The translations under genes and the position numbers were made by a program. A DNA stretch of 63,558 nucleotides, from the NCBI RefSeq assembly GCF_000964425.1, contig NZ_BANF01000050.1, positions 1 to 63,558 of the forward strand, given 5' to 3'. Positions 1 through 63,558 of the stretch are shown piece by piece. The first letter of the stretch is position 1. Each line of letters starts with the position of its first letter. The notes under the pieces are model-generated. The model did not search any database. It saw nothing but the letters and a program-made list of their open reading frames with translations, and had not been told where the DNA came from. This DNA comes from Komagataeibacter intermedius TF2. GTDB taxonomy: Bacteria > Pseudomonadota > Alphaproteobacteria > Acetobacterales > Acetobacteraceae.

Positions 1-17
1 GCCGCCAGCCAGTCCCG

Positions 18-1217
18 TCAGGCGACGGCCATGCGCGGCTGGCGGATGGCGCGATAGGTCAGGAACAGCAGCCCGGTGGCCGCCACCAGGGCGACGACGG
101 CAAACAGGAAATAATCGGTCCATGTCGTGGTGGAAAAATAGAGCGAGGGCACCAGCACGGACGAGACCGATATGAACTGCCCCACAATGCCCGACACCAC
201 CCCGCGCGCGTTGCCGCTGCCAGCCACGGCGGGCAGCAGGGACATGGCGCTGCCGCTGAGGCTGCTATAGGCGAACATCCACACGAACAGCCCGACAGAG
301 GCAAGGATGATGCCCGAAGGCGGGAAGAACAGCATGAACTGTGCGCCTGTCCCCACCACCGCCATGATGACGAACAGCATGAGCGCGCGCTGCTGCGTGC
401 TGGCCAGCAGGCTGATCAGGCCACCGCCAAGCAGCATGACGACAATCTTGATCAGCGCCACTTCGGTCGAGGTGGTGCCAAGGCTTACGGAATGGGCATG
501 CGCGAGATAGGTCGGGGCGACAAGGCTGGTCCCGTAGGCAATGCCGTTGGGCAGCGCCACGCTTAGCGACAGTGTCAGCACCCGTGCAAAGGCCGGGCGC
601 ACCTGTGGCGCATTTTCCGTGGTCGCGGCTTTGCGGGCAGGCCCGTCTTCGCGCAGGCGCATGAGGAACATCCAGCCCCCCACAAGGGCAATGACCATCA
701 GCCCGATATGGAACAGGCAGGCCATGGCCCAGTTGCCATTGTGCAGGAAGGGCACCGCCAGCAGCAGCCCGGCGGAATAGCCGGCCGGCGCGAAAGTCGA
801 CCAGAAGGCCAGCGCGCGTGAACGCATGTCCTGCGGCAGGTAGTTCATGAGCAGCGCGGGCGATGTGGTGGTGGCATAGGCAAACCCGCACCCCGCCAGC
901 ATCAGCCCGATGCGGAAGGGCCAGATGTCATGCGCGCTCATCAGCAGGACATCACCCGCCACCGTCAGGAAAACGGACAGCACGAAGCTCCTGCGCACGC
1001 CGATCCTGTCCACCGTCATGCCGAATATGAAGGACAGGATCGCGGCGGGAAGTGAAAAGAAGGACAGGCCCTTGCCCACCATGCCGGGCGAGACATGCTG
1101 TATGTCCGCTATCGTATGGATGAACGGTACGACCAGGCCCACCACCGCCATGGACGCGGCGGCATAGAGGTAGATGATCAGGATCAGGCCGATATTGAAC
1201 GTCTTGTCCCGGTTCAT
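18..1217 (-). CDS. MFS transporter
   Basis: A 399-residue, highly hydrophobic protein that fits a 12-helix major facilitator. The conserved loop between helices 2 and 3 is visible as GMTVDRIGVRRS near residues 66-77. It would import or export a small organic solute across the inner membrane; the substrate cannot be read from the sequence. It is the last gene of a minus-strand operon (quinone reductase, FolD, MTHFR-like, exported lipase/esterase, MFS) and starts 14 bases after the lipase stop. By position it may carry the product released by the upstream esterase, which is inference. Confidence 0.85.
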   Translation of the reverse strand: MNRDKTFNIGLILIIYLYAAASMAVVGLVVPFIHTIADIQHVSPGMVGKGLSFFSLPAAILSFIFGMTVDRIGVRRSFVLSVFLTVAGDVLLMSAHDIWPFRIGLMLAGCGFAYATTTSPALLMNYLPQDMRSRALAFWSTFAPAGYSAGLLLAVPFLHNGNWAMACLFHIGLMVIALVGGWMFLMRLREDGPARKAATTENAPQVRPAFARVLTLSLSVALPNGIAYGTSLVAPTYLAHAHSVSLGTTSTEVALIKIVVMLLGGGLISLLASTQQRALMLFVIMAVVGTGAQFMLFFPPSGIILASVGLFVWMFAYSSLSGSAMSLLPAVAGSGNARGVVSGIVGQFISVSSVLVPSLYFSTTTWTDYFLFAVVALVAATGLLFLTYRAIRQPRMAVA

Positions 1218-1231
1218 GACCGTTCGCCTTT

Positions 1232-2527
1232 TCAGTTGTTCCAGGGAATGCCCGGTGTTGCCTGCTGGATGGGGCCCGGCGGCGCCAGCGTGGCGCAGGT
1301 GCTGGCGATATGCTTCCCCTTCATTAGCCGTTTCACGAATGGCAGGGAATCCTGTGCCGAGACATTGACCGCCCCGTTATGGGTCAGCCCCGGATATTCA
1401 TGCCAGCTGACCGTCGTGCCCGCGTCGCACATCGCGGCCACGGCATTGTACTGCCCCGCGGTTCCGGCTTCGCCATCCGCAAGGCCGGTGCCGACAAAGA
1501 CAGGCATGTGGATATGGCCATCAGGGATGTCGAACGCATCTGCATGGCTTTTTTCATAATCCGACAGTTTCGCGTTGAACAGCGCGGGTGATGAAATGTG
1601 CTTCTTCGCCGCATAGTCGAACAGGTTATGCAGGCACGATGTCTGGGCCTGCCGGGCGTAATCCTTCCCTTCCGGCGTCAGGACCGTGCTGGCGTCCCGT
1701 GTGGGGTTCAGGCTCTGGTCCGTGCCTTCCACCCGCAGCATGGCAAAGGCGGAATCCATCTGTGTCGGATCGGTATAGACGGCGGGAATGGGGCTGTGCG
1801 GCGCATTGGCGGGAACCCTGAACCCGGCCACGACACCTGTCGCCACCACGCCCAGAATGTTCAGGTCCGGGGCATGGGTGGGCGCAAGCCACGCCGTGCC
1901 CAGTGCGGCCCCCGACCCCTGTGACTGTCCCACCAGCACGATCCTGTTACGCAGCAGCGTGGGGAACTGCTTCAGCGCCGCATGCAGGCCATCCAGCACG
2001 CTGTAGCCTTCGGGGCGGTACAGCAGGTAGGGATGCGGCCCCTTCGTGCCCAGTCCCTGATAGTCCGTTGCGACAATGGCGAAACCTGCGGCAAGCCAGC
2101 GCGCCAGATAGGCCCGGTCGCGCGATGAATAGCCCCGCCATGATGGCGCGCATACATCCGCCACCCCTGTCGTGCCGTGTTCCCATGCAATAACGGGCCA
2201 GCCATGCCTGGGCGGTTTGCCGCGTGGCAGCAGGATCTGGCCCGAGACGGCAGTGGTCGTGTCCGCCCCCACCCCGCTTGTCGCGCTGTACAGCGTGCGG
2301 ATGCCGCGCGCGGTCCCGTCCGGCAGGTGGGCGGTGTCCATGTCTTCGGTCCGGATCATGGTGCCGGGGGCGGGCAGCGTCACCCCGTCGGTGTCATAGA
2401 AGGCGCTGACGCCGCCATCACCGTACGGACTGGCCGTGTGCGGTGGCGTTGCGGCAGGGGCTGGCGTGGCCACCATGATGGCGCAGGTCGCCAGGAGTGA
2501 CGCGAAGAAGGGACGTGTATCGGACAT
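1232..2527 (-). CDS. Exported alpha/beta hydrolase, secretory lipase (LIP) family
   Basis: A 431-residue hydrolase with an N-terminal signal peptide (hydrophobic LLATCAIMVATPAPAA, residues 10-25), so it acts outside the cytoplasm. The fold resembles the secretory lipase family: an oxyanion-type EHGTTG stretch, the nucleophile elbow GQSQGSG with Ser about residue 202, and a late His in the GLTHNGA segment. Likely activity is hydrolysis of an ester or acylglycerol. An ATG six bases upstream is too close to the GGGA ribosome binding site, so the ATG at 2527 is preferred; the frame stays open further upstream but reads into the next gene. It sits between the MTHFR-like and MFS genes of an apparent operon. 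Exact substrate unknown. Confidence 0.78.
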   Translation of the reverse strand: MSDTRPFFASLLATCAIMVATPAPAATPPHTASPYGDGGVSAFYDTDGVTLPAPGTMIRTEDMDTAHLPDGTARGIRTLYSATSGVGADTTTAVSGQILLPRGKPPRHGWPVIAWEHGTTGVADVCAPSWRGYSSRDRAYLARWLAAGFAIVATDYQGLGTKGPHPYLLYRPEGYSVLDGLHAALKQFPTLLRNRIVLVGQSQGSGAALGTAWLAPTHAPDLNILGVVATGVVAGFRVPANAPHSPIPAVYTDPTQMDSAFAMLRVEGTDQSLNPTRDASTVLTPEGKDYARQAQTSCLHNLFDYAAKKHISSPALFNAKLSDYEKSHADAFDIPDGHIHMPVFVGTGLADGEAGTAGQYNAVAAMCDAGTTVSWHEYPGLTHNGAVNVSAQDSLPFVKRLMKGKHIASTCATLAPPGPIQQATPGIPWNN

Positions 2528-2627
2528 GGGCATATCCCGGATGAACGAAGGAATGGAAAATATTATGACGATAACGTAACGTATTGAAAATGAATTATGC
2601 CGCCATAAGCCACCGGCGGCATGTGTC

Positions 2628-3500
2628 TTATGGCCTGCCGCTGGCCTCCCGCCACCCCAGCGTACGCGCCACGGCCCCGAATGGAAAGAAATGGAAGCCC
2701 CGGAACAGGGAATTCCCGTCACCGGCGACCGCCCGGGCGACGGGCTGGATCACCTGTTCTGGCGCGCCGGGCCAGAACCAGCGGTGCAGCCGGTGGCGCT
2801 GCCCCTTCAGGAACTGCAGCGACTGCCCGACCCCGCATTTCAGGCCATAACGGACCAGCATGCGCGGGGAAATCAGACCGGGCAGCCCCACGTGCACCGG
2901 CAGCGTGATCCCGTTATCGCGCAGCCCCCGTTCCCATTGTAGCAGCGGGCCGGGATCAAAGCAGAGCTGGCTTACGATACGGATGTCAAGATCGTCCTGC
3001 TGGCCGATATCCTGCTTCATGCGCAGGAAGGACAGTGCCTGCTCCGGTGGAATGACGGGTGATCCTTCGGGGTGGCCGGCCACGTATATCCGGCGTATGC
3101 CGCTGTCCTGCAGCATGCGCGTGCGCAGGACGGCAACCGTATCGGCAAAACAGCCCGCCGGTGTCGCCCCGCCACCCGCGATAAGCAGTACCCGGTCCGT
3201 CTGCAGTTCCTGCGTCACGGCCTGCGCGATCATCTGCAACATGGGCACATCGGCTATGGCGCGTGCGGGCAGGTGCGGCACGGGCACGCAGCCCCATTGC
3301 CGTATCCTGTGGCAGGCCGCCAACGTCGGCCCGAACGGTTCGCCCGTCAGCCAGGTTATGAAAACGGTGGTGCCGGGCGGCAGGGCGTCGGGACGTCGCC
3401 GTGCCGTGCTGACATAGCCGGGCGTCATTTCGATGGAGCTTTCATGCACCAGACGCCGGGTCGTACGGTCAACCGCCGCGCGGAATTGGGAATCAGACAT
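2628..3500 (-). CDS. Methylenetetrahydrofolate reductase-like protein
   Basis: About 290 residues with the layout of the MTHFR TIM barrel: an early acidic residue in SSIEMTPG at the position of the catalytic Glu of MetF, PVPHLPAR, an AGGGATPAG loop, the YVAGHPEG strand, LRMKQD and VSQLCFD. MetF uses FAD and NADH to reduce 5,10-methylene-THF to 5-methyl-THF; divergent members occur in methyl-catabolism clusters and may run in the oxidative direction. The ATG at 3500 overlaps the end of folD by eight bases, indicating translational coupling. Together with two FolD proteins it forms a one-carbon branch, probably separate from the housekeeping enzymes. The direction and methyl source are unknown. 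Confidence 0.75.
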   Translation of the reverse strand: MSDSQFRAAVDRTTRRLVHESSIEMTPGYVSTARRRPDALPPGTTVFITWLTGEPFGPTLAACHRIRQWGCVPVPHLPARAIADVPMLQMIAQAVTQELQTDRVLLIAGGGATPAGCFADTVAVLRTRMLQDSGIRRIYVAGHPEGSPVIPPEQALSFLRMKQDIGQQDDLDIRIVSQLCFDPGPLLQWERGLRDNGITLPVHVGLPGLISPRMLVRYGLKCGVGQSLQFLKGQRHRLHRWFWPGAPEQVIQPVARAVAGDGNSLFRGFHFFPFGAVARTLGWREASGRP

Positions 3501-4344
3501 TCGTAGCCGCCACATCCAGGATATTGTGCAGGAGCATCATGCGGGTCATGCCGCCAAAACTTTCGTCGGGCGGCGTGATCCAGCCATCATGCATGGTCAT
3601 GTCGGCAGACAGGTCGCCCGTCATCCGTCCGTCATGCCAGGTCATGCCAACGCCAATCACGGTTGTGCCGGGGCGCAGCATGCCGGGTGTCAGCATGCCG
3701 GGAACGCCGGCGGCGGCAATGACGATGTCTGCCTGCCGCGTGCTGTCCGCAATATCGCGCGACCGGCTGTGCAGGACTGTGACATCGGCGTTGCCATGCA
3801 TGCTCCTGCCCCCCAGCAGGAGGGCCGCAGGCAGTCCGACAAGTTCCCCGCGCCCGATGATCGTGACCCGCAGGCCAGCAAGGTCCGAGTGGACCCGGGC
3901 CAGAATGTGGGCGATCCCGCGCACGGTACACGCAATGATGCCGGGCGTTGCATCATGCAGCGTCATGACATTGCAAGGATGCAGTCCGTCCACATCCTTG
4001 TGGACCGCAATGGCGCGGCATACGGCGCGTGCATCCAGATGGGACGGCAACGGCAACTGGACCATGACGCCATGATACAGCGGGTCAGCATTCAGCCGGG
4101 CGATGTGATCCAGTAATGCGGCCTGCCCGATGGTGGGCGGCAGGTCGTGCGCATCAACATGGATGCCCGCGTCACGGCAGTTTTCCACCTTGCGCGAAAT
4201 ATACAGGCGGCTCTGTTCATCGGTCCCGACACTGAGCAGCGCGAGCGCGGGTGTCACACCCCGACGTGCGAGTTCCCCCGCGCGCTGCCGGGCGCTGTCC
4301 ATAAGCCCTGCCGTGATGAAGTCGAGGTTGAAAAGGGTGGCCAT
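3493..4344 (-). CDS. folD: FolD-family protein 1, cyclohydrolase site intact, altered cofactor loop
   Basis: A 283-residue member of the methylene-THF dehydrogenase/methenyl-THF cyclohydrolase family. The cyclohydrolase residues are present: Tyr48 and Lys52 in YISRK, Gln96 in VQLPLP and Asp119 in KDVDG. The Rossmann loop reads GRGELVGLP (165-172). The normally near-invariant PGGVGPMT loop is replaced by PDESFGGMT (259-267), and the usual PCTP motif is ACTV. The family interconverts 5,10-methylene-THF and 10-formyl-THF in the cytosol with NADP. It is coupled to the MTHFR-like gene by an 8-base overlap and follows the quinone reductase by 24 bases. A second, differently degenerate FolD lies on the other side of the IclR gene. 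Confidence 0.85.
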   Translation of the reverse strand: MATLFNLDFITAGLMDSARQRAGELARRGVTPALALLSVGTDEQSRLYISRKVENCRDAGIHVDAHDLPPTIGQAALLDHIARLNADPLYHGVMVQLPLPSHLDARAVCRAIAVHKDVDGLHPCNVMTLHDATPGIIACTVRGIAHILARVHSDLAGLRVTIIGRGELVGLPAALLLGGRSMHGNADVTVLHSRSRDIADSTRQADIVIAAAGVPGMLTPGMLRPGTTVIGVGMTWHDGRMTGDLSADMTMHDGWITPPDESFGGMTRMMLLHNILDVAATNV

Positions 4345-4368
4345 CGTCGTTCCGCCGTTTCAGTGCGA

Positions 4369-4950
4369 TCAGTAGCTGAGCATGGTGTCCCTGACGCGCC
4401 CCATGAAACGGTCGCGCGCGGCCAGAGTGGTGTTGTTCATGTTGTAAAGCGCCAGATAGTCCACCTTGACCCGGCGGTTCATGACCGCGCGCAGGAAACG
4501 GGTGCCGTTCTTGCGCGGCGGGTCACCCAGAATGAACGCCCTGTGCCGTGGTGAGCCATAGGTGGTTATGGTCGAGACGCGCCGGATGTTGGAAAACCCG
4601 GGCGACAGCACGCCATCAATCAGCTTGAACGACACATCAGGCAGGAAGACGCGGTCGAAATATCCCTTGAGAATGGCGGGCCAGCCAAAATTCCAGACCG
4701 GGTGGCACAGCACAAGTGCTTCGGCCGTCTGCAGGCGGCGCACGTAATTGGCCACGTGTTTCTGGTTGATGGCGGGATCATGATAGATCTCCCGGTCTTC
4801 CGCGCTCAGGACCGGATTGAAATTTTCCCGATAAAGATCAAGGTCATCCACTTCATGCCCGGCCTGCTTGAGGGAGCGTACCGCCAGTTCATGCAGGGCG
4901 GCGTTGAAGCTGTCCGTAAGGGGATGGGCATAGATGACGTGTACTTTCAT
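4369..4950 (-). CDS. Flavodoxin-fold NAD(P)H:quinone oxidoreductase
   Basis: A 193-residue protein of the NQO1/MdaB/KefF family. It shows the FMN-binding start KVHVIYAHPLTDSFNAAL, the DLYRENFNP segment typical of the family, HPVWNFGWPAILKGYFDRVF (central FMN/quinone site) and a TTYGSPRH loop. It would transfer two electrons from NAD(P)H to a quinone or related electrophile in the cytosol. It is the first gene of the minus-strand one-carbon operon and faces the IclR gene across an intergenic region with an IclR-type operator, suggesting induction by the regulator's ligand, possibly an aromatic or quinone-like compound (inference). Confidence 0.85.
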   Translation of the reverse strand: MKVHVIYAHPLTDSFNAALHELAVRSLKQAGHEVDDLDLYRENFNPVLSAEDREIYHDPAINQKHVANYVRRLQTAEALVLCHPVWNFGWPAILKGYFDRVFLPDVSFKLIDGVLSPGFSNIRRVSTITTYGSPRHRAFILGDPPRKNGTRFLRAVMNRRVKVDYLALYNMNNTTLAARDRFMGRVRDTMLSY

Positions 4951-4981
4951 GGCGCAGCCTGACCGACATGGTGGAAGAATG

Positions 4982-5006
4982 TGTTCGAAAATCGAACATA
5001 AGTTCG
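4982..5006. promoter_or_regulatory. IclR-family (PcaU/PobR-like) operator
   Basis: A perfect inverted repeat TGTTCGA-AAA-TCGAACA (4982-4998) is followed by a third GTTCG half-site (5002-5006). Operators of PcaU, PobR and PcaR regulators have this architecture: a GTTCGATAATCGCAC-like palindrome, with an added direct repeat in the Acinetobacter cases. The site starts 32 bases upstream of the quinone reductase start and lies about 120 bases upstream of the IclR gene, so it can serve both divergent promoters. Confidence 0.65.
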
Positions 5007-5127
5007 TTATTGATTTATGTTAGTCAGATATGATTTTCTTGCGCAAGACATTATTTCGAAGCTGCATCATTGCCGCCCGCATGCCTGCCGGTTGCGGGTT
5101 CCTGTCCACCTGTCCTGACGGATTGAA

Positions 5128-5871
5128 ATGACCGAAGCCGATTCCGAAACATCCCTGACCTTCGCCAAGGGGCTGGCCGTTCTCCGCGCGTTCGATGCGG
5201 GCGGAAAAGGCATGACGATGGCCGATCTGGCCCGGAAGCTGAATTATACCCGCGCCACGACGCGGCGGCTGGTCCGCACGCTGGAAACGCTGGGATATGT
5301 CACGGTGGACAACGCCCTCTACATGCCGACACCGCAGACCCTCAAGCTGGGCCTGGGTTTTCTGCAGAGCCGTTCGGTAGGGCAGCTGATCGGCCCTGTC
5401 CTGCGCGAGGAATCCGTTGTGCTGGGGGAACCGATTTCGCTGGCGCTGCTGTCGGGCCCGGAACTGATCTATGTCGTCCATGCCCCGACCTCCGCCAAGA
5501 TCGAGACGGCGGGCTATACCATCGGCAGCAGCCTGCCGCTTGCGACAACCGCCATGGGGCAGGCCACGCTAGCCTTCCGCGCGGCGGTGGATGATGCCCC
5601 CTCCCCGCCCTGCGGTCTGTCCGTGCCCGACAGGCAGGCACTGGGGCCTGTCCTTGCCACCATCCGCGCCCGGGGATTTGCCCATATGTCCAACGCGGAT
5701 GAACGGGGCTTCTGCGCCATTGCCGTGCCCGCCTTCGGGCTGAAGACGGACGATGCGGTCGGGGCGCTGGGCATTGTTTATCCCGACGGGCAGTATGACA
5801 TGGACCACCTGCTGGGCGTCATCGTGCCAAACCTGCAGAAATGCGCGCGCTACATTGCCACTGCCCTGTAG
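5128..5871 (+). CDS. IclR-family transcriptional regulator
   Basis: A 247-residue DNA-binding regulator. An N-terminal winged helix-turn-helix (about 12-75; MADLARKLNYTRATTRRLVRTL) is followed by the IclR effector domain, with the diagnostic LPLATTAMGQATLAF and ADERGFCAIAVP segments. It most resembles the PcaR/PobR/PcaU branch (EADSETSLTFAKGLAVLRAFD start), whose ligands are aromatic acids or lactones. It is divergent from the quinone reductase-FolD-MTHFR-lipase-MFS operon and 12 bases upstream of the second folD, so it probably controls both units through the dyad at 4982-5006. Confidence 0.9.
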   Translation: MTEADSETSLTFAKGLAVLRAFDAGGKGMTMADLARKLNYTRATTRRLVRTLETLGYVTVDNALYMPTPQTLKLGLGFLQSRSVGQLIGPVLREESVVLGEPISLALLSGPELIYVVHAPTSAKIETAGYTIGSSLPLATTAMGQATLAFRAAVDDAPSPPCGLSVPDRQALGPVLATIRARGFAHMSNADERGFCAIAVPAFGLKTDDAVGALGIVYPDGQYDMDHLLGVIVPNLQKCARYIATAL

Positions 5872-5883
5872 GGAGACATCATC

Positions 5884-6798
5884 ATGATCCGTATTATCGA
5901 CAGCCGGCCATTACTGGACGCGTTCCTTGCGGCGTTGCGTCCCGCCGCCGGGCGCGTGACGCAGGCAACGGGCGGCGCACCCGTGCTGTCCATTGTCCGT
6001 GCGGCTGAAAATGCCGGAAGTGCGGCCTATGCCGCACGCATCCGCGCTACCGCCGCGCAGGCGGGCATCACCTGCCACGAGGTGCCGCTGGACGCCCGGA
6101 TGGATGGTGCGGCGCTATGTGCGCAGGTTGCGGCCGTGTCGGCCATGCCCGGGGTCAATGGCATGATCGTGCTTCTGCCCCTGCCTGCTGGCGTCAGCGT
6201 GCCGCAGGTCATGGCGCAGGTGGACCCGGACAAGGACGTGGACTGCCAGCAGCCGCTCAACCTGGGCCGGGTCATGGCGGGAACCCCGCTTTACCTGCCG
6301 TGCACGGCCACGGCGGCCGTGACGCTGGCGCAGGGGATGCTGGGCGACCTTGCCGGTGTGAACTGCGCCGTGATCGGGGCTTCGGCCAGCGTGGGCCGTC
6401 CGCTGGCGTTACAGCTGCTTGACCGGGGGGCGACGGTGGAAATCGTGCATATCCGGACCCGTGACATTGCGGACCATGCCCGTCGGGCACAGGTCATTTT
6501 CGCGGCCGCCGGCCATGCCGGGCTGGTGGATGCGGCATGGGTATCACCCGGCGCGGTGCTGGTTGATATTGGCGTCAATGCCGACCCGACCGGCAGGCCG
6601 GGTGTGGTGGGTGACATCGACGTGGCCGCCGTGGCGCAGCACGCCGCCGCCATTACGGCTGTCCCCGATGGGGTCGGCCCGATGACGACGGGCATCCTGC
6701 TGGCCAACACGGTGCATGCAGCCAGCAGGCAGGCGGGGCTGGACTTTACCTATCCCGACCTGACCACCCTGCCCGCCTGTCAGGCGCTGCGTCTGTAA
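5884..6798 (+). CDS. FolD-family protein 2, cyclohydrolase residues lost
   Basis: A 304-residue FolD paralogue. The dehydrogenase half is fairly well kept: IGASASVGRP (164-172), VLVDIGVN and PDGVGPMTTGILL near the C-terminus. The cyclohydrolase site is not: Tyr49 remains, but the catalytic Lys of the YxxxK motif is Ile53 (YAARI), and the Gln of VQLPLP is Leu97 (VLLPLP); KDVDG is KDVDC. In human MTHFD1 the equivalent Lys56 and Gln100 are needed for cyclohydrolase activity, so this protein is predicted to be a monofunctional dehydrogenase. It follows the IclR gene by 12 bases and ends at a strong hairpin. It may act together with FolD 1 as a split bifunctional enzyme. Confidence 0.82.
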   Translation: MIRIIDSRPLLDAFLAALRPAAGRVTQATGGAPVLSIVRAAENAGSAAYAARIRATAAQAGITCHEVPLDARMDGAALCAQVAAVSAMPGVNGMIVLLPLPAGVSVPQVMAQVDPDKDVDCQQPLNLGRVMAGTPLYLPCTATAAVTLAQGMLGDLAGVNCAVIGASASVGRPLALQLLDRGATVEIVHIRTRDIADHARRAQVIFAAAGHAGLVDAAWVSPGAVLVDIGVNADPTGRPGVVGDIDVAAVAQHAAAITAVPDGVGPMTTGILLANTVHAASRQAGLDFTYPDLTTLPACQALRL

Positions 6799-6810
6799 TC
6801 ACGGCGCGCG

Positions 6811-6849
6811 ATCCGCCGCCGGGGGTGACTGTCCACTCCGGCGGCGGAT
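6811..6849. terminator. Bidirectional hairpin between convergent genes
   Basis: Perfect 12-bp inverted repeat ATCCGCCGCCGG (6811-6822) and CCGGCGGCGGAT (6838-6849) with a 15-base loop, in the 58-base gap between the convergent folD 2 and adenine deaminase genes. There is no long T-run, so it could terminate weakly or protect both 3' ends. Confidence 0.6.
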
Positions 6850-6856
6850 GTGCGCA

Positions 6857-8623
6857 TCAGGCCAGAACGCAGTCGGTCACGACTTCCCCGGTCATGCCCG
6901 ATGTAATGCCCATATCCGTCACATGCGGTCCGGGGTTGCAGGCAAGGCTTGCACCGATCATGAGCTTGATGACGGCGGTATGGCCGTTCCATGTCGTGAC
7001 GGATGCGCAGGCGTCGCGCACGGCGTTGAACTGACGGGCGACCTGCGCGGGGTCTGCAGCCGACAGCAGGCCGCAGACCGGCAGTTCAAGATGCGCCAGC
7101 ACCCTGCCGTCGCGCACGGCCACCATGCCACCGCCCGATTTGATCAGGGTATTGGCGGCCAGCATCATGTCCGCTTCCCCCCGGCCGATCACGGCCAGGT
7201 TGTGGCTGTCATGCAGCACGGTGGTGGCGACCGCGCCCGACCATTCTCCCCAGCCTTCCAGAATGCCAAGGCCCGGCACGTCGGATGCGCCATAGCGGTT
7301 GAACACGGCCATCAGCGCCGCATCCTCGGGAATGACGACATGACCGTCCCTGACCGCAACATCACGTTCACCCCACCGGGTGGTACGGGGTATCGCCACG
7401 GTGCGCACGCGGGCGTGGGTTCCGCTGGCGCGGATGTAAAAAGACTGTTCCGTCGTCAGCGCAAGCTTCATGGTTTCGGTCGGCGCGGTCACGGGATCGG
7501 GCCGCAATGCTTCGCACAGCTCCCCGTTTTCCGCTACGTGGCGGCCGGATGCAAAGACGTGATGCGCCCGGAATTCCGCCAGGTCGTCAAACACCACCAG
7601 ATCGGCCCGCCGCCCCGGTGCGACAAGGCCAAGGTCACGGCGCTGCAGGCGCATGGCGGTGTTCAGCGTCGCCGCCCGCAATGCCTGGACCGGGTCCAGC
7701 CCGAGCTGTACCAGGCGGCGCAGCATGTACGCCATGCCGCCACGGCTGACGAGGTCATCGGGGAAAATGTCGTCCGTGCACAGGGTGACGGTCTGCGGAA
7801 CGTATCCCAACTTGTGGAACAGGGCCACCGCCTGCGGCAGGATGTCCTCGTGCGAGACGCGCAGTTCGATCGTCATGCCCGCGCGGATCTTTTCCAGCAG
7901 GTCGGCTTCGCTGGTGATCTCGTGGTCGGATTCAATTCCTGCGGCAAGGAAGCCCTGCAGGCCCTTGCCCGCAAGGTCGCGCGCATGGCCGCAGACCAGC
8001 TTGCCACTGTCCAGCCCCGCCTGCGTAATGCTGCGCATGAGCGGGCTGCGCGCCAGCACGCCGCGCATGTCCATGATCTCGGCCACGCCGCCCACTTCCG
8101 GCCACGACAGCATTTCCTGCATGGCCGCGCCGTCGAACGTGGCCCCCGAACGCTCCAGCCCCGGCGCGGACGGCACGCATGATGGCGCCAGCACGATAAT
8201 GCGCAGCGGCAGCCCGCGTGATGCGGCAATGGCCCAGCGCACCGCCTCCAGCCCGCCCACGTTGCCCACTTCATGCGGGTCCCAGCAGATGGTTGTCGTC
8301 CCCTGCGGCACGACAACGCCGGCATAGGTGCGCGGCGTGACCATTGAGCTTTCGATATGCAGGTGCGAATCAATCAGCCCGGGCGCGACAATGCGTCCGC
8401 CAAGGTCGATGACCTCGCCCGCTTCGCGAAAGGTGCCGCGCGGGTGGACGCTGGCGATCAGCGGGCCGACCAGCCCCACATCCGCATCGCGGACCTCACC
8501 CGTCGCCACGTCGGCCACGCGGCCGTTGACCAGCAGGGTATCGAATGCCTCCTGCCCCTGCGCCGCCCGGACCGCCCGGTCGCGCAGCGCGGGATCATTC
8601 AGGTCGGGATATGGTGAGTTCAT
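6857..8623 (-). CDS. ade: Adenine deaminase
   Basis: A 588-residue amidohydrolase of the Ade family, the usual length. It shows the metal site PGLIDSHLHIESSMV, the GTTTICWDPHEVGNV segment specific to adenine deaminases, and C-terminal features such as VLHDSHNLAVIGR and GGGMVAVRDGRVLA. It converts adenine to hypoxanthine and ammonia in the cytosol. It lies 49 bases downstream of an AzgA-type purine permease and a GntR regulator in one direction, forming an uptake-and-deamination unit. It supplies hypoxanthine for salvage or catabolism in the wider nucleobase cluster. Confidence 0.93.
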   Translation of the reverse strand: MNSPYPDLNDPALRDRAVRAAQGQEAFDTLLVNGRVADVATGEVRDADVGLVGPLIASVHPRGTFREAGEVIDLGGRIVAPGLIDSHLHIESSMVTPRTYAGVVVPQGTTTICWDPHEVGNVGGLEAVRWAIAASRGLPLRIIVLAPSCVPSAPGLERSGATFDGAAMQEMLSWPEVGGVAEIMDMRGVLARSPLMRSITQAGLDSGKLVCGHARDLAGKGLQGFLAAGIESDHEITSEADLLEKIRAGMTIELRVSHEDILPQAVALFHKLGYVPQTVTLCTDDIFPDDLVSRGGMAYMLRRLVQLGLDPVQALRAATLNTAMRLQRRDLGLVAPGRRADLVVFDDLAEFRAHHVFASGRHVAENGELCEALRPDPVTAPTETMKLALTTEQSFYIRASGTHARVRTVAIPRTTRWGERDVAVRDGHVVIPEDAALMAVFNRYGASDVPGLGILEGWGEWSGAVATTVLHDSHNLAVIGRGEADMMLAANTLIKSGGGMVAVRDGRVLAHLELPVCGLLSAADPAQVARQFNAVRDACASVTTWNGHTAVIKLMIGASLACNPGPHVTDMGITSGMTGEVVTDCVLA

Positions 8624-8672
8624 ATGTCCTGTTCTTTCATGATGGAAGGATGGGTCGCCACAGGGCCGCGCG

Positions 8673-10016
8673 CTAATGGCGCATGCTCATGCTGACGATG
8701 AAAAAGAGCGCCATGATCAGCCCGAGGCCCCACGCGGTGGGCGTGACGTTACGCCACCGCCCCGCCGCGACATTCATGACGATGTAGGAAAATGTGCCAA
8801 AGGCCATGCCGTTGAGCAGGTTGCCCGTCAGCACCGCGAACATGAAGGTCATGATGGCGGGTACGGACTGTGTCATGTCCTTCAGGTCCAGCCGCGATAT
8901 GGCGCCGAACATCAGGATCCCCACCATGACCAGCGCGGGCGTGGTCGCCTGTGGCGGAATGATCATGAACAGTGGCCACAGGAACAGGGCCGCGACAAAT
9001 CCCAGCGCGATCACCACGGCCACCAGCCCGGTGCGCCCGCCCATCTGCACCCCGATCACGGATTCCAGATAGACCGCCACAACCGCCGTGCCCAGAACCG
9101 GCCCCAGGATCGTCCCGGCCGCATCCGCCGCAAAGGCCCGCGTGGCATTGGGGATCGACCCGTCCCGGCGCAGCATGCCCCCCGCACTGGCAATGCCCAG
9201 CAGGTTGGCCAGCGTGCCAAACAGTTCCGTGCACAGGAAAAAGATGATGACGGGCAGGACGTAGAAGAAATTGTGGAAGATGTAACCCGGATCCATATGG
9301 AACGCCGTGGCCGATGGCCAGACGGGCATGGCGAACATGCGCGTGGGCCAGTGGGTGATCGTTCCGCCATGCCCGTCGGGCACAAACAGCCCGATAAGGG
9401 TCAGCCCCGCGATCGAGATGATCAGCGCCCCCGGCACGCCGGCCGCCACCAGCGCCGGGGTAATGACCAGCCCGGCAAATGTCAGCATGACGGCGGGACT
9501 GGACAGCGCGCCCATGGTGACAAGTGTCGTGTGGTTGCCCACCACGAAACCGGCATTGCGCAGGCCAATGAACATGATGGTCAGCCCGACCGCGATCTGG
9601 ATGCCCACCCGCAGGCAGTCGGGCATGCCGTCGGCCATGCGTTCACGCACCTTTGTCACGGTCAGGATCATGAACACGATGCCCGTCAGGCACACGATGG
9701 CCAGCGCCGCAGGCCACGGCACGCCCATCTGCTGGACCATGACAACGGCGAACACCACGTTCGAGCCGATGGCGGGCGCAAGGCCCAGCGGCAGGTTGGC
9801 CAGCAGCCCCATCGTGGCGGATGCGATGATGGCGATCAGGCAGGTGGCCGTCAGTTCGCTGGCGCGGTCCATGCCCGCGTTGCTCATGATGGCGGGGTTG
9901 ACCGCAACGCAGTAGACCATGGCGGCGAACGTGCCCAGTCCGGCCACGACTTCCCGCCCGGCGGTGGTTCCGGCTGCCCGCAGGTGAAACAGGCGTTCCA
10001 GCAGATTTGTCTTCAT
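8673..10016 (-). CDS. NCS2/AzgA-type purine permease
   Basis: A 447-residue multi-pass membrane protein of the AzgA (guanine/hypoxanthine/adenine) branch of NCS2 permeases: GTTAGREVVAGLGTFAAMVYCVAVNP at the start (given in part), LPLGLAPAIGSN, GLRNAGFV and TELFGTLANLLG in the later helices. It would import purine bases by proton symport. A longer reading from 10058 exists, but the ATG at 10016 has a GGAG five bases upstream and is preferred. It is followed by adenine deaminase and preceded by a GntR regulator, which supports adenine or hypoxanthine as substrate. Confidence 0.88.
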   Translation of the reverse strand: MKTNLLERLFHLRAAGTTAGREVVAGLGTFAAMVYCVAVNPAIMSNAGMDRASELTATCLIAIIASATMGLLANLPLGLAPAIGSNVVFAVVMVQQMGVPWPAALAIVCLTGIVFMILTVTKVRERMADGMPDCLRVGIQIAVGLTIMFIGLRNAGFVVGNHTTLVTMGALSSPAVMLTFAGLVITPALVAAGVPGALIISIAGLTLIGLFVPDGHGGTITHWPTRMFAMPVWPSATAFHMDPGYIFHNFFYVLPVIIFFLCTELFGTLANLLGIASAGGMLRRDGSIPNATRAFAADAAGTILGPVLGTAVVAVYLESVIGVQMGGRTGLVAVVIALGFVAALFLWPLFMIIPPQATTPALVMVGILMFGAISRLDLKDMTQSVPAIMTFMFAVLTGNLLNGMAFGTFSYIVMNVAAGRWRNVTPTAWGLGLIMALFFIVSMSMRH

Positions 10017-10059
10017 TGACACTCCGGCAACCGTGGCGCGTGCCGAGGTGGCATGCATC

Positions 10060-10096
10060 TTGTATTAACTTGTCTTATATTCGTTCCGATAGACAA
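10060..10096. promoter_or_regulatory. Candidate GntR/HutC-type operator upstream of the purine permease
   Basis: An AT-rich stretch in the gntR-permease gap has TTGTAT (10060-10065), TTGTCT (10070-10075) and the inverted half-site AGACAA (10091-10096). HutC-type GntR regulators often bind TTGTCTA/TAGACAA-like half-sites. Spacing is longer than usual, so this is tentative. Confidence 0.35.
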
Positions 10097-10129
10097 TCAA
10101 TAACCGAATGCAGCCTTTTCCCGTACGGG

Positions 10130-10921
10130 TTACCCGCCGGGGGGCCACGGGTCACGCGGCACGAAATCGGTATCGGGCAGGTTGCCGCCATGGGCCGTGA
10201 TGGAAAGCCGCGCAATGCCAGGCCGTGCAAGCAGGGTGCTGTGTTCGCACGCCGTCCCCGCGTCATCACAGGTAATGCGGCGCATGACCATGACCGGGCT
10301 GCCGCATGGCAGGTCCAGTTCGGCCGCCAGGGCATGCCGTGCTTCCGTCACGTCCACCGTCAGGTGGGTGCGGCCAAGCCGCAGGCCGATATGATCCACC
10401 ATGAGCCGGGGCGATGAATGGACACGGGCATCGTGTTCGGAAATGAATGCCCGGAAGGCTGGTGGATAGTACACTTCCGTCAGCGCCACAGGCACATGGT
10501 CGATCAGGTACCGCCTGCGCAGCAGCAGGGCCTGCCGCCCGTCGGGTTCCAGCGCCGCCTGGACCTCCGGCGGCGCGGGTTCCAGCCCGAACGCCAGCAG
10601 TTCCGTTTCCACCTTCATGCCGCGCGCCTGCAGGATGTCGCTCAGCCCCATGACCGGGTCAGGGCGCGGGGGCGCCGTGCGCTCCGCCGGGGGGACGACA
10701 AACGTGCCCCTGCCCTGCCTGCGGCAGACCAGCCCGGCGTTTTCCAGATGCCGGAGCGCATGGCGGATGGTCACGCGGCTGACGCTGTAGATCCGGCACA
10801 GCGTCGCTTCCGAAGGCAGCCGGTCGCAATAGCCATCTTCCCGACCGATCCGGCCGGTCAGGTCCTGGGCGATCTGGTGGTGCAGCGCGCGTGATGAATT
10901 GGGATCGGATAGGGTCTGCAT
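10130..10921 (-). CDS. GntR-family (HutC subfamily, UTRA domain) regulator
   Basis: A 263-residue regulator with an N-terminal GntR winged helix (about 10-75; DRLPSEATLCRIYSVSRVTIRHALRHL) and a C-terminal UTRA ligand-binding domain (RRRYLIDHVPVALTEVYYPP, and the later SPVMVMRRITCD). UTRA domains bind small metabolites such as urocanate, sugars or nucleobases. It is upstream of and co-directional with the purine permease and adenine deaminase genes, so it is probably their repressor with a purine as inducer (inference from position). Confidence 0.88.
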   Translation of the reverse strand: MQTLSDPNSSRALHHQIAQDLTGRIGREDGYCDRLPSEATLCRIYSVSRVTIRHALRHLENAGLVCRRQGRGTFVVPPAERTAPPRPDPVMGLSDILQARGMKVETELLAFGLEPAPPEVQAALEPDGRQALLLRRRYLIDHVPVALTEVYYPPAFRAFISEHDARVHSSPRLMVDHIGLRLGRTHLTVDVTEARHALAAELDLPCGSPVMVMRRITCDDAGTACEHSTLLARPGIARLSITAHGGNLPDTDFVPRDPWPPGG

Positions 10922-11070
10922 GAACGAGCGGCGTGCCTGTCGGGGAAGGTCTGTTTCAAAAATGCGTCATGACCGTTAGCATGGCATGGCCGGGCGGCAA
11001 ACGGAATGCGTGGCGCGTCGGTGCGGATGCCCGCCGTGTGGCATTATGGCCCACCGGCTGATTGCACTGT

Positions 11071-11088
11071 CTGTTATTTTCCCGTTAT
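11071..11088 (+). promoter_or_regulatory. Candidate PHO box upstream of acid phosphatase
   Basis: CTGTTAT-TTTC-CCGTTAT: two 7-base direct repeats with a 4-base spacer, like the PhoB-binding consensus CTGTCAT-N4-CTGTCAT (6/7 and 5/7 matches). It lies about 45 bases before the phosphatase start codon. One imperfect site only. Confidence 0.3.
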
Positions 11089-11132
11089 GATCCGGGCCAT
11101 ATAATAACCCAAGTCGAGCAGATCGGGGATCC

Positions 11133-12728
11133 ATGCCGGGACGCATCCTTACCGAACACTTCCGTTTCATGGCACGTGGCAGCTGGCGGCTGCCTGGTCT
11201 TGGCATACTTGCTAGCACGATCCTGACCGCCCTTCCGGCGGGGCCGGTGCAGGCCGCGACACCGGGGCAACTGGACCAGATCGAGACCGTGGTGGTCATC
11301 TTTGCCGAAAACCGCTCGTTCGATAACCTGTATAATGGCTTTCCCGGTGCGGATACGTTCGCAGGCAGGCCCCTTTCCGATTTTGCCCAGCGTGACCGCG
11401 ACGGCTCCATCATGCGCGAACTTCCCCCCGTCTGGGGCGGGCTGACCGGTCGCGGCGTGCGTAACGCCGTGACGCAGGCCATGAGCGCCCACCTGCCGAA
11501 CCAGCCGTTCCGCGTGGATGATCCGAAGGGGTTCAACGTACCGCTCAGCACGCTGACCCATGACCTGTGGCATCGTTTTTATGAAAACCAGATGCAGATC
11601 AACGGTGGCCGGAACGACATGTTCGTGGCGTGGGCGGATTCCGGCGCCATGCCCATGAGCTACTGGGACGGCAGCAGGATGCGGATGTGGGACGTCGCGC
11701 GGAAATATACGATGGCGGACCACTTCTTCATGGGGGCATTCGGTGGGTCGTTCCTCAACCACCAGTGGCTGGCCTGTGCGTGCGCGCCCTTCTATCCGCA
11801 GGCTGACGCCAGTCCGGCGCATCCGGTCATTTCGGTGGTCGACCCGTCGGGCAAGGCGCTGGTGGTCGCGCCCAATTCCCCGCGTTCGGCGCTGGACGGG
11901 GTGCCCAAGTTCGTCCGTGACGGCAACCTGACGCCGGACTTTCATGCCGTCAACACCATGCAGCCTGCCTATCAGCCCAGCGGCAACCCGGCGGCGGCAG
12001 GGCAGGATGCGCGCTTTGCCGACCCGACCAGCCCGACAACCCTTCCCCCCCAGACCGAACCCACGATTGGTGACCGGCTGAGCGAGCGCAGCATTACATG
12101 GGCGTGGTATTCCGGCGCATGGCAGGACGTGCTGGATCACGGCAACCACTATCCCGCCCCCGATTTCCAGTATCATCACCAGCCCTACAACTATTACCTG
12201 AACTATGCCCCCGGCACTGCGGCGCGGCAGGCGCACCTGCGTGATGGCGGGCTGGCAGGCGCGCGGTTCATCGACGCGATTGACCATGGCACCCTGCCGC
12301 AGGTCGCGTTCTACAAGCCGCAGGGCAACCTGAACGAACATTCCGGCTATGCCGACATCCAGTCAGGCGACGAGCATATCGCCGACCTGATCGACCATCT
12401 GGAGAAAAGCCCCCAGTGGCCGCACATGCTGGTGATCGTGACCTATGACGAAAATGGCGGCCTGTGGGACCACGTGGCCCCGCCAGAGGGCGACAGGTGG
12501 GGGCCGGGATCGCGTATTCCCGCCATCATCGTCTCCCCCTATGCGCGGCGTGGGTACGTGGACCATACGGTGCAGGACACGACTTCGATCCTGAAATTCC
12601 TGACCGAACGCTTTCACCTGCGTCCGCTGGACGGGCTGACGGTACGTGACCGTGCCATACAGGCGGCGACCGGCCATCCGCTGGGCGACCTGACGACCGC
12701 CCTCGACCTGCATCCCACCGGGAAATAA
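11133..12728 (+). CDS. Exported acid phosphatase/phosphoesterase (AcpA/PLC superfamily)
   Basis: A 531-residue enzyme with a signal peptide (hydrophobic residues about 20-41, cleavage after VQA). It belongs to the phosphoesterase family that includes Francisella AcpA and bacterial phospholipase C. The metal/nucleophile region AENRSFDNLYNGF lies at 58-70 and the late metal site is YDENGGLWDHVAPP. It would release phosphate from phosphomonoesters such as nucleotides in the periplasm or medium. It is six bases upstream of an RNase T2 gene, suggesting that the phosphatase acts on the nucleotides that RNase T2 releases. A PHO-box-like repeat precedes it. Confidence 0.83.
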   Translation: MPGRILTEHFRFMARGSWRLPGLGILASTILTALPAGPVQAATPGQLDQIETVVVIFAENRSFDNLYNGFPGADTFAGRPLSDFAQRDRDGSIMRELPPVWGGLTGRGVRNAVTQAMSAHLPNQPFRVDDPKGFNVPLSTLTHDLWHRFYENQMQINGGRNDMFVAWADSGAMPMSYWDGSRMRMWDVARKYTMADHFFMGAFGGSFLNHQWLACACAPFYPQADASPAHPVISVVDPSGKALVVAPNSPRSALDGVPKFVRDGNLTPDFHAVNTMQPAYQPSGNPAAAGQDARFADPTSPTTLPPQTEPTIGDRLSERSITWAWYSGAWQDVLDHGNHYPAPDFQYHHQPYNYYLNYAPGTAARQAHLRDGGLAGARFIDAIDHGTLPQVAFYKPQGNLNEHSGYADIQSGDEHIADLIDHLEKSPQWPHMLVIVTYDENGGLWDHVAPPEGDRWGPGSRIPAIIVSPYARRGYVDHTVQDTTSILKFLTERFHLRPLDGLTVRDRAIQAATGHPLGDLTTALDLHPTGK

Positions 12729-12734
12729 CCCTTC

Positions 12735-13550
12735 ATGCCATATCGTGCCCTGACCGCCCTTCGTGGCCTGCATCCGACGCTGGCTGCGCTTGTCCCGGCC
12801 CTGTGCCTTATGGCCGGATGCGCGCATACGCCGCCGTCCACCCATACGGACGCGCTGTCGATACCCGTAGCCCGGCATGGCGATTTCGGGCATTATACGC
12901 TGGCGCTGACGTGGCAGCCCGGCTTCTGCACGGATCAGCACGGGTCAGGCTGCCAGCCCGACCAGCCACATGCGCCGCTGATCGGGCTGCATGGGCTATG
13001 GGCCTCGCGCCCGTCCGACCTGGTGCATGAGGGCCTGCCCGTGACCCAGTGGTGGATCAAGGGATGTGACATTTACCAGCATGACGATACGCCACCGCGG
13101 CTGTCCCCCGCGCTGTCGAAACGGCTGTCGGGTACGGTGGCCCATACCCGTTCCAGCCTTGTCACCCATGAATATACCAAGCATGTACAGTGCTTCGGCA
13201 TGAATGCCGAACGGTTCTTTAACGTGGCCAGCACGTTGCGCGACCGCTTTGCCGCAGGTCCCGTGGGGCGTGAACTTGACCATGATGCCGGTCGCGACAT
13301 CAGCAAGGCCGACGTGATCGGGTCATTTGAAAAGACATATGGCGCCCTGCCCGAGCGGGGACTGCAGTTCCGCTGCAATACGGACGCGCAGGGCCAGCCG
13401 ATCCTGGCGCAGCTGTGGTTCACGCTGGACCCAAAAAATCTTGGGCGCTTTCCCGCCGCTTCGGGCTTTCTGCCATCACCGGATGTGCAGGATAACTGCC
13501 CCGCCCGCTTCCATGTTCCCACATGGCCGGTCACGGCGCAGGCCGGGTAA
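12735..13550 (+). CDS. RNase T2-family ribonuclease, lipoprotein
   Basis: A 271-residue RNase T2 homologue. The signal peptide ends in a lipobox LMAGC (Cys29), so it is probably membrane-anchored and exported. Both catalytic segments are present: CAS1 in GLHGLWASRP (His86) and CAS2 in HEYTKHVQCFG (His145, Glu146, Lys149, His150). RNase T2 enzymes cut single-stranded RNA with little base preference via 2',3'-cyclic phosphates to 3'-nucleotides. It is tightly linked to the upstream acid phosphatase, which could dephosphorylate the products. Part of the extracytoplasmic nucleic-acid digestion set. Confidence 0.9.
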   Translation: MPYRALTALRGLHPTLAALVPALCLMAGCAHTPPSTHTDALSIPVARHGDFGHYTLALTWQPGFCTDQHGSGCQPDQPHAPLIGLHGLWASRPSDLVHEGLPVTQWWIKGCDIYQHDDTPPRLSPALSKRLSGTVAHTRSSLVTHEYTKHVQCFGMNAERFFNVASTLRDRFAAGPVGRELDHDAGRDISKADVIGSFEKTYGALPERGLQFRCNTDAQGQPILAQLWFTLDPKNLGRFPAASGFLPSPDVQDNCPARFHVPTWPVTAQAG

Positions 13551-13776
13551 TGTCAGCCTGCCGGTAGGGGCATGACATGCATCGTGGCTGTCCGGCAGGA
13601 CGGTGGAACAGATTTTCAGGCTGAAACGTCCCGCGCGACGGGATGCTGCGGCCGGCCCCGGCGGATGACAGGGGGAGCCTCACGCCAGCGCGGCGGGGCT
13701 GAAGGGCATGTCCGGTTCATGCGGCGCCGCGCCAGCATGCGGTACGGATACAGCCATAGCAGAAGGAAGAAAGTTC

Positions 13777-15876
13777 ATGCCACGCATCTCCCGCCGGTCT
13801 TTCCTGAAGGGAGGCGCCGGTTCCGCGATGTCCGCCATGCTGATGTCTTCCATCAACCGCGCGCTGGCCATTCCCGCCAGCCGTCGGGCCGGGACAATCG
13901 AAGATGTCGAACATGTTGTCGTCTTCATGCAGGAAAATCGGTCGTTTGACCATTATTATGGTCACCTGAATGGCGTGCGGGGCATCAATGACCGGCACCC
14001 CGTGCTGCGGCCCGATGGCAGGCCCGTCTGGTTCCAGCCCCGGCTGAAGGCGGACCATGGGGATATCCTGCCATTCCATCTGGATACGCGGTCAACCAGT
14101 GCGCAGTGCGTGGTGGACCTGGATCATAGCTGGAAGCCGACCCATGCGGCCATCAACGCAGGGCGCAATGACCGCTGGCCGCCGAACAAGACCGACATGA
14201 CCATGGGCTATTACACGCGGGATGACATTCCATTCCATTATGCGCTGGCCGATGCCTTTACGGTATGTGACCATTATTTCTGCTCCACCCCCACCCAGAC
14301 CCATCCCAACCGTTTTTACCTAATGACCGGCATGGTCGATGCCGATGGGACGGGCGGTGGCCCCATCCTTGACAACATCGACTGGGTGGACCGGGCCGCG
14401 TATGGTCACGTGCCGCCGCCCTTTACATGGACAACCTACCCCGAACGGCTGGAAAAGGCCGGTGTGTCATGGCAGGTTTACCAGCAGGGGCTGGAAGGGC
14501 GTGATCTGGAAAACGGGAATTTCGGGACCAATATCCTGATGAATTTCCGCAATTTCGTCCATGCGCCCGAAGGGTCGTCCCTGCACAGGCGGGCGATGAC
14601 GCGCCGCACGCTGGATGACCTGCGCGCGGACGTGCTGGGGCACCGGCTGCCGCAGGTCTCGTGGCTGCTGCCGCCCGCGGCCTATTCCGAACATCCGCGC
14701 TGGACGCCGGATTATGGCGCGGCCTACATCGCCCGCATCCTTGACGCCCTGACGGCGGACCCGGATGTATGGTCGAAGACCGTCCTTTTGCTGATGTATG
14801 ACGAAAATGACGGCTATTTTGACCACATGCCCCCACCCCAGCCGCCGACCCCGGTACTGCCGGGACGCAGCACGGTCAGCACCCGGGGCGAAATCCATAA
14901 CCGGCTCATGGATTTCTCACCACAGGCCTATACGGTCGATAACCTGCCCTATGGCCTTGGGCCACGTGTGCCGATGCTGGCGATTTCACCATGGAGTACG
15001 GGTGGCTTCGTCTGTTCGGACGTATTCGACCATACATCGGTCATCCGCTTTATCGCCGCCCGTTTCGGGGTGGATGAGCCAAACATCACGCCGTGGCGGC
15101 GGTCCGTCTGTGGCGACCTGACCACGGCCTTTGATTTCTCGGCCCCCGGACAGACGCGCCTGGGGGGACTGCCTGATACGCGCGACTACCGTGAAAAGGT
15201 GGAACAGGCCCGCCACCGTGTCGATCCGGCCCCGCCACCGCGCAGCGCGGCCGGGGACATGGGCATACAGGAAAGTGGCACCCGTCCCCTGCGCCCCACG
15301 TCCTACGATCTGGCGGTAAACGAAACCACGGGCACGGATGCAGGTGCGCTGGCGCTGGAATTTTCCAGCCACGGCGCGTTGGGCGCGTGTTTCCATGTCT
15401 ACCATGAACATACCGATGACGTGCCGCGCCGCCATACGGTAGGCGCGGGCGACAGCCTGACCGATACGCTGGACCTGTCGCCGCATGGCGTGGATGTCTG
15501 GAGTGTGACCGGGCCCAATGGGTTCCTGCGCCGTTTCCACCGTGCCGGTCCATCCTCCATCATGGTCGCGGCCCGTCATGCGGGGGATGGCCAGTCACTT
15601 GTTCTGGAACTGACCAATCACAGCGATCATGCGCGGCATGTGCGGATTCATGATAACGCCTACCATCAGCATGCCATTCACCTGACCGTACCCGCCAGTG
15701 CAACGATCCGGCATGAAATGGCGTTTGCGGCCAGCGGCGGCTGGTACGATTTCAGCGTGTCTGTCCGCCACGAACGCCATACGCTGACACGACTGGCCGG
15801 GCTGGTCCCCACGGGGGCACCCGGCATTACCGACCCGGCCGCCACGTCGCCCGTCCTGCATCCCCTGAAAGTATGA
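13777..15876 (+). CDS. Phosphocholine-specific phospholipase C, Tat-exported
   Basis: A 699-residue phospholipase C of the PlcH/PlcN type. The start at 13777 has a GAAGGAAGAAAG ribosome binding site and begins with a twin-arginine signal (SRRSFLKGG, residues 5-13), so it is exported folded. The catalytic phosphoesterase domain (about 42-480) has QENRSFDHYYG (52-62) and YDENDGYFDHMPPP; the C-terminal part (about 510-690) matches the repeated beta-sandwich domains of these enzymes. It hydrolyses phosphatidylcholine or sphingomyelin to phosphocholine and a diacylglycerol or ceramide. It lies 226 bases after the RNase T2 gene and ends next to a strong hairpin repeat. Confidence 0.88.
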   Translation: MPRISRRSFLKGGAGSAMSAMLMSSINRALAIPASRRAGTIEDVEHVVVFMQENRSFDHYYGHLNGVRGINDRHPVLRPDGRPVWFQPRLKADHGDILPFHLDTRSTSAQCVVDLDHSWKPTHAAINAGRNDRWPPNKTDMTMGYYTRDDIPFHYALADAFTVCDHYFCSTPTQTHPNRFYLMTGMVDADGTGGGPILDNIDWVDRAAYGHVPPPFTWTTYPERLEKAGVSWQVYQQGLEGRDLENGNFGTNILMNFRNFVHAPEGSSLHRRAMTRRTLDDLRADVLGHRLPQVSWLLPPAAYSEHPRWTPDYGAAYIARILDALTADPDVWSKTVLLLMYDENDGYFDHMPPPQPPTPVLPGRSTVSTRGEIHNRLMDFSPQAYTVDNLPYGLGPRVPMLAISPWSTGGFVCSDVFDHTSVIRFIAARFGVDEPNITPWRRSVCGDLTTAFDFSAPGQTRLGGLPDTRDYREKVEQARHRVDPAPPPRSAAGDMGIQESGTRPLRPTSYDLAVNETTGTDAGALALEFSSHGALGACFHVYHEHTDDVPRRHTVGAGDSLTDTLDLSPHGVDVWSVTGPNGFLRRFHRAGPSSIMVAARHAGDGQSLVLELTNHSDHARHVRIHDNAYHQHAIHLTVPASATIRHEMAFAASGGWYDFSVSVRHERHTLTRLAGLVPTGAPGITDPAATSPVLHPLKV

Positions 15877-15930
15877 AAGACTGTTCGCCTGAAAAGGCGA
15901 TTTACAAAACACCCTGTAAATCAAATGAAA

Positions 15931-16002
15931 GTTTTTGGTGAAGCTTCTTTCAAAAAGCTTTGGAAGACGTCGCCTTTTTGAAAAAAGGCGACGTCCGGAA
16001 AC
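15931..16002. repeat. Hairpin repeat, copy A (also likely terminator)
   Basis: Begins GTTTTTGGTGAAGCTT and contains a perfect 14-bp stem GACGTCGCCTTTTT (15966-15979) / AAAAAGGCGACGTC (15982-15995), then CGGAAACT. It lies between the convergent phospholipase C and amidohydrolase genes. Related copies occur at 23275, 38041 and 57068. Confidence 0.7.
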
Positions 16003-16004
16003 TA

Positions 16005-17576
16005 TTATTTCGGGCCTGTCAGACGTGCATTGGGCAGGCGTGCGCGGGTTTCTTCCAGTGTTTCACAGGGGGGCTCATTCGGGGGCGTGCCGGTGGTGAC
16101 CAGCGGATAGATATGCCGCCGCGCCATATCACGTTTCAGGGTCGCGAAGGAAAAATGCTGGTCCGTGCGGATACACAGCGCCTTGGCCTGCCCGTCAATA
16201 ACCACCTTTTCACAGCCGGGCTGATGCAGGTGGCGGATAACCTTGCGATCCCCATAAAGGACATGGCCGCCCCGCATGACCATGTCGACGGTACCGGGTG
16301 TGGACTGGACCGCCGCGTCGTACGGTGTCTGGCCCTGCGGACGGAACAGGACAAGGTCCGCCACGTGGTCCGGCGCGATTGCCCCCATCACGCTGCCGCC
16401 ATGCACGGCTTCGGCCCCGCCCTGCGTCGCCATGCGCCACAGGTCACGTGACGACAGGGCGCTGGCAAGGTGGTCGCGGTTGTAATGCACGGCGCAGGCG
16501 AATTCCCGGCTCATGTTCATGGACCCCGAGGGCAGCCAGTCCGTGCCAAGGGCAATGGTCACGCCATGGGCACGGGCTGCGGGAATGTCCACGGTCCGTC
16601 CATACAGCGCAAGATTGCTGCGTGGTGACCAGACAAGGCTGATCCCCCTGTTGTGCAGCAGGTCAAAATCATTCGCACCCAGCCCCACCCCATGCAGGAT
16701 GGTCATGCCCGGCTGCATCATGTCCTGACTGATGCCACCGCCACCCTTCTGTGGCGTGCGATCATAGGTATTGGAACTGAGGCAGCGGAATTCATTATGG
16801 GCCGCCCCGTTCGTGCCTTCCGCCACATGGGCAAGGAAGGCGGGCGTGGCTGCGACATCGGCGGGGGTGGACGGGTGGTGCCCGTAATCGCAGTCATGCG
16901 TGCGCATGATCCCGGACACGTCATCAAGGGGGAATATCTGGTATGTGACGGGACGTTGCGGCAGCCCTTCAAGCCCCGCGGCAAAATCCAGGTTGCGGAC
17001 AAGGCCGGGCGCCATGCTGTCCCCCACCATGGACGTTATGCCGCTGATGAGGAAACGCAGTTCACCCCATGCGATCAGTTCCGGATTGGTATCGCCAATG
17101 GCGCCCTTCAGCTCCGTATGGCCGTCAAGGCCCTTGCGCCATTCATTGCGGTGTTCGAACCGCTCCCCCGTATCGGGCTGCGGCGCGTCGCCGGTGAAAT
17201 CGATATGGTCATGGGGGTTGATGAAACCGGGCGAAAGGCTGTCCTGCGGGCAACTGATGACGGTCGGATGTGGTGCGGTCGGCTGGCACGTGGCACCGGC
17301 ACACCGGATGATGCCGTGGGCGTCGATGATGACCCGTCCCGGCTTCGGGTCGGGCGTGTCGTCAAGGAGAATGGCTTCGACCACCGTTTCCCCCTTGCCC
17401 GCATGCACGGTGCAGCGTGGCCCCGTCGCCGCATGGGCGGCGGCGCCCCATGTCAGCATGGCAAGGGCGGCAAGATGGGTCCGGGACCCGCACGCCTGCC
17501 TGAGGAATGTGGATGTCCGGCTGCGGGCGCATGCTGTCACGCAAACATGGGACAGGATGAAGGGGTCAGCATTCAT
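16005..17576 (-). CDS. Exported amidohydrolase
   Basis: A 523-residue metal-dependent amidohydrolase with a hydrophobic export segment (LAALAMLTWGAAAHA, about residues 38-52). The beta-strand 1 metal motif is PGFINPHDHIDF, the central His is in ILHGVGL, and the late Asp in LGTDWLPSGSMNM. Overall it is related to deaminases of the TrzN/guanine deaminase type, but the substrate is unknown. The start is uncertain: ATG 17576 is chosen, and ATG 17621 is an alternative. It is co-directional with the upstream carboxylesterase (83-base gap). Lying among exported nucleases, it may process a nucleobase or related heterocycle outside the cytoplasm (inference). Confidence 0.7.
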   Translation of the reverse strand: MNADPFILSHVCVTACARSRTSTFLRQACGSRTHLAALAMLTWGAAAHAATGPRCTVHAGKGETVVEAILLDDTPDPKPGRVIIDAHGIIRCAGATCQPTAPHPTVISCPQDSLSPGFINPHDHIDFTGDAPQPDTGERFEHRNEWRKGLDGHTELKGAIGDTNPELIAWGELRFLISGITSMVGDSMAPGLVRNLDFAAGLEGLPQRPVTYQIFPLDDVSGIMRTHDCDYGHHPSTPADVAATPAFLAHVAEGTNGAAHNEFRCLSSNTYDRTPQKGGGGISQDMMQPGMTILHGVGLGANDFDLLHNRGISLVWSPRSNLALYGRTVDIPAARAHGVTIALGTDWLPSGSMNMSREFACAVHYNRDHLASALSSRDLWRMATQGGAEAVHGGSVMGAIAPDHVADLVLFRPQGQTPYDAAVQSTPGTVDMVMRGGHVLYGDRKVIRHLHQPGCEKVVIDGQAKALCIRTDQHFSFATLKRDMARRHIYPLVTTGTPPNEPPCETLEETRARLPNARLTGPK

Positions 17577-17659
17577 GAACGGCGGGATCTTTCCTGTCTG
17601 GGTATCATGGACCCGCGTCATATGCCCGCCATCGGGTGTTCGGCGCGGGTGATGTGTGA

Positions 17660-19279
17660 TTATGGGAAAAGGCTGTTGGGAATGGCGGGGTGACGGTCCC
17701 AGAACCCGCAATGGTGACGGGTTGCGACGTCGCGTTCGACCCGGATCCCTCCATCGGCCGGCAGCGCCAGCACCGTGACATCGGGGGCCTGCGGGGTCCA
17801 TGCTGGCCATGGCGCGGTCGTGCCTGATCGTCCGAACGTGGCCCACATATCCATCATCCGCGCGGACAGCGCCTGCTGCGCGGGAGATAGCGGACCGGCA
17901 ACGGATTTGTAACCAAACAGGTACAGCAGTTCCGCCGTATGGGACGCGCCACGGTCAAATCCCGGCGCATCCGGCAGTTTCATGGCAAGCGAGCGGAAAG
18001 GGGGCGCGGTGCGGTCGGCAAATTCATAGACGGCAACATGCGTCGGGCCATTCAGCACCGCCGCCGCCCGTAGCGCGGGACAGATCAGCATCTGGTCCGT
18101 GCGCAGGGCGGAAAGGGTATAGACCGGGTCCTGCCCCGCGATGAGAGGATATTCCTTTTGCAGGTCCGCTGCGAACCCGCTGTAATCCTGCGTCAGCAGC
18201 GCGTGGTAGCGGTCAGTTGACAGCGGATAATAGCCCGCAAGGAATGTCCGCAGTTCGTCGCGGTTGAAGCCGATCAGGACGGGAACGGACCCCACGGCGC
18301 CAGCCCGGATTGCCGCGTCCACCGGCTGGGGCTGCAGGGTGCTGCCGGATGGCGTGATCGGAAACAGGGGGCGGGAGACGGATGTCCCGTCCTTCAGCCG
18401 GACGGCTGGCTGCTGCCATACCGTATTCCATGCCGCCAGCAGGGCGGGAACCGGCAGGCGCTTCATGCAGGGCAGCGGGTCGGGCCCCGTGCAGCCGGCC
18501 GCCTGCGCCGTTGCCGTGCCGACCGCCTCCATCACAGCGCGCGTGGGCCGGCCGGGGCAGAAGCCGCTCTGCATGATCGCCTGCGTTACAAGCCCATGCG
18601 CCGCGGGTGCACCCAGTACGTCACATATGTTCGCGGCCCCGGCGGATTCTCCCACCACGCTCATGCCCGTGGCGTTGCCACCAAATGCCGCGATATTGTC
18701 GTGGGTCCATTTCAGCGCCGATATGATATCGCTGAGCGCCAGATCCCCCTGTGGCTGCCCCTGTTCACCCCCAAGGGCCAGGAAACCGAAAACCCCCAGC
18801 CGGTAGGTGGGAATGACCACGATGGAATGGGTGCGCGTGGCGAATTCCGTCCCGTCATAACTGGCGGGCGTGCCGGTCTGGTTGCCGCCGCCATGAATGA
18901 AGACGGTTACTGGCAGGCTGGCATGTGCATCCACGCCTGCAGGGCGATAGATGTTGAGGTACAGGCAGTCCTCATTCACCGTCTCGCCCACATCGGCGCT
19001 GATCGGGGCGGCGCAGCCCATGCGCGCGGTCGTGGCCTGGACGGGGGCGGGATAGGACGCGAGGGGCGTGGATGGCTGCCACCTGCCCTGCCCCGTGGGC
19101 GGGGCGGCGAACGGAACGCCAAGGAAAATATCCGCATTCCCCCGCTTCATGCCCGAGATCACGCCCGCAGGCGCCGTGACCGATGGGGCCGCGGCCTGTG
19201 CCGCCGCGGCCGCCAGCATGCCGGTGGCAGCGGCAAGAACAGCCGAAAGAAGCCCGCGCGCTAACGTCCGTTCCTGCAT
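17660..19279 (-). CDS. Exported type-B carboxylesterase
   Basis: A 539-residue carboxylesterase with a signal peptide (LLSAVLAAATGMLAAAAAQA). Family landmarks: the NEDCLYLNIYRP segment, oxyanion hole FIHGGG, nucleophile elbow GESAGA, acidic residue region GFNRDELRTF and catalytic His in GASHTAELLYLFGY. It would hydrolyse ester bonds outside the cytoplasm. Co-directional with the exported amidohydrolase downstream and the PLD3/4-like gene upstream. Paralogues of this family are broad in substrate, so none is assigned. Confidence 0.87.
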   Translation of the reverse strand: MQERTLARGLLSAVLAAATGMLAAAAAQAAAPSVTAPAGVISGMKRGNADIFLGVPFAAPPTGQGRWQPSTPLASYPAPVQATTARMGCAAPISADVGETVNEDCLYLNIYRPAGVDAHASLPVTVFIHGGGNQTGTPASYDGTEFATRTHSIVVIPTYRLGVFGFLALGGEQGQPQGDLALSDIISALKWTHDNIAAFGGNATGMSVVGESAGAANICDVLGAPAAHGLVTQAIMQSGFCPGRPTRAVMEAVGTATAQAAGCTGPDPLPCMKRLPVPALLAAWNTVWQQPAVRLKDGTSVSRPLFPITPSGSTLQPQPVDAAIRAGAVGSVPVLIGFNRDELRTFLAGYYPLSTDRYHALLTQDYSGFAADLQKEYPLIAGQDPVYTLSALRTDQMLICPALRAAAVLNGPTHVAVYEFADRTAPPFRSLAMKLPDAPGFDRGASHTAELLYLFGYKSVAGPLSPAQQALSARMMDMWATFGRSGTTAPWPAWTPQAPDVTVLALPADGGIRVERDVATRHHCGFWDRHPAIPNSLFP

Positions 19280-19431
19280 GTCGCCACCTGATCATCGTTC
19301 ATTTCATTTCTTTATCATTACAAAATGGACGTGCCAAGCCGGTTCGGGCGCCATATGGTGGCAGGGCAGCCCGCCCCGTGTTGTCATGCGGCACATGCAT
19401 GGAATGTGGATGAAGGTGCCTTTGTGCCCGG

Positions 19432-20736
19432 TCAGTCGCGCTTTGGCATGGTGTAGGTCCTGCCCGCTTCGAGCTGGGTTACATATGGTCCGGTCCAGTC
19501 ATGCATGAAAATGGCGTTCAGGTCCCGCGCAGGTGATGCGCCATGCACGAAAATGGATGCATTGACCGTTGTCGTGAAATAGCTGGGTTCCCAGTTGCCG
19601 GTCCCGATATAGACCGCATTATCATCCGCGACCGCGTATTTGCAGTGTTCAACCCGCGCGAATGGTATCTTCTCCCCCGGCATGTCGGGAACCGTGCTGA
19701 ATTTGACGGTGACATGCGGCAGGACGGACAGTGACTTGAGATAGGACTGCATCGGTTCGGACAGCGACCAGTTGGACACGATGATCTGGGTTTCCACCCC
19801 CCGCGCCGCCGCATCGCGCAGGGCGGTATCCAGTACGGGCCAGTAGCCACGCGCACCGTAATGGTTGAATGCGCTCATGGTCAGGACCTGCAGACGCAGG
19901 GTCCTGCGCGCGCCATGAATCATGTCCACCAGCGCCTTTTCCTCGGTCGTCAGGGAAGACGGCATCATGACCGCCGGGCTGAAGGCGGGAAAGGCAATCA
20001 GCGGCTGCGTCCCGTCCGACAGGATAATCGGGTTGGCCTGCGTTACGGGCGCGAAATCCGGTGTCGCCGCGAATTTGGCATAGGCATTGGACAGTGGCGC
20101 GCCCTGCGCCAGCATCCACAGCATGTTGAAATCCGATTCAAAATCCCGTGCTATCGGCGCATTGTCGATCCGTGCGCCAATTTCGTGAATGTGTTCAAGC
20201 GCGCGCCAGTCCCAGTTCTGGCTGCCTACGAATACGCTGTTATTATCAACAACCATGTATTTGGCATGCAGGATCCCCCCCGTCAGCGTGTGGCCGGGCA
20301 GAATGGCGGTCGTGATGTTGGGAACGCTCTTCAGCTTTTCCAGAACGCTTCCGGTTTCCTTCAGGAAGGACTGCTCCACCACGATGCGCACCTGCACGCC
20401 CGCCCGGGCGCGTTCCGTCAGGGCGTCAAGGATGTCGGACATGCTGTGGCCGGGTTTGTCCGTAATATAGAAAACCGCCGCGTCAATGGAATGCTGCGCG
20501 TGGTGGATCATGTCCAGCCAGACATCCTTGGTGCGGGCGATGCCGGACTGGCCGTACAGGGAATTTTCCGGCACGCTTTCCACGATCTGGAAATTCCTCT
20601 GCGCGCTGTCATCCGCGCGGGCTGTGCTGCCGTTTGCGACAAGGCTGCCTATGGCCATGGCGCAGCCCGCCAGCCAGCGCAGGCGTCCGTGTCGGGAGGT
20701 CTTACGCGAAAGAATGCTGTCTGAAAAAAGGATCAC
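19432..20736 (-). CDS. PLD3/PLD4-like exported phosphodiesterase, probable exonuclease
   Basis: A 434-residue phospholipase D superfamily protein with a signal peptide (LAGCAMAIGSLVANGSTARA, 23-42) and two HKD motifs: HAKYMVVD (His157, Lys159, Asp164) and HCKYAVAD (His364, Lys366, Asp371). Beyond these, conserved blocks recall animal PLD3/PLD4: NWDWRALEHIHEIG, ARDFESDFNMLWMLA, NWSLSEPMQSYLKSL, IPFARVEHCKY, YIGTGNWEPSYFTTT and LNAIFMHDWTGPY. PLD3/4 are lysosomal 5'-exonucleases for single-stranded DNA and RNA rather than classical lipases. Translation probably starts at a GTG with AAGGGCG eight bases upstream. Its neighbours (S1/P1 nuclease, RNase T2, phosphatase) favour a nuclease role. Confidence 0.82.
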   Translation of the reverse strand: MILFSDSILSRKTSRHGRLRWLAGCAMAIGSLVANGSTARADDSAQRNFQIVESVPENSLYGQSGIARTKDVWLDMIHHAQHSIDAAVFYITDKPGHSMSDILDALTERARAGVQVRIVVEQSFLKETGSVLEKLKSVPNITTAILPGHTLTGGILHAKYMVVDNNSVFVGSQNWDWRALEHIHEIGARIDNAPIARDFESDFNMLWMLAQGAPLSNAYAKFAATPDFAPVTQANPIILSDGTQPLIAFPAFSPAVMMPSSLTTEEKALVDMIHGARRTLRLQVLTMSAFNHYGARGYWPVLDTALRDAAARGVETQIIVSNWSLSEPMQSYLKSLSVLPHVTVKFSTVPDMPGEKIPFARVEHCKYAVADDNAVYIGTGNWEPSYFTTTVNASIFVHGASPARDLNAIFMHDWTGPYVTQLEAGRTYTMPKRD

Positions 20737-20858
20737 GGCGTATCGCCCTTTTTTGAAATGAACATGAAATCCGTTCCGTCTCCTGCACAGGCCGCAGGAA
20801 AATCCGGTTTATGCCGCCGGGCCGCCCATGCGCCGCATATGGCACGCAGGCCGCCGTG

Positions 20859-21767
20859 TTACCGTCTGGTCTTGACCTTCACATCCGCCAGATCCCGATT
20901 CAGGACGAATGCCAGCCGGACACCGGCTTTTTCCAGCTGTTCCGTGACGACCGTGCGCGCCGTTGCCTCGTATCCCGCAGGCAGCGACAGGGGCGCGCTG
21001 TTGGCGTCGCACCCTGCCGGGGGGTGAAAATCATATACGTATGTCTTTGCCAGACTGAAGCTTTCCATGGCCCACTGCGTGGGGGTGCCGGCCTGCCATG
21101 CATCTTTCTGGTTGACGGAAATCTGGTCGAACAGCCGGTCGGCCAGATGCCGGGCGTCCGGTTCTATTTCCGTGACCACCGCCGTGTCCCAGTAGCTGTG
21201 CAGGTTGGTCGTGCGTGGACCGCCCAGGCTGATCCGCACGCAGTTGCCGCCCCGGTCGTCATGGTCCGCCGCGTGCAGGGGCTGGTGCATGTCCCCCACG
21301 AAATGAATGACATATTTCAGCGCCAGCACGCGGTCCGCATCCGTGGACGCCGGGTTGGACAGGACATGCTCAAAGCGTTCAAGCTGGCTTGTGACACAGG
21401 CCTGTCCCCCGCCCTGCGCCGGGGTCTGGCAGGCAGCGGCCATGTCAGGGTGGTCGATTTCAAGGTCGATGAAATGCCACGGCCCGGTTTCCGGGTGTCC
21501 GGCGGCGCGCCATTTATCGGCCCATGTCGCGCGTGACATAAGGTCCGGCGCGGTCAGCGTGTCATGATCCGTGGCGAGGATGGCATCAACCTTCGCACGG
21601 GTATCCGGTGTCATGTATTTCCACGCAAGTGCTGCAATGGCTTTGTGGCCTTCCATGCCCCATGCATGCGCCCGGTCGGGACTCAGGGACAGGCCGAGGA
21701 GTGCGGCGCCGATGCACCAGACCGGTTTGCGCCTGCTGGCGCGCGTATCGGAAGACCTGCTGTTCAT
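20859..21767 (-). CDS. S1/P1-type nuclease
   Basis: A 302-residue zinc nuclease. The signal peptide ends AHA-W, making Trp36 the mature N-terminus, whose amino group is a zinc ligand in P1 nuclease. Other ligands are visible: His41 (WGMEGHK), Asp in ATWADKWR, His in WHFIDL, His/Asp in IHFVGDMHQPLH and LHSYWDT. Such enzymes cut single-stranded RNA and DNA to 5'-nucleotides and have 3'-nucleotidase activity, so they could also process 3'-nucleotides made by RNase T2. Co-directional with the PLD3/4-like gene (122-base gap). Confidence 0.92.
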   Translation of the reverse strand: MNSRSSDTRASRRKPVWCIGAALLGLSLSPDRAHAWGMEGHKAIAALAWKYMTPDTRAKVDAILATDHDTLTAPDLMSRATWADKWRAAGHPETGPWHFIDLEIDHPDMAAACQTPAQGGGQACVTSQLERFEHVLSNPASTDADRVLALKYVIHFVGDMHQPLHAADHDDRGGNCVRISLGGPRTTNLHSYWDTAVVTEIEPDARHLADRLFDQISVNQKDAWQAGTPTQWAMESFSLAKTYVYDFHPPAGCDANSAPLSLPAGYEATARTVVTEQLEKAGVRLAFVLNRDLADVKVKTRR

Positions 21768-21914
21768 CGTGACGTTGCCTCCTCATCAGGGTGCCGGAAT
21801 GGGTCATGGACATACATCCGGTCCTGTACCTGCCAGATGGCGTGTCCCGGCCACCCGGCAGGCCCTGTTAAACCATTGCCGCCAGCATTTATGTGTATTT
21901 ATTAAGAAGATTCT

Positions 21915-22997
21915 TCATGAGGGAATATTGTCGCGGTATTTTTTCCAGTTCGACAGGATTTCCTCGATTACCGGCTCCCCTGCCCGTTCGTTATTGTCAA
22001 ACGCCAGCGACTGCCCCGGTCCTTCATCGCCCATCGACTGGGTTACGGGCACGCCCGGCGGTGGAACCGAGAAATTGCTGCCCGAACGCAGCACCATGAT
22101 CCGGTCGGGATCGACAAAGCCCAGCGTGGCGAGCGTGCGCATTTCGCGCTGGTAGGTCTGGCTTTCCTCATTCGTCATGACGAACTGGCCCTGTCCATGC
22201 GTCCACAGCCTGACCCAGTCCTGCGCCCAGCGGTTGCGTGGCGCGCCGTGCCAGTAGCGTTCCGCGCCCAGTGTCTCGCCCATCAGGACAAAAGGTGGCT
22301 TGCGGGCCTGATCGAAGCCCGTCCATGCCTTGCGCCGCAGGGCGATGGCCGGGTCATCGGCCAGATTGACCCGCTGGCTGAGCGCAAACGCCCAGCGTGC
22401 CAGCCCCTGGTTAAGCGGATATGCCCGTGTCAGTTCTGCTACATCCGTCACCGATCCGTAATGGTTCGGTGCTTCCGGCAGGGTATTGGGGCGTGATGCG
22501 CCGATGGCGTACAGCCCGTAAGGCCAGTCCCTGGGAATGGTGCGGTCGTCGATCTCACGCAGGGCGTCGCCATCCACGACCCAGCGCGCCCATGCGACAC
22601 TGCCGACCGAGGCCGCATTGGGGTCAACACCCGAAATACCCGTAAACAGCCAGTAGGTGTGATGGAAGTCGAAACGCGGATCAAGGACGAACGCCGCAAG
22701 GTCCGTTACGCCATGCCGCAGCACCAGGCCATACAGCCCCGCCCTGTTGCGGCGGACCACGTCGGGCGCACCGCGGACAGGTACTTTTTCATCCAGATGT
22801 TCACGTTCGACCCAGTTCTGGTACTCACCGGGTTCGTCGCCGCTATCCGCGCCGTTTTCCCAGTTGGTCACGACAACAAACCTGACTTCCTGCGCAGGTG
22901 GCGCGGCATGCGCGGCCATGGGCAGGCAGGCCGCGCCCGCAAGCATGACAGATGTAAAAATACCGGCAGGGAACCTGCTTCGCCTCTGGTCAGCCAT
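21915..22997 (-). CDS. NUP-family purine nucleoside protein, periplasmic
   Basis: A 360-residue protein with a signal peptide (SVMLAGAACLPMAAHA) that resembles the NUP family named after a Candida purine nucleoside permease: VRFVVVTNWENGADSGDEPGEYQ at the mature N-terminus (in part), TGISGVDPNAASVGSVAWARW and GSRPNT-like downstream segments. No transmembrane helices follow the signal, so it is unlikely to be a permease by itself. As I recall, the family falls in the purine/uridine phosphorylase fold group, which would suggest a periplasmic nucleoside-binding or -cleaving enzyme. ATG 22997 is used; the preceding TTG is less likely. Co-directional with the S1/P1 nuclease. Confidence 0.72.
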   Translation of the reverse strand: MADQRRSRFPAGIFTSVMLAGAACLPMAAHAAPPAQEVRFVVVTNWENGADSGDEPGEYQNWVEREHLDEKVPVRGAPDVVRRNRAGLYGLVLRHGVTDLAAFVLDPRFDFHHTYWLFTGISGVDPNAASVGSVAWARWVVDGDALREIDDRTIPRDWPYGLYAIGASRPNTLPEAPNHYGSVTDVAELTRAYPLNQGLARWAFALSQRVNLADDPAIALRRKAWTGFDQARKPPFVLMGETLGAERYWHGAPRNRWAQDWVRLWTHGQGQFVMTNEESQTYQREMRTLATLGFVDPDRIMVLRSGSNFSVPPPGVPVTQSMGDEGPGQSLAFDNNERAGEPVIEEILSNWKKYRDNIPS

Positions 22998-23349
22998 CAA
23001 ATACTTTCGCTTTCATTTCCAGACCACCTCCACCATGAAATACAGATGCATCCGAAAGCGACACAACGGCGCCGCCGCCCCTGATTACTCCCGGTTGCCC
23101 ACGGACCATGCCACGCGCCCGGCATGGCCGGATCATCACATCAGGTGGATGGGACCGGTAGACGTTACAGATGCGGTCAGATTGCACCAGATACAAAGAC
23201 GGCCACAGACTGTTGCATTTTAATTGACACCTTTTCGTCCCGGTCCGCTCCGGGATCAGGTCGTGGGTGGAGGAGGTGTCGCCTTTCTGGAAAAGGCGAC
23301 ACCCGGAAACTTTTATCTTTTTTTCAATGGGCTGTTTTCAGGCAGCTTC
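22998..23349. other. Intergenic region with hairpin repeat
   Basis: No convincing gene. Holds the promoter region of the NUP-family gene and, near 23275-23312, copy B of the hairpin repeat family. Confidence 0.6.
23275..23312. repeat. Hairpin repeat, copy B
   Basis: Perfect 12-bp stem GGTGTCGCCTTT (23275-23286) / AAAGGCGACACC (23292-23303) followed by CGGAAACTTTTATCTTTTTTT, so it looks like a rho-independent terminator on the plus strand, although no plus-strand gene precedes it closely. Confidence 0.7.
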
Positions 23350-24795
23350 CTATTTGTGGCGGCCGGTATGGCCCGGCAGCGATGCCGCCACGCGCCGGTC
23401 GGCCTGCGCTTCCACTGCGTTGATGTCCTGCGTCAGTACCCTGCCGTGGTCCACCACCAGCCTGCCGCCAACATAGACCTGTTCCAGATCCCGCTCGGAC
23501 GCGGCAAGGACCAGCGTGGCGTACGGGTCAAACACATGCGCAAGATGCGTCGGGTCGATTATCAGGAAATCGGCAAGCTTGCCCGCCTCAAGGCTGCCCA
23601 GACGATCGGAAACCTGCAGGACGGACGCACTGCCCACCGTATGCAGACGCAGCACGTCATAGGGGCTCATGATGCTGGCGCTCTGGTATTTGTCGCGGAT
23701 GGCGTACAGCCCCGTGCGCATGTTTTCGAACGGGTCGGCCAGGTCGGCGCTGGCCTCCCCGTCCTCGCCTATGCCGACACGGATGCCATCCTTCAGGTAG
23801 GTGGGGATGTCCGCCGTGCCTGAGGCCAGCCGCCCGTTGGACAGGGGATTCCACGACATGGCCGCCCCCGCGCGCGCTGTCTGCGCCAGGATTTCGGGCG
23901 TGGTATGGATGAAGTGCCCGAAGATCAGGTTCGGCCCCATCATCCCGCTTTGCGCAAAATAGGGGAAGACCGCCTGCTCGGACGCAATATTGTCGGGCGG
24001 TTCAAGGTAATGGGTCTGGTTGCCGACGCCGAACTCCTTCATCAGGGTCGCCTCCAGCATTGCTTCCGACCGGGCGCTGGCCGCGTTCTCCTGGAAGGCG
24101 ACGGTGCCATTCAGCATGATGGACAGGAAGGCGGTGCTGGCAGGCTGCGCCCTGGTCCAGTCAATAAAGCCGCGCAGGTGCTGGCGCGCGCCATCCAGCG
24201 AATGGTCGGCGGCATCCGCCGTGGGGTTGATGCCGTGCACGAAGCGCAGGCCGGAATCCTGTTCCGCGCGAAACTGCTGGTGGTCCACGTCGTCGCGTTC
24301 GGTCTTCGGCCTTCCCCAGTGATTGCCATAGTTGAAATTATAGGCCGCCGTTACGCCGTGTTGCAGGTGGTCAAGCGCGCCATCCAGCGTAAACCAGTAA
24401 AAATCCTCGGCCTGCGCATGGCTGGCGGCCTTGTCATACAGCGCGTCAATCCATCCCGGCAGCGTCCTGTCCTGCGCCAGGCCACGATAGGCGGCCTGCC
24501 ACAGGTGGCTGTGGGCGGAAATGAAACCCGGCATGATCCAGTGGCCATGCGCGTCAAGCGTGGTTGTGGCGTGGATGCCTGCGCCAGGTGTGCCCGGCGC
24601 AACGGACAGGATCGTGCCACTGGCGTCGATCAGCATGTATCCGGTAAAGGGCTTCTTATATTTATCCGACATGGAGAATATATAAGCGTTCTTTACAAGA
24701 AACGATGGCTGGCTGTCCGCGGCGCCGGCATGGGCAAATGGCAGCAGGCACAGCATCGTGGCCGCCAGCAGGGTTCTTTTTCCGATTGGCTTCAT
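23350..24795 (-). CDS. Exported amidohydrolase, nucleobase/nucleoside deaminase-like
   Basis: A 481-residue amidohydrolase with a clear signal peptide (LLAATMLCLLPFAHAGAA). It has the metal motif PGFISAHSHLWQAAYRG, a central FGHFIHTTPE with metal His, and GIGEDGEASADLADPF in place of the usual GTD motif near the C-terminus, with YVGGRLVVDHGRVL closing the beta-sandwich. It resembles cytosolic chlorohydrolase/S-adenosylhomocysteine-deaminase-type enzymes, but is exported. It is 70 bases downstream of the cytosine-deaminase-like gene on the same strand. A periplasmic deaminase for bases or nucleosides is plausible, but the substrate is not proven. Confidence 0.75.
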   Translation of the reverse strand: MKPIGKRTLLAATMLCLLPFAHAGAADSQPSFLVKNAYIFSMSDKYKKPFTGYMLIDASGTILSVAPGTPGAGIHATTTLDAHGHWIMPGFISAHSHLWQAAYRGLAQDRTLPGWIDALYDKAASHAQAEDFYWFTLDGALDHLQHGVTAAYNFNYGNHWGRPKTERDDVDHQQFRAEQDSGLRFVHGINPTADAADHSLDGARQHLRGFIDWTRAQPASTAFLSIMLNGTVAFQENAASARSEAMLEATLMKEFGVGNQTHYLEPPDNIASEQAVFPYFAQSGMMGPNLIFGHFIHTTPEILAQTARAGAAMSWNPLSNGRLASGTADIPTYLKDGIRVGIGEDGEASADLADPFENMRTGLYAIRDKYQSASIMSPYDVLRLHTVGSASVLQVSDRLGSLEAGKLADFLIIDPTHLAHVFDPYATLVLAASERDLEQVYVGGRLVVDHGRVLTQDINAVEAQADRRVAASLPGHTGRHK

Positions 24796-24865
24796 GACGG
24801 TCTATCCATTTTTCAGAACTGGTAGCAAAAGAACAGGGAAGATGGTCTGATGTCTGCGCGACATG

Positions 24866-26122
24866 TCACAGTTCGGCATATGATGGCGCGCGCGCATCGA
24901 TGGCCCGTCCGTGGCGGATGACGGCGCGTGGCCCCGTGGGGCGGGTGACAAGCTGGTTCATGTCCCGGGCCGCGAAAACCACCAGGTCGGCAGGGTTGCC
25001 GGCCCGCAGCGCCGTATCCAGCCCCATCCACCGTGCAGGGGTGACGGATACGGACTGCCACCACCCGCCGAACGGATGATCAAGATGCGCAATGCGCACG
25101 GCCTGCGAAAACACCTCCGCCATGTCAAGGTCGCCATAGGCATAGAACGGGTCGCGCGTGTTGTCGCTGGCGAACATGACCGGCACGCCCGCCGCGTGCA
25201 GTTCGTGCACCATTGTCACGCCACGCCACAACGGGGTGCGGCCGGGCGTGCGGTCCTGCAGGTACATGTTGCACATGGGCAGGCTGACGATACCGATGCC
25301 CGCATCGGCCACGCTTTTCACGATCCCGGCCTGACGCGGCGCATCCTGCACCGACAGGCTGCAGCAGTGCCCGCACAGCACCGGCAGCCTGAAACGCCGC
25401 CGCATGACCGTTTCGGCCACGGCCTGCAGGGCGGTGCCGCCGCGCACGTTGTTTTCGTCCACATGCAGGTCCAGCCCGCAGCCGAAACGTTCCGCCAGTG
25501 CAAACAGCCGGTCCAGATGTTCCGGCGTGGCGTTGTCATGCATGAGCACCGCGCCAAGGCACGCGCCCGGCGTGCTGGCGACATCGCGCGCGATGCGTTC
25601 GCCGTCTTCCCCAGCATAGGACTGCGGCATGACGAGGGAGACAGCCTGCAGCGCGATCCGGCCCGCCCACCGTGCCTGCATGTCCCGGATCAGTGGCCAC
25701 ACCCGCTGCCCGTGCGTGCCCATGGTGTCCAGATGGGTGCGCACCGCCTGCGTGCCGTGCGCGTATGCGCAGCGCAGCGCGAATGTCATGCGGCGGCGCA
25801 CGTCTTCCGTGCTCCAGTAAGCTTCGCGGTCCTGGTTGACGGCCTGCAGCGCCCCCATGAAGGTCCCGTCGGGGTTGGGGGTCCGGTCCCATATGAACCC
25901 CTTGTCCAGATGGGTGTGGATATCCGCCATGGCGGGCCAGACCATGGCGCCATCCAGCGCCACCACCGGCAGCGCCGTATCGGGCGCGCGTTCGGATATG
26001 GCGGCGATCCGCCCCCCGTCAATGACCAGACTGCGGCGCAGCAGGCGGCCATCGGCTGCGGGCAGCGTGGCATCGGCCAGTACGTAGGCGTCGTTATCGG
26101 GGAAAAGTGCAAGATCCATCAT
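24866..26122 (-). CDS. Cytosine deaminase-like amidohydrolase
   Basis: A 418-residue cytosolic amidohydrolase without a signal peptide, similar to CodA-type cytosine deaminases: WPAMADIHTHLDKGFIWDRT (HxH metal site), VRTHLDTMG, the catalytic-Glu region LHVDEN, CGHCCSL with metal His, and MFASDNTRDPFYAYGDLDM near the C-terminus, matching the DN(I/T)RDPF(Y) loop of CodA. It would deaminate cytosine or a related pyrimidine or ring to uracil plus ammonia. It is divergent from an ABC importer operon and upstream of the exported amidohydrolase. Uracil produced could enter the reductive pathway encoded further along. Confidence 0.8.
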   Translation of the reverse strand: MMDLALFPDNDAYVLADATLPAADGRLLRRSLVIDGGRIAAISERAPDTALPVVALDGAMVWPAMADIHTHLDKGFIWDRTPNPDGTFMGALQAVNQDREAYWSTEDVRRRMTFALRCAYAHGTQAVRTHLDTMGTHGQRVWPLIRDMQARWAGRIALQAVSLVMPQSYAGEDGERIARDVASTPGACLGAVLMHDNATPEHLDRLFALAERFGCGLDLHVDENNVRGGTALQAVAETVMRRRFRLPVLCGHCCSLSVQDAPRQAGIVKSVADAGIGIVSLPMCNMYLQDRTPGRTPLWRGVTMVHELHAAGVPVMFASDNTRDPFYAYGDLDMAEVFSQAVRIAHLDHPFGGWWQSVSVTPARWMGLDTALRAGNPADLVVFAARDMNQLVTRPTGPRAVIRHGRAIDARAPSYAEL

Positions 26123-26285
26123 TATGTCCCGGGTCCATGCTGCCTGCCTGCCATGCCCCTGCGCGCGGCCTGTCCAGAACGGAATCGTATCATTAATCCC
26201 GCATCCGGCCGCGATTGCAACGAAACAGCATGATGCCAGTTAAGCAACACGACATGTTAAAAATACCGCTTTATCAATACGATTC

Positions 26286-26291
26286 TATAAT
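26286..26291 (+). promoter_or_regulatory. Candidate -10 element of the ABC operon
   Basis: TATAAT in an AT-rich patch of the divergent region, 49 bases before the binding-protein start; no good -35 hexamer is seen at 16-18 bases, so activation may be needed. Confidence 0.35.
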
Positions 26292-26339
26292 GTTACGGTG
26301 TCGTTGTAAATTCAGCCGTCCGGGTTAACGGGGAAGACA

Positions 26340-27338
26340 ATGCACCATCAGGGCATAGGCAGACGTAGCATGCTGGCGGCCGGTGGCGCCATGATGGCCA
26401 CCGTGTTCATGCGCCCGCGCCCCGCCGCGGCGGACCAGCCGGCGCTGCGGCTGCTGACAAACTGGTATGCCCAGGCCGAACATGGTGGTTTTTACCAGGC
26501 CCGGGCCAACGGCCTGTATGCGCAGGCCGGGGTTCCCGTCTCCATCAGAATGGGCGGGCCGCAGGTCAACAACATGCAGCTGCTGCTTGGCGGTCAGGCC
26601 GACATCATGATCGGCAGCATGGAGCTTGCGCTGCTTGCCGCGGCAAAGGACCTGCCGGTCGTGGCCATAGGGACATCGTTCCAGAAATCCGTGACCGGCC
26701 TTATGGTGCACAAGGACATTACCGCGCTTGAGCAGCTGAAGGGGCACCCCATCCTGATCAATACCGAAGGGCGGTCCACCTTCTGGCCGTGGCTGCGCGC
26801 GCGATTTGGGTTTTCGGATGCGCAGGCCGGTGTCTATACTTACAACATCCAGCCATTCGTCATGAACCCGCGCATGGCGATCCAGACCTTCGTGACCTCC
26901 GAACCCTTTGCCGCGACACAGAAGAACATCCCCTTCAATTACCTGCTTCTGTCTGATTCCGGCTATCGCACATACGGCAACGTGCTTCTGGCCACGCGTG
27001 ATGTCATTGCCCGGCGCGGGGATGACGTGACCCGCTTCCTGCGCGCCAGTGCGGCGGGGTGGAACACGTACCTGTATGGCGACCCGGCGGCGGGGGACAA
27101 GGATATCGTCATTGACAATCCGTCCATGTCCGCAGCCCAGCTTGCCTATTCGCGCGATGCGTTGCGCAGGATCAATGCGCTGGGGGAAAAGGGCAGCGTG
27201 ATCGGCACGATGGATGATGCGCAGTGGGCGGCGCTGCACAGCCTTGTCACGGCCGATGGCCAGTTTCCCGACACACCGGCATGGCGCAGGGCCTATACGA
27301 CCGAATTCGTGTCGCATCTGAGCACGACCGTAGCATGA
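26340..27338 (+). CDS. ABC importer substrate-binding protein (NMT1/THI5-like)
   Basis: A 332-residue binding protein with a Tat-like leader (GRRSMLAAGGAMM, residues 7-19). It has the NMT1/SsuA/ThiY family pattern: RLLTNWYAQAEHGGFYQARANGLY, GGPQVNNMQLLLGGQADI and LKGHPILINTEGRSTFW (given in part). Members bind HMP pyrimidine, taurine, nitrate, riboflavin or other small solutes in the periplasm. Its stop overlaps the start of the ATPase gene (ATGA). The downstream genes suggest an amide- or lactam-bearing nitrogen compound, but the ligand is unknown. Confidence 0.87.
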   Translation: MHHQGIGRRSMLAAGGAMMATVFMRPRPAAADQPALRLLTNWYAQAEHGGFYQARANGLYAQAGVPVSIRMGGPQVNNMQLLLGGQADIMIGSMELALLAAAKDLPVVAIGTSFQKSVTGLMVHKDITALEQLKGHPILINTEGRSTFWPWLRARFGFSDAQAGVYTYNIQPFVMNPRMAIQTFVTSEPFAATQKNIPFNYLLLSDSGYRTYGNVLLATRDVIARRGDDVTRFLRASAAGWNTYLYGDPAAGDKDIVIDNPSMSAAQLAYSRDALRRINALGEKGSVIGTMDDAQWAALHSLVTADGQFPDTPAWRRAYTTEFVSHLSTTVA

Positions 27339-28132
27339 GCCCGGTTGTAGGCCTATGGGGGGTCGAAAAGATTTTTGGCAGTGGCGTCCGTGCGCTTGCC
27401 CCGGTTGACCTGGAAATCCAGCCCGGCGAATTCATAAGCCTGATCGGCCCGTCCGGCTGTGGCAAGAGCACGCTGCTCAAGGTTATTGCATCCATCCATC
27501 CGCCCACGGCCGGGCTGGTGCGGTGGTGGGGGCGCGATTTCACGCATGTGGGGTCCGAAGGGCACCGGATGGCCTTCGTATTCCAGGACCCGACCCTCAT
27601 GCCATGGGCGCGGGTGGAAGATAACGTGCGCCTGCCGCTGGACCTTGAACGCGTGCCCGCCTCCACCGCTGCGCCGCAGGTCCGTGCCGCGCTGGAACAG
27701 GTCGGGCTGGGCCATGTGCTGCGGCATTACCCCGCGCAGCTGTCGGGCGGCATGAAAATGCGCGCCTCCATCGCGCGCGCGCTGGTGACGCGGCCCGACC
27801 TTCTGCTGATGGATGAGCCGTTTGGCGCGCTGGATGAATTCACCCGTGACCGGCTGGATGGCGAAATGGCGCGCCTGTGTTACGAAAACGGGCTGACCAC
27901 GGTCTTTGTCACGCATTCGCTGTACGAAGCGGTTTTCCTGTCATCCCGTGTCATTGTCATGGCGGCCAATCCGGGGCGGATATTTGGTGAATACCATATC
28001 GATCCCGCCATCCGCCGCGACGACGCATTCCGGCTGAGCGACGGGTTCGCCCATATGTGCCGCGACCTGAGCCAGATGCTGACGGAGGCAACCCATGCAA
28101 CCTTTGCTGGCGCGGAGGGCGTAAGTCCATGA
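27335..28132 (+). CDS. ABC importer ATP-binding protein
   Basis: A 265-residue ATPase with Walker A GPSGCGKST, Q-loop FVFQDPTLMPW, signature LSGGMKMR, Walker B LLLMDEPFGALDE and switch His in FVTHSLYEA. It belongs to the SsuB/TauB/ThiZ class. The ATG overlaps the stop of the binding-protein gene, and its own stop overlaps the permease start, so the three are translationally coupled. Confidence 0.93.
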   Translation: MSPVVGLWGVEKIFGSGVRALAPVDLEIQPGEFISLIGPSGCGKSTLLKVIASIHPPTAGLVRWWGRDFTHVGSEGHRMAFVFQDPTLMPWARVEDNVRLPLDLERVPASTAAPQVRAALEQVGLGHVLRHYPAQLSGGMKMRASIARALVTRPDLLLMDEPFGALDEFTRDRLDGEMARLCYENGLTTVFVTHSLYEAVFLSSRVIVMAANPGRIFGEYHIDPAIRRDDAFRLSDGFAHMCRDLSQMLTEATHATFAGAEGVSP

Positions 28133-28911
28133 ATCCGCGCAACGCGGCACGACTGGGCCTGATCGCACCGGTGCTGGTGGGGCTGTGCACGCTGGGGATA
28201 TGGCAGGCGGCCTGCCGGCTGTTTGCCATTCCGGTGTACCTGTTCCCGGCACCATCCGATATCGTGGCCTCGCTGTACGCCAACGGACCCATGCTGCTTC
28301 ATGCGCTGGGCAGCACGCTGTATGTCACCCTTGTCTCGCTGCTGGTTTCGGTCCTGCTGGGCACGGCCATCGCGGTGGTACTGGTGCAGCACAGGCTGCT
28401 GCAGGCCAGTTTCATGCCGTATGTCATCATCCTGCAGGTCACCCCCATTGCGGCGGTGGCGCCGCTGATCATCGTGCTGGTCAAGACGACGTCCATGGCG
28501 CTGGTGCTGTGCGCCACGCTGATCGCCATTTTTCCCGTCATTTCCAATACGCTGATCGGCCTTGGGGCCGTTGATCCGGGACTGGAGGCCTATTTCCGCA
28601 TGCACAAGGCCACGCGCGTGCAGATGCTGCTGCGGCTGCGCATTCCCAGTGCGCTGCCCATGTTCATGGCCGGTGTCAGGATCGCCAGTGGACTGGCCCT
28701 TGTCGGCGCGGTCGTGGCGGAGTTCGTGGCCGGTACGGGGGGCAATAGCGCGGGGCTGGCCTATGAAATCCTGCAATCGGGGTTTCAGATGGACATACCG
28801 CGCATGTTCGCCGCCCTTTTCCTCATCACTGTCACGGGGCTGGTGCTGCATGGTGGCATGACCACCATCGAACGCCTGCTGCTCGGGCGCTGGATGCGCC
28901 CGGTCACATGA
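28129..28911 (+). CDS. ABC importer permease
   Basis: A 260-residue inner-membrane protein with about six helices and the EAA-loop region of BPD transporters (EAYFRMHKATRVQMLLRLRI), as in SsuC/TauC/ThiX-type permeases. It partners the preceding ATPase and binding protein. Followed after 34 bases by the creatininase-family gene, so import and catabolism appear to be one operon. Confidence 0.92.
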   Translation: MNPRNAARLGLIAPVLVGLCTLGIWQAACRLFAIPVYLFPAPSDIVASLYANGPMLLHALGSTLYVTLVSLLVSVLLGTAIAVVLVQHRLLQASFMPYVIILQVTPIAAVAPLIIVLVKTTSMALVLCATLIAIFPVISNTLIGLGAVDPGLEAYFRMHKATRVQMLLRLRIPSALPMFMAGVRIASGLALVGAVVAEFVAGTGGNSAGLAYEILQSGFQMDIPRMFAALFLITVTGLVLHGGMTTIERLLLGRWMRPVT

Positions 28912-28945
28912 TGCATTCCCCCCTTTTTTCGGAATCTGACCTGAT

Positions 28946-29767
28946 ATGACCAATACCCTCCCCCGTCGCTACTGGCAGGATATGATCTCGCGTGAGTTCC
29001 GTGAACTGCCGGACAATACGGTCGCGGTGCTGCCCGTGGGCGCGATTGAACAGCACGGGCCGCACCTGCCTGTCAGCGTGGACAGCTGCATCAATGCGGG
29101 GCTGCTGGAACGTGCGCTGGAACGTGCACCCGCCGACCTGCCAGTCACGGCGCTGCCGCTGCAGGCCGTGGGCAAGAGTGACGAGCACATCGCCTATCCC
29201 GGCACGCTGACACTGTCGGCGGATACGCTACTGCATGTGCTGCTGGACCTTGGGGCCAGCGTCGCGCGCGCGGGTGTGCGCAGGCTGGTGCTGCTCAATT
29301 CCCATGGGGGGCAGCCGCAGATCCTCGACATCGTGGCGCGGGAACTGCGGCGGACCCACAACCTGTTTGTGGTGTGCGTGGCATGGGGCCGTTTTGGCTG
29401 CCCCGAGGGTCTGTTCACCCCGGAGGAGCTGAAATACGGCATTCATGGCGGCGATGTCGAAACGTCGCTCATGTGCTACCTGCGCCCCGACCTGGTGCGG
29501 ATGGAGCGGGCGGAAAACTTCGTGTCCTGGCCCGAAGAAATGGCAAAGGAATACAAGTGGCTGCAGGCTGAAGGCCGCGTGGGGTTCGGCTGGCATGCCC
29601 ATGATCTGCACCCTGCTGGCGCGTGTGGCGATGCATCCGGGGCGACTGCGGAAAAAGGCAGGCTGGTCGCGGACAAATACATCGAGGGCTTTCTGGAACT
29701 GATGGCGGAAGTCGCCCGCTACCCGCTGGAACGCATCCGCCCGGTCACGCCGGACCTGGGGCGCTAG
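28946..29767 (+). CDS. Creatininase-family amidohydrolase
   Basis: A 273-residue cytosolic protein with the creatininase fold motifs: VLPVGAIEQHGPHLPVSVD (metal ligands Glu, His, Asp), LLNSHGGQP and HGGDVETSLMCY (late His and Glu ligands). The family includes creatininase, riboflavin/F420-pathway formamide hydrolases and other enzymes that open cyclic amides or cleave small amides. The usual GHGGN is SHGGQ here, so activity on creatinine is not assumed. It is the first enzyme after the importer genes and probably opens or cleaves the imported compound. Confidence 0.82.
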   Translation: MTNTLPRRYWQDMISREFRELPDNTVAVLPVGAIEQHGPHLPVSVDSCINAGLLERALERAPADLPVTALPLQAVGKSDEHIAYPGTLTLSADTLLHVLLDLGASVARAGVRRLVLLNSHGGQPQILDIVARELRRTHNLFVVCVAWGRFGCPEGLFTPEELKYGIHGGDVETSLMCYLRPDLVRMERAENFVSWPEEMAKEYKWLQAEGRVGFGWHAHDLHPAGACGDASGATAEKGRLVADKYIEGFLELMAEVARYPLERIRPVTPDLGR

Positions 29768-29793
29768 GCCGATCGGGGATAGGAGAGACGCAT

Positions 29794-31155
29794 ATGACCC
29801 TGGAGACGTTCCTGAACGACCTGCCGCATATCGCGGCCCAGACCGAGCCTGCCATCGTTAAGCGCAAAAGCCGGGATTTCTACTGGTACAGCCCGGCGCT
29901 GAAGGCGCAGCTGCACGGCCTGGCGGCGCAGGCGGTGGTCATACCCCGCACGACGGACGACGTGCTGGACATAGCCCGGGCGGCGCGGCGGCATAATGTT
30001 CCCCTGACCGTGCGCGGCGGGGGCACGGGCAATTATGGTCAGGCCGTGCCGCTGCAGCAGGGCGTGATCGTGGACATGACCGAAATGAACCGCGTGCTGA
30101 AGGTGGAACACGGCGTGGCCCGGGTGCAGGCGGGCGCCAACATCCTTGCCCTTGATCGTGAACTGCGTGGGCAGGGGCTGGAAATCCGCATGTTCCCCTC
30201 CACCAAGCGCACGGCGTCGATTGGTGGTTTCTACTGCGGCGGATCGGGCGGCATCGGTTCGGTCAGGTGGGGCGGGCTGGGCAATCCGGGCAACCTGCTG
30301 GGTGCGCGGCTTGTCTCCCTCGCGGCCCGGCCCGAGGTGCAGGACCTGCGCGGCAGGGACGTATTCTGCCTGCAGCATGCCTATGGCACCACGGGTATCG
30401 TGACGGAAGTGGACGTGCCGGTCGAGCCGGTGATCGCATGGCAGGATCTGGCCATCGGCTTTGCGGATTTTGCCGCAGCCGCCGCGTTCGGACGCGCGCT
30501 GGCCATGCAGCCGGGTATTGACAGGAAACTGGTCAGCGTGATCGACGCGCGCCTTGTCCCCTATTTCCCGCATTTATCCAGTGTCGTGCCGCCGGGCCAT
30601 GCGATCGTCATTGCCATGGTGGCACCCGCAGCCGTGGCGGTGGTGGATGACCTCGCACGTCAGCAGAATGGCAGCATATGCTACCGCGCTGACATGCATG
30701 AGGCCGAGGACGATCCGACGCGGATGCCGCTGTATGAACTGACGTGGAACCACACGACCCTGCAGGTGCTGAAAAAGGACCGCTCCTTTACCTACCTGCA
30801 ATGCCTCCATCCCGCGCAGGATATGTCTGAAAGCGTGGCCACGATGACGCGGCTGCTGGGTGAGGAGGTGATGTTCCATCTGGAGTTCATGAATGTTGGC
30901 GGCCAGATCGCCTGCGCGGGGCTGCCGGTATTCCGCTTTACCACGCAGGACCGCCTGGATGCGATCATCGCCCTGTTCCGCGCGCATGGGGTCAGTGTGG
31001 CCAACCCCCATGTCTATACGCTGGAAGATGGCAGCCCGCGCCAGCAGATCGCCCCGGAACTGCTGGCGGCCAAGCATCGCAATGACCCGATGGGTCTGCT
31101 TAATCCCGGCAAGATGCGCAGCTTTACCCCGGCGGCGCAGGAAACCCCGGCATGA
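29794..31155 (+). CDS. FAD-linked oxidase (GlcD/PCMH type)
   Basis: A 453-residue flavoprotein with the PCMH FAD-binding fold: VVIPRTTDDVLDIARAARRH, the pyrophosphate loop TVRGGGTGNYGQAVPLQQG (in part), RTASIGGFYCGGSGGIGSVRWG, and a C-terminal FAD-oxidase domain ending NPGKMRSF. It would oxidise a hydroxy acid or similar compound. The ATG at 29794 follows AGGAGAG and is preferred over in-frame upstream codons inside the creatininase gene. Its stop overlaps the next start (ATGA). Confidence 0.85.
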   Translation: MTLETFLNDLPHIAAQTEPAIVKRKSRDFYWYSPALKAQLHGLAAQAVVIPRTTDDVLDIARAARRHNVPLTVRGGGTGNYGQAVPLQQGVIVDMTEMNRVLKVEHGVARVQAGANILALDRELRGQGLEIRMFPSTKRTASIGGFYCGGSGGIGSVRWGGLGNPGNLLGARLVSLAARPEVQDLRGRDVFCLQHAYGTTGIVTEVDVPVEPVIAWQDLAIGFADFAAAAAFGRALAMQPGIDRKLVSVIDARLVPYFPHLSSVVPPGHAIVIAMVAPAAVAVVDDLARQQNGSICYRADMHEAEDDPTRMPLYELTWNHTTLQVLKKDRSFTYLQCLHPAQDMSESVATMTRLLGEEVMFHLEFMNVGGQIACAGLPVFRFTTQDRLDAIIALFRAHGVSVANPHVYTLEDGSPRQQIAPELLAAKHRNDPMGLLNPGKMRSFTPAAQETPA

Positions 31156-32801
31156 CGGACACGCTGTATGCCGTGGCCGCGCCGCGCACCGAACGCATGT
31201 GCGCGCGCGACGGGACGGTACTGGTGGCCGACATATGGCAGCCTGAAGGGGACGGTCCGTTTCCCGTCCTGCTGATGCGGCAGGCCTATGGCCGGCGCGT
31301 TGGCACATCGCTATGCTATGCGCCGCCGGAATGGTATGCGGCACGCGGGTATATCGTGGTCATGCAGGACGCACGCGGACGTGGCGCGTCCGGCGGTACG
31401 TTCGACCTGTTCCGGTATGAAGCGCAGGACGGGGTGGATACGGTCAACTGGGCTGCCGGGCTGCCGGGCAGTTCCGGACGGGTCGGGATGTTCGGCTTTT
31501 CCTTTCAGGGAACCAATCAGCTGCTGGCCGCGACCCAGGAGTGTCCTGCCCTGCGCGCGCTGGCGCCAGCCATGATCGGCTGGGACCTGCGTCGTGACTG
31601 GGCCTATGAAAATGGTGCCTTTCCCCTGCGCGCCAACCTGGGGTGGGCGATACAGCTTGCGGCCGAGACCGCGCGCCTTGCCGGGGACCATGCGGCGCAG
31701 GCGACCCTGTTCGCGGCGTCGCGCGCCATGTCCTTTTCCGGGCCGGCACCTGTCAGGCCGCCCATTCTCGACCTGTTGCGCCGGTACAGTCATTATACCA
31801 CATGGCTGGATACCCCGGCGGATGATCCGTACTGGGCGTCGATCTCGCCTGCCGCGCATGTGGATGCGATCATTGCCAGCAAACCGGCTGTTTTCCTGAT
31901 TGGTGGCTGGTACGACAGCCACCTGCCGGGCACGCTGGCGGCATGGCGGGCGCTGTCAGGTCATGTTCCGGCGCGGCTGCTGGTGGGGCCATGGGGGCAT
32001 TTCCCGTGGGACCGGCGCACCGGGGACCTGGATTTTGGCAATGACGCCATAACCGATATCGACCAGCAGCAGATCCGCTGGTTCGACCAGTGGCTGAAAG
32101 ACCGTCCCCCCGCCACCCCCGACGCGCCCGTGCGCCTGTTTGACATGGGGGCGCATGTCTGGCGTGATGGCGTGGACCTGCCGGAACCACAGGCCATGTT
32201 CCACCTGTCCGGAACCGGGCGTGCCGCCATTGATACGCGCGATGGCGGGCTTGCGCCCACCGGCCAGATCCGGCCGGGTGCGGATGTTGCGCAGTCCCTG
32301 ACCCTTGACCCATGGCGGCCCGCCCCGGCGCAGGGTGGCAGCTTTGGCATGCCGGTCGGCCCGGTTGACCGCAGCCGGACGGATGCCCGGTCTGACATCG
32401 CGACGTTTACCACCCCGCCACTGACCGCGCCGCACCTGCTGTGTGGTCAGGTCAGGTGCCGGTTTGTGGTGCGCAGCGCGCATCCGTCCTTTGACCTGCA
32501 TGCCGTCCTGTCGCGCATAAGCGTAACGGGACAGGCCTATACCCTTGCGGAAGGCTATGCCACGGCCGGACCGGGAGACACCACCGTGCCCATGCGCGCC
32601 ACCTGCGCGCGGGTGGAAACGGGCGAAGCGCTGCGGCTTTCGGTTTCCCTGTCATGCTTTCCTGCCTTTCCCCTCAATCCCGGGACGGGTGTCGCGCCAT
32701 GTGACGCTACCCTGCCGGACATGACCGTGACCACCGTACACATCGTGACAGGGGATGGCGGTACATGCCTGCATCTTCCCCTTTCGCCAGCCGGAGAATG
32801 A
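31152..32801 (+). CDS. CocE/NonD-family hydrolase
   Basis: A 549-residue serine hydrolase of the X-Pro dipeptidyl-peptidase/cocaine esterase family. It shows DARGRGASGG, the nucleophile elbow GMFGFSFQG, Asp in GGWYDSHLPGTL and His in GPWGHFPW, then the beta-rich C-terminal domain. It cleaves ester or amide bonds. No signal peptide, so it acts inside the cell on the imported substrate or an intermediate. Coupled to the FAD oxidase by a 4-base overlap and followed by the cupin one base after its stop. Confidence 0.88.
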   Translation: MTDTLYAVAAPRTERMCARDGTVLVADIWQPEGDGPFPVLLMRQAYGRRVGTSLCYAPPEWYAARGYIVVMQDARGRGASGGTFDLFRYEAQDGVDTVNWAAGLPGSSGRVGMFGFSFQGTNQLLAATQECPALRALAPAMIGWDLRRDWAYENGAFPLRANLGWAIQLAAETARLAGDHAAQATLFAASRAMSFSGPAPVRPPILDLLRRYSHYTTWLDTPADDPYWASISPAAHVDAIIASKPAVFLIGGWYDSHLPGTLAAWRALSGHVPARLLVGPWGHFPWDRRTGDLDFGNDAITDIDQQQIRWFDQWLKDRPPATPDAPVRLFDMGAHVWRDGVDLPEPQAMFHLSGTGRAAIDTRDGGLAPTGQIRPGADVAQSLTLDPWRPAPAQGGSFGMPVGPVDRSRTDARSDIATFTTPPLTAPHLLCGQVRCRFVVRSAHPSFDLHAVLSRISVTGQAYTLAEGYATAGPGDTTVPMRATCARVETGEALRLSVSLSCFPAFPLNPGTGVAPCDATLPDMTVTTVHIVTGDGGTCLHLPLSPAGE

Positions 32802-32802
32802 C

Positions 32803-33222
32803 ATGAACGCTTTTTACAAGAGATCGGTCGACCAGATCGACGCCCGTCGCATTTCACCCAATGACAGCAACTATTTCGTGCTGCTGTTTGATGAAAAGGA
32901 CGGCGGGACAACCTGCGTCGCAGTTGTGGAAATCTTCACGGTAGGCGGCAAGACACCGCCCAACACGCATCGGGCGGCGGATGAACTGTTTTTCGTGCTG
33001 AGCGGACAGGGTCGTGCGCTGTGCAACGGGCAGGCCACCGAACTGCGCAAGGGTGATGCGCTGCTGGTCAAGCCGGGGTCGGAGCATATCGTGGAAAATA
33101 CCGGCGATAAAAAGCTTTATACCCTGACGGTCATGGTGCCGGATGAAAAATTCGGTGCGCTGATCCGTCGCGGCACGCCTGTCGAACTGGATGATGAGGA
33201 CCGCGCGGTCCTGTGCGGCTGA
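32803..33222 (+). CDS. Small cupin protein
   Basis: A 139-residue single-domain cupin. The two barrel motifs are visible as GGKTPPNTHRAADELFFVLSG and GDALLVKPGSEHIVENTG (each given in part); His in NTH, Glu in DELFF and His in SEHIVEN are potential metal ligands. Function could be an isomerase, dioxygenase or decarboxylase on an intermediate, or a sensor. It is tightly packed between the CocE-like and isochorismatase-like genes. Confidence 0.8.
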   Translation: MNAFYKRSVDQIDARRISPNDSNYFVLLFDEKDGGTTCVAVVEIFTVGGKTPPNTHRAADELFFVLSGQGRALCNGQATELRKGDALLVKPGSEHIVENTGDKKLYTLTVMVPDEKFGALIRRGTPVELDDEDRAVLCG

Positions 33223-33233
33223 AGGAAGACCCG

Positions 33234-34007
33234 ATGAACCCGCTGGGCTGCAACACCCGTAACCGCTGGCAGGTGTCCGACATCACTGCCAACCTTGTGC
33301 GCCCCCCCGTCGTATCGCGTCCCGTAACGCTCAGCGCGCCGCCCAAGCAGGTCACGCTTGACCTGGCGCGGACGGCCATGATCGTGATCGACATGCAGAA
33401 TGATTTCTGCCACCCCGAGGGCTGGCTGGCCGGGATCGGGGTGGACATCACGCCCGCGCGCGCGCCAATCGCGCCACTGTCGCGCCTGCTGCCTGCCCTG
33501 CGCGGCGCGGGGGTGCCGGTCATATGGGTGAACTGGGGCAACCGGAAGGATCTGGCCAACATTCCCCCTTCCCTGCTGCATGTCTATGACCCCGAAGGAC
33601 GTGGCACGGGCCTTGGCGGGGCACTGCCGGTGCATGATGCCCATGTACTGGAACATGGCAGCTGGAGTGCCGGTATCGTGGATGAACTGGCGGCTGATGC
33701 GTCGTGTGACATCCATGTGGACAAATACCGCATGAGTGGCTTCTGGGACACGGTGCTGGACAGTGTTCTGCGCAACCTGCGGGTGGACACGCTGCTGTTC
33801 GCGGGGGTCAATATGGACCAGTGCGTCATGGCCACGTTACAGGATGCAAGCTGCCTTGGGTACGACTGCATCCTGCTGGAGGACTGTTCCGCCACGACAT
33901 CGCCTGATTTCTGCGCGCAGGCGACGGTCTATAACGTGCGGCAGTGCTTCGGCTTCGTCACCAGCGGCGACGAATGCCTGCGTGCGATGCATGATGGCGC
34001 GGCGTGA
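33234..34007 (+). CDS. Isochorismatase-like cysteine hydrolase
   Basis: A 257-residue member of the isochorismatase-like superfamily with the Asp-Lys-Cys triad: Asp in MIVIDMQNDF, Lys in HVDKYRMSGFWDT and Cys in GVNMDQCVMATLQDA. Relatives hydrolyse N-carbamoyl or amide bonds (N-carbamoylsarcosine, ureidoacrylate, biuret, maleamate). ATG 33234 has AAGGAAG upstream. It is the last gene of the importer operon, so it probably performs a terminal deamidation or decarbamoylation, releasing ammonia and CO2 (inference). Confidence 0.87.
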   Translation: MNPLGCNTRNRWQVSDITANLVRPPVVSRPVTLSAPPKQVTLDLARTAMIVIDMQNDFCHPEGWLAGIGVDITPARAPIAPLSRLLPALRGAGVPVIWVNWGNRKDLANIPPSLLHVYDPEGRGTGLGGALPVHDAHVLEHGSWSAGIVDELAADASCDIHVDKYRMSGFWDTVLDSVLRNLRVDTLLFAGVNMDQCVMATLQDASCLGYDCILLEDCSATTSPDFCAQATVYNVRQCFGFVTSGDECLRAMHDGAA

Positions 34008-34261
34008 CGGGACAGCCGGAAAATTCCGGATCAGGCAGGGGCTGCCGGGTCATTCCGGCGGTCTGTTTCCGGGGGCGTTGACCCGGGCCTGCCGCTGGTC
34101 GCCTTGTACCTATCGGCGGATGCATCCAACAGTGCTGTCATATGCGTCCGTTCCGCCTGCCGCGCCATGACCTGCGCGGGATGATCCGTGACCTGTGGAC
34201 CTGCATGTCTGGTACATGGATGCGGACCATAATCACCCATTCCCTGAACCCGGCGGGTGGT

Positions 34262-34921
34262 TCAGGCGCTGGCCTGCGTGCATATGCCGGACAGGAAAAT
34301 CCCCCATGCCCTGTCAAAAAACTTTTTTCGCGCGGCGGCGTCCTGCAACTGGTTCTGGCCCAGCATGGTGTTCTGCAACGGCCATCCGATCACCAGGCTC
34401 ATGAGGACGCGCGTTATTTCCTCATGGTCATGGGACTCAATATGTCCCGCATCCGCCGCGGCACGTAGCAGGCGGCTTATGGTTGCCACGAATGGCTCCA
34501 CAATGGTGACCATCATTTCATCGGCAATGAACGGAATGCGGTGCCCGTCGCCAATGACAATCCGGTAGGCTTCGCGCGTTTCCGGCCGCAGCATGAAGTC
34601 CAGGAAGAACCGGGCGATTTCACGTGTCGCTATCAGCGGGTCCTTTGATGATGCCTCCATGGCGCCTGATTCATGCAGCAGCAGCCGACCCCGCTCGGCC
34701 ACCACCGCCTTGAACAGGTCCTCTTTGGAGGAATAGCGACGGTAAAGCGTGGCCTTGCTGCACCCTATGACACGGGCAATCTTTTCCAGCGAAGTGGCGG
34801 CATATCCCTGCTCGACAAAAAGGGCGGTCGCAACCTCAAGAACCTGCCGGTCAAGCTGCGCCGACACTTCCGGTGTCGGGCGTCCGCCTGTGTGCTGGGG
34901 CCTTGGGGATACGTCAGGCAT
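34262..34921 (-). CDS. TetR-family transcriptional regulator
   Basis: A 219-residue regulator with an N-terminal TetR helix-turn-helix (YAATSLEKIARVIGCSKATLYRRYSSKEDLF, given in part) and an alpha-helical ligand domain. The frame stays open upstream, but the ATG at 34921 is the first one that leaves a promoter region. A perfect palindrome at 34942-34959 just before the start is the likely autoregulatory operator. It lies downstream of, and on the same strand as, the quinone-reductase-like gene and convergent with the importer operon; it may control the reductase gene. Confidence 0.87.
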   Translation of the reverse strand: MPDVSPRPQHTGGRPTPEVSAQLDRQVLEVATALFVEQGYAATSLEKIARVIGCSKATLYRRYSSKEDLFKAVVAERGRLLLHESGAMEASSKDPLIATREIARFFLDFMLRPETREAYRIVIGDGHRIPFIADEMMVTIVEPFVATISRLLRAAADAGHIESHDHEEITRVLMSLVIGWPLQNTMLGQNQLQDAAARKKFFDRAWGIFLSGICTQASA

Positions 34922-34941
34922 GTCCGGTCCTCTGGTTGCAT

Positions 34942-34959
34942 CTGTTTCGAAAGAAACAG
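34942..34959. promoter_or_regulatory. Palindromic TetR operator
   Basis: Perfect inverted repeat CTGTTTC-GAAA-GAAACAG, starting 21 bases before the TetR start codon, of the size and position expected for an autorepressor site. Confidence 0.65.
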
Positions 34960-35170
34960 GCGATCCATACCACACAACCCCTTTCAGGCGCCATCGCCCT
35001 GCCCCGCGACATGATATGCACCCGTCGCGGGGGGCACGCGCAGCGCACGGGCCATGATGGCGTACGAACCAGTTTCCTGTTGATGATTTCCTCGATAGCC
35101 AGCGAGGACAGTTCATGCATTCAGGAGGCATGCCGGGGATAGCCCCTGACCATGCAGGGGCATTTCCGTG

Positions 35171-36181
35171 TTACTGGATGTCCAGGCAGATCTTGCCGAA
35201 ATGCCGGTTGCTTTCCTGGTGGCGGAACGCATCCACAATGTTTTCCAGCGGGAAGGCGCGATCAATGACCGGGCGGATGGCATGCGCGTCAAAGGCCCGC
35301 ACCATGTCCTGCTGATCCGCCCGGCTACCGACCAGAACCCCCTGCAGGCGGAACTGCTTCAGCAGCATCGGCACGATTTCCAGATGGCCCGAAACGCCGC
35401 TCAGGATGCCGATGGTGGAAATATGCCCCCCTACCCTGACCGCTTCCATTGACTGCGCCAGGGTCGCCGGACCGCCCACTTCAATGACATGATCCACGCC
35501 CCTGCCGCCGGTCAGATCCCATGCGGTTTTCCCCCATTGCGGGTTTTCGCGGTAATTGATCACATGATCCGCGCCCAGTTCACGCAGGCGGTCCAGCTTG
35601 GCGCCGCTGGATGACGTCGCGATTACCGTTGCCCCAGCCATCTTGGCGAACTGCAGCGCGAATATGGACACCCCGCCCGTGCCCTGCACAACAACGGTGT
35701 TGCCCGGGCTGATCCGGTCATCGACAAACAGGGAGCGCCACGCGGTCAGGCCGGCGGTGGTCAGTGTCGCAGCTTCGGCGTGGGTCCATCCGCGGGGCGC
35801 ATGGGTAAATGATGTTGCAGGGGCGGTGACGTATTCGCGCGCATATCCGTCCACCCCATCGCCCGGCACGGTCGTAAACCCGATAACCTGTGGCGCGCCG
35901 GAAAGCCACGTGGGGAAAAACGTGCTGACCACCCGATCGCCGGGCGCGAATTCCGTGACTCCCGCCCCGGTTTCCATGACCTCGCCTGCCCCGTCCGCCA
36001 TGGGAATGCGCGGCACGGCCGGTCCCCACATGCCGCTGACAACGGCATAATCATGATAATTCAGTGACGAGGCATGCAGGCGCACCCTGATTTCACCCGC
36101 GCCAGGCGCGCGCACGGGCTGGTCCGTCATGACCACATTCGCAAACCCGCCGGGGGGCTGCACCACGATCGTCCGGTTCAT
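35171..36181 (-). CDS. MDR-family NAD(P)-dependent alcohol/quinone oxidoreductase
   Basis: A 336-residue medium-chain dehydrogenase/reductase. It has the N-terminal GroES-like part (RAPGAGEIRVRLHASSLNYHD), the catalytic-domain strand MADGAGEVMETG, and the Rossmann loop VVQGTGGVSIFALQFA. The structural-zinc cysteine cluster is absent, so it belongs to the quinone-reductase-like branch. Two start codons lie close together: AAGGAG abuts the upstream ATG (36190) but is nine bases before ATG 36181, so the latter is used. Substrate unknown; probably regulated by the downstream TetR protein. Confidence 0.86.
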   Translation of the reverse strand: MNRTIVVQPPGGFANVVMTDQPVRAPGAGEIRVRLHASSLNYHDYAVVSGMWGPAVPRIPMADGAGEVMETGAGVTEFAPGDRVVSTFFPTWLSGAPQVIGFTTVPGDGVDGYAREYVTAPATSFTHAPRGWTHAEAATLTTAGLTAWRSLFVDDRISPGNTVVVQGTGGVSIFALQFAKMAGATVIATSSSGAKLDRLRELGADHVINYRENPQWGKTAWDLTGGRGVDHVIEVGGPATLAQSMEAVRVGGHISTIGILSGVSGHLEIVPMLLKQFRLQGVLVGSRADQQDMVRAFDAHAIRPVIDRAFPLENIVDAFRHQESNRHFGKICLDIQ

Positions 36182-36696
36182 GATTGGCATCTCCTTTTAT
36201 TACGAATGTTTGTTATTTTTATTATGGATTGAAAATCAAAGGTGGTCCGCACTCTGGCCCGGCTGTGGCGTGCTGTCCATCATGTCCCCTCCGGCGGTCC
36301 GGCCCGGACATGAAAAGACGGACGGGCCGGGCACTGTCGATCCTGCCTGCACAGGGCTGGCTGACAGGGATATGCCCGTGGGAACATTATGCCGTTCTTT
36401 TTATGCGGATGGCCATGGTGGCAATGCTGGTGTCCGCCCATGACATGAAGCTGTCGGAAAGTCCGTGCAACTGCCCTGCTGCCTGTCCGCCGCAGCCGTG
36501 ATCCCCATTTGCGCTGGCAGGACGCGGCGCATCATGCTGCTACGTGCCCAGGTGGATACGGTCCTGTCTACCCGGTACGCGGAATATGCGCGCACGGCAA
36601 GACAGATGCTTGACGAGGGATGGCATGATGTTACGCTAACCTAACCAAATAGTCAGAAAATTCCATTTTGCGGTTCTGCGGCCTGAAAGTTCCCTC
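36182..36696. other. Long divergent intergenic region
   Basis: No gene that can be supported. It contains the promoters of the MDR oxidoreductase and of the CNT transporter, with a RutR-like dyad at its right end. A GTG-started 48-codon frame at 36498-36644 has protein-like composition at its end, but no ribosome binding site or recognisable family; it could be a gene remnant. Confidence 0.5.
36641..36656. promoter_or_regulatory. RutR-like dyad upstream of the nucleoside transporter
   Basis: CTAACCAAATAGTCAG matches the RutR core TGACCA-NN-TGGTCA at 10 of 12 positions and has the same outer C/G pair as the site at 42329. It lies 41 bases before the nupC start. Confidence 0.45.
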
Positions 36697-37932
36697 ATGC
36701 ATATCCGTGGCTTTATCGGCATTATATTCCTGATATGTGTTGCCATGGTGTTTTCCACGGACCGGAAACGCATCAACCTGCGCATTATCGGGGCCTGTCT
36801 GCTGCTGCAGGCGGGAATTGGCCTGCTGGTGCTGCGCGTGCCGTCGGGGCAGGCCGCGTTGCGGGCCATATCGGACATGGTGACGCAGGTCCTGTCTTAT
36901 GGCAACGAGGGCGCGCGCTTTCTGTTCGGGGGGCTGGTTGGTCCCCGCATGCATGACCTGTTTCCCGACGGGTCCTATATTTTCGCGTTTCAGGTGCTGC
37001 CTTCGCTGGTCTATGTCAGCGCGCTGATTGCCGTTCTCTATCATTTCGGCATCATGCAGGCCTTTGCCCGGCTGCTGGGGCGCGGGCTGCAATGGCTGCT
37101 GGGCACGTCGCCGGTTGAATCCTTTGGCGCCATCATCACCATTTTCGTGGGCCAGAGCGAACTGCCGGTCGCCCTTGGCCCCTATCTTGCGTCCATGAGC
37201 ACAAGTGAACTGGCAAGCGTGATGTGCAGCGGCACGGCGTCCGTTTCCGGTGCGACGCTGGTCGGGTATTTCGGTCTGGGCATTCCGGCGGACTATCTGG
37301 TGGCCGCGTCCTTCATGGCCATTCCCGGTGGCCTGATGTTCGCCAAGATGCTGGAGCCCCGCGCGCCGGACAGCCCGGTCAGCCCGATCGACGCCGGACG
37401 GGCGGCCTATCACCGCGCTTTTTTCGAAGCCGTGATGGAAGGCGCGATGAAGGGCGCGCAGACCGCCGTGGCAGTGGCAGCCATGCTGGTTGCGTGTATC
37501 GGCCTGATCGCACTGGTCAATGGCATGCTGCAGGGGATCGGGGGGCATGTCGGCCTGCCTGCGCTGTCGCTGGAATACATCATGGGTCTGCTGCTGGCGC
37601 CGCTGGCATGGATGCTGGGCGTGCCTGCCGGTGAATGCGATGCGGTGGGTTCGGTTCTGGGGCTGAAGGTCGTGCTGAACGAATTCGTCGCCTACCTGCG
37701 GCTGGGGCCGGACATACAGGCAGGCCGCCTGTCGGCCCGGGCGGCGGCCATTGCGTCGTTCGCCCTGTGCGGGTTCGCCAATCTCAGTTCGCTGGGGCTT
37801 GCCGTGGCGGCCTTTGGCAGCCAGTGCCCGGACCGGCGCGAGGAAATCGCCCATAAAAGTGCGCGCGCCGTGTTGGGTGGCATGCTGTCCAACCTGATGA
37901 GCGCGGCCATAGCCGGCATCATCATGCCCTGA
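36697..37932 (+). CDS. nupC: Concentrative nucleoside transporter (NupC/CNT family)
   Basis: A 411-residue inner-membrane protein of the CNT family, the usual bacterial length. Key motifs: IFVGQSELPVALGPYL (the GQxExP helical hairpin), MCSGTASVSGATLVGYFGLGIP and PAGECDAVGSVLGLKVVLNEFVAY (in part). CNT proteins import nucleosides by H+ or Na+ symport. It is preceded by a RutR-like dyad and convergent with the pyrimidine-degradation operon, so it probably supplies nucleosides to the nucleoside hydrolase and the downstream pathways. Confidence 0.92.
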   Translation: MHIRGFIGIIFLICVAMVFSTDRKRINLRIIGACLLLQAGIGLLVLRVPSGQAALRAISDMVTQVLSYGNEGARFLFGGLVGPRMHDLFPDGSYIFAFQVLPSLVYVSALIAVLYHFGIMQAFARLLGRGLQWLLGTSPVESFGAIITIFVGQSELPVALGPYLASMSTSELASVMCSGTASVSGATLVGYFGLGIPADYLVAASFMAIPGGLMFAKMLEPRAPDSPVSPIDAGRAAYHRAFFEAVMEGAMKGAQTAVAVAAMLVACIGLIALVNGMLQGIGGHVGLPALSLEYIMGLLLAPLAWMLGVPAGECDAVGSVLGLKVVLNEFVAYLRLGPDIQAGRLSARAAAIASFALCGFANLSSLGLAVAAFGSQCPDRREEIAHKSARAVLGGMLSNLMSAAIAGIIMP

Positions 37933-38312
37933 TCCGCCGCGCGGTAACGGGCCTGCATGCATGGCGGCTTTCTTCGCGCACGCCTGTTGTCGCGCGGTGC
38001 TGGCAGGATCAAGTTACCGGATGCATCCTGAACATGCGGCGTTCTTTGGCGCGTTCTCAAAAAAAGCGTCACCAGAAACGCCTTATGATTGCCGGGCATG
38101 TCCAGAGGCGGTTTCTGCAACCGCCTGCTTCCACTGGCGGCGTCACCAGCCGCCGTTTCGCGGAGCAGGGCGACAACCGGAAGCCTTCATGTTTTTATCC
38201 GGCACATGCATACAGGCCGGTCCACCCATAAGGGCAGACCAGCCTGTATGCCATGTGCATCGTATCTGTGCCTGCCCCCGCCCATTATCGCGCGAAGGCA
38301 GGTGCGGCGGGG
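37933..38312. other. Intergenic region between convergent genes, rich in hairpins
   Basis: No gene. Holds repeat copy C (38041-38085), a hairpin AGGCGGTT/AACCGCCT at 38106-38126 and GGCGGC/GCCGCC near 38136-38154; together they probably terminate transcription from both sides. Confidence 0.55.
38041..38085. repeat. Hairpin repeat, copy C
   Basis: GTTCTTTGGCGCGTT...AAAAAAAGCGTCACCAGAAACGCC: an imperfect member of the intergenic hairpin family, sharing the CACCAGAAACG end with copy D's CGCCAGAAACG. Confidence 0.55.
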
Positions 38313-39584
38313 TTATTTGCTGTTGAAGGCGGCATCCGCCCTGAGCACAGCCCTGAGCAGGACATCCGCCCCGGCCGTTGCATCCGGTTCGGTAATGCTT
38401 TCCGCCTCGTTATGGCTCAGGCCATCGGCACAGGGGACGAAAATCATGGCCGTCGGCGCGATCCGCGCCATGTAGGCCGCGTCATGGCCGGGGCCGGATA
38501 CGATGCGCCGGGCGCTGTAGCCGCTTTCCGCCGCCGCGGCCTGAACCATGTCGATGCAGGCAGGATTGAAATGGACGGCGGGTGCGTCCCATATCCGCAC
38601 GATGTCCAGTGTCACGCCACTGCGCTGCGCGATTTCGGGCAACTGGCTGTACAGCTGCTCTTCCATCTTGCGCACGACCGCATCATCGGGGTCGCGCATG
38701 TCGATGGTGAAAAACACCTCGCCGGGGACCACGTTGTTGCTGTTGGGGCGGTTTTCAATCAGCCCCACGGTGCCGACTGCTGTGGGCGCATGGGACAGGG
38801 CGACCTCGCTGACTGCTTCGATCATGCGGGCGGCGGCCAGCAGCGCATCGTGGCGCATGGGCATGGGGGTGGAACCGGCATGGGCGTCCTTGCCCGTGAC
38901 CGTGGCCTCGTACCACCGCGCGCCCTGCACGCCGGTGACAATGCCAATGGTCTTTTCTTCGGCTTCCAGGATCGGGCCCTGTTCGATATGCAGTTCGAAA
39001 TACGCGGTGACCGGATGCTGCCCGCACGGTTCGCTGCCACGGTAGCCGATGGCCTCCAGCTCATCGCCGAAACGCTTTCCCGCCCGGTCGCGCTTGTCCA
39101 GCACTTCCTGTTCGGTAAACACGCCGGCAAAGACGCCCGAACACATCATGGGGGGTGTAAAGCGCGATCCCTCCTCGTTCGTCCAGTTGATCAGTTCGAT
39201 CGGGTGGCGGGTCACGTAACCGGACCGGTGCAGCGCGCGCAGCACGGCAAGGCCACCCAGAACGCCCAGGATACCATCATACTTGCCGCCCGTGGGCTGC
39301 GTATCAAGGTGGCTGCCAATGGTGATGGGCGGCAGGCTGTCATCCTGCCCCGGCCTGCGGGCGAACTGGTTGCCCATGGAATCATGCGTGACCGTGCAGC
39401 CCAGTCCCTCGCACGTGCGCACGAACCAGTCGCGCACCTGCCTGTCTTCCGCCGTCAGTGTCAGGCGGCGGATCCCGCCCTTGGGCGTGCCGCCAAACCG
39501 GGCGGTTTCCATAAGGTCAGACCACAGGGCCTGCCCGTCAATGCCAAGATTGCTGCCATGTGTCGCGGTTGTATGCTGTGTCAT
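38313..39584 (-). CDS. Beta-ureidopropionase (M20 amidohydrolase)
   Basis: A 423-residue Zn-dependent N-carbamoyl-amino-acid hydrolase. M20 metal motifs: TIGSHLDTQPTGGKYDG, WTNEEGSRF, FELHIEQGPIL, and VSGPGHDAAYMARI with SHNEAE at the end. In the reductive pyrimidine pathway it releases beta-alanine (from uracil) or beta-aminoisobutyrate (from thymine) plus CO2 and ammonia. It follows preA by 40 bases in the preT-preA operon, which supports this role over allantoate or L-carbamoylase activity. The start follows AAGGAAG. Confidence 0.88.
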   Translation of the reverse strand: MTQHTTATHGSNLGIDGQALWSDLMETARFGGTPKGGIRRLTLTAEDRQVRDWFVRTCEGLGCTVTHDSMGNQFARRPGQDDSLPPITIGSHLDTQPTGGKYDGILGVLGGLAVLRALHRSGYVTRHPIELINWTNEEGSRFTPPMMCSGVFAGVFTEQEVLDKRDRAGKRFGDELEAIGYRGSEPCGQHPVTAYFELHIEQGPILEAEEKTIGIVTGVQGARWYEATVTGKDAHAGSTPMPMRHDALLAAARMIEAVSEVALSHAPTAVGTVGLIENRPNSNNVVPGEVFFTIDMRDPDDAVVRKMEEQLYSQLPEIAQRSGVTLDIVRIWDAPAVHFNPACIDMVQAAAAESGYSARRIVSGPGHDAAYMARIAPTAMIFVPCADGLSHNEAESITEPDATAGADVLLRAVLRADAAFNSK

Positions 39585-39624
39585 AAGCTTCCTTCCATGC
39601 CGGGCTGCACCCTTTGCTGGCCTG

Positions 39625-40899
39625 TTACGACCCTACGGTGACGCGGGCGGGGTTGCTGGGGTGTTCGGGCCATGTCAGCACGCCGTCCACCGGCTGCGGC
39701 TGCATGGTGATGCACTCGTCAACGGGGCAGACATGCGCGCACAGGTTACAGCCCACGCATTCCTCATCAATCACTTCGTAATGCCGTTCCCCGTCCACCT
39801 TGCTGCGGGCGATGGCCTGGTGGGAGGTGTCCTCGCACGCGATATGGCACAGGCCGCATTTGATGCAGGCGTCCTGATCAATCTTCGCGATGGTCTTGAA
39901 CTTCATGTTCAGCCGGTTCCACGGCACGAAGCGTTCGACCGCGCGCCCGGTCACGTCGGCAATGGTGGCGTATCCCTTCTGGTCCATCCATGCGGACAGG
40001 CCATCGGTCATGTCCTCGACAATGCGGAAGCCGTAATGCATGGCCGCCGTGCAGACCTGTAGCGTGGTGGCCCCCATGGCCAGGAATTCGGCCGCGTCCC
40101 GCCACGACCCGATCCCGCCGATGCCGGAAATGGGCAGGCGCGCCAGTTCCGGGTCACGGGCGATGTCGCCGATCATGCGCAGCGCGATGGGCTTGACCGC
40201 CGGGCCGCAATAGCCGCCATGCGTGCCCTGCCCGTCCACAACCGGCATGGGGGCCATGAGGTCGAGGTCAACGCCAATGACCGACTGGACGGTATTGATC
40301 AGGGACACCGCGTCCGCCCCGCCTCGCAGGGCCGCGCGCGCGGGCATGAGGATATTGGTGATGTTGGGCGTCAGCTTGACGATTACGGGCATGCGGGTGT
40401 TCTGCTTGCACCACCGCGTGACCATTTCCACGTATTCGGGCACCTGCCCGACCGCCGCGCCCATGTTGCGTTCGGACATGCCGTGCGGGCAGCCGAAATT
40501 GAGTTCGATCCCGTCAGCGCCGGTTTCCTCCACGATGGGCAGGATCGCCTTCCAGCTTTCCTCCACGCAGGGCACCATCAGGCTGACCACCACCGCGCGG
40601 TCGGGATAGTCGCGTTTGACGGACTTGATTTCGGCAATGTTCGTGGCCAGCGGACGGTCGGAAATCAGTTCGATGTTGTTCAGCCCGATCATGCGGGTGC
40701 CGTTATAGTCCAGCGAACCATAACGCGAGCTGACATTGACCACCGGCGGGTCTTCCCCCAGCGTTTTCCATACCACGCCGCCCCAGCCTGCCTCGAACGC
40801 GCGGCGGACGTTGTATTCCTTGTCCGTAGGCGGTGCGGAGGCAAGCCAGAACGGATTGGGCGAGCGGATGCCAACAAAATTCGTGCGTAGATCAGCCAT
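39625..40899 (-). CDS. preA: NAD-dependent dihydropyrimidine dehydrogenase subunit PreA
   Basis: A 424-residue protein with an FMN TIM-barrel (1 to about 310; NPFWLASAPPTD, GADGIELNFGCPHGMSERNMG, PISGIGGIGSWRDAAEF) and a C-terminal 2[4Fe-4S] ferredoxin domain with CIKCGLCHIAC and CVGCNLCAHVCPVDEC. It reduces uracil and thymine to the 5,6-dihydro forms using electrons from PreT. The start is 11 bases after the preT stop, with AAGGAA upstream. Confidence 0.94.
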   Translation of the reverse strand: MADLRTNFVGIRSPNPFWLASAPPTDKEYNVRRAFEAGWGGVVWKTLGEDPPVVNVSSRYGSLDYNGTRMIGLNNIELISDRPLATNIAEIKSVKRDYPDRAVVVSLMVPCVEESWKAILPIVEETGADGIELNFGCPHGMSERNMGAAVGQVPEYVEMVTRWCKQNTRMPVIVKLTPNITNILMPARAALRGGADAVSLINTVQSVIGVDLDLMAPMPVVDGQGTHGGYCGPAVKPIALRMIGDIARDPELARLPISGIGGIGSWRDAAEFLAMGATTLQVCTAAMHYGFRIVEDMTDGLSAWMDQKGYATIADVTGRAVERFVPWNRLNMKFKTIAKIDQDACIKCGLCHIACEDTSHQAIARSKVDGERHYEVIDEECVGCNLCAHVCPVDECITMQPQPVDGVLTWPEHPSNPARVTVGS

Positions 40900-40910
40900 A
40901 TCCGGTTTCC

Positions 40911-42260
40911 TTACCTGCCTGCCGCCATGTAGGCCGCGTGAATTGCCTCTGCCGCGTCGCGCCCGTCGCGCACGGCGGCGACCGTCAGATCCTCGCCCGG
41001 CGTGCAGTCGCCGCCGGCGTAAACGCCCTGCATGGTGGTCTGGCCCGTTGCGTCCACCATGATGCGCCCGCCGGAAATGGCGATGCTTTCCCCATTCAGC
41101 GGGTCGGGCATGAAGGTCTGGCCCACGGCCTTGAGAACCATGTCCGCCGCCACCACGAACGTGTCATCCGGGTCATAGGCGGGCCGCCCGTCGGGGCCGA
41201 TGCGGCCGCGTGCGAACTCGATCCCGTCCAGCACGCCATCGCGCGCCACCAGCCTGACCGGGGCGGCCCACAGCCGGACCGTGACGCCGTTGGTCTGCGC
41301 CCATTCGCGCTCCACCGGCGTGGCGGACATGTTTTCCGCGCCCCGGCGGTAGACAAGGGTCACATCCTCGGCACCCAGCCTGCGGGCCTGGACGGCGGCA
41401 TCGACCGCGGTGTTGCCGCCGCCGATCACCACCACGCGGCGGCCGACCGGCACGGTCTGGCGGTTGGCCGAACGCAGGCCCTCGATGAAGTCCACCGCGT
41501 TCATCACGCCGTCCAGGTCTTCCCCCTCGATCCCCAGCGAACGCACGCCCGCAAGGCCGACAGCCAGGAACACGGCGTCATATTCGCGGCGCAGGCTGGC
41601 CACCGTCATGTTGCGGCCCAGCACCTTTCCGCCCTCGAACGTGATTCCGCCGATGGACAGCAGGAAATCCACCTCGCGCTGGGCGAAGTCATCGGCCAGC
41701 TTGTAGGCGGCGACGCCATATTCGTTCAGGCCGCCCGCCAGCGCATGGCGGTCATGGATCACGACGTCGTGCCCGTGCATGGCCAGCCGGTGCGCGCAGG
41801 CAAGGCCCGCAGGCCCCGCGCCGACAATGGCGATGCGCTGGCCCGTGGGGGCCGCGCGGGTAAAGGGCTGGCCGCCGTGGTCCATCTGCCAGTCGGTTGC
41901 ATGGCGCTGCAGCATGCCGATGCGGATGGGCTGGCCTTCCTCACGCGTGTTGTGCACGCATTTCTGTTCGCACAGGATCTCGGTCGGGCAGACGCGCGCG
42001 CAGGATCCGCCAAGGATGTTGGATTCAAGGATGATTCTGGCCGAACCCGCCATGTTGTCCGTGGCGATGGCGCGGATGAAACGCGGGATGTCGATACCGG
42101 TGGGACAGGCCTCGATACACGGCGCGTCGTAACAGTAGAAGCAGCGGTCGGCCTCGACAACGGCCTGTGCGTGCGTCAGGGGGGGATGGGCATCGGAAAA
42201 ATTAAGCGCAAGTTCGACATCGGTAAGACGTCCGGGCGCTATATCGGGACCTTGCGGCAT
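40911..42260 (-). CDS. preT: Dihydropyrimidine dehydrogenase subunit PreT
   Basis: A 449-residue FAD/NADH and Fe-S protein. The N-terminal Cys-rich part (CFYCYDAPCIEACPTGIDIP, then GGSCARVCPTEILCEQKCV) binds Fe-S clusters; it is followed by FAD (VGAGPAGLACAHRLA) and NAD (VIGGGNTAVDAAVQARRLG) Rossmann motifs. It passes electrons from NAD(P)H to PreA. First gene of the operon preT-preA-ureidopropionase; divergent from a RutR-like TetR gene across a region with a strong RutR-like operator. Confidence 0.94.
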   Translation of the reverse strand: MPQGPDIAPGRLTDVELALNFSDAHPPLTHAQAVVEADRCFYCYDAPCIEACPTGIDIPRFIRAIATDNMAGSARIILESNILGGSCARVCPTEILCEQKCVHNTREEGQPIRIGMLQRHATDWQMDHGGQPFTRAAPTGQRIAIVGAGPAGLACAHRLAMHGHDVVIHDRHALAGGLNEYGVAAYKLADDFAQREVDFLLSIGGITFEGGKVLGRNMTVASLRREYDAVFLAVGLAGVRSLGIEGEDLDGVMNAVDFIEGLRSANRQTVPVGRRVVVIGGGNTAVDAAVQARRLGAEDVTLVYRRGAENMSATPVEREWAQTNGVTVRLWAAPVRLVARDGVLDGIEFARGRIGPDGRPAYDPDDTFVVAADMVLKAVGQTFMPDPLNGESIAISGGRIMVDATGQTTMQGVYAGGDCTPGEDLTVAAVRDGRDAAEAIHAAYMAAGR

Positions 42261-42574
42261 GATCGCTCCAGCATCTGTGTGTTGGGATCAACCTTAGGGG
42301 CGTTCGGTAACGCTCCGCAATGTTTTTTCTGACCATATGATCAGGTTTTTTCCACGATCGTGTCCTGATCGCGATTATCTCGTATAAAGAATGATATATG
42401 GCGGTGCATTTATTTGCATAAGTATGAAATGGCGCCTGCACGCGCCGGTCCCGCCCGTTGTGGCCCCGCGCGCGGGAATCCTGTTATGGAATGGATTGAC
42501 GCGAAATGCCCGGCTTGAGAAGTTGGGGCTCACCATCAACCATTTTCTCCTGTCACGGTAATCCTGTCCTGCCC
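42261..42574. other. Divergent regulatory region between preT and the RutR-like gene
   Basis: No gene. Contains the RutR-like dyad (42329-42344) and a perfect palindrome CACGATCGTG (42353-42362), followed by an AT-rich stretch that could hold promoters for both genes. Confidence 0.6.
42329..42344. promoter_or_regulatory. RutR-like operator in the preT promoter region
   Basis: CTGACCATATGATCAG is a 14/16 symmetric palindrome and matches the E. coli RutR consensus core TGACCA-NN-TGGTCA at 11 of 12 positions. It lies between preT and the TetR regulator gene, so the regulator probably binds here. Confidence 0.65.
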
Positions 42575-43315
42575 ATGCCCCTGTCAACGACGTCACGTTC
42601 CCCCCGTAACACGCGCGCCAGCGTGCCCCGCCAGAACAATACGCGCCAGATCCTGGACGCGGCGGAAAAGGTATTCGCGGCCCATGGGCTGTCGGGCACG
42701 CGGGTCAGCGATATTGCCGAGGCCAGCAACCTGCCCAAGGCCAATATCCACTATTATTTCCGCACCAAGGAAGACCTGTACCGCGCCACGTTGCAGCAGC
42801 TTCTGGAAGACTGGCTGGGCGATGCCAGCAAATGGCTGTCCGCCGACAGGTCCCCGCGAGAGGGGCTGGAAGGCTTCATCCGTTCCAAGATGGCGTTTTC
42901 GCGCCAGCGCCCCGAGGGTTCGCGCCTGTTCGCCCACGAAATCCTGTCAGGGGGCCGGTATGTCCACGGCTTTCTGGTCGATACCCTGCGCCGGCATGTC
43001 GAACACCGGCGCGAGGTCTTTGAAAAATGGCACGCGGCGGGCCTGATCGGGACGGTGGACCCGACGCATTTCCTGTTCTGCCTGTGGGCGATGACGCAGG
43101 CCTATGCCGACATGGGGGTGCAGATGGCCGCCGTGCTGGACAAGCCCCGCCTGACGGCAGGGGATTTCGAGGCAGGCTGCCAGACCATCATTCAACTGGC
43201 TACGTCCATCCTGCCCGATTCCGCCGCCCCGCCGGCGCAGGACGCAATCCAGACCCGCCCCAGACGCCGCCGCACCACGGTGCGCTCCGCCCGGTCCCGG
43301 CGCGTCGCCACCTGA
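42575..43315 (+). CDS. RutR-like TetR-family regulator
   Basis: A 246-residue regulator with an N-terminal helix-turn-helix (TRQILDAAEKVFAAHGL; RVSDIAEASNLPKANIHYYF) and a RutR-type C-terminal domain (SRLFAHEILSGG, LFCLWAMTQAYADM). RutR binds uracil or thymine and controls pyrimidine catabolism. It sits between the preT operon and the NCS1/dihydropyrimidinase pair; RutR-like dyads occur upstream of preT, of dihydropyrimidinase and of the CNT gene. An Arg-rich tail (PRRRRTTVRSARSRRV) is unusual and could add nonspecific DNA affinity. Confidence 0.87.
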   Translation: MPLSTTSRSPRNTRASVPRQNNTRQILDAAEKVFAAHGLSGTRVSDIAEASNLPKANIHYYFRTKEDLYRATLQQLLEDWLGDASKWLSADRSPREGLEGFIRSKMAFSRQRPEGSRLFAHEILSGGRYVHGFLVDTLRRHVEHRREVFEKWHAAGLIGTVDPTHFLFCLWAMTQAYADMGVQMAAVLDKPRLTAGDFEAGCQTIIQLATSILPDSAAPPAQDAIQTRPRRRRTTVRSARSRRVAT

Positions 43316-43362
43316 CAGTCCTGGCCCCGGTTCCGCGACGGGCGGTACGCATGGCCGGACGG

Positions 43363-44793
43363 TCAGTTCCCGCGCGCGCCAGCGCGTGACAGGGCCAGGT
43401 GGCTTGCGACCGCGCAGCCGAAGCCCACGAACCACGACAGGTTGCGCACGGGTGCGAACACGGGAACAAACACCAGTCCCAGCCCGCACAGGACCGAAAA
43501 CAGCAGGCTGGCCATGGCCGTGACATTGACGCCGTTGCGGTACCAGTATGGCGCCTGCGGGCTGGCGGTATACAGGGCGGCAGTGTCCGTGCGCGCCCGG
43601 TGCACGCCGTAGTAATCCGCCAGTAGCACGCCCGTCAGCGGGCCGATGAACGTGCCCAGTATATCCAGCGTCAGGTGAATCAGCTCGGGCCGGGCATACA
43701 GGTTCCATGGCGTGACCACCAGCGCGCCCATGGCCGCGATCAGTCCGCCCCGGCGCCAGCTTATGGCGTGCGGCGCGAGATTGGAGAAATCAAACGCGGC
43801 CGAGACGAAATTGGCCACGATATTGATCCCCGCCGTGGCGGTGACGAAGGTCAGCACCCCTATCGCCACGGCGGTCGGGCTGTCGATCTGGGCCACGGTT
43901 TCCACCGGGTCCAGGATCACGCGGCCAAAGACCGGGCGCGTCAGCACGATCGTTACCAGCGTCAGCACGGAAAAACCGACGAAATTGACCGGCAGTCCCC
44001 AGAAATTGCCGCGCCGGATGTCACGCATGCTGACGCCATACCGCGCGAAATCCCCGAAATTCAGCGCAATGGGCGAAAAATAGGCCACGATCAGCGCCAT
44101 GGCGTTGACAATGCCCAGTAGCCGCCACCCCATGCCGTGGGGCGGCGCGTCAAATACATCCAGCGATATGTGGCCGCCCGCCTTCCACAGCAGCCAGCCA
44201 TCCAGCGCGATCATGACGACATAGATCACCGGCCCGGCCCAGTCGATAAACCGGCGGATCGTTTCCATTCCGCGCCAGAAAACCGCCGCCTGAATGCCCC
44301 ACAGCAGCATGAACGCCCCCCACCCCAGCGTGGACAGCCCCAGCAGGCCATGCAGCCGCACGTCCGCCCATGGCGCCAGCGCAGGCCACTGCCGCAGCAG
44401 CAGGATCAGCACCGCATTGGACGCAAGCCATGTCTGGATGCCGTACCACCCCACCGCAATGATGCCGCGCACCAGCGCGGGCACCACGGCGCCGCGCACG
44501 CCAAAGGCCATGCGCGCCATGACCGGATAGGGCGCGCCGGATTCAAAGCTGGGCCGTCCCGCCAGGTTGCAGATCACCTGCACGATCATGATACCGGCGA
44601 CAAGGGCGATGAACACGTCGCCTGCCGGCAGCCCGACGGCGAACAGGCTGCCCGCCGTCACGTATCCGCCCACGCTGTGCACGTTGGACATCCATAACGA
44701 GACGTAATCGAACCATCCCCAGCTTCGGGCCCGCACGGGGGCAAGATCCTCGTTCACCAGATGGCTGTCCATGCGATCGATCGTGTCCGGCAT
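43363..44793 (-). CDS. NCS1-family nucleobase:cation symporter
   Basis: A 476-residue membrane protein of the NCS1 (Mhp1/PucI/FurD) family: WFDYVSLWMSNVHSVGGYVTAG, ICNLAGRPSFESGAPYPVMAR and GWYGIQTWLASNA in helices 1-3 (shown in part), and INIVANFVSAAFDFSN later. It would import uracil, hydantoin or allantoin-like bases. ATG 44793 follows AAGGAA at five bases. Divergent from dihydropyrimidinase across a RutR-like dyad, so uracil, thymine or a dihydropyrimidine is the likely substrate. Confidence 0.88.
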   Translation of the reverse strand: MPDTIDRMDSHLVNEDLAPVRARSWGWFDYVSLWMSNVHSVGGYVTAGSLFAVGLPAGDVFIALVAGIMIVQVICNLAGRPSFESGAPYPVMARMAFGVRGAVVPALVRGIIAVGWYGIQTWLASNAVLILLLRQWPALAPWADVRLHGLLGLSTLGWGAFMLLWGIQAAVFWRGMETIRRFIDWAGPVIYVVMIALDGWLLWKAGGHISLDVFDAPPHGMGWRLLGIVNAMALIVAYFSPIALNFGDFARYGVSMRDIRRGNFWGLPVNFVGFSVLTLVTIVLTRPVFGRVILDPVETVAQIDSPTAVAIGVLTFVTATAGINIVANFVSAAFDFSNLAPHAISWRRGGLIAAMGALVVTPWNLYARPELIHLTLDILGTFIGPLTGVLLADYYGVHRARTDTAALYTASPQAPYWYRNGVNVTAMASLLFSVLCGLGLVFVPVFAPVRNLSWFVGFGCAVASHLALSRAGARGN

Positions 44794-44831
44794 GGGGATT
44801 CCTTTTTGGTCCGTCGCGGGAAGATATAATC

Positions 44832-46308
<1,477 letters not shown>

Positions 46309-46353
46309 TCACCCGACCGGGCGACAGGGACATCCCGCCGCCCGCGCCCGGCG

Positions 46354-47283
46354 CTAGAACCGAGACAGGCGTTCCACCACCAGGTCGTATACGCCCCCCA
46401 CATCCACCTCGCGCATGAACAGGGCGTTGGGGGCCGCGGTGCCTGTGCCCCACCAGTCAACAACGCTCATGCCCATGGTCAGGGGGCTGCCTGTTTCAAT
46501 CTGCACGTTGACCTGCCGCCCGCGATACAGGTCGGGTTTCAGCAGCCAGATAACCGTGTTGGGATCATGCAGGGGACCGCCATCCGTGCCGTATTTCGTG
46601 GCTTCGAAGCGTTTTTCAAACCGCAGCCATGCCGCGACAACCGGGCCGATCCGGTTGGGAATGGCCGCAATGCGTTCCAGCCGGGCCGCGCTGGTATGCA
46701 GCTGATGCGTCACATCCAGCGGGAACACCACGATCGGCACGCCGGACGCGAATACCATTTCCGCCGCATGGGGATCGACATAGATATTGAATTCGGCCGC
46801 CGGGGTAATGTTCCCCACTTCGGAAAAGGCGCAGCCCATCATCACGATCCGGCCGATCCGTTCACGCAGGCGCGGCTCACGCGCCAGCGCAAGGGCGATG
46901 TTGGTCAGCGGGCCGATGGTGCACAGCGTAACGGCGCCCGGCGGGTTGTCCATGACCGTGCGGATGATGAAGTCCACCGCATGACCCGGCGTCGCGGCAC
47001 GGGTCGGTGGCGGCAGGTCGACACCTTCGAACCCGGTGCGGCCATGCACGTGGGTTGCGGTCACGCCCGGACGCAGCAGCGGGCGGTCGGCCCCCGTATG
47101 CACCGGAATGTCGGGACGGCCCGCAAGGTCGAGGGTCTTGAGCGCGTTTTCGGTGGTCTGGGCCAGCGGCACGTTGCCTGCGACCGTGGTGACGCCCAGC
47201 AGCTCGATCTCGGGGCTGGCCAGCGCGAGCAGGATGGTCAGGGCGTCATCCTGCCCCGGGTCGGTGTCGATAATGATTTTCAT
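46354..47283 (-). CDS. Nucleoside hydrolase (IunH/Rih family)
   Basis: A 309-residue ribonucleoside hydrolase with the calcium-site motif IIIDTDPGQDDALTILLAL, PLTNIALAL, AEFNIYVDPHAAEMVF and the catalytic-His segment GGPLHDPNTVIWLL. It splits nucleosides into base and ribose in the cytosol. Divergent from the nucleoside deoxyribosyltransferase gene and convergent with dihydropyrimidinase. With the CNT transporter it links imported nucleosides to base catabolism. Confidence 0.93.
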   Translation of the reverse strand: MKIIIDTDPGQDDALTILLALASPEIELLGVTTVAGNVPLAQTTENALKTLDLAGRPDIPVHTGADRPLLRPGVTATHVHGRTGFEGVDLPPPTRAATPGHAVDFIIRTVMDNPPGAVTLCTIGPLTNIALALAREPRLRERIGRIVMMGCAFSEVGNITPAAEFNIYVDPHAAEMVFASGVPIVVFPLDVTHQLHTSAARLERIAAIPNRIGPVVAAWLRFEKRFEATKYGTDGGPLHDPNTVIWLLKPDLYRGRQVNVQIETGSPLTMGMSVVDWWGTGTAAPNALFMREVDVGGVYDLVVERLSRF

Positions 47284-47417
47284 GATGGCTCCATGGAAAA
47301 AATACGCATCCCTGCATGTGGCATTCCGGCCAATGGGACCACGGCCCGGCAGAAAAGGCGATACAGGCAGGGACGGATTTATTATTATTCATCCATAACG
47401 AACAGGCAGGACCCTAC

Positions 47418-48026
47418 ATGACCACCCAGCCCAAGACGACCCGCGCGCCGCGTATCTATCTGGCGGGCGATACGGTTTTCCGCCCCGCAGCCGCCGACCT
47501 GTTCCGCGCGATGAAGGACATCTGCGCCGCCGCCGGGCTGGAGGGCGTCTGCCCCTTTGACGGACAGGCCGAGGTGGACGCGCTGGCCCCCGGTGCGCAA
47601 ACCAGCCTGCTGATCGCCCGCCTTGACCGTGACCTGATGGACGGGTGCGATGCGGGCGTGTTCTGTCTGGACCCCTTCCGTCGCGCAGCCGACATGGACC
47701 CCGGCACCGCGGTCGAGATCGGGTACATGGCGGCACAGGGCAAGATGCTAACGGGATACACCGTGGACGGGCGGCCCTATCCGCGCAAGGTGGCGGAATA
47801 CCGCAGCCGGGCATGGGGGGACGCGCTGCGCGAACGGCAGGGAACGGGCGGCAGCGGCGGCATGGAAGATGCCGATGGCCTGATCGTGCATTCCGAGGGC
47901 ATGGTGCAGAACGCCATGACCGAAGGCTTCATCCGCCTGTCGGGCGGGACGGTCTGTGTTGATGCGGACCTGCTGACCGCCTTTGCCATGGCGATTGATA
48001 CCCTGCGCCAGCGCCTGCTGGGCTGA
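47418..48026 (+). CDS. Nucleoside 2-deoxyribosyltransferase
   Basis: A 202-residue NDT-family protein: PRIYLAGDTVFRPAAADLF at the start, IARLDRDLMDGCDAGVFCLDPFR, and the catalytic Glu in GTAVEIGYMAAQGK. These enzymes transfer 2-deoxyribose between bases or hydrolyse deoxynucleosides. It complements the ribonucleoside hydrolase encoded divergently, so both RNA- and DNA-derived nucleosides are covered. Followed after 42 bases by an exported GH13 enzyme. Confidence 0.87.
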   Translation: MTTQPKTTRAPRIYLAGDTVFRPAAADLFRAMKDICAAAGLEGVCPFDGQAEVDALAPGAQTSLLIARLDRDLMDGCDAGVFCLDPFRRAADMDPGTAVEIGYMAAQGKMLTGYTVDGRPYPRKVAEYRSRAWGDALRERQGTGGSGGMEDADGLIVHSEGMVQNAMTEGFIRLSGGTVCVDADLLTAFAMAIDTLRQRLLG

Positions 48027-48068
48027 GTGGTTTCGCATGGTGACTGATCAGGACAAGGAACGCACGAC

Positions 48069-49817
48069 ATGGATCTGACCCGCCGGGACCTGACCCGACT
48101 GCTTGGAAGCGCATTTTTCCTGACCCCCGCCGCAGCACGGGCGCATGCCGGAACGGCGGCGTGGTGGAAGGATGTCGTGGCGTACGAGATCTATCCCCGC
48201 TCCTTCTGCGATGGCAATGGCGACGGGATCGGGGATTTCGTGGGCATGGCCGAACGGGTGGACCATCTGGCCGATCTGGGGATCGGGGCGGTCTGGGTTG
48301 CCGCCTGCTTTGACTCCCCCAATGCCGATAACGGCTACGACGTGCGCGATTACCGCCGGATCATGCCCGATTTCGGCACCATGGCGGATTTCGACCGCTT
48401 CATGGCGCGGGCAAAGGCGCGCGGCATTCACGTCATACTGGACATGGTGTTCAACCATACCAGCGACGAGCACGAATGGTTTGTCAAAAGCCGCAGTTCG
48501 CGCACCAGTCCGTACCGGGATTACTATATCTGGCGCGACGGACGGAACGGCGGCCCGCCCAATAACTGGAAGGCGGCCTTTGGCGCAGGGTCGGCATGGC
48601 AGTTCGATGCGGCGACGGGGCAGTACTACCTGCATACCTTTGTCAGCAAGCAGCCCGACCTGAACTGGGAAAACCCGAAAGTTCGCGCCGAACTGTATGA
48701 CATCCTGCGCTTCTGGGCGGCCAGAGGGGTCAGCGGCTTCCGTTTCGATGCGATCACCAGCCTGGCGAAGCCGCCAGCCATGGGGGATTTTACGCCCGGA
48801 CAGCATGCGGGACAGGCGTCCTTTGCCGAAGTGGGGCCACGGCTGGATGGCTACCTGCATGACATGTACACCCATGTCTTTGCCGGGACCGACCTGTATA
48901 CCGTGGGCGAGGCATGGGGGGCGTCGCATGACGCGATCATCGCCATGACCGATGACCGGCGGGGGGAAATCACCTCCGCCTTCCGCTTCGACCTGCAGCT
49001 GAAGGATGCGGACGGCTGGCGCAAGCTGCCATGCAGGCTGGATGACATGCGTGCCTTCAATGCGGATAACGCCTTCAACGACAACCCGCATGTCTGGCCG
49101 CTGGTCTATCTGGAGGACCACGACTTCCCCCGCGCCGCATCGCGCTATGGTTCCGGCGTGCCGGAATATGGCGCGCGGTCGGCCAAGCTGCTGGCCACGA
49201 TGATGCTGTCGCTCAAGGGCACGCCCTATATCTATCAGGGGCAGGAAATCGGCATGACCAATTTCCCCTTCAGGCGGATCGAGGACTATAACGACGTGCA
49301 GGCCCATAATGGCTGGCGCAACGAAGTGCTGTCGGGCCACGTCCCGGCTGCGGAATTCCTGCGTAACCTGGCCCAGGTCAGCCGTGACAACGCCCGCACG
49401 CCCATGCAGTGGGATGATACGCCCAATGCGGGCTTTACCACGGCGGCTAGGCCATGGTTTGCGGTCAACCCGAATTACCGGCAGGTCAATGTCCGGACGG
49501 AACGTGCGGACCCGGACTCCGTCCTGTCCTTCTATCGCGCGATGATCCGCCTGCGCCGGGCGTGGCGCTGCCTGTCAGCCGGGCGGTATGAGGATATTTC
49601 GCCCCCCGGCAGTCAGGTTTATGCCTATACCCGCCGCGACGGCGGAACGGCAGCGATGGTCGTGCTGAATTTTTCCGATAGCGCAGCATCCTTCACCCTG
49701 CCCGCTGGGCTGCGCGCCACGCAGTGCCTGATTGGCAACATGACGCCCCCGGCCCAGGTAACGCACGGCACCGTGGCGCTGCGCCCGTGGGAAAGCGTGA
49801 TTTACCGGCTGGGCTGA
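48069..49817 (+). CDS. Exported GH13 alpha-glucosidase
   Basis: A 582-residue glycoside hydrolase family 13 enzyme with a Tat-like leader (TRRDLTRLLGSAFFLTPAAARA, in part). Regions: VVAYEIYPRSFCDGNGDGIGD, VILDMVFNHTSDEHEWF, nucleophile Asp in GFRFDAITSL, acid/base Glu in VGEAWG and transition-state Asp in LEDHD. This is the oligo-1,6-glucosidase/alpha-glucosidase type, but normally cytosolic. It would cleave alpha-glucosides outside the cytoplasm. Location directly after a nucleoside enzyme is odd; co-transcription is possible. An 18-bp tandem repeat overlaps its stop codon. Confidence 0.88.
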   Translation: MDLTRRDLTRLLGSAFFLTPAAARAHAGTAAWWKDVVAYEIYPRSFCDGNGDGIGDFVGMAERVDHLADLGIGAVWVAACFDSPNADNGYDVRDYRRIMPDFGTMADFDRFMARAKARGIHVILDMVFNHTSDEHEWFVKSRSSRTSPYRDYYIWRDGRNGGPPNNWKAAFGAGSAWQFDAATGQYYLHTFVSKQPDLNWENPKVRAELYDILRFWAARGVSGFRFDAITSLAKPPAMGDFTPGQHAGQASFAEVGPRLDGYLHDMYTHVFAGTDLYTVGEAWGASHDAIIAMTDDRRGEITSAFRFDLQLKDADGWRKLPCRLDDMRAFNADNAFNDNPHVWPLVYLEDHDFPRAASRYGSGVPEYGARSAKLLATMMLSLKGTPYIYQGQEIGMTNFPFRRIEDYNDVQAHNGWRNEVLSGHVPAAEFLRNLAQVSRDNARTPMQWDDTPNAGFTTAARPWFAVNPNYRQVNVRTERADPDSVLSFYRAMIRLRRAWRCLSAGRYEDISPPGSQVYAYTRRDGGTAAMVVLNFSDSAASFTLPAGLRATQCLIGNMTPPAQVTHGTVALRPWESVIYRLG

Positions 49818-49848
49818 ACGGGATGGTGGCGCTGAACGGGATGGTGGC
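49813..49848. repeat. 18-bp tandem duplication at the GH13 stop
   Basis: GCTGAACGGGATGGTGGC occurs twice in tandem (49813-49830, 49831-49848). The first copy contains the GH13 stop codon TGA (49815-49817), and the second repeats it. Confidence 0.85.
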
Positions 49849-49966
49849 CGTGCCCGCGCAAGGCAGATGATGCATGTATCCTGCGCCCGGTCATCCCTGC
49901 GGGTGGCCGGACGGAAACTGGTCCCTGACCTGCGCGGCTGTCCGGGGGCAGTTCTATCCGCCAGCC

Positions 49967-50818
49967 CTATTCATCCACCGGCGTGCCGGGCTGCATGTCG
50001 TAGGCGGTCTGGACCATCGCGAAGCGTCTGCCCAGGTTCTCGCTGGATTTTCTGGTCCAGACAGCATCCATCTGCTGGCGTTGCATGGCGATATTCTGTT
50101 TCGGCTCAACATTGCGGTAGCTGTCGATCGTGCCTTCGATCACGCCAACCGTCGTTTCGACCACGGGTTCGATGTCGAACTGTTTGTATGGATAGGCGAT
50201 CCGGTCATAATCAAACAGCGTATCCCCCCGTTCGACAGGCCAGTTTTTCCATGAATCGAAAATCCGCTCATTGAACCCCGTCAGGAACGGGCCGGGATTG
50301 ATGGTGGCCACCGCCACGCTGAATTCCTGCAGTTCCTTGCCCAGCGCGTCCGCAATGGCCTCGATGGCGTGTTTGGATGCGGAATAGGCCCCGGTAAACG
50401 GGTCGGAGGTCAGCCCCGCGCAGGAAGACATGAAAACGATTTTCCCCGCCCGGCGCGCCACCATGCGCCTGGCGATGGCCTGTGTCAGCATTACCGGGCC
50501 GGTCACGTTGACCTCGAACTGCCGGCGTAACGCCGCTTCGGGTATGTCCACCATGGACCCGCCTTCGCCAATGCCCGCGTTATTGAGCAGGACGTCAACA
50601 TCCACTTCGCTGAAGCGGTCACGGTCCGCCGCACAGGTCACGTCCAGTTTTTCAACCTGCAGGCGCACGCCGCGCCGTTCGGCTTCAGTATGCAGGGCGA
50701 AGATCTGCGCGGGGATCTGCACGCCCGCGATGACCGTCCACTGGCGTGCCGCCAGCCGCAGGGCGATTTCCCGGCCAAAACCCGATCCGGCGCCGGTAAT
50801 GAGGACTGTCCTGTTCAT
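49967..50818 (-). CDS. SDR-family oxidoreductase
   Basis: A 283-residue short-chain dehydrogenase with the cofactor motif TGAGSGFGREIALRLA, NNAGIGEGG, the Ser-Tyr-Lys triad (MSSCAGL, YSASKHAIE) and the following INPGPF. NAD(P)-dependent oxidation or reduction of a carbonyl; the substrate is unknown. Stands alone, in the same direction as the c-di-GMP genes, 235 bases downstream of them. Confidence 0.88.
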   Translation of the reverse strand: MNRTVLITGAGSGFGREIALRLAARQWTVIAGVQIPAQIFALHTEAERRGVRLQVEKLDVTCAADRDRFSEVDVDVLLNNAGIGEGGSMVDIPEAALRRQFEVNVTGPVMLTQAIARRMVARRAGKIVFMSSCAGLTSDPFTGAYSASKHAIEAIADALGKELQEFSVAVATINPGPFLTGFNERIFDSWKNWPVERGDTLFDYDRIAYPYKQFDIEPVVETTVGVIEGTIDSYRNVEPKQNIAMQRQQMDAVWTRKSSENLGRRFAMVQTAYDMQPGTPVDE

Positions 50819-51053
50819 GGTGGTGTCTCCGCTTCATGCATGGGTCCGGGGGGAACCATGGCGGCGCGTCCTGCCTGTCCGGCAGGCCGTGTCCCCGCCC
50901 GGTGGCGGCGTGGGCCGCGATGGCGTGTTCATGGAAGGTAATGATCCATGGCGCGGATAGTTTGATAAAAAACGGGATTTCCGGGTGATCGGTGCCGTGG
51001 GGCGGGCTGCCGGGGTATAATGTTTCCCCGGCAGGCAGTCGCGTTACGGGTGG

Positions 51054-53276
51054 TCAGGACTGGTCCTGATCGGGCTTTCTGGTCATGGCGGGCATGAGCA
51101 GGCGGGGCTGGCGGGCCCATGCTTCCAGGTCGGTGGCCGACATGGGGCGGGCAAACAGGTAACCCTGCAGCACGTCGCAGTGCAGGCTTTCCAGCAGGTC
51201 GTACTGCGCTTCCGTTTCCACCCCTTCCGTCACGACCGTCATGCCCAGCCGGTTGCCGATCCCGATGACGGCGGTGGTGACGGCCTGTGCATTCGCGTCG
51301 TGTTCAAGGTTCATGATGAAGCTGCGGTCGATCTTGATTTCCGTCAGCGGCAGGCGGGTCAGGCGCGACAGGCTGGAAAATCCGGTGCCGAAGTCATCCA
51401 TGGACAGGCCGACCCCCAGCTTGCGGATGGCGGCGAGGACATTCATCGTCTCCTCGCTTTCCTCCATCATCACGCTTTCGGTAATTTCAACCGTCAGGCG
51501 TTCAGGCGCCAGCCCGTATTTTTCCAGCAGCGCGGCAATCATGGGCACAAGGCCACGGTTGTGGAAATGCGCCGCCGACAGGTTGACCGACACGACGGGT
51601 ATGTGCACGCCATCGCGTTCCCATGTCACGATCTGGCGGCAGGCTTCCTCCAGCGACCACCGGCCGATCGCCTCGATCTGTCCCGTCTCCTCCGCCACGG
51701 CAATGAAGCGGGAAGGAAAGATGTTGCCCAGCGTGGGATGGTTCCACCGCGCCAGGGCCTCCACGCCATATATCTGCCCCGTGCGGGCCTCGATCTGCGG
51801 CTGGTAATGCAGGTTCAGCAGTCCCTTGGACAGGGAATCCCGCAGCGCGCTGCCCAGAACAAGCCGGTCCTGCGCATCCTTGCTGTCGATCGTGCTGACC
51901 AGCCGGTAGCTGCCACGCGCCTCCTTCTTGGCCTGGCGCATGGCCACTTCGGCATGGCTGATTAGGGATTCACCATCCGGCCCGTTTTCGGGAAAGGTTG
52001 CGATGCCCGTGCTGAAGGATGCGGAAAGCTGGTTGCCCGCGACATCCAGCGGGCGCTGCATGGCGTTGATGATGGTCTTGGTAAAATCGACCGCCATATC
52101 CGCCGTGGCGTTGGGAATGACAATGACAAAGTCATCCCCGCCCGAGCGGCTGAGGACATAATTGCTGCGACACAGCTTTTTCAGCCGTTCGGCAATGACC
52201 TTCAGGAATGTATCCCCCTGCACATGTCCCAGCGCGTCGTTGATGTCGCGGAAACGGTCAAGGTCCAGCAGCAGCACCGCGAAGTGGTTGTCGCCCGGCT
52301 GGCTGATCATGTTCCGCAGTACCTTGTGCAGCGAGGTGCGGTTGAGGAAGCCGGTCAGCGGATCGTAATTCGCCAGTTGCGAGATATGCTGCCGGGCTTC
52401 GTACTGTTCGATCACGACACCGCAGAACGGCACGGCGCCCGACACGATCTTCCGTGGCCATTCCGCGACCTTGTGCTGGTTGCGCGAATACAGCGCCAGA
52501 ATGCCCGATATCTTCCCGTTGGGCGCCCTGATGGCCGACGCCCAGCAGTCATGCAGCCCGAGCGAGATCCCCAGCGAGCGGTAGCTTTCCCATACCACCG
52601 AACTGGCTTCATCCAGGTCATTGGCCAGCGCGGTGATGTCGGCTTCCGTCAGCGTCATGTGTTCCAGCGCCGTTGCGAACCGGCGCGGCAGCCCTGACCC
52701 GGACAGGATCTGCAGCGTATGTTCCGGCGTCAGTAGCATGAGCACGGCGACGGAATTGGGCACGAATTCTTCCACGCCATCACAGACCAGGTCGGCAACG
52801 TCCTGTATCAGCATGTCACCCGAAAGGGAGCGGAAGACCGTGTTCTGCAGGTCCAGCAGTTTCCGGCGGTGGCTTTCTTCCGTGACCCCCTTCATGAAGG
52901 CCATGTAGTAGCGTTTCCTGTCCGGCCCGATCAGCGCGGTTGAAATGGACATCTCGGCCGAGACGTAATCGCCGCTCTTGCTTTCGAACGTGATCTCGCG
53001 CGATGTGCCGACAATGCGGTTGATGCCCGTTTCGCGGTTATGCGCGATGAAGCCGTCATGCCGGCTGCGGTATTCCGTCGGCACCAGGCATTTGACATTG
53101 CGGCCCATGACCTCGGCTGCCGTATATTCCCACAGCTCTTCCGCCGCATGGTTGAAAAAGACGATGCAGTTCCTGTCATCAATGATGATGACGCCGTCGC
53201 GCGCCTGTTCCAGCATGTCCATGCAGATGCCGGAATTGACATTATCTTCTGTTACGGGGAAAACTTCCTTACCCAT
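51054..53276 (-). CDS. PAS-GAF-GGDEF-EAL protein, diguanylate cyclase-like (Dgc)
   Basis: A 740-residue c-di-GMP enzyme: PAS (about 15-135), GAF (145-295), GGDEF (305-465), EAL (475-725). The cyclase signature is GGDDF (379-383), and the I-site RxxD is RSNY (370-373), so product inhibition may be lost. The EAL residues look intact: EAL 506-508, Asn565, Glu597, DDFGTG 627-632, EGVE 684-687. The PAS has His73 in RHDGFIAHN, the position of the heme-ligating His of FixL and E. coli DosP, with Thr91 where DosP has Met95; flavin binding, reported for one xylinum Dgc, is an alternative. Downstream partner (43-base gap) of a similar protein; this order matches pdeA-dgc operons that tune cellulose synthesis in acetic acid bacteria. 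Confidence 0.88.
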   Translation of the reverse strand: MGKEVFPVTEDNVNSGICMDMLEQARDGVIIIDDRNCIVFFNHAAEELWEYTAAEVMGRNVKCLVPTEYRSRHDGFIAHNRETGINRIVGTSREITFESKSGDYVSAEMSISTALIGPDRKRYYMAFMKGVTEESHRRKLLDLQNTVFRSLSGDMLIQDVADLVCDGVEEFVPNSVAVLMLLTPEHTLQILSGSGLPRRFATALEHMTLTEADITALANDLDEASSVVWESYRSLGISLGLHDCWASAIRAPNGKISGILALYSRNQHKVAEWPRKIVSGAVPFCGVVIEQYEARQHISQLANYDPLTGFLNRTSLHKVLRNMISQPGDNHFAVLLLDLDRFRDINDALGHVQGDTFLKVIAERLKKLCRSNYVLSRSGGDDFVIVIPNATADMAVDFTKTIINAMQRPLDVAGNQLSASFSTGIATFPENGPDGESLISHAEVAMRQAKKEARGSYRLVSTIDSKDAQDRLVLGSALRDSLSKGLLNLHYQPQIEARTGQIYGVEALARWNHPTLGNIFPSRFIAVAEETGQIEAIGRWSLEEACRQIVTWERDGVHIPVVSVNLSAAHFHNRGLVPMIAALLEKYGLAPERLTVEITESVMMEESEETMNVLAAIRKLGVGLSMDDFGTGFSSLSRLTRLPLTEIKIDRSFIMNLEHDANAQAVTTAVIGIGNRLGMTVVTEGVETEAQYDLLESLHCDVLQGYLFARPMSATDLEAWARQPRLLMPAMTRKPDQDQS

Positions 53277-53319
53277 CTCCGCACCTTTTTTATTATGACT
53301 GTATGAATCTGTTCAGTTT

Positions 53320-55527
53320 TTATATGTCACGCTGCTGTTCCTGCCGGTCACGGACCCAGCGCGCCAGTTCGGTGGCGGCCAGCGGTCGGGAAAACAGGTA
53401 ACCCTGCATCACGTCGCACTGCAGGTTTTCCAGCAGCGCCTTCTGGGCTTCGGTTTCGACACCTTCGGTCACCACCGTCATGCCCAGCATGCCGCCCATG
53501 CCAACCACCGCCGTTGTCAGCGCCTGTGCATTGGCATTGTGTTCAAGGTTCATGATGAAGCTGTGGTCGATCTTGATTTCGCTCAGCGGCAGGCGCGCCA
53601 GCCGCGACAGGCTGGAAAATCCGGTGCCGAAGTCATCCATGGACAGGCCGACCCCAAGCGTGCGGATGGCGCGCAGGACCGCCATCGTGTCCTCGTTTTC
53701 ATCCATCATGACGCTTTCGGTAATTTCCAGCGTCAGACGCTGCGGCCCGAGGTCGTGGGCGTCCAGCATTCGGGAAATGGTTTCGGGCAGGCTGCGTTCA
53801 CGGAACTGCCCGGCGGACAGGTTGACCGCAACGGTTGGCACATGGACCCCGTCGCGTTCCCATGCCACGATCTGGCGGCAGGCTTCCTCCAGCGACCATG
53901 TGCCGATGATTTCGGTCTGGCCGGTATCTTCCGCCACGGCCATGAAGCGGGACGGAAAGATATCGCCCAGAAGCGGATGGCGCCACCGTGCCAGCGCCTC
54001 CACGCCATAAAGCTGCCCTGACCGCGCGCGCACCTGCGGCTGGTACTGCAGGTGCAGGAGCCCGCGCGCCAGCGTTTCACGCAGCGCGGGTCCCGCCAGC
54101 AGCCGCCCCCGCGCCGTGCCGTGCCCGGCGGGTGTGGCGATGCGGCAGGTGCCGCGCGCGGTTTCCTTGGCCTGCCGCATCGCGGTTTCCGCCAGCCCGA
54201 TCAGGGATTCACTGTCCGGCCCCGTATCGGGAAACATGCTGATCCCTACGCTCAGCGATGGTGTGATGTGATTGCCGCTGACATTGACGGGCTGCGCCAG
54301 TCCGTCCAGCAGGGTCGCGACACGGGTCATCGCCTCATCCTGAGGGGTTTCGGGCAGGACGATAATGAACTCATCGGCGCTGGAACGGCACAGGACATGG
54401 TCGTGGCGCGTGAGCGCGCGCATGCGGGTGGCCAGTGTTTTGAGCAGCACGTCACCATTGGCGTGCCCGAGTGCTTCATTGATGTCACGGAATCGGTCAA
54501 CGTTGAGCACCAGCACGGCAAACTGGTGGTCCCCCGGCTGTCCCACCAGTTTTTCAAGGACATCCTGCACCGCGGAACGGTTGAGGAAGCCGGTCAGCGG
54601 ATCGTAGCTGGCCAGTTGCGCGATATGCTGGCGGGCTTCGTACTGTTCGATCACCACGCCGCAGAACGGCACGCACCCGCTGACAACCGTTTCCGCCCGG
54701 TCGGATACCGGACCGGGATTGCGGAAGAACAGGGCGAAGATGCCCGTCACCTTCCCCGCAGGTGACACGGTGGCCATGGCGCGGCAGTGATGCAGCCCGA
54801 GCGAGAGGGCTAGCGAGTAATAGCTTTCCCACACCATCGCCCCCGCGCGGGACGGGTCACGGGCCAGGATCGCGCGGTCGGCCTCCGGCAGGGTGACGTT
54901 TTCAAGGGCAGCGGCATACCGGCGCGGGAACCCCGCACCTGACAGGATCCGCAGGCGCCCGTCGGGGTCCACCAGCATCAGCACGGCGGCGGTGTCGGGC
55001 ACGAAGGTTTCCGTCTCGCGGCAGATCAGGTCGGCCACGTCCTGGATCGTCATGTCGGTTGAAAGGGCGCGAAATACCGTGTTCTGCAGGCCCTGCAGGT
55101 TCTGGCGGTGGCCATCGCCGGTCATGTCCTTGATGGTGGCCATGTAATATTTCTGGTTGTCGGGCCGCAGCGTGACCATGGACAGGGCGAGTTCACCCGC
55201 CACGTACTCCCCTGCCCTGTTTTCAAACCGGATTTCGCGCGATGTGCCGATAATGGTGTTGATGCCGGTGCTGCGGTTGCGATCGATGAAGGCATCATGG
55301 TCGGCGCGCATGCCGGCAGGCAGCAGCATGCTGACATTCTGCCCGATCACATCGGACTGCGCATATCCCCACAGGTTTTCGGCCGCGGCATTGAAGAAGA
55401 CGATCCTGTTGCGTTCGTCAATCACCACAATGGCGTCCGCCGCGCCATGCATGACCTGCAGCGCATTTGTTCCGGATAGGGAATGATGGGGACGGAGGAA
55501 AAACGGCGTGTTCTGGTTCATGTCCAT
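53320..55527 (-). CDS. PAS-GAF-GGDEF-EAL protein with degenerate GGDEF, phosphodiesterase-like (PdeA)
   Basis: A 735-residue paralogue of the downstream protein with the same domain order. Its GGDEF signature is SADEF (383-387), so cyclase activity is not expected, whereas the EAL domain is intact (EAL 510-512, Asn569, Glu601, DDFGTG 631-636, EGVE 688-691): a c-di-GMP phosphodiesterase is predicted. The PAS has His77 (ADHDAFIDRN) and Thr95, aligning with the heme His77/Met95 pair of DosP; oxygen sensing as in xylinum PDEA1 is plausible. ATG 55527 is used; ATG 55521 is an alternative, and no strong ribosome binding site is seen, so it may be coupled to the upstream gene 19 bases away. Confidence 0.88.
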   Translation of the reverse strand: MDMNQNTPFFLRPHHSLSGTNALQVMHGAADAIVVIDERNRIVFFNAAAENLWGYAQSDVIGQNVSMLLPAGMRADHDAFIDRNRSTGINTIIGTSREIRFENRAGEYVAGELALSMVTLRPDNQKYYMATIKDMTGDGHRQNLQGLQNTVFRALSTDMTIQDVADLICRETETFVPDTAAVLMLVDPDGRLRILSGAGFPRRYAAALENVTLPEADRAILARDPSRAGAMVWESYYSLALSLGLHHCRAMATVSPAGKVTGIFALFFRNPGPVSDRAETVVSGCVPFCGVVIEQYEARQHIAQLASYDPLTGFLNRSAVQDVLEKLVGQPGDHQFAVLVLNVDRFRDINEALGHANGDVLLKTLATRMRALTRHDHVLCRSSADEFIIVLPETPQDEAMTRVATLLDGLAQPVNVSGNHITPSLSVGISMFPDTGPDSESLIGLAETAMRQAKETARGTCRIATPAGHGTARGRLLAGPALRETLARGLLHLQYQPQVRARSGQLYGVEALARWRHPLLGDIFPSRFMAVAEDTGQTEIIGTWSLEEACRQIVAWERDGVHVPTVAVNLSAGQFRERSLPETISRMLDAHDLGPQRLTLEITESVMMDENEDTMAVLRAIRTLGVGLSMDDFGTGFSSLSRLARLPLSEIKIDHSFIMNLEHNANAQALTTAVVGMGGMLGMTVVTEGVETEAQKALLENLQCDVMQGYLFSRPLAATELARWVRDRQEQQRDI

Positions 55528-55546
55528 CAACAGTGTTCAGGAATTT

Positions 55547-56203
55547 CTATTTTTTCACGACAATGCAGATTTCATGCGTTTCCCCGGCCGGATAATGGCG
55601 GAGATACAGCGGCGCACCGCCCTGCTGTCCGGGTATGGCCTCGCTGCATTCATCGGGCAGGCCACAGACATTTCCCAAAAACCGGACCACGGCCCATGCA
55701 TTGCAGTCCAGCGTGGTCGAGGCGCCACTCAGCAGTCCGATCAGGGTGATGTCGGTATCGGCATCATAGGTGACGCTCAGGCTGGCGACATCGCGGAAGG
55801 TGATGGAGATGGTGCCCGGGGCATCCTCCTCCAGCGTGACATCAACCAGCAGCAGGCCGGAATCCGGTAGTTTCGGGCCAAAAATCAGGCTGCCCCCGCC
55901 CGCCTTGACCGCAATGCGCACCCACAGGATATGAAGCGTGCCGGAACTTTCAAATTCCATCGTGCCGCCACGCAGCACGTAGTCACGCTGGCAGCTGGTG
56001 GCAATATCGCTCAGGGAGGCACGCAGCCATGCATCCGGCCCGACCACCAGACGTTCGGATGCATGGTGGTGGGTGTGGAATGCCGATGCATTCCGCGCGA
56101 CCTCCACCAGGGCATGCCGCAAGACAAAAAAACCACCGCGAATTTCCTGATCCGTATCCCGACTGGTCAGGACTCGATGTTCATCATCCGTTCGGCGTCC
56201 CAT
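55547..56203 (-). CDS. Protein of unknown function, first gene of the c-di-GMP operon
   Basis: A 218-residue protein without signal peptide or membrane segment; I do not recognise a family. It has a His-rich stretch AFHTHHHASERLVV near residue 42-55, and a predicted beta-rich second half (TLHILWVRIAVKAGGGSLIFG; SISITFRDVASLSVTYDAD-like alternation). It ends 19 bases before the PdeA-like start, so it is probably co-transcribed and translationally linked. A cytosolic accessory or ligand-binding role for the c-di-GMP pair is inference. ATG 56203 is preferred to the adjacent TTG; AGGA lies 11 bases upstream. Confidence 0.7.
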   Translation of the reverse strand: MGRRTDDEHRVLTSRDTDQEIRGGFFVLRHALVEVARNASAFHTHHHASERLVVGPDAWLRASLSDIATSCQRDYVLRGGTMEFESSGTLHILWVRIAVKAGGGSLIFGPKLPDSGLLLVDVTLEEDAPGTISITFRDVASLSVTYDADTDITLIGLLSGASTTLDCNAWAVVRFLGNVCGLPDECSEAIPGQQGGAPLYLRHYPAGETHEICIVVKK

Positions 56204-56296
56204 CAATTATATTATCCTGATTTCGCAAAAGTCTTAATGTTTCGATAATTTTGGGCTTATACATATATTGCAATAGTAATGCAACTCATTTCGACC

Positions 56297-56345
56297 CTAG
56301 GGAATAAATGCTTTTTTAATTGAATGCTGGGAATTTATTCCTTAG
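56297..56345. repeat. Inverted repeat in AT-rich divergent region
   Basis: Arms CTAGGGAATAAAT (56297-56309) and ATTTATTCCTTAG (56333-56345) are complementary at 12 of 13 positions, separated by 23 bases. They lie between the c-di-GMP operon and the recombinase-like gene, in DNA much richer in A+T than the surroundings. Possible regulator or recombinase site. Confidence 0.65.
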
Positions 56346-56465
56346 TTCTTTACCATTCCATGAGAAGGAAATGGGAACGTCTTGTGACGTCGCTGCAATG
56401 TCTGTTCAGTTGTTCGATTTTTGACTACATATGTAATTGAATTTTAATTGTGATCTGAAGATAAG

Positions 56466-57035
56466 ATGCTGATCGGTTATGCGCGTGCAGGGACGGACGA
56501 GTGCACCCTTGAGGAGCAAGTGTGGCATTTGCATGACGAAGGCTGCGAAACCATTTACGAGGACCCCCTGCCGGAGGAAGAAAAGGAACGTCCCGGGCTG
56601 ACGCGCCTTTTGCAGGCCGCCCGTACGGGCGACATCATTATCGTCTATCGCCTTGACCGCCTTGCCCGCTCGACACAGCACCTGCTGGAAATCGCGGAAA
56701 GCCTGCGGCAGAAGGGCGCGGGGCTACGTTCCATCCGCGAACCGTGGGCGGATACGACATCGCCCGAAGGCCGCATTGTCATGACGGTATTTGCGGGGAT
56801 CGCGGATTTTGAACGCGCGCTGATCCGCGAACGCACGGCGGCAGGCCGCATGCAGGCCCGCCAGCGTGGCATCCATATGGGACGCCCGCCCAAGCTGACC
56901 CAGGCGGATAATGCGGAAATATACAAGATGGCAACGCAGGACGGCCTGCCCATTGCGGACATTGCCGAACAGTTCAGCGTGCACAAGGCGACCATCTACC
57001 GCATCATTTCCAAGTTCCGCAGTGAAAATGGCTGA
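56466..57035 (+). CDS. Serine recombinase family protein lacking the catalytic serine
   Basis: A 189-residue homologue of resolvase/invertase (Hin/Tn3 type). The catalytic domain is otherwise typical: MLIGYARAGTDEC at the start, YRLDRLARSTQHLLE (conserved Arg), GRIVMTVFAGIADFERALIRERT, then the C-terminal helix-turn-helix after GRPPKL (IADIAEQFSVHKATIYRIISK). The nucleophile Ser of the usual RVST motif is Gly9 (RAGT, codon GGG). Strand exchange should be impossible, so it may be a DNA-binding regulator derived from a recombinase. It is divergent from the c-di-GMP operon across an AT-rich region with an inverted repeat. Confidence 0.85.
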   Translation: MLIGYARAGTDECTLEEQVWHLHDEGCETIYEDPLPEEEKERPGLTRLLQAARTGDIIIVYRLDRLARSTQHLLEIAESLRQKGAGLRSIREPWADTTSPEGRIVMTVFAGIADFERALIRERTAAGRMQARQRGIHMGRPPKLTQADNAEIYKMATQDGLPIADIAEQFSVHKATIYRIISKFRSENG

Positions 57036-57343
57036 ATCTATTCTAATATTCCGCCTGTAAGCAGGCGTTATCTGGCGACGCCTTCCGAAGCTTCCCGAAA
57101 AAAGTTTCGCCAGAAACGTCCTTGATGACGGCTGGATATGTTCCGGACAGGCTTTTCAGGAAAAACCTGCAAAAACAGGGACCGGTCCCGCACGCCGTTT
57201 TTTGCGGAAAGACAATGCTCCCCTGAAGCCGCTCATGGTCCACGGGCTGCATGGAGCAGATGTGCCCGTCACCGAAACAGGCGGGCGCATCCGGGCAAAG
57301 CTGGCAGGCTGTCCCTGCGGTGCAGGAACCACCGCCCGCGCGG
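57036..57343. other. Intergenic region with repeat copy D
   Basis: No gene supported. Holds hairpin repeat copy D and several small hairpins between the convergent recombinase-like and PRISE reductase genes. Confidence 0.55.
57068..57120. repeat. Hairpin repeat, copy D
   Basis: Arms TCTGGCG (57071-57077) and CGCCAGA (57108-57114) enclose GACGCCTTCCGAAGCTTCCCG and AAAAAAG; ends in CGCCAGAAACGTCC. Related to copies at 15931, 23275 and 38041. Confidence 0.55.
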
Positions 57344-58408
57344 TCAGGGAATATAGCGTTCGGCGCGCAGGCGGTCGAACAGGTCGAAGAAGGAATCAGG
57401 CGTGTAGCGATAGCCGGTGAACCCGAGTTTGCGGCTCAGGCTCATGTCGGTCACGCATTCGACGGGGCGGCCCAGATCGGCATCCGTGTGCCATGGCGAC
57501 GCCAGCCGGTTCAGCGCTGCTTCCCGCAGGCCATGCCGGTGGGCGATGTCCGCCCATTGTGCGCCCTTGTCCGCCAGCATGTGTTCCAGCGACGTGGCGT
57601 GACCGGGATAGGGTGCGGCGTCAATGCCGAACCATGCGGCCAGTTCGCCCCACAGCCATTTCCAGCGGAACACGTCGCCATTGACCACATTGAACGCCCG
57701 GTTGTGCCCGGCGGGGCTGCTGGCCGCCCACAGGATCTGGCTGGCAAGCTGGCGGGCGTCGGTCACGTCCGTCAGGCCGTTCCACTGCACGGGCGATCCG
57801 GGGAAAACGAAGGGCAGCCCCGTTTCGCGGCACAGCGTGGCATAGGCCGCCAGCGTCGTGCCCATGTTCATGAGGTTGCCGATCGCATACCCGATGACCG
57901 TATGCGGGCGATGGACCGTCCATGCAATGCCCAGCCGGTCCGCGGCCTCGAACAGGACATCTTCCTGACTGTAATAGAAATTTTCCACCGCCAGCCGTGG
58001 CATGCTTTCACGGAACGGCGTCTGTGGCGGCGCACCCTGCGCATAGGCTTCGAACGGGCCAAGGTAATGTTTCAGCCCGGTCACCAGACTGGCATGCACC
58101 AGCGCGTGCGGGCGTGGCAGGGTGGCAAACACGTTGCGAAGCATCGCGCTGTTGGCAATGCAGTTTTCACGTTCGCTGTCGCGCCGTGTCCATGTGGTGA
58201 AAAAGACATGCGTCGGTACGATACCGGCCAGCGCCGTGCGCAGGGATTCCGGGTCCAGCGCGTCGGCCGCGACGGGTATTATTGTACCGGGCAGGTTTTC
58301 CGTCCGCCGCGCCAGGCCGTAAACGCCCCAGCCCTCCGCGACCAGCCGGTTGGCAAGGTTCTGGCCGACAATACCTGTCGCACCGATGACAAGCGCCCTG
58401 TGGGACAT
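57344..58408 (-). CDS. PRISE-type SDR reductase
   Basis: A 354-residue extended SDR similar to progesterone 5-beta-reductase/iridoid-synthase-like (PRISE) enzymes: the cofactor motif VIGATGIVGQNLANRL, FFTTWTRRD (NADPH-site segment of this group), the catalytic Tyr in VENFYYSQED, and RPHTVIGYAIGN. It reduces activated C=C bonds of enones using NADPH. Of two in-frame ATGs, GGAGG is five bases before the one at 58408. Divergent from an HxlR regulator, which likely controls it. Confidence 0.85.
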   Translation of the reverse strand: MSHRALVIGATGIVGQNLANRLVAEGWGVYGLARRTENLPGTIIPVAADALDPESLRTALAGIVPTHVFFTTWTRRDSERENCIANSAMLRNVFATLPRPHALVHASLVTGLKHYLGPFEAYAQGAPPQTPFRESMPRLAVENFYYSQEDVLFEAADRLGIAWTVHRPHTVIGYAIGNLMNMGTTLAAYATLCRETGLPFVFPGSPVQWNGLTDVTDARQLASQILWAASSPAGHNRAFNVVNGDVFRWKWLWGELAAWFGIDAAPYPGHATSLEHMLADKGAQWADIAHRHGLREAALNRLASPWHTDADLGRPVECVTDMSLSRKLGFTGYRYTPDSFFDLFDRLRAERYIP

Positions 58409-58518
58409 CTTTTCCTCCATGAAGGGTGTGGGCTTCACACGCTGTCGGGTAACGCCATAAAAGACAATCCGGCACCTTTTCGTGCCCTGGTCACCTGAAC
58501 GTTCCCGTGAGGCCGCCC

Positions 58519-58935
58519 ATGGATATCGCCCCCCTGCCCGACATCTACCGCCATGCGCCATTCGCGCAGGACTGTGCCCCACGCCGCCTGCTGCGGCTGT
58601 TTTCGGGCAAATGGACCACCATGATCGTGCATACGCTGCACCTGTGTGGCGGCGCATCGCGCCCCGGCCAGCTTCAGCGCGCCCTGCCCGGTCTGTCGAA
58701 AAAGATGATGACCCAGACCCTGCGCGATCTGGAACGGATGGGACTGGTGGACCGCAACATCATGCAGGTCATGCCGCCCGTGGTCGAATACCGGCTGACG
58801 GCGCTGGGACAGCGTTTTGTCGAACCGCTGGAAATGCTCTACCGCTGGGGCGCGCAGCATGCGGCGCTGCTCGATCAGGTGGACCGCAACATCGCCGCCG
58901 CACCCGCACCCGCACCCGCGCGCGACGCATCCTGA
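58519..58935 (+). CDS. HxlR-family transcriptional regulator
   Basis: A 138-residue winged-helix regulator with the HxlR pattern LLRLFSGKWTTMIVHTLHL, RPGQLQRALPGLSKKMMTQTLRDLERMGLV (in part) and VVEYRLTALGQ. HxlR proteins typically sense reactive carbonyls, quinones or oxidants. It is divergent from the PRISE reductase (110-base gap) and upstream of, though convergent with, the efflux operon. The Ala-Pro repeat tail (AAAPAPAPAPA) is low complexity. Confidence 0.88.
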   Translation: MDIAPLPDIYRHAPFAQDCAPRRLLRLFSGKWTTMIVHTLHLCGGASRPGQLQRALPGLSKKMMTQTLRDLERMGLVDRNIMQVMPPVVEYRLTALGQRFVEPLEMLYRWGAQHAALLDQVDRNIAAAPAPAPARDAS

Positions 58936-59019
58936 TGGCGCGTGGGCCCGGACGCTTCAGGGGAATGCCGCCCCTGTAAGACAGGCGGCACCCACGGAAG
59001 GCTGCCCTGGTGCGGCCCC

Positions 59020-60606
59020 TTACTGCCCCATGGCGGGGGACAGCACCGGCTGCGTCAGGTTGTCGTCGGGGTCGGGGCCGTGGCTGTGCGGGGCAGGCAC
59101 GCCGCCCACGGGCGGGGCGTTGTGCAGACCGGAATACTGAAGCGGATCAACCCCGAACACCTGATTGGGCGCGGGCAGGCTGGCGGCGTCCCATCCCCCG
59201 CCACATCCACGGATCAGGCCGACCTGCGCCTGCAGGTACCGGGTCTGGATTTCCGCCTGCTGTATGCGGGCGTCCAGCGTGCTGACCTGCGCGATCAGAA
59301 CGTCAAGATACGTGGCAAGTCCGCCCTTGTACAGGTTCATGGTAATGTCCTGTGTCTCGCTGGCAGCACCGACGGCGGCGCGCAGGCGGCCGTTTTCGCC
59401 ATCCAGCCGGTTGGTGCGCGACAGCCCGTCCTCCACATCGCGAAACGCGTTGAGGATGGTGACACGGTAATGGTCGCGGGTTTCACGGTAGGCGGACCAG
59501 CTCTGCTGTAGCTGCGCGCGGCGCAGGCCGCCCTCAAACACCGGCATGGTCACGGTCGCGCCATACGACCACATGGAATTGGCAAGGTTGGCGAGGTTGA
59601 AGCCATTGTCATCAAACCCTCCGTTCATCTGGAACGACACATGTGGGTAGAACGCGGCGCGCGCTATGCCGATGGCCCGGTTGGCCTGCGCCATCTGGCG
59701 TTCGGCAATGGCAATGTCGGGCCTGCGCTGCAGCAGGGCCGACGGCAGGGGCGCGCGCAGCGCGAAACGGGTGCCGTTAAGGTGCGGATCCGCCGCGATA
59801 TGGAATGACGACGGGGCGACGTTGACCAGAACGGCCACGGCGTGTTCCATCACCTCGCGCTGGGCCTGGATGTCCAGCAGGCGGGCCTGCGTGGTGTACA
59901 GCTGGTTCTGCGCGCGCGCCACATCCAGCCGTGACGCGGCCTGGTCCACCAGCCGTGTCTGGGTCACGCGCAGGGAGTCCTGGTAATACCGGATCGACTG
60001 GGTATAGATCGCCGCCTGCGCATCCAGCCCGCGCAGGGTGAAATAGTCACTGGCCAGTTCGGCCTGCAGGCTCAGCCGCGCCGCGGCGTATTCCGCCGCC
60101 TGTTCCTGCGCATAGTCTTTCTGCAACCGCACCCGGTTGCGGATGGAGGACCAGAAATCCGGTTCCCACGATGCCATGCCGCCATAGAATTCATCGGAAT
60201 CCGTGATCGGCCCCTTGTAACGGAACAGCCGCTCGGCCGAGCTTTTGTTGTTGCTGCCGCCAAAGGCCACGCCAAAATGCGGCAGCAGGTCGGCCCGGGC
60301 CTCGCTTACGATCGCGCGTGCCTGCAGGAAACGTTCGCTGGCGGCCTGCAGGTCGCCGTTATGGGCCATGGCGGTGGTTTCCAGCATGTCAAGCTGCGGA
60401 TCGGCAAAGCTTTCCCACCACTGCGCGGGAATGGCGTCATCCATGGGGCGGGCCACGCCAAACGGGGCCTGCCCCTGCCATGTGGCGGGAATGATGTAGT
60501 TCGGCGCATGATAGGCCGGGGCCAGGTCGCATCCCGCCAGTGACAGCAGCGACATGGCGCACGCGCCCCCCATGCCGGCGGCGCGGCGGATGGTGTGTGC
60601 CATCAT
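59020..60606 (-). CDS. Outer-membrane efflux channel (NodT/OprM-type)
   Basis: A 528-residue outer-membrane lipoprotein of RND pumps. A lipobox LSLAGC ends the signal; two OEP repeats follow with coiled-coil-forming stretches (DLQAASERFLQARAIVSEARADLLP; RPDIAIAERQMAQANRAIGIARAAFYP, in part). Start overlaps the adaptor stop (ATGA). It forms the exit duct for the adaptor and permease encoded upstream. Confidence 0.9.
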   Translation of the reverse strand: MMAHTIRRAAGMGGACAMSLLSLAGCDLAPAYHAPNYIIPATWQGQAPFGVARPMDDAIPAQWWESFADPQLDMLETTAMAHNGDLQAASERFLQARAIVSEARADLLPHFGVAFGGSNNKSSAERLFRYKGPITDSDEFYGGMASWEPDFWSSIRNRVRLQKDYAQEQAAEYAAARLSLQAELASDYFTLRGLDAQAAIYTQSIRYYQDSLRVTQTRLVDQAASRLDVARAQNQLYTTQARLLDIQAQREVMEHAVAVLVNVAPSSFHIAADPHLNGTRFALRAPLPSALLQRRPDIAIAERQMAQANRAIGIARAAFYPHVSFQMNGGFDDNGFNLANLANSMWSYGATVTMPVFEGGLRRAQLQQSWSAYRETRDHYRVTILNAFRDVEDGLSRTNRLDGENGRLRAAVGAASETQDITMNLYKGGLATYLDVLIAQVSTLDARIQQAEIQTRYLQAQVGLIRGCGGGWDAASLPAPNQVFGVDPLQYSGLHNAPPVGGVPAPHSHGPDPDDNLTQPVLSPAMGQ

Positions 60607-61790
60607 TCATCGTCCTTTTCATCGGTATCGCTGCTGTATCCGGCCACGGGCTGGACCACGCGCACGCTCTCGCCCTCCAGCAGGTCGGCGGGCGGGTTGT
60701 CGATGATCCGGTCATCGGGGGATATGCCCGACAGCACCTGCGTCGCCCCGTCGCCCATGCGGCCCACGATGATATTGTGGAAATGCGCATGGTTCTGCCC
60801 ATCCACCACGGCCACCTGCATGCCGTGTTCCTGAAACACCAGCGCGCCGGTGGGAATGGTCTGGTGCGTGGCCTGTTCGGGCGCGGTCAGGGTGACGGCG
60901 GCGAAGGTTCCGGGCCACAGGGCATGGTCGGTATTGTCGATCACGAACTCGCTTACGCTGGTGCGGGTGTCGGGGTCATAGCCGCCCGATACGGTCAGGA
61001 ACTTCGCCTCGAACCGGCGGTCGGGGAACTGCGGCACCTGCACGCTGGCCTGCAGGCCGGGCTGCAGGATGTAGGACATGTTTTCAGGGATCGAGACGAA
61101 CAGACGCATCTGGTGCGTATCCGCCACGCTGAACAGTTCACTGGCCGCACCCGTGGCATTCAGGTTGCCGCCGCCTTCATGCACGTAGTCGCCCACGTTG
61201 ATGTCACGCTGCGTCACCACGCCATCAAACGGTGCGACAATGATCTTGAAGCGTTCAAGGGCGGCGTAGCGGTCAAGGTTGTGGCGCGCGGCCTCCAGGT
61301 CGGCGGCGGCGGATTTCTCGTTCGCGTCCTGCACGGAAACGGACTGCCCCGACACCGCCTGTGACTTGCCCATCAGCCGCCAGCGCTGGGCCGTCACCAC
61401 CGCAAGGTCGTATTTCGCCTGTGACGACTGCAGGTCGGCCTGCGCCTGCGCGAACTGCGCATCAAGGCCGGGGGTGTTGATTTCGGCCAGTACGTCGCCC
61501 GTGGCCACCCGCGCGCCGTAATCCTTGTACCACATGCGCACGTAACCGGACGCCTGCGGGTAAATGGGGGCCTGGTACCATGCCTCGATCGTGCCGGGCA
61601 GGTCGAGGCTGACATGGCGCGCCTCGCGCCGGGGCGAGATGACCATGACATCGGGCACGGAGGCGACAGTGGCCTCCCGCCGCAGGGCGGCTGCATGCTG
61701 CACGCGTCCGACCAGCAGGTAACCGCACCACCCCACGACAACGGCGGCACCGGCCAGCATGACGACTTTTCGGTTTTTCTGGGTGGACAT
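60603..61790 (-). CDS. RND efflux periplasmic adaptor
   Basis: A 395-residue membrane-fusion protein: N-terminal anchor helix (VVMLAGAAVVVGWCGYLLVG), beta-barrel/lipoyl entry (GTIEAWYQAPIYPQASGYV), alpha-hairpin (FAQAQADLQSSQAKYDLAVV) and the return lipoyl half (APFDGVVTQRDINVGDYV). Links the inner-membrane pump to the outer-membrane channel. Its start overlaps the permease stop (TGATG) and its stop overlaps the channel start, so the three are translationally coupled. Confidence 0.92.
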   Translation of the reverse strand: MSTQKNRKVVMLAGAAVVVGWCGYLLVGRVQHAAALRREATVASVPDVMVISPRREARHVSLDLPGTIEAWYQAPIYPQASGYVRMWYKDYGARVATGDVLAEINTPGLDAQFAQAQADLQSSQAKYDLAVVTAQRWRLMGKSQAVSGQSVSVQDANEKSAAADLEAARHNLDRYAALERFKIIVAPFDGVVTQRDINVGDYVHEGGGNLNATGAASELFSVADTHQMRLFVSIPENMSYILQPGLQASVQVPQFPDRRFEAKFLTVSGGYDPDTRTSVSEFVIDNTDHALWPGTFAAVTLTAPEQATHQTIPTGALVFQEHGMQVAVVDGQNHAHFHNIIVGRMGDGATQVLSGISPDDRIIDNPPADLLEGESVRVVQPVAGYSSDTDEKDDE

Positions 61791-63558
61791 CAGTTCATTT
61801 CCTCCCGGATGCGGGATGGACGGTTGTGCAGGATTGCGTAAACACACGGCACGAACAGAAGCGTGGACACGGTGGCCACCAGCAGCCCGCCAATGACCGC
61901 GCGGCCCAGGGGCGCGTTCTGGGAATTGCTCATGGCCATGGGCACCATGCCGATCACCATGGCCAGCGCGGTCATCAGCACCGGGCGGATGCGGCCGTAG
62001 CCTGCCTCCAGCGCCGCGCGCAGGGCGTCGCCATGTTCCTCGATCCGTTCACGGGCAAAGGACACCACCAGGATGGAATTGGCCGTGGCCGTGCCCATGC
62101 ACATGATCGCCCCCGTCAGCGCCGGCACCGACAGCCGCGTATGCGTCAGGAACAGCGCCCACGCGATACCCGCCAGTGCGCCCGGCAGCGCGGTGATGAT
62201 GATGAACGGGTCCAGCCATGACTGGAAATTGACCACGATCAGCAGGTAGATCAGCAGCACCGACACCACCAGCCCGAACACCAGTTCGACATAGGCATGG
62301 CGCATGGTTTCGGTCTGGCCGCGCACCACCACGGCGGCGGTGGACGGCACCCTGTCCCGCGTCTGGTCCAGCACGTGCTGCACGCCGGTTGTCACCTGTC
62401 CCAGATCCGCGCCCTCGGCGGAAACATAGATGTCAACTTCCGGCATGGAGTTGAAGTGCGAGACCTGCCCCGGCGTGCCGGTGGCGCTGACATTGCTGAT
62501 ACCACCCAGCAGCTGCATGTGCCGCCCCTGCGGGTCGCCATCGCCCTTGTCCACCGGAATGGTCATGAGGTTGTTGAAATGCGTCAGCTGGTCCTGTGAC
62601 ACATACACGTTCAGCGGGAAGGTGATGCCCGTGGCCGGGTCCAGCCAGTATTGCGGGTCCACCGTCTGGCTGCCCGACAGCGTCATGAGTTCGTTATTGG
62701 CAAGGTCGGCTTCCGTCATGCCGGTGGCCTGCCCGAACGTGCGGTTGCCCTGCACGAACAGCGTGGGCGTTTTCATGGTCTGCTGGATCACGACATCGGC
62801 TGCCCCCGGCACGCCGCGCAGGCGGTTTACCAGCAGGCGGGCATAATCGTAATTGTCACGCAGGTCCGGCCCCGAAATCTGGATGTCGATGGGCGAAGGC
62901 GACCCGAAATTCAGGATCTTTGCCGTAAGGTCCGCAGGCTGGAAGGTGAACACGGTGCCGGGAAACCGTGCCGACAGGTCATGGCGCAGGATGGTGCGGT
63001 CGTCCCACACGGGTGTTTCCTCATTTTTAAGTGCAATGGTGATGTCACAGTCCTGCGTGCCGATGGTGGGCGTGGGAATGAAGGCCTGGTTATGCGCCCC
63101 TTCGGGCAGGCCGCAGTTTTCGATCATGCTTTCTACCTTGCCGGGGAACAGGGCGTTGATCCGGTCTTCCACCAGCGACGCCTCGCGTCCCGCCACCTCG
63201 ATGCGGGTGCCAAGGGGCGCGCGCATGTGCATCTGGATCGTGCCCGACCTGGTTTCGGGAAAGAAATCGCGTCCCGCGATCAGGTACAGCCCCAGAGAGC
63301 AGACCGAAACGCCCAGGAACACGCCAACAAAGCGCCTGCGCCCTGCAATCGCGCGTTCCAGCACGCCCGCATACCCTTCGCGGAACGTGTTGAACCCGCG
63401 CTCAAACGCCTGCTGGAAGCGTTCGGGCAGGCGCCTGGGGTATTGCAGGTTGTGGACCTGCGGCTCGCAGTGGTGGGAATCCCCATGTCCCGCCACGCTG
63501 TGGCCGGCCAGCAGGTATTTGGCCATGGTCGGCACCAGCGTGCGCGACAGGATGAAGG
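61790..63558 (-). CDS. RND efflux permease, 5' part beyond the window
   Basis: The C-terminal about 589 residues of an HAE1-like pump subunit; the frame runs through the right edge (SRTLVPTMAKYLL at the edge), so the gene is cut by the window, not truncated in the genome. It shows the second porter domain, the helices with FGLVVSVLLIYLLIVVNFQSW and GAIMCMGTATANSILVVSFA (each in part), and the C-terminal NAPLGRAVIGGLLVATVSTLLFVPCV. Proton-driven export of drugs, solvents or metals; substrate unknown. Confidence 0.9.
   Translation of the reverse strand, partial: FILSRTLVPTMAKYLLAGHSVAGHGDSHHCEPQVHNLQYPRRLPERFQQAFERGFNTFREGYAGVLERAIAGRRRFVGVFLGVSVCSLGLYLIAGRDFFPETRSGTIQMHMRAPLGTRIEVAGREASLVEDRINALFPGKVESMIENCGLPEGAHNQAFIPTPTIGTQDCDITIALKNEETPVWDDRTILRHDLSARFPGTVFTFQPADLTAKILNFGSPSPIDIQISGPDLRDNYDYARLLVNRLRGVPGAADVVIQQTMKTPTLFVQGNRTFGQATGMTEADLANNELMTLSGSQTVDPQYWLDPATGITFPLNVYVSQDQLTHFNNLMTIPVDKGDGDPQGRHMQLLGGISNVSATGTPGQVSHFNSMPEVDIYVSAEGADLGQVTTGVQHVLDQTRDRVPSTAAVVVRGQTETMRHAYVELVFGLVVSVLLIYLLIVVNFQSWLDPFIIITALPGALAGIAWALFLTHTRLSVPALTGAIMCMGTATANSILVVSFARERIEEHGDALRAALEAGYGRIRPVLMTALAMVIGMVPMAMSNSQNAPLGRAVIGGLLVATVSTLLFVPCVYAILHNRPSRIREEMN

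Follow-up and report, generated by a model that had tools for sequence, protein, structure and literature searches.

A candidate nucleic acid utilisation island in Komagataeibacter intermedius

Why do an acid phosphatase, an RNase T2, a relative of the exonucleases PLD3 and PLD4 and an S1/P1 nuclease lie close together in the genome of an acetic acid bacterium, and what could such a set be used for? The question was raised by a sequence-only reading of a 63,558-nucleotide contig of Komagataeibacter intermedius TF2 (NZ_BANF01000050.1; this whole stretch is called the window from here on), which had proposed that four exported proteins encoded within about 11 kb form a lysosome-like set for the digestion of nucleic acids. 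All four genes are present between positions 11133 and 21767, and a hydropathy scan finds a Lys or Arg followed by a hydrophobic stretch within residues 1-35 of each protein; the scan is a crude count with poor separation, as the cytoplasmic-looking adenine deaminase scores equally, though at residue 49. The set of four was drawn too narrowly: the interval holds seven genes, three of which (phospholipase C, carboxylesterase and amidohydrolase A) belong by family to neither the nucleases nor the nucleotide phosphatases, and these had been omitted together with the neighbouring genes (Table 1). Phosphatase and RNase T2 genes are separated by 6 bases. The start of the phospholipase C is Tat-like, with a score (21.6 bits) below the cut-off (22.7), and the listed start of amidohydrolase A overlaps the adjoining gene, thus its true start is probably further in.

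Table 1. Predicted genes of the window discussed in the text, with positions, strands and scores of the family models
Predicted product	Position	Strand	Family matches
Secretory lipase	1232-2722		
Adenine deaminase-like	6857..8623	-	PF13382 147 bits; TIGR01178 362 bits (below cut-off 472)
NCS2-type purine/nucleobase permease	8673..10058	-	PF00860 87 bits
GntR/UTRA regulator, divergent from phosphatase	10130..10921	-	PF00392, PF07702
Exported AcpA-type phosphatase	11133..12728	+	TIGR03397 800 bits (cut-off 363); PF04185 312 bits
Exported RNase T2, possibly lipoprotein	12735..13550	+	PF00445 40.5 bits (cut-off 26)
Phosphocholine-specific phospholipase C type	13708..15876	+	TIGR03396 814 bits (cut-off 580)
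Amidohydrolase A, C-terminal part guanine-deaminase-like	16005..17846	-	PF01979 46 bits; guanine deaminase 3e-8
Exported type-B carboxylesterase	17660..19279	-	PF00135 283 bits
Exported PLD3/PLD4-family enzyme, proposed 5'-3' exonuclease	19432..20736	-	PF13091 130 bits; PF13918 39 bits
Exported S1/P1, proposed single-strand nuclease and 3'-nucleotidase	20859..21767	-	PF02265 216 bits
Exported NUP-family protein, proposed nucleosidase or nucleoside phosphorylase	21915..23000	-	PF06516 307 bits
Exported amidohydrolase B, deaminase-like	23350..24795	-	PF01979 117 bits
Cytosine deaminase	24866..26122	-	NF005759 540 bits (cut-off 403)
ABC importer (NMT1/THI5-type binding protein, ATPase, permease)	26340..28911	+	PF09084, PF00005, PF00528
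Creatininase-family hydrolase and FAD-binding oxidase	28946..31155	+	PF02633, PF01565
S15 peptidase	at 31152		
Isochorismatase-family amidase, RutB-like	33213..34007	+	RutB model 133 bits (below cut-off 378)
CNT nucleoside transporter	36697..37932	+	PF07662 223 bits; TIGR00804 419 bits (below cut-off 442)
M20 carbamoyl-amino-acid/allantoate amidohydrolase, proposed beta-ureidopropionase	38313..39584	-	TIGR01879 445 bits (cut-off 204)
Dihydropyrimidine dehydrogenase PreA and PreT-like subunit	39625..42260	-	NF006183 719 bits (cut-off 335); PF14691, PF07992
RutR-like TetR regulator	42506..43315	+	PF08362 132 bits; TIGR03613 145 bits (below cut-off 368)
NCS1 nucleobase permease	43363..45105	-	PF02133 289 bits; TIGR00800 270 bits (below cut-off 353)
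Dihydropyrimidinase	44923..46308	+	TIGR02033 604 bits (cut-off 393)
Inosine-uridine nucleoside hydrolase	46354..47283	-	PF01156 345 bits
Nucleoside 2-deoxyribosyltransferase	47316..48026	+	PF05014 108 bits

Judged by family matches, the region from 5 to 48 kb can be read as a nucleic-acid-to-nucleobase utilisation island, with a gene content that spans such a route end to end, and the interval is probably the outer, extracytoplasmic half of this island in Komagataeibacter. Building on gene identities, copy numbers, catalytic residues, synteny and the predicted fold of the NUP protein, we infer the following reactions and their compartments, co-regulation of the genes and a nutritional purpose. 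RNase T2 would cleave RNA, leaving 5'-OH and 3'-phosphate ends, the S1/P1 nuclease would cleave single-stranded RNA and DNA and the PLD3/PLD4-like enzyme would act as a 5'-3' exonuclease. Phosphate would be freed by the S1/P1 enzyme in its 3'-nucleotidase role and by the AcpA-type phosphatase, the NUP protein would turn nucleosides into bases, and amino bases would be converted by exported and cytoplasmic deaminases. The products could be imported by the NCS2, NCS1, CNT and ABC systems and pyrimidines broken down by dihydropyrimidine dehydrogenase, dihydropyrimidinase and the M20 amidohydrolase; the bacterium may obtain nitrogen, phosphorus and carbon from the nucleic acid of dead cells, for example of yeast.

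The inner part resembles reductive pyrimidine catabolism (PreTA, dihydropyrimidinase, beta-ureidopropionase), with PreA and dihydropyrimidinase above their cut-offs at 39.6-46.3 kb, but differs in that it adjoins exported nucleases and purine deaminases; apart from the window, only K. oboediens has the pyrimidine half joined to the exported half. The overall scheme, compared by pathway description, resembles that reported for Hujiaoplasma nucleasis (Izemoplasmatales) and Vibrio, where secreted nucleases, dephosphorylation and nucleoside uptake and catabolism serve growth (PMC10470597, PMC4723616).

Phosphatases, phospholipase C, RNases and nucleases are typical enzymes of phosphate scavenging. 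The genes could therefore belong to a phosphate-starvation (Pho) set that takes phosphate from any organic phosphate rather than to a pathway of base utilisation, which we regard as clearly unlikely. Scanning with a Pho-box consensus, we found a site with 3 mismatches 44 bases upstream of the phosphatase gene, and a site with 2 mismatches lies, on the opposite strand, near a non-island AcpA gene (L177, genome G194). However, the window has 8 Pho-box-like sites against 4.4 expected, a number reached by 7 of 100 shuffles, and while K. oboediens shares the site upstream of AcpA, no site below 5 mismatches occurs in K. rhaeticus or in the island-bearing genome G182; at four other AcpA loci no site has fewer than 4. 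Regulation of the set through Pho boxes was rejected, the sites being neither above chance nor conserved across islands. Phosphate scavenging, moreover, has no use for deaminases, base permeases or a reductive breakdown of pyrimidines.

Rfam at gathering scores detects no RNA element in the window, and the conserved blocks in a four-species alignment contain no GntR operator with a palindrome convincing by eye. A plasmid origin was also considered and dismissed: PLSDB returns matches of only 71-74% identity and at most 6% query coverage (11 records).

A bacterial relative of PLD3 and PLD4

The PLD3/PLD4-like identity had been proposed by the sequence-only reading and is confirmed. In sequence comparisons, the window PLD matches human PLD3 with 1e-49 and PLD4 with 9e-40; further matches are a viral nicking-joining enzyme (2e-40), OPG057 (1e-11) and the bacterial nuclease NucT (8.5e-6). 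By sequence, it is nearer to PLD3/PLD4 than to other members of the PLD superfamily and belongs to the PLD3/PLD4 family. It has two HKD/HKE motifs (H157, K159, N174 and H364, K366, N381), which in human PLD3 are formed by H201, K203, N218 and H416, K418, N432 (PMC10783504). The human 5'-nucleoside contacts Tyr126, Asp220 and Tyr411 correspond to Y90, D176 and F359, residue numbers being matched via pairwise alignment and motifs. Tyr126 and Asp220 are kept in all 18 bacterial PLD3-like proteins (the window protein and 17 relatives), and position 411 is Tyr in 8 and Phe in 10. Among 24 other PLD-superfamily proteins used as control, Tyr126 is present in none of the 18 with a letter at this position, Asp220 in 1 of 22, and Tyr or Phe at 411 in none of 3 (21 gaps), a control that is fair for position 126 and weak for 411. 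Lysosomal PLD3 spans the membrane as a type II protein (PMC10783504), whereas the start of the window PLD appears signal-peptide-like in the crude scan and may still serve as an anchor; we file the protein as a relative of the PLD3/PLD4 family rather than as an orthologue of PLD3 or PLD4.

The closest solved relative is SpPLD of Serratia plymuthica (7e0m; 2e-65 over most of the protein), likewise exported and with two HKD motifs, but described as a phospholipase in a paper that makes no mention of PLD3 (PMC8004604). This name would agree with a general island for the digestion of dead cells, in which nucleic acid is one substrate among several and the PLD may be a true phospholipase, and so would the phosphocholine-type phospholipase C, the carboxylesterase, the secretory lipase and the S15 peptidase of the window. 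We find this rather doubtful: the window PLD keeps the Tyr126 that the 18 alignable ordinary PLDs lack, and the parts of the SpPLD paper examined report no activity, on lipids or otherwise, its authors asking themselves whether the protein is a nuclease (PMC8004604).

Returning to a function in nucleic acid utilisation, a wider proposal is possible, and we make it tentatively. Bacteria may carry a family of exported PLD3-type 5'-exonucleases, the only solved member of which is labelled a phospholipase, and in Komagataeibacter this enzyme may be the partner of RNase T2 and S1/P1 nuclease in a stepwise digestion of external RNA and DNA that yields free bases before the inner membrane is crossed; bacteria, too, would then have arrived at, or inherited, the lysosomal pairing of RNase T2 with PLD3. 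If so, acetic acid bacteria gain a nutrient route from nucleic acids that is absent from the open-access literature searched, bacterial PLD3-like proteins and the 'purine nucleoside permease' family gain a testable function, and the lysosomal RNASET2-PLD3 pair gains a simple, soluble bacterial model. Searches of the same literature for the gene combination, Komagataeibacter nucleases and bacterial PLD3 homologues turned up no account of the set; the 'PLD3' of an Acinetobacter paper is, by the description given there, a Zucchini-like protein outside the PLD3/PLD4 family (PMC4574555).

RNase T2 and S1/P1 nuclease

The RNase T2 matches E. coli RNase I with 1e-19, its score with the RNase I model (71 bits) being far under the cut-off of 436. 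We take the catalytic residues of the family to be the His of CAS I and the His-Glu-x-x-Lys-His of CAS II. The corresponding H86 (CAS I) and H145, E146, K149 and H150 (CAS II), together with C29, are invariant in the 10 sequences aligned, including its own, an alignment that excluded the seven most divergent loci of the family (L192-L198 less L195, and L200).

For the S1/P1 nuclease, the nearest solved relative is SmNuc1 (8qjl, 1e-28). All nine zinc ligands (W36, H41, D84, H98, H155, D159, H165, H190, D194) are invariant in the 10 sequences aligned of the 20 available, its own included, and correspond in kind and order to the trinuclear zinc site of SmNuc1, including the Trp at the mature N-terminus. 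SmNuc1 is reported to have strong 3'-nucleotidase activity (PMC11705217). Unlike SmNuc1 and other S1/P1 enzymes, the protein studied here belongs to a gene set that also encodes an RNase T2, an enzyme of PLD3 type and a protein with a predicted nucleosidase fold.

PLD3 and PLD4 are reported to require 5'-OH ends, which RNase T2 generates (PMC8497607), supporting the view of RNase T2 and PLD3 as a chemically matched pair. Since the bacterial PLD keeps the nucleoside contacts and RNase T2 would yield the 5'-OH ends that PLD3 needs, the chemistry fits. The proposal of an exported nucleic acid digestion set is supported.

A predicted nucleosidase fold in the NUP protein

The NUP family takes its name from a protein of Candida for which transport has been reported (PMC9431476), a point against the proposed reading. 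The window protein has no PDB match by sequence, but its AlphaFold2 model (pLDDT 82) gives 595 Foldseek matches at 0.001, the best being MTA/AdoHcy nucleosidases (6e-9), with uridine phosphorylases also present. With a TM-score to the MTA/AdoHcy nucleosidase of 0.66 by target length (0.45 by query length, rmsd 7.6), the model places the protein in the PNP/UDP fold of the nucleoside phosphorylase/nucleosidase superfamily, and 'purine nucleoside permease' is probably a misnomer. In the alignment of the family, taken by itself, E279 and S308 are invariant and E48 and N309 nearly so. The neighbouring amidohydrolase B matches MTA/SAH deaminase (4e-31) and 8-oxoguanine deaminase (2.5e-25).

The set had been thought to reduce nucleic acid to nucleosides and phosphate. 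Breakdown remains the expected function, but because a nucleosidase-fold protein and deaminases follow, nucleobases are the more likely end point, and the presence of both in the exported set suggests that bases may be made outside. H. nucleasis, by the published description, instead imports nucleosides and cleaves them afterwards (PMC10470597).

Comparison with the lysosome

As in the animal lysosomal RNASET2-PLD3/PLD4 route, RNase T2 and a PLD3/PLD4-family enzyme would act outside the cytoplasm. The differences are a phosphatase of another family, an S1/P1 nuclease, linked importers and the lack of any DNase II among the 49 window frames scanned with Pfam. Lysosomal acid phosphatases presumably have a histidine-phosphatase or purple acid phosphatase domain; neither was found in the window phosphatase, whose sole Pfam match is PF04185. 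Because no DNase II was found and the phosphatase is of another family, 'lysosome-like' does not hold as kinship and is an analogy.

Conservation and gene neighbourhoods

The earlier expectation of co-occurrence in relatives holds only for a few members of the genus. Of 18 other Komagataeibacter genomes, 2 have the four named genes in one place, and a third has phosphatase, RNase T2 and NUP together. K. oboediens has 40 of 41 window query proteins in the same order (the 41st lies beyond the stretch compared), K. rhaeticus 23. Two gene pairs, AcpA with RNase T2 and NUP with amidohydrolase B, are kept in all four island-bearing genomes, the window's own included; the NUP gene is broken into two frames in K. 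oboediens (and also in G169, of another genus). In G182, about 335 kb separate the PLD from the island, and no S1/P1 was detected in the stretches examined; the nucleoside hydrolase orthologue is about 147 kb off, and in K. rhaeticus it is on a separate contig. Ten Komagataeibacter genomes have an AcpA orthologue outside an island, and in 9 of them a nucleoside hydrolase lies only a few kb from it, with CNT in 3 and NCS1 in 1.

Beyond the genus, five genomes from other genera of the family lack a conserved set around their PLD, and so do 8 of 9 bacteria further removed, one of which is represented by a 7 kb contig. In one of the five, G056, RNase T2, phospholipase C and PLD are spread over 21 kb, which we judge weak, and in two, of one genus, a distant amidohydrolase (26% identical) is beside the PLD. 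Across 180 Acetobacteraceae genomes searched per gene, the PLD has matches in 37 at E<=0.001 (6 full-length, including its own), NUP in 31, S1/P1 in 22, RNase T2 in 20 and TIGR03397, above cut-off, in 25; no second genus has the set together, and conservation of the whole set across the family was rejected. Near most of the family's S1/P1, RNase T2 and NUP loci that we examined, matches to window genes are no more than weak or generic.

Smaller groupings recur. RNase T2, NUP and phospholipase C follow one another in G169 and two more genomes of its genus, phospholipase C adjoins RNase T2 in G117 and is 5 kb from S1/P1 in G030, and NUP adjoins an NCS2-type permease in G174. AcpA adjoins a PLD in G477; G477 is the only one of 149 genomes of its family with a PLD, thus this adjacency stands alone and was discarded as a conserved unit.

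That the full set is seen in just a few Komagataeibacter would suit genes brought together by chance within a small clade and sharing no function. We consider this most improbable: RNase T2, S1/P1 and PLD have one match each in the 3.88 Mb genome and TIGR03397 one above cut-off, and four random single-copy genes would fall within 10.7 kb with a probability of about 8e-8 (analytic; 0 in 2 million simulated draws), a value for genes picked after the fact; AcpA is also found beside nucleoside hydrolase in congeners, and another genus has RNase T2 next to NUP. The digestion of dead cells in general would be consistent with a phospholipase C lying close to RNase T2 or S1/P1 in G169, G117, G030 and G056, but the islands of K. 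rhaeticus and G182 lack phospholipase C and amidohydrolase A and yet retain the AcpA-RNase T2 and NUP parts.

Against a route for nucleic acids alone, the stretch also holds a phospholipase C, a lipase and a carboxylesterase, which favour a wider digestion of cell debris.

Gene content of the locus

The combination of genes at this locus is real, and extracellular nucleic-acid utilisation is the category that suits it best, as a new variant. Profile searches of the window, which is one entire contig of 63,558 bases in a genome of 3.88 Mb and 943 contigs, placed the four named genes (AcpA-type phosphatase, RNase T2, PLD and S1/P1) in the families and at the positions given by the sequence-only reading. 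That reading drew the set too narrowly: three further genes lie between the four, a phosphocholine-specific phospholipase C (814 bits; cut-off 580), amidohydrolase A and a carboxylesterase, and the set reaches well past the four. Most genes between 6.8 and 48 kb suit purine and pyrimidine handling: adenine deaminase, NCS2 permease, GntR/UTRA regulator, the exported PF06516 protein (NUP), an exported deaminase-like amidohydrolase (amidohydrolase B), cytosine deaminase, an NMT1/THI5-type ABC importer, a creatininase-family hydrolase, a RutB-like amidase, a CNT nucleoside transporter, an M20 amidohydrolase, PreA, a PreT-like subunit, a RutR-like regulator, NCS1 permease, dihydropyrimidinase, nucleoside hydrolase and nucleoside 2-deoxyribosyltransferase (several of these names are Pfam or sub-cut-off NCBIfam matches). 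An S15 peptidase, an FAD oxidase, an alcohol dehydrogenase and a TetR regulator are interspersed, with no clear role.

Positions of features at the locus and in related contigs
Feature	Position	Strand
FolD-like gene 1	3493-4344	
FolD-like gene 2	5884-6798	
AcpA-type phosphatase	11133-12728	+
RNase T2	12735-13550	+
Dispersed repeat	15876-16011	
Hairpin	15966-15995	
Amidohydrolase A	16005-17846	-
PLD	19432-20736	-
S1/P1	20859-21767	-
NUP	21915-23000	-
Amidohydrolase B	23350-24795	-
PAS-GGDEF-EAL proteins	51054-55530	
NUP in two frames, K. oboediens (L158)	G186:C267:54197-55290	
NUP in two frames, other genus (G169)	L169:11101-12217	
MauG-like gene, Komagataeibacter G194	L177:10801-12102	

RNase T2, S1/P1 and PLD have one match each in the genome, and TIGR03397 has one above its cut-off, the weaker ones being phospholipase-like relatives. 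Random placement of the four genes within 10.7 kb has p ~8e-8, reckoned post hoc for genes already known to lie together. NUP has two copies, the second (contig C917) with an NCS1 permease 9 kb off.

The left edge of the island carries two FolD-like (THF dehydrogenase/cyclohydrolase) genes, one on either side of an IclR regulator; both are retained in K. rhaeticus, and it is odd to find a folate gene in duplicate next to genes for purines. Further right are two tandem PAS-GGDEF-EAL proteins (top NCBIfam model DosP, below cut-off); in Komagataeibacter G182 the second of them is matched only by fragments. A dispersed repeat of ~70-140 bases, including a 14-base perfect hairpin, lies where the genes of phospholipase C and amidohydrolase A converge; its Komagataeibacter copies are 77-94% identical among the matches listed, and one lies at the K. 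rhaeticus island edge. Phosphate-starvation control was unsupported by Pho boxes, and a plasmid origin was unsupported too.

The encoded enzymes

The PLD matches human PLD3 at 1e-49 and PLD4 at 9e-40, but the bacterial nuclease NucT far more weakly (8.5e-6); its top solved relative is Serratia SpPLD (2e-65). In the human PLD3-DNA structure, the active site is formed by H201, K203, N218, H416, K418 and N432, while Tyr126, Asp220 and Tyr411 touch the 5' nucleoside (PMC10783504). The active-site residues, Tyr126 and Asp220 (human numbering) are kept throughout the window PLD and 17 bacterial relatives; position 411 is Tyr in 8 and Phe in 10, including the window protein. As control served 24 other PLD-superfamily proteins from genomes of the family: all have the second motif and most the first, Tyr126 is found in none of the 18 with a letter there and Asp220 in one of 22; position 411 is hardly controlled, with 21 gaps and three letters, none Tyr or Phe. 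The PLD family is uncommon, with 11 of 349 phylum genomes at 1e-30, own included. The surprising part is a bacterial enzyme that, judged by sequence, is of PLD3 type with the nucleoside contacts kept, and that shares a locus with RNase T2. The lipobox-like LAGC within the PLD signal stretch of the window and K. oboediens is missing from that of K. rhaeticus and is probably there by chance.

Lipidation of RNase T2, a lipoprotein in the sequence-only reading, is a guess: the N-terminal cysteine is kept, like the catalytic residues, in 10 aligned sequences, but the preceding Met-Ala-Gly in the window does not trigger a simple lipobox pattern. S1/P1 keeps nine zinc ligands in 10 aligned sequences (of 20 available), matching SmNuc1 (PMC11705217) in kind and order.

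NUP takes its name from a Candida protein reported as a purine nucleoside transporter (PMC9431476). For the protein here an enzyme is likelier than a permease, because in a crude scan its start looked export-like and was followed by no long hydrophobic segment. It has no PDB match by sequence; a model predicted from 20 sequences (pLDDT 82, pTM 0.82) resembles MTA/AdoHcy nucleosidases and uridine phosphorylases, and one paper has already assigned NUP profiles to the superfamily of purine and uridine phosphorylases (PMC9815663). The window and K. rhaeticus have NUP in a single frame, K. oboediens and G169 in two, which may be due to decay, sequencing error or frameshift.

Proposed route

PLD3-type enzymes release 3'-nucleotides. 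The 5'-OH ends that PLD3/PLD4 need are produced by RNase T2 and RNase A family enzymes, and a dinucleotide with a 5'-phosphate is protected, as described in PMC8497607; S1/P1 enzymes are described as cleaving P-O3', leaving 5'-phosphate ends (PMC11705217). From family knowledge we infer all reactions of the route. A PLD3-type enzyme should not attack the 5'-phosphate ends from S1/P1; S1/P1 enzymes also strip 3'-phosphates, which would turn the 3'-nucleotides of RNase T2 and PLD into nucleosides. The set would accordingly divide into two branches: RNase T2, PLD and 3'-nucleotidase for RNA, and S1/P1 for single-strand RNA and DNA, with AcpA acting on 5'-nucleotides. NUP and the deaminases would yield bases for NCS2 and NCS1.

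The lysosome-like character proposed from the sequence amounts to functional analogy: no DNase II was found in the window, its phosphatase is of a different family from the lysosomal one, and the window PLD, unlike its lysosomal counterpart, has a signal-like start.

Linkages in other genera

The weak side of the finding is narrow conservation. Co-occurrence in relatives extends to a full or partial set in few Komagataeibacter, but the set is not conserved around the PLD (52-63% identical) in five other-genus genomes of the family: one of these loci has phospholipase C and RNase T2 inside 21 kb and two have nothing relevant. In the other two, both of one genus (L032/L033 of G174, L034/L035 of G042), an amidohydrolase lies directly beside the PLD3-like gene, divergent, and is distant from amidohydrolase B (26% identical, 100 bits). 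Eight of nine more distant PLD loci (one a 7 kb contig) share no window gene. In the distant alphaproteobacterium G477, an AcpA-type phosphatase (52%) adjoins a PLD3-like gene, but among 149 genomes of that family just one has this PLD.

Partial linkages were also found. RNase T2, NUP and phospholipase C are consecutive on the same strand in G169, a 5.6 kb stretch complete in 3 of 49 genomes of its genus, G169 counted; in G708 NUP and phospholipase C are present but little of RNase T2 is left at DNA level, and in G702 phospholipase C is accompanied by only the NUP end. Phospholipase C adjoins RNase T2 in G117 and lies 5 kb from S1/P1 in G030; the NUP orthologue of G174 adjoins an NCS2-type permease. 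At 11 other-genus phosphatase loci there was no nucleoside hydrolase or CNT gene.

Conservation within Komagataeibacter

Related contigs are those of K. oboediens LMG 18849 (PLD 95% identical) and K. rhaeticus LMG 22126 (82%). Nineteen Komagataeibacter genomes, own included, were searched, with 41 window proteins as synteny queries. Forty are collinear in K. oboediens (86-100% identity), the 41st being an efflux protein at 59-60.6 kb, beyond the fetched 60 kb. K. rhaeticus has 23 of the 41 collinear (76-95%): its island is without phospholipase C and amidohydrolase A, and RNase T2 is directly followed by carboxylesterase, PLD, S1/P1, NUP, amidohydrolase B, cytosine deaminase and the stretch from ABC importer to RutB-like amidase; no more window genes occur in the final 7.8 kb of its contig. 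G182 (main contig 3.1 Mb) clusters adenine deaminase, NCS2, GntR, AcpA, RNase T2, NUP and amidohydrolase B, with no PLD, S1/P1, carboxylesterase or cytosine deaminase in the fetched 60 kb; an isolated PLD (79%) lies ~335 kb from the island. What stays constant is a core of adenine deaminase-NCS2-GntR-AcpA-RNase T2 plus NUP-amidohydrolase B; the layer formed by PLD and S1/P1 is less stable. The pyrimidine half is unlinked in K. rhaeticus and G182, the closest nucleoside hydrolase orthologue being on a different contig and ~147 kb away, respectively.

Among the matches listed in a DNA search, 10 of the 15 remaining genomes have the phosphatase (G191 also the carboxylesterase) and five have neither; otherwise, only the dispersed repeat and short fragments were listed. 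A nucleoside hydrolase of the window kind is present in 19/19 genomes, and the non-island AcpA orthologue lies within a few kb of it in nine of 10 (G180, G181, G184, G190-G195), the exception being G189 with the two on separate contigs. A CNT transporter is near three of these 10 AcpA loci and an NCS1 permease near one. In G194, a di-haem cytochrome c peroxidase/MauG-like gene separates AcpA and nucleoside hydrolase.
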